Part shown: positions 1-64,000 of the stretch, piece by piece
Numbering within the stretch: position 1 is the first letter of the stretch
Layout: every line of letters begins with the position of its first letter
Source: Loxodes magnus
Taxonomy: Eukaryota > Ciliophora > Karyorelictea > Loxodida > Loxodidae
Length of the DNA: 64,000 bases
Assembly: GCA_946699065.1 (NCBI GenBank)
Contig: CAMPDV010000685.1
Coordinates: 168,676-232,675 of the forward strand
Direction: 5' to 3'
Notes under the pieces: generated by a model
The model's database searches: none
Told to the model about the DNA's origin: nothing
The model's input: the letters and a program-made list of their open reading frames with translations, nothing else
Position numbers and translations under genes: made by a program

Positions 1-3000
1 TGAACTCTGAATCACTGGATATAGCCACAGATAATACAGAATCTGTGTTACCACTCATGGTCTTACAGGTACCTGTCTTGACGTTCCATAATCTCACCGT
101 CTAATCATGACTTCCCGATACAATGAACTCTGAATCACTGGATATAGCCACAGATCTTACAGAATCTGTGTGACCACTCATGGTCTTACAGGTACCTGTC
201 TTGACGTCCCATAGTCTCACCGTCTAATCTCAACTTCCCGATACAATGAACTCTGAATCACTGGATATAGCCACAGATAATACATGAATCTGTGTGACCA
301 CTCATGGTCTTACAGGTACCTGTCTTGACGTTCCATAGTCTCACCGTCTAATCTTACTTCCCGATACGATGAACTCTGAATCACTGGATATAGCCACAGA
401 TAATACAGAATCTGTGTGACCACTCATGGTCTTACAGGTACCTGTCTTGACGTTCCATAGTCTCACCGTCTAATCTCATTACTTCCCGATACAATGAACT
501 CTGAATCACTGGATATAGCCACAGATAATACAGAATCTGTGTGACCACTCATGGTCTTACAGGTACCTGTCTTGACGTTCCATAGTCTCACCGCATAATC
601 TTACTTCCCGATACGATGAACTCTGAATCACTGGATATAGCCACAGATAATACATGATGTGTGTGACCACTCATGGTCTTACAGGTACCTGTCTTGACGT
701 TCCATAGTCTCACCGTCTAATCTCATTACTTCCCGATACGATGAACTCTGAATCACTGGATATAGCCACAGATAATACAGAATCTGTGTGACCACTCATG
801 GTCTTACAGGTACCTGTCTTGACGTTCCATAGTCTCACCGTCTAATCTCAACTTCCCGATACAATGAACTCTGAATCACTGGATATAGCCACAGATAATA
901 CAGAATCTGTGTGACCACTCATGGTCTTACAGGTACCTGTCTTGACGTTCCATAGTCTTACCGTCTAATCTCCACTTCCCGATACGATGAACTCTGAATC
1001 ACTGGATATAGCCACAGATAATACATGAATCTGTGTGACCACTCATGGTCTTACAGGTACCTGTCTTGACGTTCCATAATCTCACCGTCTAATCATGACT
1101 TCCCTATACGATGAACTCTGAATCACTGGATATAGCCACAGATAATACAGAATCTGTGTTACCACTCATGGTCTTACAGGTACCTGTCTTGACGTCCCAT
1201 AATCTCACCGTCTAATCTCCACTTCCCGATACAATGAACTCTGAATCACTGGATATAGCCACAGATAATACAGAATCTGTGTGACCACTCATGGTCTTAC
1301 AGGTACCTGTCTTGACGTTCCATAGTCTCACCGTCTAATCATGACTTCCCGATACAATGAACTCTGAATCACTGGATATAGCCACAGATAATACAGAATC
1401 TGTGTGACCACTCATGGTCTTACAGGTACCTGTCTTGACGTTCCATAGTCTCACCGTCTAATCATCACTTCCCGATACAATGAACTCTGAATCACTGGAT
1501 ATAGCCACAGATAATACATGATGTGTGTGACCACTCATGGTCTTACAGGTACCTGTCTTGACGTTCCATAGTCTCACCGTCTAATCTTACTTCCCGATAC
1601 AATGAACTCTGAATCACTGGATATAGCCACAGATAATACAGAATCTGTGTGACCACTCATGGTCTTACAGGTACCTGTCTTGACGTTCCATAGTCTCACC
1701 GTCTCATCATTACTTCCCGATACGATGAACTCTGAATCACTGGATATAGCCACAGATAATACAGAATCTGTGTGACCACTCATGGTCTTACAGGTACCTG
1801 TCTTGACGTTCCATAGTCTCACCGTCTCATCATCACTTCCCGATACAATGAACTCTGAATCACTGGATATAGCCACAGATAATACAGAATCTGTGTGACC
1901 ACTCATGGTCTTACAGGTACCTGTCTTGACGTTCCATAGTCTCACCGTCTAATCTCCACTTCCCGATACAATGAACTCTGAATCACTGGATATAGCCACA
2001 GATGATACATGATGTGTGTGACCGCTCATGGTCTTACAGGTACCTGTCTTGACGTCCCATAATCTCACCGTCTCATCATGACTTCCCGATACGATGAACT
2101 CTGAATCACTGGATATAGCCACAGATGATACATGATGTGTGTGACCACTCATGGTCTTACAGGTACCTGTCTTGACGTTCCATAATCTCACCGTCTAATC
2201 ATCACTTCCCGATACGATGAACTCTGAATCACTGGATATAGCCACAGATGATACATAATCTGTGTGACCACTCATGGTCTTACAGGTACCTGTCTTGACG
2301 TTCCATAATCTCACCGTCTCATCATGACTTCCCGATACGATGAACTCTGAATCACTCGATATAGACACAGATCATACAGAATCTGTGTGACCACTCATGG
2401 TCTTACAGGTACCTGTCTTGACGTTCCATAGTCTCGCCGTCTCATCATCTACTTCCCGATACAATGAACTCTGAATCACTGGATATAGCCACAGATAATA
2501 CAGAATCTGTGTTACCACTCATGGTCTTACAGGTACCTGTCTTGACGTCCCATAGTCTCGCCGTCTAATCTCCACTTCCCGATACGATGAACTCTGAATC
2601 ACTGGATATAGACACAGATAATACAGAATCTGTGTTACCACTCATGGTCTTACAGGTACCTGTCTTGACGTTCCATAGTCTCACCGTCTCATCTCTAATT
2701 CCCGATACAATGAACTCTGAATCACTGGATATAGCCACAGATGATACATGATGTGTGTGACCACTCATGGTCTTACAGGTACCTGTCTTGACGTTCCATA
2801 GTCTCACCGTCTAATCTCCACTTCCCGATACAATGAACTCTGAATCACTGGATATAGCCACAGATAATACAGAATCTGTGTGACCACTCATGGTCTTACA
2901 GGTACCTGTCTTGACGTTCCATAATCTCACCGTCTAATCTTACTTCCCGATACAATGAACTCTGAATCACTGGATATAGCCACAGATAATACAGAATCTG

Positions 3001-6000
3001 TGTTACCACTCATGGTCTTACAGGTACCTGTCTTGACGTTCCATAATCTCACCGTCTCATCTCCACTTCCCGATACAATGAACTCTGAATCACTGGATAT
3101 AGCCACAGATAATACAGAATCTGTGTGACCACTCATGGTCTTACAGGTACCTGTCTTGACGTTCCATAGTCTCACCGTCTAATCATTACTTCCCGATACA
3201 ATGAACTCTGAATCACTGGATATAGCCACAGATAATACATGATGTGTGTGACCACTCATGGTCTTACAGGTACCTGTCTTGACGTTCCATAGTCTCACCG
3301 TCTAATCTCCACTTCCCGATACAATGAACTCTGAATCACTGGATATAGCCACAGATAATACAGAATCTGTGTGACCACTCATGGTCTTACAGGTACCTGT
3401 CTTGACGTTCCATAGTCTCACCGTCTAATCTCTACTTCCCGATACAATGAACTCTGAATCACTGGATATAGCCACAGATAATACATGATGTGTGTGACCA
3501 CTCATGGTCTTACAGGTACCTGTCTTGACGTTCCATAATCTCACCGTCTCATCTCTACTTCCCGATACGATGAACTCTGAATCACTGGATATAGCCACAG
3601 ATGATACAGAATCTGTGTGACCACTCATGGTCTTACAGGTACCTGTCTTGACGTTCCATAGTCTCACCGTATCATCATAACTTCCCGATACAATGAACTC
3701 TGAATCACTGGATATAGCCACAGATAATACATGATGTGTGTGACCACTCATGGTCTTACAGGTACCTGTCTTGACGTTCCATAATCTCACCGTCTCATCT
3801 CTACTTCCCGATACAATGAACTCTGAATCACTGGATATAGCCACAGATAATACAGAATCTGTGTGACCACTCATGGTCTTACAGGTACCTGTCTTGACGT
3901 TCCATAGTCTCACCGTCTAATCATTACTTCCCGATACAATGAACTCTGAATCACTGGATATAGCCACAGATAATACATGATGTGTGTGACCACTCATGGT
4001 CTTACAGGTACCTGTCTTGACGTTCCATAGTCTCACCGTCTAATCTCTACTTCCCGATACAATGAACTCTGAATCACTGGATATAGCCACAGATGATACA
4101 GAATCTGTGTGACCACTCATGGTCTTACAGGTACCTGTCTTGACGTTCCATAGTCTCACCGTCTCATCATAACTTCCCGATACAATGAACTCTGAATCAC
4201 TGGATATAGCCACAGATAATACATAATCTGTGTGACCACTCATGGTCTTACAGGTACCTGTCTTGACGTTCCATAGTCTCACCGTCTAATCTCTACTTCC
4301 CGATACAATGAACTCTGAATCACTGGATATAGCCACAGATAATACAGAATCTGTGTTACCACTCATGGTCTTACAGGTACCTGTCTTGACGTTCCATAGT
4401 CTCACCGTCTAATCTCCACTTCCCGATACAATGAACTCTGAATCACTGGATATAGCCACAGATAATACAGAATCTGTGTGACCACTCATGGTCTTACAGG
4501 TACCTGTCTTGACGTTCCATAGTCTCACCGTCTAATCATTACTTCCCGATACAATGAACTCTGAATCACTGGATATAGCCACAGATGATACAGAATCTGT
4601 GTGACCACTCATGGTCTTACAGGTACCTGTCTTGACGTTCCATAGTCTCACCGTCTAATCTCTACTTCCCGATACAATGAACTCTGAATCACTGGATATA
4701 GCCACAGATAATACATGATGTGTGTGACCACTCATGGTCTTACAGGTACCTGTCTTGACGTTCCATAGTCTCACCGTCTAATCTCCACTTCCCGATACAA
4801 TGAACTCTGAATCACTGGATATAGCCACAGATGATACAGAATCTGTGTGACCACTCATGGTCTTACAGGTACCTGTCTTGACGTTCCATAGTCTCACCGT
4901 CTAATCATTACTTCCCGATACAATGAACTCTGAATCACTGGATATAGCCACAGATAATACAGAATCTATGTGACTACTCATGGTCTTACAGGTACCTGTC
5001 TTGACGTTCCATAGTCTCACCGCATCATCATTACTTCCCGATACAATGAACTCTGAATCACTGGATATAGCCACAGATAATACAGAATCTGTGTGACCAC
5101 TCATGGTCTTACAGGTACCTGTCTTGACGTTCCATAGTCTCACCGTCTAATCTCACTTCCCGATACAATGAACTCTGAATCACTGGATATAGCCACAGAT
5201 AATACATGATGTGTGTGACCACTCATGGTCTTACAGGTACCTGTCTTGACGTTCCATAGTCTCACCGTCTAATCATTACTTCCCGATACAATGAACTCTG
5301 AATCACTGGATATAGCCACAGATGATACAGAATCTGTGTGACCACTCATGGTCTTACAGGTACCTGTCTTGACGTTCCATAGTCTCACCGTATAATCATT
5401 ACTTCCCGATACAATGAACTCTGAATCACTGGATATAGCCACAGATAATACAGAATCTGTGTGACCACTCATGGTCTTACAGGTACCTGTCTTGACGTTC
5501 CATAGTCTCACCGTCTAATCATTACTTCCCGATACAATGAACTCTGAATCACTGGATATAGCCACAGATAATACAGAATCTGTGTGACCACTCATGGTCT
5601 TACAGGTACCTGTCTTGACGTTCCATAGTCTCACCGTCTCATCTCTACTTCCCGATACAATGAACTCTGAATCACTGGATATAGCCACAGATAATACAGA
5701 ATCTGTGTGACCACTCATGGTCTTACAGGTACCTGTCTTGACGTTCCATAATCTCACCGTCTAATCATCCACTTCCCGATACGATGAACTCTGAATCACT
5801 GGATATAGCCACAGATAATACAGAATTGTGTGACCACTCATGGTCTTACAGGTACCTGTCTTGACGTTCCATAATCTCACCGTCTCATCTCTACTTCCCG
5901 ATACAATGAACTCTGAATCACTGGATTTAGCCACAGATAATACAGAATCTGTGTGACCACTCATGGTCTTACAGGTACCTGTCTTGACGTCCCATAGTCT

Positions 6001-9000
6001 CACCGTCTAATCTCCACTTCCCGATACAATGAACTTGAATCACTGGATTTAGCCACAGATAATACAGAATCTGTGTGACCACTCATGGTCTTACAGGTAC
6101 CTGTCTTGACGTTCCATAATCTCACCGTCTCATCTCTACTTCCCGATACAATGAACTCTGAATCACTGGATATAGCCACAGATAATACAGAATCTGTGTT
6201 ACCACTCATGGTCTTACAGGTACCTGTCTTGACGTTCCATAATCTCACCGTCTAATCATTACTTCCTGATACAATGAACTCTGAATCACTGGATATAGCC
6301 ACAGATAATACAGAATCTGTGTGACCACTCATGGTCTTACAGGTACCTGTCTTGACGTTCCATAATCTCACCGTCTCATCTCTACTTCCCGATACAATGA
6401 ACTCTGAATCACTGGATTTAGCCACAGATAATACAGAATCTGTGTGACCACTCATGGTCTTACAGGTACCTGTCTTGACGTTCCATAATCTCACCGCATC
6501 ATCATTACTTCCCGATACAATGAACTCTGAATCACTGGATATAGCCACAGATAATACAGAATCTGTGTTACCACTCATGGTCTTACAGGTACCTGTCTTG
6601 ACGTTCCATAGTCTCACCGTCTAATCTCCACTTCCCGATACAATGAACTCTGAATCACTGGATATAGCCACAGATAATACAGAATCTGTGTTACCACTCA
6701 TGGTCTTACAGGTACCTGTCTTGACGTTCCATAGTCTCACCGTCTCATCTCTACTTCCCGATACAATGAACTCTGAATCACTTGATATAGCCACAGATAA
6801 TACAGAATCTGTGTGACCACTCATGGTCTTACAGGTACCTGTCTTGACGTTCCATAGTCTCACCGTCTAATCATTACTTCCCGATACGATGAACTCTGAA
6901 TCACTGGATATAGCCACAGATAATACATGATGTGTGTGACCACTCATGGTCTTACAGGTACCTGTCTTGACGTTCCATAGTCTCACCGTCTAATCTCCAC
7001 TTCCCGATACAATGAACTCTGAATCACTGGATATAGCCACAGATAATACATGATGTGTGTGACCACTCATGGTCTTACAGGTACCTGTCTTGACGTTCCA
7101 TAATCTCACCGTATCATCTCTACTTCCCGATACAATGAACTCTGAATCACTGGATATAGCCACAGATAATACAGAATCTGTGTTACCACTCATGGTCTTA
7201 CAGGTACCTGTCTTGACGTTCCATAATCTCACCGTCTAATCATTACTTCCTGATACAATGAACTCTGAATCACTGGATATAGCCACAGATAATACAGAAT
7301 CTGTGTGACCACTCATGGTCTTACAGGTACCTGTCTTGACGTTCCATAATCTCACCGTCTCATCTCTACTTCCCGATACAATGAACTCTGAATCACTGGA
7401 TATAGCCACAGATAATACAGAATCTGTGTGACCACTCATGGTCTTACAGGTACCTGTCTTGACGTTCCATAGTCTCACCGTCTAATCTCCACTTCCCGAT
7501 ACAATGAACTCTGAATCACTGGATATAGCCACAGATAATACAGAATCTGTGTGACCACTCATGGTCTTACAGGTACCTGTCTTGACGTTCCATAATCTCA
7601 CCGTCTCATCTCCACTTCCCGATACAATGAACTCTGAATCACTTGATATAGCCACAGATAATACAGAATCTGTGTGACCACTCATGGTCTTACAGGTACC
7701 TGTCTTGACGTCCCATAGTCTCACCGTATCATCTCTACTTCCCGATACAATGAACTCTGAATCACTGGATATAGCCACAGATAATACAGAATCTGTGTTA
7801 CCACTCATGGTCTTACAGGTACCTGTCTTGACGTTCCATAATCTCACCGTCTCATCTCTACTTCCCGATACAATGAACTCTGAATCACTGGATATAGCCA
7901 CAGATAATACAGAATCTGTGTTACCACTCATGGTCTTACAGGTACCTGTCTTGACGTTCCATAATCTCACCGTCTAATCATTACTTCCTGATACAATGAA
8001 CTCTGAATCACTGGATATAGCCACAGATAATACAGAATCTGTGTGACCACTCATGGTCTTACAGGTACCTGTCTTGACGTTCCATAATCTCACCGTCTCA
8101 TCTCTACTTCCCGATACAATGAACTCTGAATCACTGGATATAGCCACAGATAATACAGAATCTGTGTTACCACTCATGGTCTTACAGGTACCTGTCTTGA
8201 CGTTCCATAATCTCACCGTCTAATCATTACTTCCTGATACAATGAACTCTGAATCACTGGATATAGCCACAGATAATACAGAATCTGTGTGACCACTCAT
8301 GGTCTTACAGGTACCTGTCTTGACGTTCCATAATCTCACCGTCTCATCTCTACTTCCCGATACAATGAACTCTGAATCACTGGATATAGCCACAGATAAT
8401 ACAGAATCTGTGTTACCACTCATGGTCTTACAGGTACCTGTCTTGACGTTCCATAATCTCACCGTCTAATCATTACTTCCTGATACAATGAACTCTGAAT
8501 CACTGGATATAGCCACAGATAATACAGAATCTGTGTGACCACTCATGGTCTTACAGGTACCTGTCTTGACGTTCCATAATCTCACCGTCTCATCTCTACT
8601 TCCCGATACAATGAACTCTGAATCACTGGATATAGCCACAGATAATACAGAATCTGTGTGACCACTCATGGTCTTACAGGTACCTGTCTTGACGTTCCAT
8701 AATCTCACCGCATCATCATTACTTCCCGATACAATGAACTCTGAATCACTTGATATAGCCACAGATAATACAGAATCTGCGTGACCACTCATGGTCTTAC
8801 AGGTACCTGTCTTGACGTTCCATAGTCTCACCGTATCATCATTACTTCCCGATACAATGAACTCTGAATCACTTGATATAGCCACAGATAATACAGAATT
8901 AGTGTGACCACTCATGGTCTTACAGGTACCTGTCTTGACGTTCCATAGTCTCACCGTCTAATCTCCACTTCCCGATACAATGAACTCTGAATCACTGGAT

Positions 9001-10874
9001 ATAGCCACAGATAATACAGAATCTGTGTTACCACTCATGGTCTTACAGGTACCTGTCTTGACGTTCCATAATCTCACCGTCTCATCTCTACTTCCCGATA
9101 CAATGAACTCTGAATCACTGGATATAGCCACAGATAATACAGAATCTGTGTTACCACTCATGGTCTTACAGGTACCTGTCTTGACGTTCCATAGTCTCAC
9201 CGTCTAATCTCCACTTCCCGATACAATGAACTTGAATCACTGGATTTAGCCACAGATGATACAGAATCTGTGTGACCACTCATGGTCTTACAGGTACCTG
9301 TCTTGACGTTCCATAGTCTCACCGTATCATCTCTACTTCCCGATACAATGAACTCTGAATCACTGGATATAGCCACAGATAATACAGAATCTGTGTGACC
9401 ACTCATGGTCTTACAGGTACCTGTCTTGACGTCCCATAGTCTCACCGTCTAATCTCCACTTCCCGATACAATGAACTCTGAATCACTGGATATAGCCACA
9501 GATAATACAGAATCTGTGTTACCACTCATGGTCTTACAGGTACCTGTCTTGACGTTCCATAATCTCACCGTCTCATCTCTACTTCCCGATACAATGAACT
9601 CTGAATCACTGGATATAGCCACAGATAATACAGAATCTGTGTTACCACTCATGGTCTTACAGGTACCTGTCTTGACGTTCCATAGTCTCACCGTCTAATC
9701 ATTACTTCCCGATACAATGAACTCTGAATCACTGGATATAGCCACAGATAATACATGATGTGTGTGACCACTCATGGTCTTACAGGTACCTGTCTTGACG
9801 TTCCATAGTCTCACCGTCTAATCTCCACTTCCCGATACGATGAACTCTGAATCACTGGATTTAGCCACAGATGATACAGAATCTGTGTGACCACTCATGG
9901 TCTTACAGGTACCTGTCTTGACGTCCCATAGTCTCACCGTCTCATCTCTACTTCCCGATACAATGAACTCTGAATCACTGGATATAGCCACAGATAATAC
10001 AGAATCTGTGTTACCACTCATGGTCTTACAGGTACCTGTCTTGACGTTCCATAGTCTCACCGTATCATCTCTACTTCCCGATACAATGAACTCTGAATCA
10101 CTGGATATAGCCACAGATGATACAGAATCTGTGTGACCACTCATGGTCTTACAGGTACCTGTCTTGACGTTCCATAATCTCACCGTCTAATCTCCACTTC
10201 CCGATACAATGAACTTGAATCACTGGATTTAGCCACAGATGATACAGAATCTTTGTGACCACTCATGGTCTTACAGGTACCTGTCTTGACGTTCCATAGT
10301 CTCACCGTCTCATCTCTACTTCCCGATACAATGAACTCTGAATCACTGGATATAGCCACAGATAATACAGAATCTGTGTGACCACTCATGGTCTTACAGG
10401 TACCTGTCTTGACGTTCCATAGTCTCACCGTCTAATCTCCACTTCCCGATACGATGAACTCTGAATCACTGGATATAGCCACAGATGATACAGAATCTGT
10501 GTGACCACTCATGGTCTTACAGGTACCTGTCTTGACGTTCCATAGTCTCACCGTCTAATCTCCACTTCCCGATACAATGAACTCTGAATCACTTGATATA
10601 GCCACAGATAATACAGAATCTGTGTTACCACTCATGGTCTTACAGGTACCTGTCTTGACGTTCCATAGTCTCACCGTCTAATCTCCACTTCCCGATACAA
10701 TGAACTTGAATCACTGGATTTAGCCACAGATGATACAGAATCTGTGTGACCACTCATGGTCTTACAGGTACCTGTCTTGACGTCCCATAATCTCACCGTC
10801 TCATCATGACTTCCCGATACGATGAACTCTGAATCACTGGATATAGCCACAGATGATACATTACTAGTGTGACC
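1..10874 (-). CDS. Giant tandem WD40-repeat protein (partial, many frame changes)
   Basis: About 88 WD40 units of 41 residues (123 bp) run head to tail on the minus strand and continue past the left edge. Each unit has the family hallmarks: GH near its start, a VAISSD core, SGSxD, then TVRLW followed by N or D and VKTG. WD40 units form beta-propellers that bind partners. The units are almost identical except at a few codons: the residues after G (H/N, T, D/H/N, S/H/Y) and the x in SGSxD (G, R, N, H, Y, D) with the residue two further on (E, D or TAG=Q). Those sites lie on the binding face of a propeller. Several units carry 1-2 bp indels that shift the frame, so no single frame spans the array. 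No NACHT, kinase or other effector domain is visible in the window; it could lie to the left or be absent. Either a decayed gene, a reservoir of units, or a gene with assembly errors. Confidence 0.85.
1..10874. repeat. 123-bp tandem array (coding minisatellite of WD40 units)
   Basis: Period 123 bp, about 88 copies, open at the left edge. Copies are near identical, with a restricted set of variants reused along the array (for example GAACTTGAATCAC with a 2-bp loss recurs near 6030, 9228, 10212 and 10703, each time with GGATTTA just downstream on the plus strand). Reuse of the same multi-site haplotype at distant units means repeated duplication or gene conversion inside the array. Blocks of 246 bp (two units) also recur, for example around 7974-8465. 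The period and the lack of spacers exclude a CRISPR array. Confidence 0.97.
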
Positions 10875-10967
10875 CTTCTTTTCTTGATTTTTCTTTATCT
10901 TTACTTTTTTTATCTCTTTCTCAAGAAAATGTTTATATTTATCAAGAGAAATTGAGAAGTTTAACAC
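10875..10967 (-). CDS. N-terminal Lys-rich stretch leading into the WD40 array
   Basis: Directly upstream of the first WD40 unit, and in frame with it, is a lysine- and glutamate-rich stretch (EKEIKKVKIKKNQEKK) that could be a short coiled coil or linker. There is no clear ATG: the only candidate right at the edge is a GTG at 10967, and reading further upstream in the reassigned code stays open for some distance. The TTTTAG at about 10973-10978 (minus) could be a 3' splice site, in which case the true start lies in an upstream exon that I cannot identify. Boundaries are therefore provisional. Confidence 0.45.
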
Positions 10968-10974
10968 TATCTAA

Positions 10975-11329
10975 AATATATGATTAAATGAGTTAATTAT
11001 TTTAGAAAGCTACGGTCATTTATACAATCTTATTCTAAGATTTTCTCCAAAACTTATCTTTCTACAAATGTAAAACAAAACGAAGACAAATCTGTGAAAA
11101 GATAAAATTAAATATGCAATTTTTCTAATTTAACCTCATCTGAAAATTAAAAACTAACGAAATAAACGAGAACCTAGATTTAAGTGAATTTTTCAACTAA
11201 ACTTATTAACATCAATAAAAGTGTTTGATCAACAATTAACAGGCAATCAAGTTACCAAAAAAAATAAAGACTCTAAACCTTACAACTGCCAAAGAAAGTT
11301 TTAATTATATAATGGTTTATTATGAATGA
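10975..11329. other. AT-rich spacer upstream of the WD40 gene
   Basis: No gene recognised. It would hold the promoter or a first exon of the minus-strand WD40 gene, but I see no clear signal. Confidence 0.4.
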
Positions 11330-11727
11330 ATAGGTTTTAATAAAAATTTATTATAAATAAATTGGATTATTGAGCGAATTGAACTCTCTTTTTGTGCGCA
11401 GCTTTTTAATCTAATTTTATTTAATGTCTAAAAATAACATTATATGTGCCTCTCTATCCTTGTTTCCTCTTCCTACCATACATCCCAATAATTTTCCTTC
11501 CAAAGCATAGGATGCAATATGAGATTACGGGTATGTTTCCCTCACCTATGATGAAGAAAGTTTCCTCCTGGCATTCGCAGTTCTCCGGCTTGTCACATCT
11601 TCTTTCTCTTGTCATTGGTTTCTCTTCATCCGATTTATCCTCTGTCTGCGCTCATATTTTTGTTTCCTTGCTAGGCCTCCAAACAGCATCCGAAAGAAAG
11701 GGCTTTCCATGCTATTTAAATTCTTAA
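11330..11727 (-). mobile_element. 5'-truncated fragment of a LINE related to the two main copies
   Basis: On the minus strand a noticeably GC-richer stretch reads as protein in one frame (about 11717 to 11430), including RRCDKPENCEC and SYCILCFGRK, then passes into a 3' end that matches the tail of the two large LINEs: AGCTGCGCAC, then GCTC, ATAATC and AATTTATTTAT (plus-strand 11345-11410). The tail is more diverged than at the other sites, so this is an older or sister-family insertion. Cys pairs resemble the zinc-binding C-terminal region of some LINE ORF2 proteins, but homology to the main copies in the coding part is not obvious by eye. It could instead be the end of a host gene next to a solo tail. 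Confidence 0.5.
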
Positions 11728-12523
11728 TATACAATAAAATTTATAAGGATTTAAATATTAAAGACTTTATAAAAAAGGTATAACTACTAGTTGAAATAGT
11801 TGCTTCTATAATTGTAAAATTAATTTATATCTCTAATTTTGCTTCTAACTATTAACAATTTAAATGATATAAGGAACCGATAAATATTGTAGATGCAGTT
11901 CCGTTCTATAGTTCTTCATGTTTAATGGCATTTTATTTAGAATAATATTTTTTCAAAGAGTTCAGATTTATAGCGTCTATTTAAAATTCTGGGATTTATA
12001 CTAGCTTATATAATTCCTCCTACTATAGTCCTTAACTTTATTCTTGTCTTTGTTGTATTTTACTAAATAATTAAAATTTGTTTAGAAACTCCTAAATGCT
12101 ACCCAAAAGATCGAAATACAAATTGGTATCTTGATGAATCTATTTTTTATTTTTTGGTTTTGGATAGAAAATTGAACTTAATATGTAGTAAGATTTTTTT
12201 AGAGATAAACCTAACTTTAAGAATAACCTATTGGATTGACAGAGTAACAAATATAAATAATAAGTATTACAAAAATTATTGAAAAATTTACTTATTCTAT
12301 TTGCTTGCAAGACTAAGAGCTAGGAACAGACTGTAAAAAATTTAAATGGGAGCCACTAGTTTCATCCAATGTAATCTTTAATATAGTTGTATTGATGTCT
12401 GGATTAGGAGAAATTAAAAATGTCCTTTCTGCAGTTAGTTAGCTACTGCTTGACTTTTAAATGAAATTCAGCTAAATATCTAATGCTTTTCTATAAAATC
12501 TAAAATCAATATATTTCATAACT
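11728..12523. other. AT-rich intergenic DNA
   Basis: Nothing supported here by motif or codon texture on either strand. Confidence 0.4.
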
Positions 12524-13395
12524 TACTATTTAATGTCCAAGTAGAAAAAAATGGAGAAGAACATTCGTCTTTCTAAGAAATAACAAAGAAAAACAAGAAA
12601 AAAAGTTACGAACGAGGAGCTAAAAAAGCAAAGACAGGATATAGAATCTAGTTCGTCTTCAGAGGGAAAAGTAATGGTTGGTCCGAATGAACAATAAAAC
12701 CCTGAAACCAAAAATAATAATTTACTCCAAAGCGAAATCGAAAAAACGAAAGAAAAAATTGCAAAATATGAAGAGATATTTTTTAATCAAGGAGAAAAAA
12801 TCCGGGAGCTAATAAATTATATAGAAGACTAAAATAACGATTTGCTAATTCTCAAAAGTTAACTGATTAAAAACTCAGTAGTAACAGAAAATTAACTTTA
12901 TGAAATGTCGTAAACTAACTTCAATTAATCACAAAGAATGATCATAGAAGAAGATTAGAACAAAATACAACATTAAGAAAAGTAAAATTAAGAAAAAAAT
13001 GATACAAACATAAACAAAAGAATTGAGATGCTGGAGAAAAAAGTTTTTTTAAAAATAGAAATTAGAAAAGCGATATAAAAATTGTTGGTACTGCTAATCT
13101 TGGTATCATTTACTAAGACATTGTAAGAAATGAAGATAACTCAAGTACAATGAAGAATAAAGGACCTGAAGAAACTTAAACAAACTTTGAATTACTGAGT
13201 AAGGCATATATAAATAGAAACTATGAACAAGAAACTAAGAGAATCCTTCGTGGTAGCCGTCCACTTTAAAAAAAGGTCGTTGAGAACAACCACGGAAAAA
13301 AACTTGTCAGCAGAAAACTGGTTGAAAACCCAGGATATGCAAACTTTAATTTTACATTTTTTTAAAAAATAATAATAATAATACTATTTAATGTC
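12524..13395 (+). mobile_element. 844-bp retroposed insert flanked by a 14-bp target-site duplication
   Basis: The identical direct repeats TACTATTTAATGTC lie at 12524-12537 and 13382-13395. Between them is 844 bp that begins just before a start codon (ATG at 12551) and ends in a run of T and A followed by repeated AAT. Flanking duplication plus a simple 3' tail is the signature of target-primed reverse transcription (LINE, SINE or processed mRNA copy). The insert carries one protein-coding sequence, described separately, and no reverse transcriptase, so it is non-autonomous: a retrocopy of a host mRNA or of a LINE ORF1 transcript. Its AAT-type tail differs from the ATTT-type tail of the large LINEs in this window. 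Confidence 0.75.
12551..13370 (+). pseudogene. Coiled-coil protein inside the retroposed insert, one frame change
   Basis: From ATG at 12551 (an upstream ATG at 12533 lies in the target-site duplication and so is not the original start) the frame encodes a charged protein: a Lys/Arg-rich N-terminus, a Ser run, then heptad-like coiled coil (for example EKTKEKIAKYEEIF and IRELINYIEDQNNDLLILKS). Around 13040, in a run of A and T, the coherent frame changes; downstream it reads SDIKIVGTANLGIIYQDIV, then YEQETKRILRGSRPL and GKKLVSRKLVENPGYANFNF. TAA and TAG serve as Gln throughout. A coiled coil followed by a basic region recalls LINE ORF1 proteins, but I do not recognise the family. The frame change fits a decayed retrocopy. 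Confidence 0.6.
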
Positions 13396-13589
13396 TAACA
13401 TGGTTCTCCTTTAAGATAAAGCTAACGGTAGCTTTACTATAGTTCAATAATAGTAACCATAACTAAATATACTAAATTAACGTTGATCACTTAGTTAAGT
13501 TTGGAATTAACATGAAGGCTTAATTGAGAAATATTATACTAAATTAACTTCTTGAAGTGAATAATATACATAAGCTTATAAGCAGAGCT

Positions 13590-13655
13590 TATAAATAAAT
13601 AAATTTGATTATAGAGCGCGTAGCACTCTCATTGGTGCGCAGCTCTTTAAAAAAA
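13590..13655 (-). mobile_element. Solo LINE 3' tail (extreme 5' truncation)
   Basis: About 65 bp match the last bases of the large LINEs, in minus orientation: GAGCTGCGCACCAA, then GCTACGCGCTC and ATAATCAAATTTATTTAT (read on the minus strand). No LINE coding sequence precedes it. It is either a severely truncated insertion or the end of a short non-autonomous element that borrows the LINE tail. Confidence 0.75.
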
Positions 13656-13657
13656 AA

Positions 13658-13800
13658 TGTTCATACTGAAAAGAATGTTTCTTACTGATAAAATTATCAG
13701 ATACTGATAAACCTTGTTCAATACTGGTATAATTATTCAGTACTGATAAAAATGTTCAATACTGATATAATTTTAGAATACTCGTAATCTTTAATACTTG
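13658..13800. repeat. Imperfect minisatellite of about 20-bp ATACTGATA units
   Basis: Roughly six degenerate copies of a 16-21 bp unit built on ATACTGATA and TGTTCA follow one another (for example GATACTGATAAACCTTGTTC, GTACTGATAAAAATGTTC). No coding role is apparent. Confidence 0.7.
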
Positions 13801-13804
13801 TTGG

Positions 13805-14070
13805 AGGTCCAAGGACATGGCAGGATTGTGTCTCATTGTATCACCAAAGCAGAGGACGACATGTGTCAACTATGAGTACTTAAATTCCCCATCTCTGATG
13901 AAGCTCGCAATATTATTTCTTTTTCGTTCCAGAATTAAAGCTAAAACTAAGCCAGTGCCGAAGGTCTAAGAATCTTATGTCTCGAGGCCAAACCAAAGCA
14001 GAGGAAGACATAAAGTCGATTATGGATACTTAACTTCCCCAACCTCTGATGAAGATGACCTTGCTGCTCA
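13805..14070. repeat. Two diverged copies of a roughly 100-bp GC-richer segment
   Basis: Segments at about 13805-13910 and 13960-14063 align along their length, with shared blocks ACCAAAGCAGAGGA, AGACAT or CGACAT, GGATACTTAA or GAGTACTTAA, TTCCCCA and CTCTGATGAAG. They are richer in G and C than the flanks. The reading frames of the two copies do not agree, so conservation is not protein-level. This may be a small ncRNA gene pair or a short element; CTGATGA resembles a snoRNA C box, but I see no convincing D box or hairpin. Confidence 0.55.
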
Positions 14071-14776
14071 CCTTCGAACGACTATTTAATAATATATATA
14101 TAATAAAATTATCTTTAATATGGTAAAGTAAAAGTTATCAAGGAGCTATGATATATTTACTTTACACTTCTTTTATAATTTATTCTATAAAGCCTTCTAA
14201 GTAGTAACACTAGGTTATTATTTATAAGTTTCAGTATGTAATGAAATAATAGGAATGATAAATAAAAAGGAACAATTTAAACATCTATATTATATATTTA
14301 TCTACTTCTTTTCCTGTTTAAACAAGCAGATAATCCTTGTAAAGTTAAACTAATTATAGGAACTAAAATATCTACTTTAATTTACTAACTACAAATCTAT
14401 CTATTCATAATTTAGATACCCAAATTCTCTAACTTTTTTCTACCTTTATAAGTAAACATTTACCTATCTCTCAAAAAGCAATTGTCTTAGTAATTGTTTA
14501 CAAATATAAGGATTGACTATTTCGTTATATCAAAGTGTATCAGTTATTGGATAAACTCTAATTACTAAAGCATTAAATTCCCATTTGTTAAATACTCTAA
14601 ATAGTAAATTAGTGAAACTAGAATAACCTGGTGATAGTGGTTAGAATAAGTCTTAAAAGAATCGATTAGATATAATAATTGATTGCATTAATGAAAAAAG
14701 TCGCAACATAAACAATTCTTTTAATTATAATTTCGTTATAAACCTATTTAAATTCTGCTACTCCTTATTATATAAA
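14071..14776. other. AT-rich spacer upstream of 14777
   Basis: No gene recognised. It presumably contains the promoter of the plus-strand gene starting at 14777. Confidence 0.4.
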
Positions 14777-17068
14777 ATGACAACTGCTTCTTAAAGCAAC
14801 TACATCAACCTCATAACTAATTAAGCATCATCACTTAGCATTTACTACCAACAACTAAAGACCTTAGGATGCTAGATGGATTAGAAAGCTGTAAGTTAGC
14901 TAGATAAAATTGCACTCAAATATTTGCAGAGTGAAGAGCTTAAATCTATCTTAAAATAGTGAAAGATAGAGATAAAGAGTGTTATGGAAATTACCTGTAT
15001 TTAGAACAGATATATAGAGTTCATATGATTTGGACATAACACCAGCAAGAACTAAGTCATTAAGACTACATTTTTCAAAGATACAGAAGAATTGATTTAT
15101 TATCAGAAATTAATAAGACTAAAATAAAACTTAAGTCTCACTAAGGAAAGATGCATTATAACATAAGAAAAGGAAATTATGGTTAGTGGTGATTAGAAGA
15201 ACTTAATATTGATGTAAGAAGTGACAATTTAATGTTAGAAAGGAAAAATATACAGTTTAAAGGAAGCTTTACTAAGAGACACCATAACTTAGGAACAACT
15301 TTGGAAATTGTTGATATAAATTCTGAAAAATTTAGAGAGCATCAGAGAAAAGAAGTTGTTGATTCCATTTTTATCAGTAGATAAAATATTTGTAGATGAA
15401 GATTGATAACTAATTTCATTAGATATATTGGAATAGAAGTATGAGATTAGAAAAGATTTAAGTAACAAAGAGATAATGTTTATGATTAGAAATGGTGATA
15501 ATTCATAGAAGATGATGACTGTTGATGCGAATAAATTAGAGTTCCACTATAGCAGTTGCTTGATCTAAGTATTAGTAAAGGTAATATTGAATAACAACTG
15601 AATTGAATCTATTGGCTAGAAACTGGAAAGTTTAGATTTGATTCTAGAAAAAATGAAATCTCTTAATGAATTCTAAATTTTCAGCTGTTTAATATAAAGT
15701 TTGATTGAAAATGAGTTTATAGAATTAAACCTAAAGTAGCTTTATGCTGTAGTTAATAAAATAACTCCTTAAGTTGGAAAAGAGTAAGAACTAAGAGACA
15801 TTTAGCAAGAGAATACTTAAAAGAGTGATACTTAAATTAAAAAACTTACAAATAAAACAGCAGAAAGTTCTCAAGTCTGCAACACATAGAACTAAACTAA
15901 TGAACAAGATAAAACTCCTAATTATTACAACTAGATGTAAAACAATAGTTTAGAAAGATTTCATAAAGATCTAGTATTTTATTAGAAATTTCTATTTAGT
16001 AAAGAACATAAAACGCTATTAAAAGGAGTAGCAGCTAATTACTCTTAGGAAGAAAGTAACTCATTATATATCTATCTAAAACAAATCAGTTAGCAGTTCT
16101 AATTCAACTTAATCTAGATATGTGGCTTTTATATTTTACTTCAAAGAGTAGGATGGTAAGATTTCAAAGACCAATACTAAGAAACTCTATCCGTTTACGC
16201 TTTCATGACTAAGCAATTATTTAGTTCAGAAGATTTAGAAAAATACTAACTATTCTAAGAAATCAAAAGCTAAGGAGGATTCACCAATAACTACAATAAC
16301 TTTATTCAAAGCTTTGCTTTAAATCCAACTATCATCCAGATCAAATCTCATCAACTTAATCAGACTTTTAGTTATCTAAAGATACAATCTTAATCATTCC
16401 GCACACCTAAAAGTATCTCATCAAGGGTAAAAAACATAAGTCATTTAAAAACTAAAATTAGCCAAATTAAGTAAAAGAAGATCTAAAGAATGAAGAAAGC
16501 AGAAAATATTATAGATAGTGCTACCAAGATGGGACAGGAATAGGATCTATTAGAAATCCTAAAGGTTGTTAATAAACAAAGTAAAATAGCATTTGTTAAA
16601 GATATAAGCAATAGCAATATATAATGGCAAGATCTAGATTAAGCTAAGTAGAATTTAATAGACTAGAAAACTAATTTACAGTTAAAAGAATAGTTAAAGG
16701 TCTCAATAAACCTATTTGGAAATGGAATCTTTTCAGTTTCAAAGCAAAAGGAAATGCAACTTTATAATGAAGAGGAAAATTCTGAAGAAGAAGTTTAACC
16801 TAGTGTATTAGCAATCAAGCAATCCTTCATGGCATAACTAACTATTTATCTCTAGAAGCTTTAAACATCATTTAAAAGAGTCTATTCAGCTCTTCAAAGT
16901 TTGTCCTACAAAACTGTTTTCTGGTTAGCTAATTACAACCTTATAGTTTGTAATCGATATCTAGACAGCGATTCAGAGAGGAGTGAGGACGATATAGAAA
17001 AGATGGATGAAAATGAGCTTGAAGAGTTTATAGCAGCAAACAACGCTTAGTTTTGTAAAGAATAATGA
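14777..17068 (+). CDS. Large hypothetical protein with a possible degenerate kinase-like domain
   Basis: ATG at 14777 to TGA at 17066-17068 is one frame of 763 codons, dense in TAA/TAG (Gln) with four internal TGA (Trp), all in the N-terminal third. Residues about 90-260 have the spacing of a protein-kinase C-lobe: an alpha-E-like ITQEQLWKLLIQILKNLESI, then LIPFLSVDKIFVDEDWQL where HRDLKPxNI(F/L)hDED would sit, then LISLDILE where a DFG would sit. The catalytic Asp, Asn and DFG Asp are not in their canonical contexts, so any kinase fold would be a pseudokinase. The middle is Gln/Asn-rich; the rest is helical, with a basic patch (QKKIQRMKKAENI) and an acidic C-terminus (SERSEDDIEKMDENELEEF). 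No signal peptide or membrane span. The gene is convergent with the receptor gene ending at 18351. The kinase suggestion is inference only. Confidence 0.7.
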
Positions 17069-18350
17069 AATGTGATGTTAATAAATGAATTTCAATAGCT
17101 TTGATTATTTAAGTAAATAAATCTATCTAATTAAGTTTATAATCTTTAAATAAGAAAGTCTAAAAGAGTATCTTAGGGTTAATAAGAAATTGTATTTAAA
17201 AAATGATTTTAGATAAACCTATTATTATATATGTATTGCATAATTTAGAAATGATTTATGCTATTTAAGTTTATTTTTACTAAATAAATATTTGAATAGA
17301 AAGCTATAAATAATTAAAGAGGTATATTAATATAATTGAGAAGAATATTATAATACATTGATGTTACTAATGATAGCACTATATACTTAATGTAGAAGTA
17401 TTGGTATTTCTATATAAACTAAAGTCTAAATTTTTTGAATTAGTAATTTTATTTATCTGCTTTACATGTTTACTATTTATTTAGTTATTATAAGTTAGAA
17501 ATATATAAAATTTGAGTTTAGTTTCTTTCTAAATTTATGATTATAGACACTCATACTATTTATCTTTTATCCTTTCTATTTGAATAAATGTTGACTTATA
17601 TTTGATATGAATTGAATAACTTTAGCTAATTATTATTTATAGCTATTAGTCTATTAATGATATGACTAGGTTATTATTAGTTTAAGCTTTATAATGATTA
17701 TCTATTTTATTTATCTATTTATTTGCATTTCTTTATTGTTTCTAACTCTTTTAATACTTTTATTACTTTATCTTTCTTCTTATTTGCAGCTTAAACTTGT
17801 AACTATGTTCTTCATTATAAATATCTCATTATATTCTAATATATTAATTTGTAAGACTTTTATTAGCTAAGAAGATGAAATTAGAGTAATAAATATAAAT
17901 AATAGACTAGAAAGCACCTAAAAGGTAGTTATATGAATAATCTAACTATTATTATTTTATTTATATTAGAGAATACTAAACTTATACTAATGTAGCTATA
18001 CTTATATCAGCAGATTAAACTTACTTGCTTATATGAGATTATTAAATTCATTATTTAGTTAAAAGGAAACTCAAAGAGAATTTATCTTAGAGTAATCATT
18101 TAATATCTTAGTATCATTTATTCTAATTAACTTTAATTTATTCTTTAACAAATTATACCATAACTTTAGTAGTAGACATTGTAACTTATAGTTCATACAG
18201 ATACCTATATATCATATGCATTACCTATTATTATATCTTAAACCTTTTTATCTCTATCTATTTTATTACCTTTTATTTCAAATTCAGTATAATATAGATA
18301 TCTATTTACAATTTAATATCAAATCAGTTTTAAGTCATAAGTCTCCATTT
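17069..18350. other. Intergenic region between convergent genes
   Basis: AT-rich with no recognisable gene; the small plus-strand frames near 18216-18407 partly lie antisense to the end of the receptor gene. It would contain the 3' untranslated regions of both neighbours. Confidence 0.45.
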
Positions 18351-21300
18351 TCAACCACTTCTATATACAAAGCAATATCAGCTAAACTAAACTTATTTAA
18401 ACTCTAAAATTAAGAAAACTTACCTTTTCAAGCTTTCGTCATCAATATAGATCCAGTCTCCGTTTCTTTTTACGTAGCAAGAAAAATGTTCTTAATTTTG
18501 CTATTTGTGGATTATAACTGCTAATAAATTATATTGCTTAGCTTAATTTTATCCCCTATATTAAATAACTTACATTTGTATCTATAATTCAGTTTATACT
18601 ATTTCCTATCCTTTAATTCTTTATACATTCTCACTATTTTCCTTCTAATTTTCAAGGAATAAAACTAGGACTTTCGGAGCTATTAGTACTTCGTATTAAA
18701 TTCTCATCTCCTACTAGCATTACTAGCATATTAACTGTGCATCTATATGGTCTTCATTCAAATATTTATTTATGCATTTTTATACATTTAGCTCAGTTAA
18801 GTGTAAGTCAAGCTCCATGAATGCCTTTTATTAGCTTTAATATGAATTACAACCTATGCATTTCTATTTAAGTAGCTGCAAACCCCCAAAGATCTTGTGT
18901 ATGAAACTGTTATTTAATTATTTTCACTCATTTCAATAATTTTATTGTTCGCTTTCTATCTATCATATGAGTTAGGCTCTTCTTTTTGCAGAATTCTTCT
19001 CATAAAGCCTCTGCAATCTTTAATTTGTTCCTCTTAAGTTAATTTATTTTATAATGGAAGTGTTCTATTTATGAGGTGCTTTAGTCTGGAAGCGAGTCAG
19101 TTTACTCAAGTATTTATTTTAAGTACTAAATCAATTTTACTTAGTTTACTTATTAAGAATTAATGTTTTAATCTTAAAATTGTAAAAGACCTTTATTGAA
19201 CTTGGGAATTGAAAATAAGCATTATAATGAAGCATTAATAAAGCTATATTTCTCCTAAAGGTTAGAAAAACCTATTATTTTTAGTTTTTTGTTTAAATTA
19301 TCTCATTCTTGTTCTATTTTTTAGTCTGGTAAAGCTTAATACTCTCCTTAGGATACTTTCTTATAGCACAATAAACATATAAATTATTGCTCACTTGCTT
19401 CACTTTACTTCACTTGAGTTTAGGATTATTATTCTTTAAGGGATTTAATAGAAGATTTATTTAAAACCTTTTGATCTTTTATAAGTGACTATCTTTCACA
19501 AAGTTAGCAATTAAAATATAGTGCTGCTGAACCTTTACTTTATGGTTTATCAGAAGGATAATTTTAGCGATAGATACCTTTTATAGAGTTTATTCTCTAT
19601 TCTTCTATTCTAAACTTTAATATCCCTTCTCATTCTCTAAAGTTTGTAATTGTTATTCTAAAGGAGTAATATTTAAACGGATTTTTTATTCTTATTACTA
19701 AATTTTCTAGTTTTCATTAATTCTTTCTCCTCTTAACAGTTTTATTTTTCTTTTTTCTCGTAATGCTTCATTTTTACCATTTTCTATTTCAACCTTTTCA
19801 AGCTATTCAAGATCTCCTTTTCCAAAGTATCATTTTATTTTTTGTTCCGTATATTCCTTTACTGTCTTTAACAAGTTCCTATATCTGTTGTCCTACTAAT
19901 TTTTTTTATGTAGATATGAAGCTTCTAGCGTGATTAAGATGAAAGAAACTGCAAACACTATTACTGACTTTGCGATGACGTTGCAATCTCTTCATTTTAA
20001 AGCCCAAGCAAAGAATGAGACTCATAAGATTAGTGAGTTTATTATTATTTGCAAAGTATCTGCTAATCTAAAGTTATAGGCGCTCTTCATTTTTCATATA
20101 ACTACTAAGAAAATTACGCTTGCTAAGAGGTAGATTAACCCAAAAAGTTGAGCAACTACTGCTCCTAATGTCTTCTTTAGCACTACAAAAATTAGCATAA
20201 TTAAGGTTTTTAGTAATAGGAATCAAGCTTTTTGATTTATATGCCCTTTTTGGGAATATTCGAAGAGTGGCTTAAAGAAGCATATTGATGATATAAAAGC
20301 CACCAGAATAAAAGAACTCGCAATCACCATTTTTAAGTGCTTTCCTTCTCAGCATTTCTCATTACAGTCCTGCTTCATATAAGCTACCGATTGAAAGCTG
20401 CTAAGATTTTGCTCTATATTTATTATCTGATCACAGAAATAAATATCATATAGCATTCAGACAACGGGGATAAAAAGTAAAAGCTAAAATATTGGGGCTA
20501 ATCAGAAGCAAACTCTTATTCAATAATTTAATTTAGCTTTTCTTTTAGTGCCCATTTTAAAGAAAATAACAGCGGAGAAGATAAACCACAATAGAGCTAG
20601 AATTAAAGATATTCAATAGAATACATAGTAAGTTATATTTCTAATATGAAACATCTCCTCTACATCTAAAAGGAAGAGACTAAAGAATCCTTCCACTTTT
20701 TTATTATATGAACTGAGATCAACTCCAATAGCTAGAAATTAAAATTGCTCAACTAACAGACATAGAACTTTAACACTATCAGTAACGTTGTATTCTATTA
20801 ATGCTTCTTCTATCGTTTCTTAATCGTCATTTTTGTCTTACTAATCATTATTATTCTCTATTTTCCTCGTGTATCTTTCCCTTTAGATTTACTCTACATT
20901 TTATTTATACTAATCTTCAAGTAGCTTGAAATCCGAATTTTTCCAATGATTATATCCGATTAATGATGAAATTAAACCTATGAATATCAAAAATGCTCCA
21001 ATAATAAATCCGAGTTGATAATCTCTGAGTCTTTCTCCATTTTTCATGTACTATACTTATCTAGATTGAAATGGACAATGTATTAATTTAATAGTATCTG
21101 AAGGGATATTGCTTTAATCGTTCAAAGATGCAATTTTTCCATTTCCCCATTGTATAGCTTTATCTATTTTGATTATTTCTGAACAAGTAAGGCAGAGAGA
21201 TCCAATTTAGACATCTATTCATTCGCTGTTATTTTATTAGATATTTACTATATGAAACTATTTAGAAATTCTATCATTACTATTTCTGTCTATTTGCACT

Positions 21301-23335
21301 TAACCTGTAACACCAGCAAAAGAAACATTTCTTATAGCTTACATCATTTAGACTTTATTTAAATAACTTAAACCTTTTAAATTAAGACTATCTATTGCAT
21401 ATGCTATTAGTAATACTGCATAGAAACTAAAGCCAGCCTCTCAATATGGTTCTTCTTTATAAGTTTTAATATAATTTTCCTTTATTTTTAACCAAATTCT
21501 TCTACAAAGCTTTAGGGGTTAATCTAAAGAGCTCCCTTTATAACCTCTTTTGCTTTTCTATACTTAGTTTCGGTTGACCTAATATAATCTTTCTTAACTC
21601 AGTCGTTTGCAATTCAATCGAGTTCTCCAGCCTGGATTCCCAGTTCTCTCAAATAAACGAATATTTCGTAAGGATCTTCCGCTTAGCAAATACAAAAGCA
21701 TATGCGAGGTTTACTTTTGGTAAAGTTGATTACAGCTGATTTTAATTTTCAGTCTTAATTGTTTTTTATATGATTCTTTATACCATTTGTATACTGATAT
21801 ATATTAACTATTTCTATATTTCATTTTTATGATCAATGGTTAAATTACTATTCTAAGTTCTCTGCTCATTCAGAATCATCTTTTATAATTTTTATTTTGT
21901 TTCAAGAAAACCTTCTCAAAGTATAAAATATAGCCTCTACCTTTAAATTTTCTGATTATATTGTTCTGGCAAAATTTGTGTATTCTTATTTATCTGATAA
22001 AGTGGCTATCATAACTGTCGTTCCTATAATAGGGAATTAATCTTCATTACTTTTCAAAACATTTAGCCATTCTTTAGTTAAAGCTCAAGAATATGGTGCC
22101 AAGGAAACTACTCCCAGTTAATCTTTTTAGTTTCAAAATGTAGAATTAAGGTCTTTTTCTTTCCAATCTTCAAAAGCATATCCTTTAGCTTCTAATTATG
22201 GAAGTTAAGTAGAAATAAAGTCTGGTTAATACTTATTGTTAATTATCTCAACAGCTAATTCAATTCCCTAATTAATACTTCTTTTCTGATTCATTGAATC
22301 CAGGTCTGAATAGCATTTTATATCAGCATACGAAATTATTATCTTGTTATCAGTATCATTCTAAATAGTGCTTTTATTACCCATCAGCTAAAACTATGAT
22401 TATTTAGTTTTTTTGATTTCTTTAGTAGATGTAATCTCTCTAATCTTCCCATCTTATATATTATAAACCCAAAAGGTATCTTATATATTATTAGTTCAAG
22501 GATCGCTGCATTAAGAGTTATTTTAAGCGCATCTTTTTAGCTAATATAAGGAAGAGTTAAGATAAGATTAGTTTAACTTTGGACTTATTATTATTAAACC
22601 ATTTAGTCATTTATGCTTCTTTAAGAAAGCTTAGTTTAGCTGTTAATATATACTATTATTCCTTGTTGTTAGAATCAGTTGATTTTATAGCTTATCCTAG
22701 TCTTCGCCAAATAAAAGCAGAGATTGTATGTCACTATTACTTTCTATTATGAAGATTCTTCCAAACATTGTTTTAACTGCTCCATTAATATCGTTCTTGT
22801 TCAAGGTATAATCTTTATGCTTTGAAACTATCATTCTAAGCTTTATTTTTAGATCCTTTTCTGCAATTTTATCCATAAAATTGTTGTTTGTGTTGTCTTA
22901 AATTAAACTTACGTTAGTTAAATCATTTTATAGTTTCAATTGTGGCGTTAACCTGAGACATCAAAGGAGGTGAGACGTTAATAGAAAAATTAAGGAGGAG
23001 TTTGTTGAAATCTTCATAAGACATGAATAAGTGGTAGATTTGAAGTTATTTACAAGCTATTGCTATTTCCATGTTGAAATACTATTGCATCGTGATATCT
23101 ATAACAGCAATAAGGCCTTCGCTTTATTAATTCCAAGCGTCTACTTTCTAACTGATAAATGTCTATTTCTTAAACTTTGCTCATTTCACTTAGAAAACTA
23201 CATCCAGCTATGTGATCTCAATAGACTATCTTAATCTTCTTATGGAGTTTGATAGGAATAGATAATCTTTAGGATCTTCTTAGAAGCAGATATTAAGACC
23301 TGAGCTAAAAAAGCAATTAAAAGTAAAGATTTCAT
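18351..23335 (-). CDS. Receptor-like membrane protein fused to an inactive-looking USP domain (copy 2)
   Basis: Paralogue of the gene at 39784, read on the minus strand from ATG at 23335 (signal peptide MKSLLLIAFLAQVLISAS) to TGA at 18353-18351. Parts in order: two periplasmic-binding-type domains (matching stretches such as AVIDIT, FSINVSPP, LSDKQEYTNFAR), a first membrane span ending GYNHWKN, a loop, several further spans with the conserved YDIYFCD and DCNEKCWEGKH, a Cys-pair zinc region (FNCQLCE, ICLLCYK), then a ubiquitin-specific-protease domain: the Cys box reads EKYSFINASLQCLF with Ser (AGC, 19245-19243) in place of the catalytic Cys, and the His box reads EHFSCYVKRNGDW. A 16-nt intron fits at 22897-22912, and a 19-nt one at 23208-23226. 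Frame changes remain near 23130, 21510 and 19530 that I cannot assign to introns, so the copy may be decaying. A TGA at 18380-18378 could also be the stop. Confidence 0.85.
22897..22912 (-). other. Probable 16-nt intron in the receptor gene
   Basis: GTAAGTTTAATTTAAG (minus strand) interrupts the reading frame exactly where the paralogue at 39784 reads straight through. Removing it restores the frame so that ATIETIKWFN joins FMDK and KLRM, matching the paralogue's spacing and residues. GT-AG introns of 15-16 nt are known in heterotrich ciliates; here the call rests on frame restoration and homology. Confidence 0.65.
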
Positions 23336-24076
23336 TTATAAGATTTTAGTTAAGCTATTTAATAAATTTGATAGAGTTTATGATTCTAACTGCTTCTTCT
23401 AAATAAGCAAAGCTAATTAAGAAGCAAATATTTAATTAAAAATTGAAATAAAGAGAAAAAACTAAGAACCTTCTAGTATAATAGAAGAGTTATAACGATA
23501 GGCATCAACATATATACTTAACTAAGAATATAAATGTAAATCAAAGTGTTGTAAGAAATTTTTGTGCTTCAAATTATTTTGCTTATAGAGGAAAATAAAA
23601 TAGTGAGAAAGAGTTTTAGTTCTTTTAGTGAATCTAATAGTTTTATAGAGATAATAGAACAGAAGATATTAATGCTTTGTAGTTTTATTTTCCTTCTAGA
23701 AATAACATGATTTTGAATTAAGTTAGTAGCTGAGCTTAAATTTTATTAGCTAATGAACAAATTTTCTTAATATTCTTAGGAATTTTTTAATTTTAGCATC
23801 TATAATAAATGGACTAAATGCGAAGCATATTTAAAGCTTTTAGATACAGAATCATAATTTAAATCTCTTAGAAAAAAGTAAAAGTATTATTATATTAAAG
23901 CAATATTTAATTGAAAGCTGCTATAGAATTGATATCTCGCTCTATTATTAAAGAAAGCTACTTAAAAACTATTTATTTATTAAAAGCTATTAATCCTTTC
24001 GAAGGGTAATCAAATTTATCAGATTTATTTTAATTAGTTTTACAGGTATATCTTTTGCATAAGTATCAGTGGCTTC
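23336..24076. other. AT-rich spacer upstream of the receptor gene
   Basis: No gene recognised. It lies between the 5' end of the minus-strand receptor gene and the truncated 5' end of the plus-strand LINE. Confidence 0.45.
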
Positions 24077-27000
24077 AATGAGTATAAAATAAATTACTTT
24101 TTAATCGAAGAGAGTATGAGAGAAAAGGTGTTAAAGAGTGATTTTTATTACTCATACGTAATAGGTGACCATAGGCCTGGTATTATATAGGTAAAGATGG
24201 GTAAAGAAGTAAGAAAGCCATAAAAGATAGCAAAAATAAACTACCTACTATTAAAGAAAAAAGAGATATAAGAAAAATTTGAAAGATTTATACAAGAAAA
24301 TCTCTAAGAAGAAGAAATTGATAACCTAAACGGCACATAGACTTATAAATGATGAAAGAAAAAGATATAAGAAGGAGTTTAAATAGTACGTGCAAAATTC
24401 AAAACATAAAACTCTAAGATATATAAATATTCAGAAACAACAAAATAGTGTAATAAAATCTTTAGAAAATACAGCAAACAATTAAAATAAAGGGTAAAGA
24501 ACAGAGAACAAATGAAAATCAATAAATTGAAAGAATACCAAAGAGTAAGATAAGAATACATTTAATCAAGAAAAAAAGATAAAAGAAACTAACTAAACCT
24601 ATTTATGGACAATGTAAATAAAGGAAGTCTAACAGATATGTGGAAGAAACTAAAAAACTTACTTAATAGAAAAAATAATTAATGAGTACCCTCATTAAAA
24701 GAAGATGTTAATATTTTCAGGGATGAATGGTAGAAACTGTATGAAGATGGCGATAATACGTTACCAACTAAATTCTTAAACAAGAGATAAATAGTGGTAA
24801 ACGAATATGAAATTTGAGAAATCATCAACTAATTGGCGAAATGAAAAGAAGCAACCTGATGAAATACAAGCAGGCACAATATTAGCAGGTGGGAAAAAAC
24901 TAACAGAAGTAACATGTAAAATGATAGTTAAGATGATTTAAGAGGGAGTAATACCTTAAGAGATGAAATAATAATACATAATATTAATATACAAAAAAGG
25001 AGGACAGATGAACCCGATGAATTATAGACCAATCTCTTTACTGAATCATGTTTTAAAAATAGTAGATGCATGAATTTTCTAGCAACTATAAGGATATCTG
25101 CATAATGATGAAAGCGAATATTAATATGGCTTTAAAAAAGGAAAATCATGCTCACTATAAATTTTCAACCTAAGAACAGTATAGGAATGATTAATACGGA
25201 ACAAAAAAGATGATTTCGTAATATTTGTTGATATTAAAAAAGCATACGACTCGGTGCAAAGAAAAGATATATGATAAATCCTAAACGATCTAAAAGTACC
25301 GGAATAGATAATTAAACTCCTAGCAAACTTCTACACGAAGAAGAAATTAAACTTAAAATCAATGAATAAATAGCAAAATCATTCGCGACAAATAAAGGAC
25401 TAAAACAGGGAAACATAACGTCGCCAAGACTATTTAACTTAATAATAGCAAGACTTCTCCAAGATTAAAAGCTAGGAATTACGATATACTTTAAAAACTA
25501 AGAGGGATGAACACAAGAAATATATGCAGGATGTTTTGCATATGCAGATGACCTAGCCTTGATAAGTGAATGAGAATAATTAGAGGAAGTAATCAAAAAT
25601 TTAACCTCATGGGAGAAAAATACAAACTGGAAATTGCAGATTAAACAAAATGAATGATATGAAAAGCAGCAGAAAATAGAAACTGAGAAAATATAGGCAA
25701 TACTATTGAGGTGGGAAACTTAAGAATTCAAAGAGTAACGTCCTTTTAGTACTTAGGGCATATAATAGAAGAAACCATCAGCTTTGAAAAACACATGGAG
25801 AACAGACTAGAAGCAGCATGAAAGATGTAAACATGAATACTGGGTAAAATAACAATGAATAAGGGATTAACACCATATAATGCAGGAATAATGATAAAAA
25901 CGTTCGTAAGCTCAGTATTCAGCTATGGGACAGAAGTTATCCCATATTGTGAATAATTTGTAGGAAAATAAGTGATGGAACAATTAGAAATAATATAAAG
26001 AAGATCTTTACGAGCAATCATAGATGCCCCTTTCTAAGTGTTAAATGAGATGCTAGAACACGAGTTACAGTTTATGAAATTTAAACATTACCTATGGCAG
26101 AAAACGCTGAGATTAAGAGGCAGACTAATAGGTAACTAAGGAAAAACAGTAGATGGATTAATGTTCGACCTAAGTAAAGAAGAGAACTTTATTTTTGAAT
26201 AATACTGCACGACAATAAAATTAGAATTAAAAATTGAAGACAAAGATATATTTATAGATGATGGTAATTATAACCAAAAAGGGAAGAAAAACATTAATCG
26301 TGTAATTTGAGAACATAGAGTATACGTAGAAGATAGAGAAAGAATGGAGTAAATGATAACAACTCTACAGTATAGAAAAACATGATTTGATGAATATGTA
26401 GTAGGACCACCTAACTACCTGAGATACAATAAAAATAGAAAAGAAGAAATATGCTACATATTTAGAATAAGAACGAGATGTAATGGGAGCCAGGATTGTT
26501 TAAAAGAAAGACACCTAGTTGTGACAAGCAAATGCCCTTTCTGTAATGATGCAAGAGAAAACGAAAGGCATATCATAGAAAAATGCTCAGAATGCAAAGA
26601 AAGTAGATAAATATGTATTTGAAAGTTAAGAACAATAGGAGTAGAGAGACAAGGAATGGAACTATTCGATATAATATGAGGTACGGCAAAATTCGAAAAA
26701 TTCATTAGAACCTAAGAAGAGTAAAAAAGAGCTAAGACTGACTTGATAATAAAAGATTATATCATAAACATATTAGAAAAAAGAAAAAAAGGATACTTAG
26801 AAAAGAAAATTGAATGAAAAAAAGAAATAGGAAAAGACTATAGAGCAGGAAAAGGATAATTTTATGAGTTTATAAAAGCTTGATTAAGAAGAAAAGAATT
26901 AGAAACGAAAATTAGCAAAGTATGTAAAAAAAAATAATGGACGATTGTAACAAAGAATCACTAAAACGTAGATAGATAGAAGACAGAAGAACAAGAGATA

Positions 27001-27178
27001 TTGAAGAAGAAAATGATGAAGATATGGAACTAATAAGAGAAGAATTTTTATTACCTGAAGGCTTACTTGAAGAAATAGACATGTATTGAAACATTTATTA
27101 AAGAGCTGCGCACCAACGAGTTGCTACGCGCTCTATAATCAAATTTATTTATTTATTATTTATTTATTTAATTATTAA
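24077..27178 (+). mobile_element. 5'-truncated LINE, copy 1 (endonuclease remnant, reverse transcriptase, 3' tail)
   Basis: Similarity to the full copy at 33217-38665 begins abruptly at 24077, inside the endonuclease domain (YKINYFLIEE, then VIGDHRPGI), and runs to the tail. The reverse transcriptase shows NYRPISLL, FVDIKKAYDSVQRKDIWQIL, the GNITSPRLFNL block and the active-site FAYADDLALIS. A C-terminal Cys-His motif follows (CPFCNDARENERHIIEKC). TGA codes Trp and TAA/TAG Gln, so the element uses the host code. Compared with copy 2 it has lost at least two single bases, near 25338 (before the block starting GLKQGN) and near 25611 (SWAEK region), so it cannot encode a whole protein. The 3' end has the hairpin GAGCTGCGCAC...GCTACGCGCTC and an ATTT/TATT tail. 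Truncation at the 5' end is typical of target-primed reverse transcription. No clear target-site duplication found. Confidence 0.9.
27094..27178 (+). repeat. LINE 3' end: stem-loop plus ATTT-type tail
   Basis: GAGC-T-GCGC can pair with GCGC-GCTC across a loop of about 16 nt, followed by ATAATCAAATTT and a TTTATTTATTATTTATTT tail. The same end occurs at 33217-33300, 13590-13655 and, diverged, 11345-11410. Conservation of this end is what the element's reverse transcriptase would be expected to recognise. Confidence 0.75.
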
Positions 27179-28689
27179 ATTTACATTTTTTTGAATTGTT
27201 TTTCAAATTTTGAATAATTGGTAAGCATTTGGAAAGAGATTAAGTTTGTTTGCCTACCAGTTTCTTAAAAACCTTTATAGTTCTAAAAAATCGCAAAAAA
27301 GGTTTTCATATTAGTTGAATATTATCAAATAACTTTATGACAATAGACCTGATTAAAATTACCTTGATGATATTCTTTTAAAGCAAATTTAGTTGAAACT
27401 ATTTAATATAAGACTCTGTCTCCTTAAAATAAAGTGTAATAGATTATTTGCAGTATTTTAATTAAAGGTTTTAAAAAGGATTTTGCATTCCTCAGGATTT
27501 TAACCTGCTTGAAGCAATCCGGGTTTTTTGGCATGGTTGGTTTTCACGGTTTTTTTTAATGAGGAAAACTATCTGGAAACTTATTTAGAAATTTCTTAAG
27601 AAACTTTTCTTTTATATAATCCTGATTTTTTGGTAAGGTAGATTCTTATTACCCTTTTAATGATTTTGCTTCCTCCTATTTTTTTAGTTTTAATCTTTTA
27701 GCGGTTTTTTTCAATTAAGCTGGATTGTCAATATCAGCATTTCTTCCTGTTAATTGTTCTTTGCATTTTTTCCTATTTTTTTTTAATATCTTCTATTCTT
27801 TTAATAAAAGTACCTTATTCTATATTACTGTCTTATTAATCTTGATATTGAAGAGAAAGTTCATGTTATAGTTAGTTTTAGTTAACTTTTATTTCCATTT
27901 TTACATAATAAGTTGATGGAAGTTAAGTCTTAGATCTGATATATTCTCGCATAATATATTTTTTTAACTAGTAAATCTTTAAATTAATCAATTTAATGTT
28001 TAGTTTATCATAGTTGGTTATAATTTCTCATATCTAATTAGAAAGATTAAAGATTTTTTCTCTTGTTTAACTATGACTTATTTAAGGTTTTCAATTTTTT
28101 CCTTTCCTTGATTAGCAGGCTCAGGATTTATAATGAGATTACATTAAGAAGGAGACGAAGAGCTTGAAAAGTCGACATCCTACAATATTTATTTTTAGAT
28201 CTTTAAGGCTTTTCTTCTAGCCTTCTATTTCTCCTTTGATACGGTGTTGTCTAATATTAAACTCCATTTTTTTATCTTGTATTATTCGTAGTATTTTAAT
28301 TAAAATTGACAGAGATATTAAAAGTTAAATCCAATTTAACTTCTAAATTACCTAAGTAAATATTCTCTGCTACTGTTTTTATTTTATAATAATTATTGCT
28401 TAAAGTATTGAAAAATATAGCAGCCAAAATGGTTTTATCTGCTTGATAGTACGATTAGATACTTAATTTTAAGAAATCATTACTCTAGAGTTTGTTTTTA
28501 GTTATAGAAATTTAAGTATTTTATTCTATTTGGTAGCTAAATCCTAGAGAATAGATAGCCAAAATTTAGAGTGTTAATTAAATTATATTTAGACTAAAAA
28601 AATTTTTAGGCGTCTTTAATTGCAAGAATTGCTTCTTTCAATTATAGACGTTAATAAATGCATTAAATTGTTTTTTAAATATTTTCATG
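27179..28689. other. Region between LINE pieces, no firm gene
   Basis: Patches of better codon texture occur on the minus strand (about 27570-27190, for example FLRNWQTNLISFQMLTNYSK), but no frame is clearly preferred and I recognise no motif. It may be older LINE-derived sequence continuing from the ORF1 fragment at 28690-29640. Confidence 0.3.
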
Positions 28690-29645
28690 ATCTCCTTATA
28701 TATATTACTAAATTAAAAAGTTTAAATTGGAGTTTAGTGAACTTGGAGAACTTTCAACCTCGTGTTCACAGGACCAGTTTGATAACCTGGATGGAACTAG
28801 CTCCCTTTAGAACTCTTTCTTCAGTCGCCTTTGACTGTGTATCACTTCGGTTTGTAGATTTGACCTCCTGACGGATAAAATTAGTTACAGAATTCTCGTC
28901 TAATCTTATCCTATTATTAGTACTATTATTTTTCTTATTATTTTCTATTCCAGTACTATTATTTAATTAATTTCAATTTCTAACATTGTCTATATTTATG
29001 TCCAGTTTGTTTGCATACAAAACATCTTGGTTTATTCCTAATTCATTTCTTGTCTGGACTCCTTGTAAATTAGATGCTCCTTCTATGTCTATTGGATCTT
29101 GAATTGTCCTAACTCTGAACTCCTACTACTGTTACTACTTGCTGTTCTCTTCAAGCACAGTTGTTCTCTGCTGCAGCAATCCCATTTCCCTGAAGAAAGT
29201 GTTTTGCTCTCGATCGTAGACTTCCCAGAAGTTTTCTTTCCATTCCTTGAGCTCAGTAACTTGATTTTTTAGAGCTCTATTCTCTAATCGTAGCTTCTTT
29301 ACTTCCTCCTTCAGGTCAGAGAATGCGACTAAAATTTATGCTTGTTCTTCCTGGAACTGTGGCATCGCAAACTCTTGCACGGCTGCTGCTTCTTGAGTCT
29401 CCAGCACCTTTCTAGGTCCTTCTTCTACAGTTGGTGTCATCGGGGTAGCCTTTTGGAGCTTTTGTCCCATCTTTTAGGTTGGCCTGGAAGTTCCTAGTTG
29501 GATCTATTATTCTTGAAAGTTTTGAGAATAAGATTATTTCTAGGAAGAAGACGTGTTAGTTAGAGATAAGGTTCTTACTTTCTCTCCCCTTTTTAGGAGG
29601 TGGTATAAAAGTCTTTCTTGAACCCTTCTACCATTTTTTTAATTT
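28690..29645 (-). mobile_element. 5' portion of another LINE: 5' end and ORF1 with coiled coil and zinc knuckle
   Basis: The minus strand starts at about 29645 with a sequence matching the 5' end of LINE copy 2 (TTTTATACCACCTCC). It then encodes an ORF1-type protein: a Gln/Glu-rich segment, a coiled coil (DLKEEVKKLRLENRALKNQV, then VTELKEWKENFWEVYDREQN), and a CCHC zinc knuckle CFVCKQTGHKYRQC (C-X2-C-X4-H-X4-C) at about 29024-28983. The coiled-coil frame and the knuckle frame differ, with a change near 29060. The protein is clearly different in sequence from copy 2's ORF1, so this is a sister LINE family. The downstream ORF2 is not recognisable. Confidence 0.7.
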
Positions 29646-29737
29646 TATTATTTATTATTTTTCTTAATCTCCTTATTTATCTTTAATTACTCTTTCTTTC
29701 TACTCATCTTTAACTTCTTCCTTTTTTGCCTTTCTAG

Positions 29738-30330
29738 AATCTCAAGTCTTCAAGTCATTAGCTTCTTGTTAAATATTTTGATTTATAAATCTAAATACTC
29801 CAATTTGAGCTTTGAAAATGAGCTTAGATATATTGATCGTAAGTTTAAAAAAAATATGTCGAATCTCTGAAAAAAAAATTTCAGCTTTAAGGAACTAGGA
29901 GTCTGGTATCCAATTACAGAATCATAAAAAAATATAATTCTACTGAAAACCACTAACACTATACTAACTCCAGCCTCGGAAGTAGGCGAATTCTGCCCTA
30001 CATTAAGGAGATTTCGGAGTTTAATCCTTCTGGCCAGGTGAGCATGGAATAGCTCATAAAGATGGCGATAAACTTTCAAGAAGAGGTTAAGAAGCTTCGG
30101 AAGGAAAACGAGAAACTTACGGAACTAATAATCAAAAGTCTTGAAGACTTGATGAACTTAAGACTGGCTAACCAAAAAAGAGAAATTAACGTTTTATGGA
30201 ACTACAAGCGAGACCAATTCAGTTAAACAAACTCCTAGATATAAAAGATTTAAAAGTAAAGTTAACAAATTGAAACGACATACAGAGCTAAAAGAACTTT
30301 ACCTTATAATTGACATAAGCTACTTATATC
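29738..30330 (+). pseudogene. ORF1-like coiled-coil coding remnant, opposite orientation
   Basis: On the plus strand one frame reads NLSFENELRYIDRKFKK, then LGVWYPITESQKNIILLKT and TPASEVGEFCPTLRRF. At about 30000 the coherent frame changes and continues ISEFNPSGQVSMEQLIKMA, then FQEEVKKLRKENEKLTEL and LANQKREINVLWNYKRDQF. The EEVKKLR(K/L)EN block and the following Trp and Asp/Gln pattern resemble the ORF1 coiled coil of the minus-strand fragment next door, so the two may be related LINE ORF1s lying head to head. The minus-strand open frame over 29783-30079 is its shadow. No reverse transcriptase follows. Confidence 0.5.
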
Positions 30331-31422
30331 TTTCTTCATAGAAATTGATTAAATCTCTAATCTCCTTTAAAAATTCAAAATATTTATAAAATATAGATTT
30401 CTAGTTCTTTTAACACTTTACTAACTACATAAAGCTAAGCTTTCTTAATTTTCAATAATCCTTATCTTAATTCATTCTATAAAGAACTTAATTTTTCTAA
30501 ATTGCTTGCTAATCTCTCTTTAGCTCCATTAGCTAGCTTTTTGTTGTTTATTTACAGTTTTCAAATTCCCATTAAATTTATTTTGATTATGCATACTATC
30601 TTTATATGCATTCTCAACATAACTAGTACCCACAAAGTAAATTCTTTGGAATCTTCATTAAGTATCAAAATACCTTTACAATCTTATCATTATATATTTA
30701 AAGACTTGTTGATGATTATTTTATTATTTAAAAATGCTTGCAATTCATATTATAATTTAAACTACTAAACACAAAAATAATTTTAAAAGCACTTAAAACC
30801 TATAAAATATTATTAAATTTTATTTAAAAATACAGAAAAATAATAAAAAATTGAGACTTTTGAAGATAAATAGCTTATTAAAAAAATTAATTTATTAATT
30901 ATTTTTTTATTTTAAAGCTAGAAATTTATAATATTTTTAAATTTAAACTTTTTTGTATGTTAATTTTTATAATTAAATGGATTTATAATTTATTTTGTTA
31001 TCTTTTTATATCTGTCTTTTTTTTGGAGTGCAAGAAGATCTTTTCTAACCTTTTTTTTACTTAATCAATAAATTTTGTATTTTATCTTAGTTTAAGGTTG
31101 TTTTTTCTTACTAAGCTATCAATTTTTATACCTTTAGCTGCTAAATTATACTATTTAGAAGGAGTTTTATGTTTTAATAAAGCTAGAAATATCATTGCAT
31201 GAATAAGAAATAGCTTTGTATGAAGTTTAATCACATTCGATTTGATTAAATAAGTCACTAAGATTTAAATTATTGCCAATTCTGAAAGAGTAGCAGAATT
31301 AAAAAAATAATATAATAATACAATAAATATTAACGTGGTACCACTATTAATAATATCAACACAGTTAAAAATTTCCGTACTTAAAATAAGTATATACTTC
31401 AAACTTGCTAGGATCTTTAGCG
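30331..31422. other. AT-rich intergenic DNA
   Basis: No gene recognised. A small plus-strand frame near 30502-30768 is hydrophobic and low in complexity and I do not support it as a gene. Confidence 0.4.
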
Positions 31423-32933
31423 TCATGAATCTTCATTATTTTCAGTTTATTTTTTCTTATTTCTTCCTGATATCAAATTCCAGATATTTACTATTGATGA
31501 CATTAATTACTTAATAGGTATAAGGAGCTTCTTTGTTTACTTGGAGTATTTTTTCCTGTAAAGTTTACTTTCTTAATTACAATAAATCTTGAATATATTT
31601 CCCCATTAATTATCTGCAATTCTCTTTTCTTTTTATTTAAATTGCTAGCAACTATGCACTTTATGTCCTGGCCACTTACATTATCTTCATGCCATTATTT
31701 TCCAATAAGAAATATAATATGTAATTAATTTTTATTCTACATCCATAAGGTCGTTCATCGTCATATTTGAAAGAATATGTTTTCCGTCAACTCTGCAAAG
31801 TAATTAAAATTTATTTCTATTGCTCTATTCACTTATTTACTGAATATTAATTTTCATTTTGAGATTCTTAAGTGTTAGAAATCAGGTATGCAATTTTTCC
31901 TTCGAGTTCTTGTAAATGTCTTAAAAGTCTAAAGCTTTTCTCTTGCATTCTTTACAGATCTTTAAGTATAGTTTATTAGCTGTAGTTTGGTTGAGGTTAA
32001 TCCTTTCCTACTTTCATTATTGAAACTTCACGAAAGTTTCTATAAATTCATCAATCGTATTATAATATACTTTAAGAGATATACTTTTAAATAATTTTTA
32101 TTTATATTTAAATATTTTTCACTTCGAATACATCTTTTATTTATAATTTTATTTTATTAAAAGCCTAATTTAATTTATTGATTTATAGTGCTATTTGGCA
32201 ATCGTAAATTACTTAATATTTATTCTGGTTGACTTTAAAGTCTTTCCTATTAGCTATTTATTGATTTTAATAATTTTTTAAGCATTACAATATATACTTC
32301 AATTTGTTAATCAATTATTAAAATTATCAATTAAAGTTTAAGAAATGCATTTTCCTTTGAACCAGTTCTGTTATCTATTTTTTATTGAGGTTGGATTCCA
32401 TGATCATTTCTTTTATACAAGAGATTGTCACTATACATCTATCTGACTAAAGTTTATTCTGTATCTAATCATTTACAGACTCTATTAATTTTGCAAAAAT
32501 TCTTATCAGCTCTAGTCAATCCTTTAGTTCTCCTATTCTTTAAGTTTTTTATAGTCTAAACAGTGCTTGAATTGTAGCTGGGAAGAATTGCAATATCACA
32601 CCATTTTATCTCAGATTTTTTGTTTATATTTGAGAAGAATAAGTTCTACGTATTTCCAATCTTCTCGTTATTTCTGTTTTTCAAATTCTATTTAATTATT
32701 TAATTGATAAATCATGACATCAGTCTTAGTTTCTTCAGTAATCATTGGAACTTCTTCTACTTAGGCTTAGGATTAACGCAATAGCTGTTCTTCTATTAAG
32801 ATTTTATTTTGAAAAAGTTACTTCCGCAAGTATAGCAATTATAAGGGCATGTTTTCAATATATTTCATCAGTTTTCTTTTTTATCTGAAGGAATATAAAT
32901 TATCTCATCCTGTTTACTGAAAGTAATCTTCAT
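31423..32933 (-). CDS. Zinc-knuckle protein, unknown family (related to 45924-47013)
   Basis: Begins at ATG 32933 (MKITFSKQDEIIYIPSD, then CPYNCYTCGSNFF, two Cys pairs) and ends at TGA 31425-31423. The middle reads QIEFEKQKQREDWKYVELIL and WDKMVWYCNSSQLQFKHC, with Trp spacing faintly like a Myb/SANT repeat. The last 205 codons form one clean frame: ICKECKRKALDFQDIYK, VDGKHILSNMTMNDLMDVEQ, then a knuckle-like RQCKWPGHKVHSC. The position of the first knuckle Cys is occupied by TGA (Trp). The part after the knuckle (CQQFKQKEKRI, then IYCNQESKLYRKK) is similar to the protein at 45924, so the two form a family. At least one frame change occurs between N- and C-terminal parts. No membrane span. Function unknown; nucleic-acid binding is the inference from the knuckle. 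Confidence 0.6.
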
Positions 32934-33216
32934 TTTGTTATATTATTTGCATACGGATTCATTTACCTGTTCTATTATTAAAGAGATTTTCTATTTTTCT
33001 TATTTTATTTTGATTTGATGCAATAACGAAGATTCATGTGGCTTTTGCTTTTACTTTCTATCCTGACTCACCTTCTACCTTTTTGCTAAGTTTTCGGTAT
33101 TTTGTTGTTCTGCACTTTCCCTTTTTTAATAATATATAATTTATAATTTCCAACTAATTCAGTAATCTAAGCAATATAAGCAAATTATCTATTAATATTG
33201 AAGCAAATTCCAAAAC
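32934..33216. other. Short AT-rich spacer between zinc-knuckle gene and LINE copy 2
   Basis: Nothing recognised apart from poly-purine/pyrimidine stretches. Confidence 0.4.
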
Positions 33217-33329
33217 TTAATAATTAAATAAATAAATAATAAATAAATAAATTTGATTATAGAGCACGTAGCACCTCGTTGGTGCGCAGCTCTTTAATAA
33301 ATGTTTCAATACATGTCTATTTCTTCAAG

Positions 33330-36300
33330 TAAGCCTTCAGGTAATAAAAATTCTTCTCTTATTAGTTCCATATCTTCATCATTTTCTTCTTCAATATCTC
33401 TTGTTCTTCTGTCTTCTATCTATCTACGTTTTATTGATTCTTTGTTACAAGCGTCCATTATCTTTTTTACATACTTTGCTAATTTTCGTTTCTAATTCTT
33501 TTCTTCTTAATCAAGCTTTTATAAACTCATAAAATTATCCTTTTCCTGCTCTATAGTCTTTTCCTATTTCTTTTTTTCATTCAATTTTCTTTTCTAAGTA
33601 TCCTTTTTTTCTTTTTTCTAATATGTTTATGATATAATCTTTTATTATCAAGTCAGTCTTAGCTCTTTTTTACTCTTCTTAGGTTCTAATGAATTTTTCG
33701 AATTTTGCCGTACCTCATATTATATCGAATAGTTCCATTCCTTGTCTCTCTACTCCTATTGTTCTTAACTTTCAAATACATATTTATCTACTTTCTTTGT
33801 ATTCTGAGCATTTTTCTATGAAATGCCTTTCGTTTTCTCTTGCATCATTACAGAAAGGGCATTTGCTTGTCACAACTAGGTGTCTTTCTTTTAAACAATC
33901 CTGGCTCCCATTACATCTCGTTCTTATTCTAAATATGTAGCATATTTCTTCTTTTCTATTTTTATTGTATCTCAGGTAGTTAGGTGGTCCTACTACATAT
34001 TCATCAAATCATGTTTTTCTATACTGTAGAGTTGTTATCATTTACTCCATTCTTTCTCTATCTTCTATGTATACTCTATGTTCTCAAATTACACGATTAA
34101 TGTTTTTCTTCCCTTTTTGATTATTATTACCATCTTCTATAAATATATCTTTGTCTTCAATTTTTTAATTCTAATTTTATTGTCGTGCAGTATTATTCAA
34201 ATATAAAGTTCTCTTCTTTACTTAGGTCGAACATTAATCCATCTACTGTTTTTCCTTAGTTACCTATTACTCTGCCTCTTAATCTCAGCGTTTTCTGCCA
34301 TAGGTAATGTTTAAATTTCATAAACTGTAACTCGTATTCTAGCATCTCATTTTACACTTAGAAAGGGGCATCTATGATTGCTCGTAAAGATCTTCTTTAT
34401 ATTATTTCTAATTGTTCCATCACTTATTTTCCTACAAATTATTCACAATATGGGATAACTTCTGTCCCATAGCTGAATACTGAGCTTACGAACGTTTTTA
34501 TCATTATTCCTGCATTATATGGTGTTAATCCCTTATTCATTGTTATTTTACCCAGTATTCATGTTTACATCTTTTATGCTGCTTCTAGTCTGTTCTCCAT
34601 GTGTTTTTCAAAGCTGATGGTTTCTTCTATTATATGCCCTAAGTACTAAAAGGACGTTACTCTTTGAATTCTTAAGTTTCCCACCTCAATAGTATTGCCT
34701 ATATTTTCTCAGTTTCTATTTTCTGCTGCTTTTCATATCATTCATTTTGTTTTATCTGCAATTTCCAGTTTGTATTTTTCTGCCCATGAGGTTAAATTTT
34801 TGATTACTTCCTCTAATTATTCTCATTCACTTATTAAGGCTAGGTCATCTGCATATGCAAAACATCCTGCATATATTTCTTGTGTTCATCCCTCTTAGTT
34901 TTTAAAGTATATCGTAATTCCTAGCTTTTAATCTTGGAGAAGTCTTGCTATTATTAAGTTAAATAGTCTTGGCGACGTTATGCTTCCCTGTTTTAGTCCT
35001 TTATTTGTCGCGAATGATTTTGCTATTTATTCATTGATTTTAAGTTTAATTTCTTCTTCACAGTAGAAGTTTGCTAGGAGTTTAATTATCTATTCCGGTA
35101 CTTTTAGATCGTTTAGGATTTATCATATATCTTTTCTTTGCACCGAGTCGTATGCTTTTTTAATATCAACAAATATTACGAAATCATCTTTTTTGTTCCG
35201 TATTAATCATTCCTATACTGTTCTTAGGTTGAAATTTATAGTGAGCATGATTTTCCTTTTTTAAAGCCATATTAATATTCGCTTTCATCATTATGCAGAT
35301 ATCCTTATAGTTGCTAGAAAATTCATGCATCTACTATTTTTAAAACATGATTCAGTAAAGAGATTGGTCTATAATTTATCAGGTTCATCTGTCCACCTTT
35401 TTTGTATATTAATATTATGTATTATTATTTCATCTCTTAAGGTATTACTCCCTCTTAAATCATCTTAACTATCATTTTACATGTTACTTCTGTTAGTTTT
35501 TTCCCGCCTGCTAATATTGTACCTACTTGTATTTCATCAGGTCCTGCTGCTTTTCATTTCGCCAATTAGTTGATGATTTCTCAAATTTCATATTCGTTTA
35601 CCACTATTTATCTCTTGTTTAAGAATTTAGTTGGTAGCGTATTATCGCCATCTTCATACAGTTTCTACCATTCATCCCTGAAAATATTAACATCTTCTTT
35701 TAATGAGGGTACTCATTAATTATTTTTTCTATTAAGTAAGCTTTTTAGTTTCTTCACATATCTGTTAGACTTCCTTTATTTACATTGTCCATAAATAGGT
35801 TTAGTTAGTTTCTTTTATCTTTTTTTCTTGATTAAATGTATTCTTATCTTACTCTTTGGTATTCTATTTGATTCTCAATTTATTGATTTTCATTTGTTCT
35901 CTGTTCTTTACCCTTTATTTTAATTGTTTGCTGCATTTTCTAAAGATTTTATTACACTATTTTGTTGTTTCTGAATATTTATATATCTTAGAGTTTTATG
36001 TTTTGAATTTTCCACGTACTATTTAAACTCCTTCTTATATCTTTTTCTTTCATCATTTATAAGTCTATGTGCCGTTTAGGTTATCAATTTCTTCTTCTTA
36101 GAGATTTTCTTGTATAAATCTTTCAAATTTTTCTTATATCTCTTTTTTCTTTAATAGTAGGTAGTTTATTTTTGCTATCTTTTATGGCTTTCTTACTTCT
36201 TTACCCATCTTTACCTATATAATACCAGGCCTATGGTCACCTATTACGTATGAGTAATAAAAATCACTCTTTAACACCTTTTCTCTCATACTCTCTTCGA

Positions 36301-37143
36301 TTAAAAAGTAATCTATTTTATACTCATTGTTTTAGTGAATAAAGGTACCTATTTCAGTTGGGTCTAGGCATATTAAATTATTCTGTTCCATAAACTGTGC
36401 CATTCTCTTTCCTGCTGAGTTTGTTTTCTTTGGCAGTCATTTTTCTATGTGCGCATTTCAGTCTCCTATTATCATTATATTAAGTCTTTTTTCTATTGCT
36501 TATAGTTTAAATTCATTCACTAAATTATAGAAAGGCTCATACTGTTCGTTGTTATTTGCAACAGGAGCGTAGACATTTATTACTGCTAATTATTTCATTA
36601 TTTCTATTGCCATTACTCTCGCTCCTCCAAAGAGCGTCATTTGGTTTACTTCATTCTATATCTCTCTGATCTCCTTACATATGTCGTTTCTAATATAGAA
36701 TGCTACTCCTTTTCCTTTTTTTGAACCCACATTTATTAAATTTTTATATCCTGCTATATTACACATATCTTTTTAGTCTTCAATCTAAATTTCTTATATT
36801 GCCATTATGTGGATACTTTTTCGAGTCATGAATTTGGTTAGTGCCTCTTTTGCACTTCTTACTCCCCTAACATTTGCTGTCCCTATTTTTATGACTTATT
36901 CTTAATCTTTTTTTACACTCATTCCCTCTACTTCCTCTTCACCTTATTCTTCTTTTTATTCATCTTCCTTCTCCACCTTTTCTTCTTCTTATCTATCATT
37001 CTATGCTTCCATATTATTTTCTTTATTAGTTCTTTCCCCTTTTTTGTATTTTTCATCTTATTATCTACCTTTTCCTTCTTCTTATCTATTCTAATCTTCT
37101 TCTTTTTCCTTTTCCTATTAGTTGAAGTCGGATAATTGTTCAT
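33330..37143 (-). CDS. LINE ORF2: APE-type endonuclease and reverse transcriptase
   Basis: A likely start is ATG at 37143 (MNNYPTSTNRKRKKKK), giving a very basic N-terminus. The endonuclease follows at about 36890-36220: KIGTANVRGV, AIQEIQ, NVGSKKGKGVAFYIRND, VINVYAPVANN, IGDWNAHIEKW (the GDFNAH motif with Trp from TGA), KIDYFLIEE and VIGDHRPG (the SDHRPI motif). The reverse transcriptase spans about 35420-34560, with NYRPISLL, FVDIKKAYDSVQ, and the active-site FAYADDLALIS, then the thumb-like YLGHIIEETISFEKHMENRL. A C-terminal CPFCNDARENERHIIEKC occurs at about 33867-33814. The protein nicks target DNA and primes cDNA synthesis there. I have not verified every base of the frame, so intactness is likely but unproven. 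Confidence 0.75.
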
Positions 37144-37499
37144 TTTTGTTTATCGGTTTCTTAGCATAGTACATTCTCATTGAAGTTTGCTTCAATTTAC
37201 TTCTTTCTTCTCCCTTTTATCTTGCATCTTATTCTTTTTCTTCTTGAGTTTGTTCTATTTCTTTTTGCTTTTTTCCTTTATTTACATTTTTCCTGACATA
37301 CTCCATTATACTATTTTGTTTATTTATTATTTCTTTTGTTAGGGTTTAGCGTTTTTACCATCACTTATCCTATCCTTTTCTCTAATTTGCTTTATGGTAT
37401 ATCTTATTATTTAGTTGATTGTTTTCTATTTTATTTAATTATTTGAACATTTCTCTATCCCTCTGTCTTACATATGTCCAATTCCATTTTGATGAAAAA

Positions 37500-38549
37500 T
37501 AATTTTTATTTATTCTTTTAGCATAAAAAACTGTTTATTATTTAATTGTTTAGTTGTTTTAATTATTTTTCTTCTCCAATTATCCTCTTATTTGCTTGAT
37601 TTGCTTCAAAATCTGGTTTGTTTATTGTTAAAATAACTTCTCCTTCAAGCATCTCTAATTCTCTTATATGTAGCTTTTTCCTTTTTGCTGCTTCTACCCT
37701 TCTGCATTGCTGGTCTGTGTGCCCTTTCACTTTACATAGGCAACAGATAAAATTTACTGGGTGTTATATTCTCATTTTGTTTCCATTCAAATCTATTACT
37801 TCTGGTATCCTCTTTGCTTCGTCTACATCCTTTAAATCTAGGTAGACTACACTGCTCCCTGTTAGCATTGTTGTGTTTGGATATGTATGCTATATCTCTC
37901 CTCTTGATTTTCCATATTATCTTATTATTTCCATTACTTCCTTCATATTTGAGTATTCGTTGATTGTGAAGTAAATTGGGTAGTTATGAATGTCAAAATA
38001 TTCCAATTAGTTTCTAGCTTAGATAGGAATTCTAACTCCTTTGAACGTTCATTCCCTGAATTAAGTGAAATGTTAGTATCTTTCTTCATTGTTAAATACC
38101 AAGTATACAATTCCGTTTTATTTCACTATGAACTTCGCCACTGCTTGTCCGTAATCCTTCCATATTTGATTTCTAAACACTTGTATAACTTCTTAGTCTT
38201 TGGCCTTTTTCTCTACTAAATCAGTGTTTTCCAAGTAATGGTTAAAGTAAATTGCGGCCACCATTTCTGATAAATCATCATAGGCATTTTAGTAGACCCT
38301 TTACATTTATTCTCCAGGGACGTTGGCTGAAATGAGTTGTTCATTATTTTGTTAAATTATTACTTAGGTTGTTTACTTTTTTTGCCACATTCCTTTCTTA
38401 TTTTTTGCTCCTCCTTTTAGTAAAGTTCGACCAATCATAGGTATATTGCTATTTTTTTTCTATTATTCGTTCTATTATTTCGTGTTCGTTCGGTCAGTTA
38501 GTTTGGTCCTGCGTAGTCTGAGGTCTTACATTATTAGTCTGGTTTCCAT
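37500..38549 (-). CDS. LINE ORF1: RNA-binding-type protein with zinc knuckle
   Basis: Starts at ATG 38549 (METRLIMQDLRLRRTKL). After a Gln/Asn/Lys-rich N-terminus come two alpha/beta blocks that look like RRM-type folds: DYGQAVAKFIVKQNGIVYLV with FREWTFKGVRIPI, then TMLTGSSVVYLDLKDVDEA. A CCHC zinc knuckle CCLCKVKGHTDQQC lies at about 37750-37700, followed by a basic stretch (RRVEAAKRKKL). RRM plus knuckle is a common ORF1 layout in jockey- and I-like LINEs; such proteins coat the element RNA. The end is not certain: the frame stays open past 37500 in the reassigned code with decaying texture. No coiled coil comparable to the sister element at 28690-29645. Confidence 0.7.
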
Positions 38550-38665
38550 GCATAATAAAGAAGGTTGGAATAATTAAAGCAAAGACGTGGTAAAAGAAAG
38601 TGCTTCAGGTTTTCTCTCCTACTCTGAGGAGGTGGTATAAAAACCCTTCTTGTAGCTAACTATTT

Positions 38666-39783
38666 TTTAATATATAATAATAAAGGTATAACCTAAATAC
38701 CTAATGGTTTTCATTTAAAACTTTATTACATAAGAAGGTATAAGCTAAGTAATTTTAACCATTTATAATTATTAGTAATTTTGGCCACATGAACTAATAT
38801 ATCTATTTTAAATGATTAGAAGCGCTAAACTTTTAATAACTACACTTAGAATTAGTTAGCCTTATTAAATCTTATTTAGAAAGCTGTATCTAGCATGATG
38901 TTGTAATTAGGTTAATAGTATGCTTTATTCTAGTACAAATATTAGAAAGGAATATATAAATACCTTTAATTCACTTATCTCAACTAAATTATTGGAAAGC
39001 TTTATCTAAGTATTAAGTGAAGGAATTTTTCTAATTTATATTAATAAATAATTAGGGTTGTCTATTATAAATTTTATGTATTAAGTAAGATAATAGATCC
39101 TTAAGTTTATCAGTTTACTTTTTATAATTATTGATTATTCTTCATAAAACCCTTATATTAGAACATATAAGTACTATTAAGAAAATACACATTAAATAAA
39201 TTTAAAATCAAAGCTTAGATGTTCGCATGTTGCTAGTTAATGATGAAATATCATATTCATAAACTACTTAAGATGATTGAGAAAATACTTTAATTGTAAA
39301 AATAAAAGGAAAACTGAATATAATTTTAAATCTTATGCACTTAAAGGAATATAGTTATTACTTTGTTTGATTAAGTATTAATAGTACAATTATTTTCCAG
39401 ATTTGTATATAAGCATAAGCCATTATTTTAGTTAAAGGCTTAACTTTTTCATATAACTATTGAATTAAATAATAGATTTAACTACAATCAAATTAGAATC
39501 ATAGTATCAAATCAATTTAATTCTAGTATTATATAGTTCAATTTATTAATTATATCTATTTCTTACTTATAGCTCAAATAAGTAATAATAGTCGTTCAAA
39601 ACTAAATATAATAGCCATGGGCTTGAATATTAAAAGCTAAATTAATAAATAAAATAGTTTAAATTAAGGTTTAAATAACTGAGATATCTTAGAAGTAATA
39701 ATATAAATATTTTAAATTATTTATTAAATGCTGTTTCTCTGATAAGCTTCAATTTAAATATCTAATAAACTCAAAAGCTTATA
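38666..39783. other. Spacer between LINE copy 2 and the intact receptor gene
   Basis: AT-rich; no gene recognised. Contains the promoter region of the plus-strand receptor gene starting at 39784. Confidence 0.45.
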
Positions 39784-42700
39784 ATGAAGCTGTTCATTGC
39801 TTGCTTTTTCTTAGCTCGTTTGTCTTTAGCAAAGCATATTCTGGGAATCATTTATTCTGATCAAATCCTTGATCAAGCTTGAAGTTTCAAAGGTGAATTA
39901 ACCAAAAATCTAAATTAAATCTTCTTAGTAGAAGAATTGAATGCTACAAACTAATTTCAAGCTTTTGATTAAATAAGCGACTGAAATAAAAGCGAAGATG
40001 GAGTTATAGGAGTTATAGATATAACGAACTCTCAATTCTTCAACCTGCTTATAGGAAAAATATGTAAGAAATTCTAAATTATTCATATTTTTATTTCTTA
40101 CGAAGAACTAAGTCAAGTTTTACTTCCTTTCTCTATTAATCTTACTCCTTCAAACCAGGACTTAGAAGTAGCCACATATAATGTGCTAAAGCAACTAGGT
40201 TGATAATACTATTGCCTTATTTAGGATGACTTCGATGATAAATGAATGGACAATTTTAATGAAAGTAATATTAAATTACGAATGATAGCTTCAAGTCATA
40301 AGAATGAAGAATAGAACTGAAACGATATAAAAGGAACTATAAAAACTGAAGCTGGAAGAGTTTTCTTAGTTGGGTAAGCTTAAGACTTACATAATTTACT
40401 TTGATTGGATTAAGATATATTAGACAATCAAATAGTAGTAGCAACTAGAAATAGTTACTTACTCTATAGCAAATAATCTATCTCATAGTAAAGCTATTAT
40501 AATGGGTTACTTATAGTAAGTTAAAACTTTACTTAAACCATAAGTCAAACTATTGCTTTTTTCAGAAGTTGTGAAGACAGAAATAAGCAATGCAAGTAAG
40601 GAGATTTAAGTGATTAATTACAAATGAATAAGTTCTGATTATACAATATCTAAAGAAATACCATTAAAGCTGTTCAGTAAATTAATAAGAATTCTACAAT
40701 TTAAAACTCTGATTTAGTGTTTATGGGAAACAGGAGTAAAACTTAAATAGACACTAAGAACAATATTACCATTTCTTATATGAATTCTAAAATTGCTTCA
40801 GATGGAACTGCAACTGAGTGAATTTAAAGTGTTATAGATGGAGCAGAATTATTTTTTAGCCTAACTAACTAAAGAGATAACAAGAAACTAAATTATGCAT
40901 TTCCTTTATCAAATTACTAAATAGAGAAGTTTGGATACTAAATAAATCATAAACTAAATAAAGAATAATTAGAAAAAGAATATAATCAAACTAGAAAAGA
41001 TTGAGGTGTGGCTTCTTTAGGAACTTATTCTTCTAATACAACAATATGATTATTAGATTATATGAAGAGTAAAGGCGATACTTTACCTGTAATTGCTGGA
41101 ACAATAAAATTAATAGAACTTTCTGATAAGCAGAATTATAAATTTTTCGCTAGACCTATTATGTCTAACATCATAAATATCGATGCTTTAAGATTTATTT
41201 TAAAATAGTTCTCATGAAAAAAAATGAAAATCTTAAGAGATGAAACAAGTTGGTCTAATGATACAGCTTATAATTTGATAGATATGGCTAAAGAGAATAG
41301 TATAGAGATAGATAACATAAACACTGAATACAAATATGAGAGTGGAATAACAGATCATATTAAAAAGGGCAGTGATTGAAAATGAAAACCAATGGTATGG
41401 CAATTTTATAAAAGCAGAGCAAATGTTGGAATTTGTGCTTGCTAAAAAGATGATGCATGATAAATATTTAAGTTCCTATATAAATTAGGTGTAGAAGCTG
41501 GAGATTTAAATTGACTAGCGAATGATTGAATAATGTCAAATTTTGTTAGAAATTAAGAATGAACAAAAGCAACTGAAGTAATAAAAGGAGCACTTTAATT
41601 CAATCCAGAAAGTTTTGTAGGAGAATTGGGCTAGATAGTAAAGCTTAAATTAACTAAAGGTTAATAGGAACCTAGCTGAATGGCTGCTTTTAATTTTGAT
41701 TCTGCTCTATTAGTTGCATATGCAATAGAATAACTAAATGATTAAGGCCTCAGTTTTAAGAATAGCACTCAATTAATGGATGCAATAAGACTTGCTTAAT
41801 TCATAGGAGCTACAGGTTTAGTGCAAATAGAAAAGAATTCAAATGATAGAGCTTTTAAAAAATTCGATATAGTGAATGTTTAATGAAATAAAATTTAATG
41901 ATAAGATGTTTAAATAGGAACCTTTTGTTTAACATGCTCAGAAATTATGCATATAAACGAACGCAATTTCATTATCTGGAGTAATGGCCAAAAAACTAAC
42001 TAAATAAACTGAAAAAACATTCCACAAGATACGATTCAAGATATAGAATGTCCATTTAGATCAAGACAAATAGAATATCTATAAAATGGATAAAAACATA
42101 GAAACTAGCATCTTGGCTTTATTTATGGAATAATTATAATTACTATAGCTTCTATTTTCACGGTTATGGGTTATAATCATTGGAAAAACTATTAATTCGA
42201 ACTTCTTTATTATAATAATCTCTAAAATTAAGAAGCTTTAAAAAGGCAGAAAATACATAAAAGAAAGTAAAAACAAAATTAGGAGATAAATATGGCAGCA
42301 TAATAAAAATAGCAAGAATCCGAATCTGATATGGATATAGATGTTGAGTATGGCATGAGTAAAATAAATAAAGACGCAAAGATAGAATATAATGCAACAG
42401 ACGGTATAAAAATACTTTGCTTGCTAATTGAGTAATTCTAACTTTTAGCTATTGGAGTTGATCTTAGTCCTTATCATAAGATGATAGAAGATTTCTTAGA
42501 CATTTTTCTCTTTGATGTAGAAAATATGCTTCATCTAGGAAGGAAGACTTATCTTGCCTTTTATGTAATTTCATTGTTTATTGCCTTACTATGGTTGGTT
42601 TTAGCTCTAAAAATAATATTTTAATTGGAGAATCAATAAAAAAAATTAATAACCAATATAAGTTTCTGACTAGTTCCTATAATGTAACAAATATTCTTTA

Positions 42701-44908
42701 TTCCTATAGTTTGAATAATGTATGACGTTTATTTTTGTGATCATGCCATTTCCTATAACTTAAATAGAAATTTATATTAATCATAAGAATATATGAAGAG
42801 TGACTGTAATCAGAAGTGTTGGGAAGGATATCATATGGCTCTAGTAGTTTTAAGCTCTTTAGTGTTATTGATTTATGTTCCTTTAGTTTGCTACTTAAGA
42901 CCTATTTTTGAATATGCTTAGAAAGTTCATATCTAATAAAAAGCTTCATTCTTATCTATAAAGACGCTTATAATGCTACTCTTCGTAGTACTAAACAAAA
43001 CCTTAGGCACAGTGAATGGCTAGCTATATGGATTAATTTATCTAATAATAACTTGCTCTTTTATACTAATCACTTGGAAAATAAAAAATGCCTATAACTT
43101 TAGATTAGTAGATGCTTTATAAATTATAGTTCTAGGTATCATTTTATGAATCTCAGCTTTTGCTTGAATATTAGGATTCTGAAATTGAAGCTCAAACTTA
43201 TACTACGTTTAACTAGTAATTTTAGTGATAGTTTCACTTTTGATATTAACTTATGGAGTTTATTATATTTAATGAGAAAATAGAAAAAATAGCTAATATT
43301 TTAACTTTCTAAAGACTCTCAACGAAGAAACCGAATAAAAGTTTAAACTCTATTTTGGAAGTAAAAACTAAGAACTGTTCGAAATAGAAAAAAAGAAAAA
43401 TGAAAGATTAAGGAAAAAGAGATTAAGAAGCTGTAATAAAGTTAAATAACACAGATAAGAATAAATCAGCTAATAGAATAATAACATTGACTATAACATT
43501 TCACTTAGAAACTAAGAGAAGTAGCATTCTTCTAAAAATACCAATCATAAAGTAATCCAAGAAGACAGTAATTAGATATACCCATTATAAGGAAAAATAG
43601 AAAAAACAATACCAGCTTAGGAAAATACTAATTTAAAAGATAAAAACTAAATATAGCAAGCAAATCTAGAATCCTTTTTTTGCAAAAAATGTGGATAAAA
43701 CGTTAAGAAAAGAGAACAAATCATAATGGAGTGTAACCATTTTATGTGTCATCCTCTTATTCAATAATATTAACCTTAACTATTACTTGAATGCTAACTT
43801 CGTTAAGCTAATACAAATTAAAAAGTTTGCTAGCAATGCTACTAAAAGTTTATATCCACTACATAACTACATATATTAACCATTTAGTCTAATTTTAAGA
43901 ACCAATAAAATGAGTAAAGAGAAGATAAAAAAGGAATTATAGGATTTTATAACTAATCTAACAAATATTCCTTTGCTAATACTACTTTACAGTGTCTGTT
44001 CTCTATTCCTAACTTCGTGCAAAGTATTTTATAAGTTGAGAATCATATAAAAAATCCTTAATAAATAGAAAACACGAAGCTTATCGAAAGTATGAAACTA
44101 ATTCACTTCGAAATGGAATAATAAAGGGAAGAAGAAGGTTTAAATATAGATGGATTCCATGATGAGATCGATAAAATTATTATAGCGAATTTTGAATAAA
44201 GTGAAGATTGCTACGAGTTCATTAAGAGGTTCCTTTAGTAATTGATGTTTGAAGAAACAGGATAACTTAAATAAATGATAGTAGGAGAAGCATCAGCTTA
44301 GAAATATTGAGATGAATGGAACTAGAAGAATACAAGTTTAGTTCATAAGCTATTTGGAGGTTTATTTTAACTGCATCTTAATTGCAAAAACTGCTAATTT
44401 AGTTCCATAATGTATTAATCTTTTACTGATTTGAAAATATAGCTAACTGAAAGAGATTTAGAAAAGTGTTTGAAGCGTTATCAAGAATCAGAAATTTTAG
44501 ATACAAAACTGACTTGTAGAAACTGCTTATAAAGATTGACTAAGAAGACTAGTATTTTTATAGGTCCTAAAGTACTTTTCATTAGTATTGAAAGATTTAT
44601 AAGGAATCAGTAAAACACAACTAAAATAATAGAAAACGTAAAAGTAAATCCATAGCTTTATTTATAAATGTAAGCTATTATATAAAAAACAAAATGATAT
44701 TAAGAAGTATGAACTGAGAGGAGTTATAATACATAGTGGTTAAGATTTGAAATCAGGACATTATGTTTGCTACGGAAAAAGAGGAGAGAATTGGTATTAT
44801 TTTGATGATGAAAAAGTGAAAAAGTAAGTGTATGATTTCAGAGTCGACATAAAAGAAATTTAGTATTGTCAAGCTTTTATTCTGTTTTATGTTGAGAAAG
44901 AAAGTTGA
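39784..44908 (+). CDS. Receptor-like membrane protein fused to an inactive-looking USP domain (copy 1)
   Basis: One frame runs from ATG 39784 to about 44640 with no break (over 1,600 codons). Signal peptide: MKLFIACFFLARLSLA. Ectodomain: two periplasmic-binding/ANF-receptor-type domains (VLKQLGWQYYCLIQDD near residue 134; WGVASLGTYSSN near 407, LSDKQNYKFFARP, ALRFILKQFSWKK near 469). First membrane span about 777-797 (LGFIYGII...GYNHW), an acidic loop, then about seven spans over 924-1165 with YDVYFCD and DCNQKCWEGYH between, recalling the membrane region of TmcB-like ciliate proteins (tentative). Zinc finger about 1300-1353: C-X2-C-X12-C-X-H-X2-C ... C-X2-C, RING-like. USP domain about 1380 to the end: Cys box NKYSFANTTLQCLF with Ser1396 instead of Cys, EDCYEF, two Cys pairs (NCKNC, TCRNC), His box SGHYVCYGKRGENWYYFDDE. 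The last part needs a short intron or shift between about 44638 and 44704. Probably senses a ligand and binds ubiquitin without cleaving it (inference). Confidence 0.9.
43681..43842 (+). other. RING-like zinc finger segment of the receptor fusion
   Basis: Cys/His spacing CKKC, twelve residues, CNHFMC, a Gln/Leu-rich stretch, then CQQC. It lies between the last membrane span and the USP domain, so on the cytoplasmic side. In copy 2 only the outer Cys pairs remain obvious. In related proteins such fingers bind ubiquitin or E2 enzymes; no function is shown here. Confidence 0.6.
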
Positions 44909-45923
44909 TAAGCTCTTAAATATTTTTGAATATTCATATCTTTTATCTAAATAATCTCATATATAAATGACAATCTAATCTAATATTAGTTATAGTGTTG
45001 ACTCTTAATAATAAGGCAGGAATTTAAAATTTGATAGTTAATTAAAATTTTAAGCTATATGATCTATCTTAAAAGATACCTTTTTGTATCTAGTATCTTT
45101 GCTAATTATGATTATTTTAAATTTATTTAGTTTAAGATATTTTATATTTAGTTTATTTTAAAATTTAAGATAAGTATTTTCTTAATTTTATGAGATAAAG
45201 GATAATATTTTAAATAATTTTAGTACCAATGTAGACTTTTAAAAGTATATAATTCTACTAAATGCTCTGTAAAGCTTTCGTTTTTTATTGTTAATTATAC
45301 TTATAGCAATATCTATTTCTTACTATCCTTCTTATATCTTGCTTATATCTTGTCTCTTTTCTTGTCTCTTTTACTTTTATTAATTCTTTTCACTTAAGAA
45401 ATTGTTATTTTTTAAATGAAAAATCTACCTTAAGAATTTATTTGTTATTTTAATACAATTAGCCATTTAATTTTCTGCATTTAGAAGTCTTATTAAAGTT
45501 ATAACTAAATGTATTTTAAAATAATATTTAAATTTAAAAATTGTAGAATTACTTATTAATTATGTCTTCTAATTATTTTAATTCAATTTATTTAATAAAT
45601 ATCATATTATTATTTATATCCAGTTAAGCTTCATTTATTCAGAAATTAAATTATCTTATTAAGACTCTCATTACTAATGAAACTAAATTTTTGCTTTATA
45701 AGCTTAAATTAATTCAAAGAAATCTAATTAGAATAATTTAAATAATCACTTAATTTATTTTTTAATTTACTTGCTTAATTTGGTCTGGAAAGGTAATTAT
45801 TATTTATTTTTATATCATCTAACTTATTTTAGCTCGTATGGGAATAAAAATAAAAGCTAATCTAAGTGATTTAATTATAGAGAATTGTATTTAATTAAAT
45901 TAGAAATTATTAAAAATATAAAA
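44909..45923. other. AT-rich intergenic DNA
   Basis: Nothing recognised; it separates the receptor gene from the zinc-knuckle gene on the same strand. Confidence 0.45.
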
Positions 45924-47013
45924 ATGGAGTCTTAAAATCTTGTTCCCGGCTTTTTCTTGAGCAAAGAAGAGAAAAAAGCTCTAGAGAAAAAGCAGGCATA
46001 AAAAAAATATCAAGAGTCTTCTTCTCCTCACTTACAAAACTAATAAAGAAACTAATAACTATAATAAACACCTCCTAAAGTAATAAAAAGAAAGGAATCT
46101 AATATAATAACAGGAAAAGAACTTCCATCAAAGATAATTAAAAAGGAAATCAATATTTAACAGTTTTGTATTTGAAATATCCAATCTCTAGGAAGAGATT
46201 AAAGTGCTTAAGTAGGAAAATTAAGAACTAAGAAACTTATTATCGCTTGGGTAAGATAACTTAGAGATTAGAATTATTAATTAAGAAAGGGAACTCCAAG
46301 CATATTCGAACATTTAAACTGAACATAGATAAGAAACAGCAAGGCTTGGAAATATCGTATAAAAACAAGAGTTGGAGTTTATTAAGCAAAAGAATATTAG
46401 CACAAACATAACTAATTAGATGGAGATAGAATAAAAAGAGGTTATAAATCGAAAACCAATCAGATAAGTAAGGAAGAAATGCTACTATTGTAAGAGTAAG
46501 TGACATCTGTACAAGAATTGCTAAAAATTTTAGAATTTCAAGAGAAAATTTTGGCGTAAAGAATAAGAAAAATACTAGAGGCTCTATTGTAACTAGCATG
46601 GAGATATTTACAGAAGAAAATGATATGAAGTACCTTTTGAAATAATAAGAACAAGAAATCAAAGAAACTGAGAAGACCTTAGTGAAGATAATTTCATTAG
46701 AAAGTCAAGAATGATGAGAAGTGTTGCTGATAAAACAACTTATTTTAAAACGGTGTCCATATTGGCACTGTTGAACATTTTAATTTCGTTATTATTATTA
46801 TTAAATTAGAAATTTAGTAGAGAAAGATTCTATTATTAAGTCTTTATTATTCATTTTATTTATTCATCAATTATTCATTTTCTCAAGTGGAATATTAAAG
46901 CATAGCTGAGATCATTAATAACATATGCAACTTTAATAAGCTAAATTAAATTTGTATATATTCCATAAAAGTAAACTTAAAAAGCGAGAATTTTAATTCT
47001 TAACAGAATATGA
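45924..47013 (+). CDS. Zinc-knuckle protein with a C-terminal hydrophobic segment
   Basis: ATG at 45924 opens MESQNLVPGFFLSKEEKK, followed by a Gln-rich segment (PHLQNQQRNQQLQQTPPK) and a basic patch. A knuckle CYYCKSKWHLYKNC (C-X2-C-X4-H-X4-C) occurs at about 46482-46523; the usual Gly before His is Trp here, from TGA. Downstream, QKFQNFKRKF then LYCNQHGDIYRRKW resembles the protein at 31423-32933, so the two are relatives. A hydrophobic stretch FKTVSILALLNILISLLLLL at about 46745-46805 could be a membrane anchor. The knuckle lies in a different frame from the N-terminus, so there is one apparent frame change; an alternative helical frame (EEMLLLQEQVTSVQELL) overlaps the knuckle and I cannot exclude it. 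First in-frame TGA after the anchor is 47011-47013. Function unknown. Confidence 0.55.
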
Positions 47014-47475
47014 AACTTAGGATAAATATAATTAATAGAGGGATATCTAAATAGTGAAGAATGAAATAAGCTAATTAAATCAAAATTATTTATTTAAGAT
47101 AACTAAAAGCAATCACATTGCATATGCAAAAAATCCTCAAACTTAAACTAAAATAACTTGGAGATAAGAAATAAATTTTGTTTACCATTATTTAAAATAT
47201 TAGATATAGAGTTAGTTTATGGTTATTATAAGCATAAGCTTTATATGGTTATTTAAATATATAATAAAGCAATGAATTAATAGCTATATAAATTAAGAAA
47301 TACGATATTTTGTTGTTAAATTGAAAGATTTTAGCTTCAGGTTGTATAATTTGCTAAATTGTTATAAATTAAAAGAGTCTCATTATAATTAATTAATAAA
47401 CTACTATTAATTTAAATTCCAGTATCTGAATTTGATTCTTCATTCAAATAGTGCTAAATCTACTTTTATTATAAT
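47014..47475. other. AT-rich spacer
   Basis: No gene recognised. Probably includes the promoter of the small membrane protein gene. Confidence 0.4.
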
Positions 47476-47949
47476 ATGACGCTTAAAATAGTCGTTATTG
47501 GCTTGCTTACAATTTTCGCTTTTGTACAGGCCTAAAATGATACGATAAAGGACGCGGCAGCTGAATAAGTTAAAGAAGAAGTTAAAGAGGAAGTAAAAGA
47601 AGCTGTTGAAGAAGTTAAGGAAGATATAAGTGATGCTTGGGATAAAGCTAATGAAACATTAAAAAATTGGACGGGTGATACTGAGAAATACATGGAAGAA
47701 AAAGGAATAACATGGACTCACGTTATAATAGTATTAGCAATATTAGTTGTCGTTTTGGTAGCTATTTGCTTATGTTGCAGAAAGAAAGAAGAAAATCATT
47801 ACTTAAGAATGAAAGATTAAAAACTTTAAAAATTTCCTTTTATTCTAATTGGCTTAGTCTAATTTTTAGTTTTATTTCCCTTATTTATCTTCTATAAAAC
47901 GAGTGGACTAAATTTTTCTTTATAAGCTTATTTCAAGATACAATAATGA
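47476..47949 (+). CDS. Small secreted/membrane protein with LEA-like amphipathic helix
   Basis: ATG at 47476 to TGA 47947-47949, 157 residues. It starts with a signal peptide (MTLKIVVIGLLTIFAFVQAQ), then an Ala/Glu/Lys/Val-rich region with roughly 7- to 11-residue periodicity (EQVKEEVKEEVKEAVEEVKE, then DISDAWDKANETLKNW) like LEA or apolipoprotein-type amphipathic helices. Next comes a membrane span (HVIIVLAILVVVLVAICLCC) ending in a Cys-rich edge that could be palmitoylated, a basic segment, and a second hydrophobic stretch (FPFILIGLVQFLVLFPLFIF). If translation stopped earlier the second stretch would be lost; TGA is the only stop seen elsewhere, so I keep the long form. The helix would face the outside or lumen and could bind lipid. 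No homologue recognised. Its GC content and Glu/Lys use stand out from the flanks, supporting a real gene. Confidence 0.75.
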
Positions 47950-50512
47950 AGTTTCCAATAATTATTTCCATCTTATATTTAAAATTTTATCACTTGTATT
48001 TTTATCTTAAAAATTAAAAAAAAGCCATATAGCTTTAGTAAGCTTTTAAATAATAAGCAACTTAGCCACACTTTTATTAATTAATTGATAAATTGTAAAT
48101 TGGTATGTAGGCTCTTTGCAATGAGACCTAAAGCCTAAATGATTATATTTTATTAAAAAGCTGTTTAATAGTTATATCATGTAATTAGTTGCTCTTGCTT
48201 ATTAAAAAGCTGCTTATCTTTTCATAAAAAATGTAAACTATTTACTCTTGGATTCATTTAATATGCTTTTTAATCATAAACCACTCAATTAAGTCTTTGA
48301 AAGCTATTTATCGCATTATTTAGATAAACTTTCGCTTTTTTAATTTTTAATTTGTAATATATAAAAACCATTAAACTATAATGGAAGGATAATCAAATAA
48401 CACATTGCTATATAAGAAATAAAAATTACATCGATAGTTAAAAGATGAAAGCTATCCAAATTGTTATTTCAATTATTATAAATGCTAAGCTTAATAATCA
48501 AAATATGAATTAAATTAATAAATTAATAAAACTATAAATCTTAATTTAGTATAATCCTATGAACTTCATATATCTAATTTAATAAAATTTAATATATAAA
48601 AGAGAAAAATTAAATACAAAATATATAAATATATAACTATAAAAAGGTGTTTTTATATCATTTTTTATCTTTATACTTCTATTAACAGTTTACTAAATTT
48701 TTATCATTAAGCTTTTTTCGTATTTCCAAATTATTTTAAACAAATAAGTAAAATACTAGGATTTTATTAGAATTTAAATATTATAGGTTTTATAATTTAA
48801 ATATTAAAATGATTATAGAAAAGATATTAGATAATTTAATTTATTTAAATACAAATAAGCTTTTTGTAATTCAGTTTAAATCAAATTTCTATATTCTCGC
48901 CCTTCTTTTTTGATAAATAGTATAAATCAGATATTTAATCTATTAATTTTATAAATTACAACTGCTTTTCTTTATTTTCCTTAATATACTCAATCCCTTT
49001 AAGAATAGAAAAAATTAATTTAACCTGAAATAAGACATTTTTAATTTTAATAATGACGAAAAAAATTAAATTAAGAAAAGAAAAATTAATATAAATTAAA
49101 TAGATTATAATAAACTTAATACTCAATTTATAAAGCAAAAGAAACTTAAAATATAATAAATAAAATTTATTTATTCAAATCTCTTTTAAGACAGTAAGTT
49201 TACTTTAATTTAATTTAATTTAATTAAAAACTTTTATTATAAAGATTAAATTAAATTTAGACAAAATGTATTAATAAAAAATAAAGTAATCATTTAAGCT
49301 TTTAGTTTTGATATATTTTAAACTTTAATAACTTAATTATCAAAATAAATATTTATTATCTTAATGTTTTATTTTATTTTGCTAGCTTTAGAATTTATAA
49401 TAAATTTATAATTAAATTTAAATATAAGAGTATTCAAATCTGCTCTTTCAAGTTTTTAAGAGTATGATTTATTCCAAATTTAAGTAAAAAAAATCTAAAT
49501 TTTTCTTTTATAAAAATAATTTTTTTAATAATTTTTATCATTAATATAATAAAGATAATAGTTAAATAAAAAATATTCAATTTTACATTAAAAAATAAAA
49601 ATTTGAAGATGATTAAGAAAATATAGAATATTCAGAAAATCAAATCTAAGAAAGAAGTTTTTAATTAAAAAAAACAAAAATTTTCAAAAGAAAAACTTAA
49701 AAATAATAAATATAATGCTACTTTATGAATAAATTTAGAAAAAAGAATCAATATTAATTTAAGCAAATAACGAAATTTGAAAAATTTTAAGAGTGAGTTG
49801 ATTCTACAGACAGTTGTTTTTTTTAATTTAATAAAGTTAAATTTTAATTAATTTACAAATAATAGATTAAAAATTTTATGAATTACAAGAAATTTATAAA
49901 AGATAATAAATTTTATTTTTTTCTTTTTGCTTGAAAATAATTTAAATAAAATGAAAATTCAGGCACCAAATAATTTATTACTTAGATTTTTTCCAAATTA
50001 ATTTATCTAAAGGAATTTCCTGTTTTCAAGAGAAAACAAAAAAAAAGCGCTTAATATTGAATTCCATTTTCCACCCTATAAACATAATTATTAAAATGAA
50101 TTTATGATTTTAAAATTTCAATTATATATTCTTTTATAATTATATATTTTTAACTTATTAATAAGATATAAATAATTGCATCTCAGCAAAATTATGATTT
50201 TTATACGATATTAATTCAATTTATTATAAATATTACTTAAAAAGAATGATTTAATTCTTTTTAAAGTTAAGGATTTATTTAATTTGTTTTTAAGACTTAG
50301 AGTCTTAATGATATACTTGAAAATAAAAATAAAAATTTAAAAATATACAAAAAATCAATATTTTTCCCTTTTTAAATTTAATAATTTGCTTTATATTTTT
50401 ATAAAATTTTACTATCCTTTGTGCTTAAAACTAAATTTAAAATGAAAGGTTTTATTAAATATATTTCTTTTATGATATTTTAAAACTTTTTATTATGTTA
50501 TAAATAATTAAA
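47950..50512. other. Long AT-rich intergenic region
   Basis: Mostly A/T with homopolymer and TTTAA/TTAAA runs. I see no gene, RNA or element on either strand that I can support; the small minus-strand frame near 48956-49138 is compositional. Confidence 0.5.
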
Positions 50513-53500
50513 ATGATAAGGTAGGTCTTTATGATAGCTACCATATTTATTTTTATTTCTTAAGCTCAAGTCTATTTTCTTGAAATTCTTGATCCTAATA
50601 TCCCAACTTATATCTCTCATGAAAATTGAGTAAAAAATAAAAGTTTCTATAGTTATGGATTGCAGTTCACATCTTAAAATAATTATAGCATTTCTGTTTG
50701 GTTACAATTTGATGAGAACTATTAGCATGAATGATGAGGATCATTTTTAATAATCAAAAACGGAGATTTTTATCTTGAGTTAGCTTTAAGATAAGATAAA
50801 AGTAGCTTGTAAACTTCTTTTTGAATAAGGAAATAAAGCCCTAAAAGACTAAGGTAATTGTTTGTATATTACAATTGTAAGTAATATTTGAGTATTTTTT
50901 TCGATGAAAGGGAGTATAAGTGGATAATTTGGACTTATGTTGACTCATTCAAATATAAATAATTAATTTATAACTAAATAATGAACTTTTTGATGACTTT
51001 TTAAATTTTGATGATAGTTGGATAATTTATGAAGGAAGTTACTCTCAAAATTTTAATTATAGAGGTTGAATGTACTCTTTAAGGTATTATTACACTTATT
51101 ATTTAAGTACTGAAGACATCATTTATTTTTTATAACTAATATAATATTAATTGCTATGTTCTTTGCACTAATGCTATGGAACTAACTAAGACAATTGCTT
51201 ATAATGTTAAAGCGGTTGAAAATTAGGATAAGATTAGTGCTACTGGTGAAAATAAACTTTCAATCGAAGGTGAATGTTCCTAATACTGTCCTGCTACTCA
51301 GCAAGATATTGATAGCAATGGATTGTGTGATTGATGTAATAAACTCTTAATTATTGCTTATAATGTAATTAATCAGGTCTTATGTGCACTTAATGCTAAC
51401 CTAGTTATTTTGTTTAAGAAGGATAATGTATCTCTTGCTAATCTTATAGTGAATTTTGTGAAAATTGTAATTAAACTTAATGCCTTAGATGTGAATCAAG
51501 TAAAAAACTTACTAATTTTACTTGCAGTGATGATTGCATAAGCAATGAATAAGATTACAATTTAGATAAAATATGTGAACCTTGTGGTAATCAGTGAAAA
51601 TTTTTGCAAGTTCTGCAGTAATTACTAATGCTCAGAATGCTAAAATGGCTATTACTTAGAAGGTATTTAATGGCTATGCATGTAACTAGAGTATAAATAA
51701 CTGTAATCAATGCACTTAAGATGGAAAATATTGCTATAAGTGTGATTAGAATAAAGGCTTAAAATTGACAAATAATACATGCTAAAATGAATGTACATAA
51801 TTTTAATAAGATTATGATTCAGATGGAATTTGCTTATAATGTAGCTTGTCAATACAAAACTGTCTAAGATGTACTAAAAACTACAAAATCTGTTAGCAAT
51901 GCATTTCTTATGAATATTACTTCCTATAGTAAGAAATTAAATGTGATTTTTGCTATAATAAAATTGACTAATGCTAAAGATGTAACTTATAAGGAAATAT
52001 TTGCAAATTATGCTTACCTACTTTTATTCTTTTTGATAATTCTTGTTTAATAAAATGTCCAAATAACACTTATTTTGAATATAATCAATCCTGTTATTAA
52101 TGCGAGAAAGAAATATGAAATGTGATTAATGTTCTTCTTATGGAGACGTATGCTTAAAGTGCTAATAAGGTTATTATTTACTCTAAAATTAGTGTGTTAA
52201 TTAATGTCCTTAAAATACATACTTCGAGTATAACTCTACATGCTAACATTGCAACTAAAGTATTTAGAATTGCCTCTTTTGTACATAAAAAGGAGAGAAT
52301 TGTACCAAGTGTGAAGTAGACTATTATTTATTTGAAAACTAGTGTGGTTTCAGAATGCCCAAGATAATATTGATAAAGTGAGAGCAATACTTGTGAAAAG
52401 TGCGAAAAGAAGATCCCAAAACTGTGAGGGAATGCACAAGAGAAGGAGATGTATGCATTTAATGCCTACAAAATTATTTTCTATAAAATGAAAATAATTC
52501 TATATTATGGTTAGTTTGCCAATTGAAATATTATTAAATCGACGGAATATGTTACTAATGCAATTTCAGTTTAGAAGTGCAATTAATTTTATAATTTCTT
52601 AGGGATAAATGAATGCGATATTTGTCCTAACAATGTAGATTTTATTTCAAAAAATGAATGTTTTAAATATATCAAAATAATGATACAGAGCATAATGAAA
52701 ATAAAGAAGACACTAAATCAAAAAATTAGATAACATCTTTTTAAAGTTTAGATGATTTTAGTATTTCAAATTCTTAATAAGTGATTATAAGTGCTACAAA
52801 TTTTCTTTAGTCTTCAGGAACTTATTCAGTGGTTCTGGCAATATAGTAACATTAGTTTTTAGTGCTTTCAGTTAGTCTGCTACTTCTAGTGGAACTTTTT
52901 TTCTATTATAAGCTCTTTTAACTACTTAACTTATCCTAACGAATGCATATATAGATGTTTTAACGATCTGAAGACATAAATGCATATTTTTTTTAGAATT
53001 TTAATAACAATTAACCAATAGGAGGGATAAATAACAACGATTTATTCAACTTTGACCTAGACTCTGATAAATTAAAAGCCGAAAAATAAATTTATATTCT
53101 TATGAACTATTAAAGTTATACTTTATTAGCCAATTTGGTATCTGCTCTTATTCCTCTTTTTCTTTTACTTTCAATTGATTTAATACTAAATTGCTAGGAA
53201 AAATTACATTAAAAAAGGGATAGAATGAATAAGAAGTAACTTTACAAATAGAGAAAATGTAACTCTTATCTATGTTCTTAAGACTCTTTAAATAAATATC
53301 GCAGCAATGCTTTAATTATATCATTTTAGTTTCAGTGATTTTTACACTGCTATTAATTCCTTGCTTGCTATAATTGTCTTAGATAGTCACTAAATACAGA
53401 TAATATAGATTTCTTGCATTATTCACTCATTTCTTATTGCTAGAAAATATTTCAAACTTAAGACCATTTATAAAAAAATAGTGAAAAAGAAATCGAAGGA

Positions 53501-54350
53501 CAGCTAGCTTAACTAAGGCAGAAATATATAATTTTCTTTGACTTAAAGGTATAAAATACCTTTATTTAAAGCTTATACTAACTTTCTTTTTACTAAGAAG
53601 ACTTTTCATTTCAATAGTAGCAGTTATGCTTGTTGAAAATTAGATTGCATAAGTGATTAATTATTTGATTCACTGCCTCTTTTGATTATTTTATATTTAC
53701 CATAGCAGACCTTTAGAGTGAAATTAGCTTATTTATTTGAAATAATAAGAGAGCTTATTTTAATCTTTATCTACTTTTTTAACTTTTATTATCTAGCATC
53801 CAAGATAAGTAACTTACTGAGGATTAAATAAAAGAAAAAAATAATTTAGGAGTTTGACTTGTTGCAGTAAGTTGCTGCTATTCGTTTGCAATGATAATCG
53901 TTTCGTTAATATTAACTGTATGCGATATTATTAAAGAGTGCAAAAATAGATAAAAAATAAAGTTCTAGTAATAGGGAAATAAAGACAACTTAAAAAATAA
54001 AGAAACTATTTTTCTTTAATTTTAGTCTTAGAATTAGAACATCAACTATTTTAATACAAGAGATTATTCAAGTAATTACTTAGGAAAATCTTCAGTTGAG
54101 CTTTTAAAAGAATCTTCAGTGGTTGGAGTGCAAAAATGACTTAATTTATAAGATCTTCTACTTGAGAAAAAAAAATCCACAAAATATAAAAAGACGACAA
54201 AAATAAAGCATCTGAAGATTATAACTTGACTACATGATTTAATTCTTATTTTAGATTTAAGCATAAAATTAAAATGAAATATTCTACTTATAATATTCAA
54301 GCTGCTAAGCAAATCTTCTATTTTAGAAAATGAACCACTTACTAAATTAA
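50513..54350 (+). pseudogene. Cys-rich furin-like repeat membrane protein, several frame changes
   Basis: ATG at 50513 (or 50531) begins a signal peptide ending ATIFIFISQAQ. A lectin/LamG-like domain follows (SISVWLQFDENYQHEWWGSF, then FFDEREYKWIIWTYVDSF). From about 51270 to 52450 come CxxC repeats of the furin/growth-factor-receptor type (CLQCNQSGLMCTQC, CEPCGNQ, CYKCDQNKG, CQRCNLQGNICKLC, CFCTQ-like and NCTKCEVDYYLFENQC). Then a low-complexity linker, several hydrophobic spans (YTLLANLVSALIPLFLLLSI near 53120; VAVSCCYSFAMIIVSLILTV near 53870) and a basic tail. This is a typical ciliate cell-surface layout. The coherent frame changes at least four times (near 51350, 51590, 52110 and 52345), each by one or two bases. 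Either tiny introns I cannot define, or a pseudogene. The C-terminal end is uncertain. Confidence 0.7.
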
Positions 54351-55292
54351 TAAATATTTATACAATAAGTTTATTAAAAAGGATTAAGAGTCAAATAAAT
54401 AATAATATATATAAACATTTCTAGCTTTCGAGAAAAATTCTAATCTCTTTGATTTTTGTCATATTTTAGCTCTTAATTTAAAAATAAGAGAATAATTTAT
54501 TGATTAAAGCTGACTATATATAAGATTTTATTTAAGTAGAATTTAGAAATATTTAATAGGCATGAATAATAATAATAGCATAGACTTAATAACTTGATTC
54601 ATATGAATTATTATTAATGATAAATAGGATTTATAAATATATTAAGAATTTTACTTTTTAGAATTAATTCATTCAAATAGAATTAATAGTTAAATAGGTG
54701 TTAAGTTAATTTAGCTATCAAGTGCTAAAATTGTTTAATAAGTTAATAGTTTTCTACTATTATTAAACAATAAATTGGCGCTAAGATTATAATTCCCCTT
54801 TAAATAAATACTTCTTTAGATATTATTAAATTAAAAAAACTTAGGTGCTTAATTATATAAATTAGATTAAGATTGGGAATTAACTTATTTCTCTTAAAAG
54901 TATATTATCACTCTGATTTCTATTTATTTTCCTACTCAAATGCAAATTCGTTTGAAGCTGTAACTAGACTATCTTAATTATTTTAATATAATGCACTCAA
55001 ATTAGAGTCTTTGCTAACAAGATCATTTTTATCTTTTTTTGCTGAATATTACTAGGAATCCAAATTTAACTGAGCGACTTGAATACTTGAAACCTTATGC
55101 TAAGGATTCATTTAAGACGATGAAACATTTAGGTCTTACACTTATATTTAAGAGAAGCCAAAGTTAACATTTTAAAGCTAGTTTTTTTCGATAATTTTCC
55201 TCATTAATGAACTTTATTGTAAGTTGATAGAAGAAAATTATATGCTTTCATAAGCTTATTCTTCCAAAATTTTTTTAATTAGAAATTAAATT
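54351..55292. other. Intergenic region between convergent genes
   Basis: AT-rich, nothing recognised; 3' ends of the Cys-rich protein gene and the kinase gene face each other here. Confidence 0.4.
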
Positions 55293-57584
55293 TCATATGC
55301 TTATGGTCGCTCGCTTGGTTAGTGGCTGAAACATTTTAAAAGCATATTCTTTAAATCTCCCATTAAAAAAATTACAAATTTCAGGATATTTTGAACTTGT
55401 AAGACTCGAAATTATACTGAATGAATTCATACTTTCCCATGGTCTTTTTTCTGCGAAAATTTCATTAATAATACACCCAAGAGCTCCATATATCTACAGC
55501 AGTTCCTATTCCTTTACTTTCGAATTATTCAGGAGGACATATAATTGCAAGTTCCAACCATTTGGCTTGCAAACTGAGCGCTATTCGAATGATTGTCTAT
55601 AAATCTTGCCATTCCTAAATCGCATATTTTTACATTATAATCCTTATCTAGTAAAATATTTTCTGGTTTAAGGTCTCTATGAATTATCTTTTATTAATGT
55701 AAGTAAGAAATTCCTTCACATACTTATAGGATTATCGTTAACTTTTAGCGCGTTGCTAAGGCTTAAGTTTTCTTTTCTGAATATAATAAATCGAAAAGAG
55801 ATTTTTCCATAAGTTCTGTGATAATGCAAAATGGTTGAAACTCTTCAATACACACTCCTATTAAACTTATAAATCTAATATGTTTAATTTATAATATGGC
55901 TCATAGTTCTTTTAATAATAAGTTCAATGACTCTTCATCACTCACGTTCTAATTTAAAATCTTGATTGCAACAGGCTTTTATCTTAAACTTCCTTTATAA
56001 ACTTTCCCAAAAGATCCTTTTCCAATCAAATTTTTAATGGAAATTTTTACTTCTTTGAAGTCTAAAATTCAAATCCCTTTAAGCTGCAATTTTCCCAGTT
56101 TTTTTTGTTTATCTTCTTTAAGATCTGAATCATTTAAGAGAGTTAAAAGCTTCTATTGTTTCTTTTTGCTTCTTCTTTTCTTAATATAAATTATTATTAA
56201 TACTACTAATAAAAGTATTAAGCCAGCACATAAAAACCAGAATATATTATCTCATGATCAGCTGTCTGAGTTTTATGTCTCTAAAAACATAAAATTCTAT
56301 CCTAGAATTTATTGTTAAGAGTTATTTTTTCACAAAAGCTAGAATAAATTTTATTTAATGCTTAAAGCATAAACTCCTGCCTTTTCAGTTCTATTGTCTC
56401 CTAATAAATTAATCAGCTTGTTTTCAACATTGTCACTTAAGTAATAGCGAATTTAATGTTAAGGGTTATCTTCATTTATTCTTCGCTTCATACTATTATA
56501 AATTTATTGTCTTGCAAAGCAGTTAAGTATCATGAATTTATACTTCCATATTGAACTGTTTAACTTTAAGCTTCAGATGTATCCGATTTCTAAGAGTTAA
56601 AGATATAATATTTGATATAGTTATTTTAAGGGCTTTAAGAGGAAATTTGAAATATTACGCGAAGATAATTTGACGATTTTCTTAGAACAGTAGCTTGAGA
56701 AAGTTCCACTAAAGATTACGAATTATGGCTGATTATAATTTCTTTTGTACTTTGCTGCAAGTTTTTATATTCGATTGCGTAATATCCACTGTGAAAATCA
56801 ACTGCATACCCATACAAAATAATAACTGAATTTTCTTCTTAATTCTTAACTATTGGAAACATAGCATATTGCCAAGAATTATAATTCTGCTTCATCTCTG
56901 CGGTTCCAATTAAAGAATTATTACCGAAGCAGTTTGATTATTAGCATTCAAATAACTACATTTGAATATAGAAATAATCTTATTTGTTCATAGCATCATA
57001 CACTAAAATTATCGTAGATCTATTATACCAATCTGCACTAAAACTGGCTTTGTAATTTTTTGAAAGCAATAAATTTTAACAGCCATAAGGACCAGCATTA
57101 TTAAATGCCTATCAGTATATATAAGTGCTATTAGTTTAATCATCAAAGTTATTCCAGAGTAAATAAAAATCCTAGCTGTCAGAAAGTTAAGGCATATACT
57201 TCAAAATAAGAAATAGGTAAACTATTATTAACTTCATAGAAAAGATCTTACTAGTTTAGTTAAGTGTCGTTTTCTATATCGAATATTTAGTACTAAAAAT
57301 ATTCTTAAGAGCAGGATGAAATCACCAACTATAAATTAGGTTAAAGCTGAATCTTCAATTAGAGTAGACTTTACGTTGTTAAGGCATTTTTATTTATCTT
57401 ATATTAGAGTAATATAATCAGATGTGCTAATTACATCGTTCTCGTCGTTTTAGAGATAACTTTCATTCTGCAGTTTGCTCATATAATTTTCAAAAGATTG
57501 TTAAATTTATCCATAAGGAAGAATATATTCACTTGATTTAATTTCCTTAACTATGATGCTTAATAATTGTAATATAATCAGCAT
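55293..57584 (-). CDS. Single-pass receptor protein kinase, several frame changes
   Basis: Minus strand from ATG 57584 ([17 protein letters not shown], a signal peptide) to TGA 55295-55293. The ectodomain has repeated Tyr/Trp/Asn-rich stretches ([57 protein letters not shown]) suggesting a beta-propeller or lectin fold. A membrane span lies at about 56250-56180 ([20 protein letters not shown]) followed by KKRRSKKK. The kinase domain has [17 protein letters not shown], the catalytic loop [24 protein letters not shown] (DLG instead of DFG), PPEQF and [19 protein letters not shown]. All catalytic residues are present. In the C-lobe two single-base insertions break the frame within about 70 bp (before PPEQF and after VDIWS), and there are further frame changes in the ectodomain (near 57300, 57190 and 56495). 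Likely an eroding receptor kinase, or a gene with assembly errors. Confidence 0.8.
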
Positions 57585-58188
57585 TTTTAATCAAAGAAAT
57601 AAGTTTAATTGGCTTGAAAATTAGATCTAAAAGGGGTATAAAAAATCCTTTTTTATAATTAAAAACAATTGCATACCATTGCAGATTCTTATTACTAAGA
57701 TTTTCAATGCAAACTTAAAGGAATCTTTATATTGTAATAAATCCTTTCTATTCCAACTATCGACTCCTTACTTGCTAAATAAAATTTTCAACATTGAGAT
57801 AAACTTAGATAATATATTATAATAGAAGCATCTAACCAAATTACAACTCTATCGAGAAAATAAAAAAAGGCAGATATTTTCAAAAGGTTATAATAAGCAG
57901 GAGATAAGATTAACTAGATAATAAGTATATTGAATTGCACCCTTATTAAATAGTGCTTATAAAGATTATCTACCTAATCAGTGGATTAAAGTAAACTTGA
58001 TTTAGTTATAGATTAATTTTTATTTTAGCATATCTTTAAGCACTCTCTATTCATAAGATTTGAGCTAGAAATATCTTAATAAGCTTTACTATTTAAATAT
58101 ATCGATATAGTGATATAGTGATTTAATAAATACCTTAGATCTAACTACTTTATTTTAAATTTTTAACTGAATTCTTCTATTTATTATC
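57585..58188. other. Divergent intergenic region
   Basis: Separates two divergent genes (kinase to the left, hypothetical gene to the right) and so should hold both promoters. A short tandem motif, GATATAGT twice, occurs near 58105. Confidence 0.4.
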
Positions 58189-58980
58189 ATGGAGGAAATC
58201 AACGTCTAGAAGACTTCATTTTGAGAATTGTACTAGTAATATACTGCTTTAGAACTTGATAGTAACATATAGCTTTCTAGTGATATGTCTGAAAGAAATA
58301 AATAATTTAGGCAGAATTCTAAACTTTTTGAGAAGGATATCAAGGAATAAATTATCAATAAGTATGTAAATGAAGGATTTTAGTCCACTCTAGCCTACTT
58401 CAACTTAAATGAATCAGTGCTCAAAAAGTTCTTGATTAAAAATAAATAACAAGTTATGGAATAGCAGCAGTTGAAGTTCAGAGACTTAAATGAAGAAAAA
58501 AAGGTATTGTAGTTTTTTACGGCTAATTAATTTTACGAGGCATTTGGGCAATGGAATTTAAATGTAATAAGAGCCCTAGTAAGAAATAGAAATGGCTAAA
58601 ACTTAGGAAGAGTAGCAAATTCCTTTATAATAGAATATGGAATAACAAATTGAGTAATAATAAACTTAATAAACAAATTAAAGTCAAATAACTGATCAAA
58701 GCAGTTAGAAAAGCTAATAAGAACTATAAGCTCAGAAGATATAAAGCGAGCAAGATGCAATATAGCAATAAAAATAAGATTAAAATTATTAATTATATTT
58801 AAGAAATATCGAAAACTTTTATAACAAAAAGTATTCAGTATAAAATCCAAGCGGAGATATCCAGTGCGAAATATTATTAGTTGCATTAGAAAAATTCAAA
58901 AAGCACCCTCAAAATTTCAACTTAGATTAATTAATTAATTTATTCTCCTAAATTGCTTTTATAAAAGAGAAGGTCAAGTA
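58189..58980 (+). CDS. Hypothetical protein, possibly helix-turn-helix or coiled coil
   Basis: ATG at 58189 opens MEEINVQKTSFWELYQQYTA. The protein is soluble and helical: QIINKYVNEGFQSTLAYFNL has the look of a DNA-binding helix-turn-helix (as in CENP-B or Psq-type domains), followed by a Gln/Lys-rich linker, FFTANQFYEAFGQWNLN and IRALVRNRNGQNLGRVANSF, and a strongly basic C-terminal part (FKKYRKLLQQKVFSIKSKRR). Three internal TGA read as Trp. The last convincing codons are around 58975; the next in-frame TGA lies well beyond, so the end is uncertain (an intron or a shift may intervene). The minus-strand open frame at 58596-58886 is its shadow. Not recognised. Confidence 0.5.
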
Positions 58981-61900
58981 TTTGCTTAATTTCTTTTAAA
59001 TTGTTACTAATTTAATTTTTTAAATTATCAGGATATTATATTAAAAGTTCAAATCCTTTAAAGATATTTATATATTTAAACTACTTGTAATTTAATTAAA
59101 TCCAAATTAAGTTTAAAGTAGATGCAGTCAAATTTTATAATCTAAGATTCTTAATTTAAAAGGAGTTTAGAATGCTTTATTAATTTAACCAGTTTAATTA
59201 TCTAAGTTTCCTTTTGATTCTTTAACATTTAAAAATTCTATCTTAGCTATTATAATGATATATCATATAACTAGTCATATGTATAATATCCTTTGTATTT
59301 AATTATTCTAATCAAATTAAATAAAGTTATCGATTTAACTCTCAATAAGCATAAGCTAGGCTTAAAGGATATAACTAAGTAATAAATTTAAAAGTTAACT
59401 ACTAATTAAGAAGATATTAATTACTATAGAAGAACTATCTTACAGGATTATTTAGTCTTGTGCTTATGGATATAAATTAGAATTATTTATCTTAAAATAC
59501 TAACACAAAAAGGGAAAAGTTTAAAGGCTTATGTGTTTTAGTTAAATAATTAGAGAATATGATAATAATAAGTCTTTCTAAAATGTATTAAGATAGCTTG
59601 CTTATATGAATAAATTATCATATCTTAATATATTTTTAATTAAGATAATCCATTTTAAATTAATTTTCTTGTTCATTCATTTGGTTTCTACTCTTCTTAG
59701 AGTTTATAGCTAAATTTCATTAGTTTAAGAATATTTATGCTATATACCTTTTATTTAATGATGATTATTTATAATCAATTTAAAGAAGTTAGAATATTAG
59801 GGATTGCTAGCTCATTATAGGTATGGAAAAAATCATAGTAAAGCAGATTAATTATAAACATATAATTATTCTACTATTTAGCACAATCGTTATAAACTGC
59901 TTAGAATTTGCTTTGCTTTAGTTATTAAGTCTATAGTACAGGAATTAAAGACTTGATTTATTGTAATAAATAAATCTTAGTTAAATTAAAAAGAGCTATA
60001 ATTAAATAATTACATGCTTATCTATAAATTTGAAATAGAGGAATGATAATGCTAGGTAAAGCATTCTAAATATAAAGCAAAACTGAAAAATAACCAAAAT
60101 TAATTTCTTAATTAATAGGAAAGATCTGATTTTAAGCATTACTCTTGACAGTCTTTTAAAGAACTACAATAAAATTAAATAAAGTATAAAATATTTAAAT
60201 CTTTGAATTGTAATTAAAGGTTTAAATGAATATTCAATTATAGATAAACATTATTAATTGAATAATTAAAAATAAGCAAGTACAGCTAGTATAAATATTT
60301 TCTTATATGAGAATTATATTTCTAAGTAGTATGGTAAACATTAGTAATATATCTCTTATCTTTCACAAATAAGCGAATTATAAAATAATTAATTTTAGTA
60401 GTTTATCTAATGTAATTACCTTTTTTTCTTACTATTTAAAGTTATTCTTTAAATTTATCTCTCTTTTTAATGAAAAAATTCAGATAATAATAATAAATAG
60501 AAATGGAGCCTTAAAAATTTTAAGGACAATCCTAGTTGCCTTTCCCTCTAAGTATCTGTTTTTCTTGTTGAAATGCAGTTTCTTTAAGTGGGATAAATTA
60601 ATAGGATTCAGTCAGAAATTTTAGTTTCTAAAATTTTTGGAAGAGTTCTTATATCTAAATAGTCTACTTTACTACAAAAATTTTATATTAATCCCTACCC
60701 ATTAATGACATTCTCCCAACTTTTAAAAACTTATTTAATTTCAAAAAAATCGAGTCGAGGAGATCGTTTGATTTATATTTGACTGGAATATTCTGAATAT
60801 AATAAAATATTTTATTTATGGGCAGATATATATATAATAATCAGAAAATACAGCAATAAATAAACTCATCGCTACATACCCAATTCATTACTAAAATATT
60901 ATATATTTTCAAACTTTTCAATCCTTATAAAATTTAAATTATTTCATATTCTAGAAGCTAAGAATGATTTAGCAAAATATCTATCTAAAAATGATTTTAC
61001 ATTAAAACTAAATATTTTCTGAAAAAGCTTAATTATTCTTTTTCAATTAGGTGCTAAAATATCTTTGAGATAGATCAGAATGGAAAATATTAGTCAAGAT
61101 ATTCCTTAATAAAATAATATTTCTTAAAGTTTAATTAGCTTTAGTCTTTTTAGTTGATAGATAATTATTATATGACTCATTATAAGTTTTCAAACTTTAT
61201 AACTAAAACAAACTATCTAAATAACATACTTAGATACTTATGTTAGTCGAAAAACAAAAAAATATCCAAATATAAAGAAAAAATAATTATAGAGATATAT
61301 AATTTAGTTAAAGCCTTAAGTTATATAATTTTGATATGAACATACTTGCCACTCTTATTTAATATTTAGAAGAATATCATTTTTAAATTAAAGATTATAC
61401 TATTAACTGGACTTCTTTTGAATGAAAAGAAACTAAATCTTTTTATAAAATGTTGTTAGATATACCTTTAATTTTTAATTTAATTTGACGAGATTCTATT
61501 AGCAAATTTAATAAGAATGGGATTATTTTTAAACAGTGAAGTGGAACCAATTATGATGATAAAATAGTAGGACAATCAATAAATAATTAAATAAAAGCTT
61601 ATTGATAAAAGTTAATTATATAAGCATGTAATCTATTATTTCATAATAATCATATTTTTAAGTATATCAACCAAAATCAAATATATTATAAGGAAAAAAT
61701 AATTAATTTATCTTATAAAAATAACTAAAAATAAAAGGAAAAAACTCATATAAATCAAAAAATAAATTTAAAGGTTATTGTAAATAACTTATTGAGCTAG
61801 TGTAAAATAAAATTTGAAGATATATTTAAAAATAAAAATTAATAGATATAAGATATTTACAATTAATAATAAAACTATATATAACAAGTTTTAATACTGG

Positions 61901-64000
61901 CAACTAATGTAAAAAGCTAAATTATGAAATCTCTTATAAATATTAAAATTATTTTTATAATGAAAAACTTATTAATACTTTAATTAAAAAAATATTTATT
62001 TAATATAGGATAATCATAATTTAAAAATCAAGATATTACTAAAGTCAGCTTATCTTTTAAATAGAGATTATTAATTATTAATTAATAAATCTAAAGGATA
62101 GAGTCTTTTAAATTTCAATGACTAAATTTATAAGATAAAATGTTCATAGATTAAATATTTTAAATGCTCTAGCTTAAAAAAAGGAATTTGATATATTAAA
62201 ATAAATTATTATATAAGTTTCATAAAAAATTTTATATAAGAAAATGTAGCTGCAAAAACAGTTTGAACAAGTAAAATGACTATATAACTCAATTAAAAAT
62301 AATAAATCATCAAAAATTATCACCAGAAATTTATGAAATTCTATGAAGAATGAAATTCAACTTTTAACTTTAAAGTTTTTCACTAATAATATGAAAAAAG
62401 AGAATAAAATTGTTAAATTAAGTTTATTTTTATTTTAGATCTTATAAATAAAGCAACTAAATTAGCGATTTTAACTAAATTTATTTAGATATTATTTCAT
62501 AAATTAAATCATATATAAACAATATTTTCTTTAAAGAGTTGTAAGATTTAAAATTACTAGAAATAGAAATGTATTATCTATTTTAATTTTATTAGATCTA
62601 TTTAGAACTGGAAGCATTAGAATTTTATCTAATAGCTTTTAGTTTAAATCTTAAAACTAAATGAGATTTTCTTATACCTTTAAATAGAAATTTCTTAATA
62701 AATAATAAATTATGATTAATGCTTAATTTTAAGCTGCTCTATGCTTTAAACTTAGAGGTATTTTACTTAATCAATCTTTGATTATATTTAATGAAGAATA
62801 AAAATTTGATTGTAGTACTAATTTGATGTTTATCGGTATTATCGTAGATTAAAAAGGGATTATAGATAACTAATAGCCCAAAAGAAGGAATTAAGCAAAA
62901 CTCTAGAAGCTAAAAGCAAAATGTATTTGAAATAATTGAATTAAAGCATTCAGATAATTTAAGTTTATTACTTACTTTGAGTAAGTGTATTAGTAGAAAT
63001 GCTTATAAATATAATTTTCCTATTGATTTTCTTAAAAGCATATAGAATAAAAATAATTAATATAGCTCTAGAACTATTAATATATATTAAGCTAGTTAAT
63101 TACAAGATATATTTATAATAAAATTGAAAGAAATTAGACTAAATAATAAAATCTATAATAGATAACTTTTAAATTATTACAACTATAAATAAGTAACTAC
63201 AATTTTTAAATCTATGAAGTTCATGAAAAATTCAAATTATATTAGCTAATCTTTCAAATTGTTTTATGACCCTCTTTTTTAATATTGGCAGTTGAATATA
63301 AGATAGTTAGCTTAGTAAAGAGCAAATAAGTTTAAAAAGCATAAAATAAATGTTTATTTAAATATTTTAAAGAAAGAAACAAAAGGATTCATCTATTTCA
63401 TAATAAAACTAAATTTACAAGGGTGGATTGAAATTAACTTCATAGCAGTTAAATTAGAAATATACACTAAATATAACTAGCATTTCCAACTATTTTTATA
63501 ATATAAGTAAAGCAAGAATAAAATATAAAAATATGAAAAAAGTTTTGTTTCTTTAATAAGTTGATAAGATATAACTAAATTTATATAAGCAATAATCTTA
63601 TAAGTAAAACTAGTAATTATTGAGAGTCATATGGATAATCTCATAAAACTAAGAAAAATAGATTTAATAAGGTTATCTATTTTTTAAATAAGGTTAGCAA
63701 ATTATATGCTTTCAATGAAAGCTATTTTATGATATACAAAATTTTATTAAATAACTTTAAATTTACATTTTACTAAATCTTAATTCGAGGAATTGTTCTA
63801 ATTATCAAATCAGATAATTTAAAATATTTATTATACCGTTTTACAAAAGCCTGAATCTTAACCTCTCTAATAATGATAAATATTAAGTATAAAGATATTA
63901 AGTAAAAATTAAGGAAATATTATTTAAGAGAAATTCAAATTAAAAGCTTTAAGTATTATACTCTTTTCACTTCATTTATAAATAGGCTGTTCATTTTGAT
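58981..64000. other. Five-kilobase AT-rich region, no supported gene
   Basis: Very AT-rich with many homopolymer runs. A possible start at 60504 (MEPQKFQGQSQLPFPLSICF) has better codon texture for about 45 codons and could be a first exon, but I cannot extend it with confidence. No tRNA, rRNA or element seen. Confidence 0.4.

What the first reader, a model, noticed from the sequence alone, without database searches (positions are those of the whole stretch)
39784..44908. A predicted membrane receptor fused to a ubiquitin-protease-like domain in one uninterrupted frame
The frame is continuous from signal peptide through two ANF/periplasmic-binding-type ectodomains, about eight membrane spans and a RING-like finger into a USP fold. 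I know of no described receptor with this order of parts. It would link extracellular ligand sensing directly to ubiquitin recognition at the membrane. The ectodomain and USP identities rest on motifs (LGW...IQDD, FARP, FSWKK; LQCLF, EDCYEF, SGHYVCY); the signalling idea is inference.
Basis: partly seen in the sequence, partly recalled or inferred. Interest (0 to 1): 0.95.

Follow-up and report, generated by a model that had tools for sequence, protein, structure and literature searches.

The report
Ciliate receptor fused to dead deubiquitinase
A single-celled ciliate carries a gene that appears to join an outside-facing ligand sensor and a multi-pass membrane part to a ubiquitin-protease fold that has lost its usual catalytic cysteine, a combination of parts we did not find described.

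Summary
The core of the finding holds. Read with the karyorelict code, 39784-44908 (+) encodes one long protein: signal-like start, two ANF/Venus-flytrap (VFT) domains, a multi-span membrane region, a charged tail, a Cys-pair motif and a full-length USP/UCH domain (1.9e-35, read across a shift). "Uninterrupted" proves nothing here, since this code has no dedicated stop. The strong evidence is new: a diverged paralogue (B, 23335-18342, minus strand) in the same window has the same order of parts, and the tail joining receptor to USP is conserved in frame across the only in-frame candidate receptor stop (TGA 43273), where B has AAA.

Corrections. (1) The frame shifts by one base between 44674 and 44707, before the USP His box. 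(2) Nine spans fit better than eight; only an odd number puts the USP in the cytosol. (3) The RING-like finger is incomplete and below cut-off. (4) The catalytic Cys position is Ser in both copies (TCC in A, AGC in B); His and Asp remain. It looks like a pseudo-deubiquitinase, perhaps a ubiquitin reader. (5) B needs 13 frameshift steps, so decay or assembly indels are a real worry.

Function is inferred. No relative was found in the viral, prokaryotic and phage collections searched.

The parts
39784..44908 (+). Gene A: VFT x2 / multi-span / tail / Cys motif / USP
   Evidence: stop TGA 44906-44908
39784..39852 (+). start and signal-peptide-like hydrophobic N-terminus (MKLFIACFFLARLSLA), alignable with B's MKSLLLIAFLAQ
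39853..40830 (+). first VFT/ANF domain (outer limits approximate)
   Evidence: ANF_receptor 2.2e-07, 30.7 bits against cut-off 25.4
40831..41940 (+). second VFT/ANF domain (outer limits approximate); best match among solved sequences is mGluR1
   Evidence: ANF_receptor 1e-26; mGluR1 3ks9 1.5e-04
42112..43263 (+). membrane region: segments 42112-42174, 42403-42459 (weak), 42553-42621, 42658-42723, 42835-42897, 42943-43005, 43024-43083, 43114-43182, 43198-43263
   Evidence: hydrophobicity scan with a recalled scale; 42106-43425 is 49% identical to B
43273..43275 (+). TGA, the only in-frame TGA between the last span and the USP; read as Trp. TAA is the codon before it; B has AAA here
43276..43675 (+). 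charged tail / linker, no TGA and no ATG in frame 1
43681..43839 (+). Cys-pair zinc-finger-like region (CKKC ... CNHFMC ... CQQC)
   Evidence: coordinates; zf-RING_5 23.8 bits, below the 27.9 cut-off; outer pairs aligned in B, middle not
43942..44905 (+). USP/UCH domain (frame 1, then frame 2 after the shift)
   Evidence: UCH 2.1e-16 and 2.8e-15 as pieces, 1.9e-35 read across
43969..43971 (+). TCC, Ser at the position of the catalytic Cys
   Evidence: alignment to USP2 and USP36; codon
44674..44707 (+). stretch holding the one-base frame shift; an A6 run lies at 44684-44689
18342..23335 (-). Paralogue B, same order of parts, 13 frameshift steps in the alignment to A
19243..19245 (-). AGC, Ser at the same catalytic position in B

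Best explanation
One gene encodes a membrane receptor of a karyorelict ciliate. SHOWN by sequence: a signal-like N-terminus, two VFT domains, a multi-span core, a charged tail, a Cys-pair motif, and a USP domain with Ser at the catalytic Cys position but with the His and Asp positions kept. INFERRED: the VFT pair faces outside and binds a small ligand; nine spans put the tail and USP in the cytosol; the USP does not cleave but binds ubiquitin or a ubiquitinated partner, so that ligand state at the surface changes which ubiquitinated proteins (perhaps the receptor itself, in endocytic sorting) are held at the membrane. I am about 0.9 sure of the single fused gene, 0.75 of a cytosolic USP, 0.7 that it is catalytically dead or nearly so, and about 0.35 of the ubiquitin-reading mechanism as a whole.
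For: Domains. Fusion: paralogue B is colinear with A (blastp without composition correction or masking, so E-values are generous: 4.9e-86 for A 1-617; reported 0.0 at 36% identity for A 627-1629, which spans membrane region, tail and USP; 6.4e-10 for the His-box part). Tail conserved in frame from just after TGA 43273 to about 43564, with the second codon position changing least in the first 50 codons (0.22 against 0.44 and 0.44). Linker coding score 19.1 against a maximum of 1.0 in 203 overlapping intergenic 400-base windows, A/T skew 0.37 against a maximum of 0.26. TGA 43273 has TAA at the codon before and again 21 codons before, whereas stops of Loxodes magnus are preceded by about 20 codons depleted in UGA and UAA (PMC11441545 section 9); the 26 codons before TGA 44906 hold neither. 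Ser at the catalytic position in both copies. Topology: with nine spans the inside loops hold K+R 12, 2, 3, 2 in A and 8, 6, 3, 3 in B, the outside loops 3, 3, 0, 0 and 3, 4, 0, 2. Cys-to-Ser USP53/54 serve as inactive mutants (PMC12037411, passages); catalytic-Cys mutants can sequester ubiquitin (PMC10919355, passages, said of Cys-to-Ala).
Against: No transcript, protein or relative outside this window was available. A has a one-base frame shift and B 13 shift steps, so the USP end may be decaying. Coding statistics are mixed: the linker also has no TGA in frame 2 (0 of 149 codons in frames 1 and 2, 2 in frame 3), frame 1 wins there by only 4.4 nats, 43675-43905 prefers frame 2 by 2.1 nats, and the membrane stretch 42550-43308, which includes TGA 43273, scores as noncoding-like by 10.9 nats in frame 1, as hydrophobic T-rich codons may do. 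Between A and B the second codon position is not the most conserved in the last USP piece (0.39, 0.41, 0.45). Ser is TCC in A and AGC in B, so one ancestral Ser is not proven. The ninth span is weak (score 4.8 in A, 5.6 in B); the same scan also flagged 8 segments in the VFT and USP parts of A at 5.9-8.5 and 2 in B's VFT part at 2.3 and 5.8, and one accepted span scores 4.0 in A. AlphaFold models were too poor to test any fold. Ubiquitin-contact residues were not examined one by one.
Confidence: 0.35

Rival explanations
1. The gene family is decaying: the USP end is no longer functional, and the Ser, A's frame shift and B's many frameshifts are marks of decay.
For: 13 frameshift steps in B and one in A; different Ser codons in A and B, as two separate losses would give.
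Against: The UCH profile matches over its full length (1.9e-35); the 66 codons after the shift hold no TGA in frame 2 against 6 of 65 in frame 1 and 3 of 65 in frame 3 and end at a stop with the expected context. The nearby WD40 array also shows stray one- and two-base unit-length changes, so assembly error is possible.
Confidence: 0.25
2. Active deubiquitinase using Ser or another Cys, which trims ubiquitin from the receptor or its partners.
For: His and Asp positions and the Cys-pair finger are kept. Some USPs once called inactive proved active: USP52 through non-conserved cysteines, USP53/54 with canonical triads and a longer Cys loop (PMC10919355, PMC12037411, passages). A's Cys loop is one residue longer than USP2's.
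Against: Cys-to-Ser USPs are used as inactive mutants.
Confidence: 0.13
3. Two adjacent genes, receptor and USP, each expressed alone.
For: TGA 43273 is a possible stop; ATG 43726 a possible USP start; 12 GT-AG pairs of 16-25 bases lie in 43276-43900, so a hidden intron cannot be excluded.
Against: In-frame conservation after TGA 43273 to about 43564, AAA at that site in B, TAA just before it, no in-frame ATG from 43276 to 43725, composition unlike the window's intergenic stretches.
Confidence: 0.07
4. A class C GPCR-like receptor that signals by G proteins, with the USP fold as a regulatory tail.
For: VFT2 is closest to mGluR1 among solved sequences.
Against: No 7TM_3 match at E up to 10 (HMMER's filters can drop weak ones), span count fits nine, and PMC9960496 reports no class C GPCR in its 24 ciliates (passages; Loxodes is not named in its text, and it searched with 7TM_3, so it would not have found this gene).
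Confidence: 0.15

Closest known systems
Class C GPCRs (mGluR, GABA-B; architecture recalled and in PMC12716839 passages; mGluR1 match)
   Same: VFT ectodomain N-terminal to a multi-span membrane core
   Different: two VFTs in tandem, no 7TM_3 match and no NCD3G match listed, about nine spans, USP fold at the C-terminus
Single-span VFT receptors with fused effectors (natriuretic peptide receptor guanylyl cyclases, recalled; Venus kinase receptors, PMC3703292, search listing only)
   Same: VFT sensor and intracellular effector in one chain
   Different: multi-span core, and the effector is a USP fold, not a cyclase or kinase
7TM-kinase fusions (GPCR-TKL/K; PMC12716839, passages)
   Same: multi-span receptor with a fused C-terminal enzyme fold
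   Different: kinase rather than USP; here the catalytic Cys is replaced
Ubiquitin-specific proteases USP2, USP15, USP36 (best solved matches) and USP39, which lacks catalytic residues (PMC10919355, passages)
   Same: USP domain over its full length, His and Asp positions, Cys-pair finger
   Different: catalytic Cys is Ser; joined to a receptor; USP39 lacks both Cys and His

Membership tests
USP / UCH (PF00443) | full-length domain match | tested here: met
   1.9e-35, profile 2-254 of 254, read across the shift; pieces 2.1e-16 and 2.8e-15
USP / UCH (PF00443) | catalytic Cys | tested here: not met
   Ser in A and in B
USP / UCH (PF00443) | catalytic His and Asp/Asn | tested here: met
   SGHYVCY and WYYFDD aligned to USP36 AGHYYCY and WYQMND
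USP / UCH (PF00443) | Cys-pair zinc finger of the fingers subdomain | tested here: met
   CKNC and CRNC aligned to USP2 CTDC and CCRC
Active deubiquitinase | cleavage of ubiquitin | not testable with these tools
   needs protein
ANF/VFT receptor ectodomain (PF01094) | domain match above cut-off | tested here: met
   30.7 and 94.3 bits against 25.4
Class C GPCR | 7TM_3 core (PF00003) | tested here: not met
   no match listed at E up to 10; HMMER filters may drop weak ones
Class C GPCR | seven spans | tested here: inconclusive
   eight stronger segments plus one weaker; scale recalled
Class C GPCR | amino-acid-binding residues of mGluR1 (numbering recalled) | tested here: not met
   read off the 1ewk alignment: 1 of 4 kept (Ser165); Thr188 is Lys, Asp208 is Asn, Tyr236 is Trp; other contacts not examined
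RING finger | eight metal ligands in RING spacing (consensus recalled) | tested here: not met
   one of eight missing in A by eye; 23.8 bits, below the 27.9 cut-off; middle ligands not seen in B, which may reflect B's decay
Karyorelict genetic code (table 27) | TGA read as Trp, TAA/TAG as Gln | tested here: met
   14 of 27 aligned TGA of A face Trp in B and 15 of 28 of B face Trp in A, background 2.3%; TAA/TAG of A face Gln most often, 49 of the 102 in the eight commonest classes printed

The most novel reading that the evidence does not exclude
A class of ciliate surface receptors whose built-in output is a catalytically dead deubiquitinase: ligand binding outside gates capture of ubiquitin or ubiquitinated proteins inside, a direct sensor-to-ubiquitin link in one chain.
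Probability: 0.3. Interest if true: 0.88.

Novelty: new variant of a known kind. Interest (0 to 1): 0.72.

Why it matters
Receptors with fused enzymes are known, but none of the papers listed is, by title and abstract, about one with a deubiquitinase fold (open-access library; one search listed 12 of 63 papers, the others listed every paper found). Two copies with the same order make the fusion hard to dismiss, and the lost catalytic Cys turns a vague idea into a sharp test: does the domain bind ubiquitin, and does ligand change it? It would also add VFT sensing by a multi-span receptor to ciliates, where a survey of 24 species (PMC9960496, passages) found no class C GPCR.

Tried and rejected
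Openness of the frame as evidence: rejected, since code 27 has no dedicated stop. Intron to explain A's shift: of the GT-AG candidates of 15-60 bases listed, those of 31 and 37 bases near 44640 restore the frame at the cost of about ten residues that align with B; published Loxodes magnus introns are 93% of 25 bases or fewer (PMC11441545) and B reads through in frame there, so a one-base indel is preferred but not proven. A 17-base gap in B (21459-21475) first looked like a modal-length intron (my note says so); the frameshift-tolerant alignment puts a small shift at 21463 instead, and GT-AG candidates of 26, 35, 38 and 41 bases also restore the frame; unresolved. That alignment also placed one 33-base intron in B at 18569, but B is open there, so I do not rely on it. 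In one search I read B in the wrong frame (start 21475); corrected. Relatives: viral contigs with the whole protein (no pattern match) and with alignment A1 (120 pattern matches, none a relative); genome contigs with A2 (45 pattern matches, none a relative); degenerate DNA patterns (0 matches); phages by protein (no match). None of these is a ciliate collection, and back-translation may not allow for code 27, so the misses say little. Own genome not held. NCBIfam gave nothing above cut-off. Structure prediction of the membrane core (2 sequences) and USP (1 sequence) was poor, so I ran no fold search. The PDB sequence search of the membrane core gave only E 0.2 or worse. In one search I dropped A's matches to itself and rows of 32 bits or less before printing.
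Full report
WHAT WAS CHECKED. The window reads as karyorelict DNA; its species was not identified. Because no codon is a dedicated stop in this code, an open frame is not evidence. I therefore looked for evidence that does not depend on openness.

DOMAINS. Pfam gives ANF_receptor on both halves of the ectodomain (30.7 and 94.3 bits, cut-off 25.4) and UCH on the C-terminus (2.1e-16 for the frame-1 part, 2.8e-15 for the His-box part; 1.9e-35 over the whole profile when read across a one-base shift). The nearest solved sequences are mGluR1 for the second VFT (1.5e-04) and USP36, USP15 and USP2 for the USP (1.3e-16 and weaker). The membrane core matched nothing meaningful.

A SECOND COPY. A Pfam scan of 20 of the 33 other coding segments found ANF_receptor and UCH again on the minus strand. 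Gene B (23335-18342) is colinear with A: blastp, run without masking or composition correction, gives E 4.9e-86 for A residues 1-617, a reported E of 0.0 at 36% identity for 627-1629, and 6.4e-10 for the His-box part. The membrane region is 49% identical. In a frameshift-tolerant alignment B needs 13 shift steps, a few of them neighbouring pairs that may offset each other (counted), so it is a decayed copy or carries assembly indels. It needs none from 21458 to about 19750, which covers the end of the ectodomain, the membrane segments and the start of the tail.

ONE GENE OR TWO. The only in-frame TGA between the last span and the USP is 43273. B has AAA there. The tail after it aligns between A and B in the expected frames with score 139, against 67 for the best other frame pair and 92 for the best of 2000 residue shuffles, out to about 43564. 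In the first 50 codons after the TGA the second codon position changes least (0.22 against 0.44 and 0.44). The linker's coding score (19.1) and A/T skew (0.37) lie outside 203 overlapping intergenic windows (maxima 1.0 and 0.26); those windows were defined by the same kind of model, so this is not independent. Against: frame 1 is preferred in the linker by only 4.4 nats; frame 2 there has no TGA either; 43675-43905 prefers frame 2 by 2.1 nats; and 42550-43308 scores as noncoding-like by 10.9 nats, as T-rich hydrophobic codons may do. No in-frame ATG lies between 43276 and 43725. Stops of Loxodes magnus are preceded by about 20 codons depleted in UGA and UAA (PMC11441545 section 9); TGA 43273 has TAA one codon before, while the 26 codons before TGA 44906 hold neither. 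I take one gene as about 0.9 likely.

THE FRAME SHIFT. SGHYVCY lies in frame 2, open from 44708. B is in frame at the matching place. A one-base indel, perhaps in the A6 run 44684-44689, by assembly error or real mutation, is the simplest reading; GT-AG introns of 31 or 37 bases that would drop about ten conserved residues are not excluded. The WD40 array at 1-10860 also shows units of 122, 124 and 125 bases among 123-base units.

THE USP IS CATALYTICALLY ODD. A reads NKYSFANTTLQCLF where USP2 reads NTCFMNSILQCL; the best match in that call, 5xve, itself prints Ser at that place. B reads EKYSFINASLQCLF. The codons are TCC in A and AGC in B, which differ at two bases; both are one step from TGC (Cys), so Ser may have arisen twice. 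His and Asp positions are kept.

TOPOLOGY. Eight segments are stronger and a ninth (42403-42459) is weaker (scale recalled); the scan also flagged segments inside the VFT and USP parts that I set aside as belonging to soluble domains. With a signal peptide, eight spans would leave the USP outside; nine put it inside and place the positive loops inside in both copies. This is inference.

ZINC MOTIF. zf-RING_5 scores 23.8 bits on an 89-residue piece, below 27.9. One of the eight RING ligands is missing by eye, and only the outer Cys pairs are seen in B.

FUNCTION. Best reading: a ligand-sensing membrane receptor with a cytosolic pseudo-deubiquitinase that holds ubiquitin or ubiquitinated partners. 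Only the anatomy is shown. Of four mGluR1 amino-acid contacts read off (numbering recalled) one is kept, so the ligand is open.

LITERATURE. PMC11441545: section 9 whole, other passages. PMC10919355, PMC9960496, PMC12716839 and PMC12037411: passages only. PMC9960496 reports no class C GPCR in the 24 ciliates it surveyed. Searches for receptor-deubiquitinase fusions and membrane deubiquitinases listed nothing of this kind by title and abstract; the library is open access, and one search listed 12 of 63 papers.

Noticed in passing
1-10860: Tandem array of a 123-base unit, 88 copies at 95% match, encoding WD40 repeats on the minus strand (WD40 1.2e-64 on 1080-2861), with stray units of 122, 124 and 125 bases.
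   Followed up: partly
33262-37471 (-): LINE-like element: RVT_1 3.6e-24 and Exo_endo_phos_2 8.5e-12, with a weak zf-RVT; another weak zf-RVT at 25417-27135 (+). Both lie between the two receptor-USP copies.
   Followed up: no
54884-57559 (-): Protein kinase domain (1.3e-40) late in an 892-residue frame whose earlier part is unassigned; possibly another receptor-like protein.
   Followed up: no
43969-43971 and 19243-19245: Ser at the USP catalytic position is TCC in one copy and AGC in the other, so the same substitution may have happened twice.
   Followed up: partly
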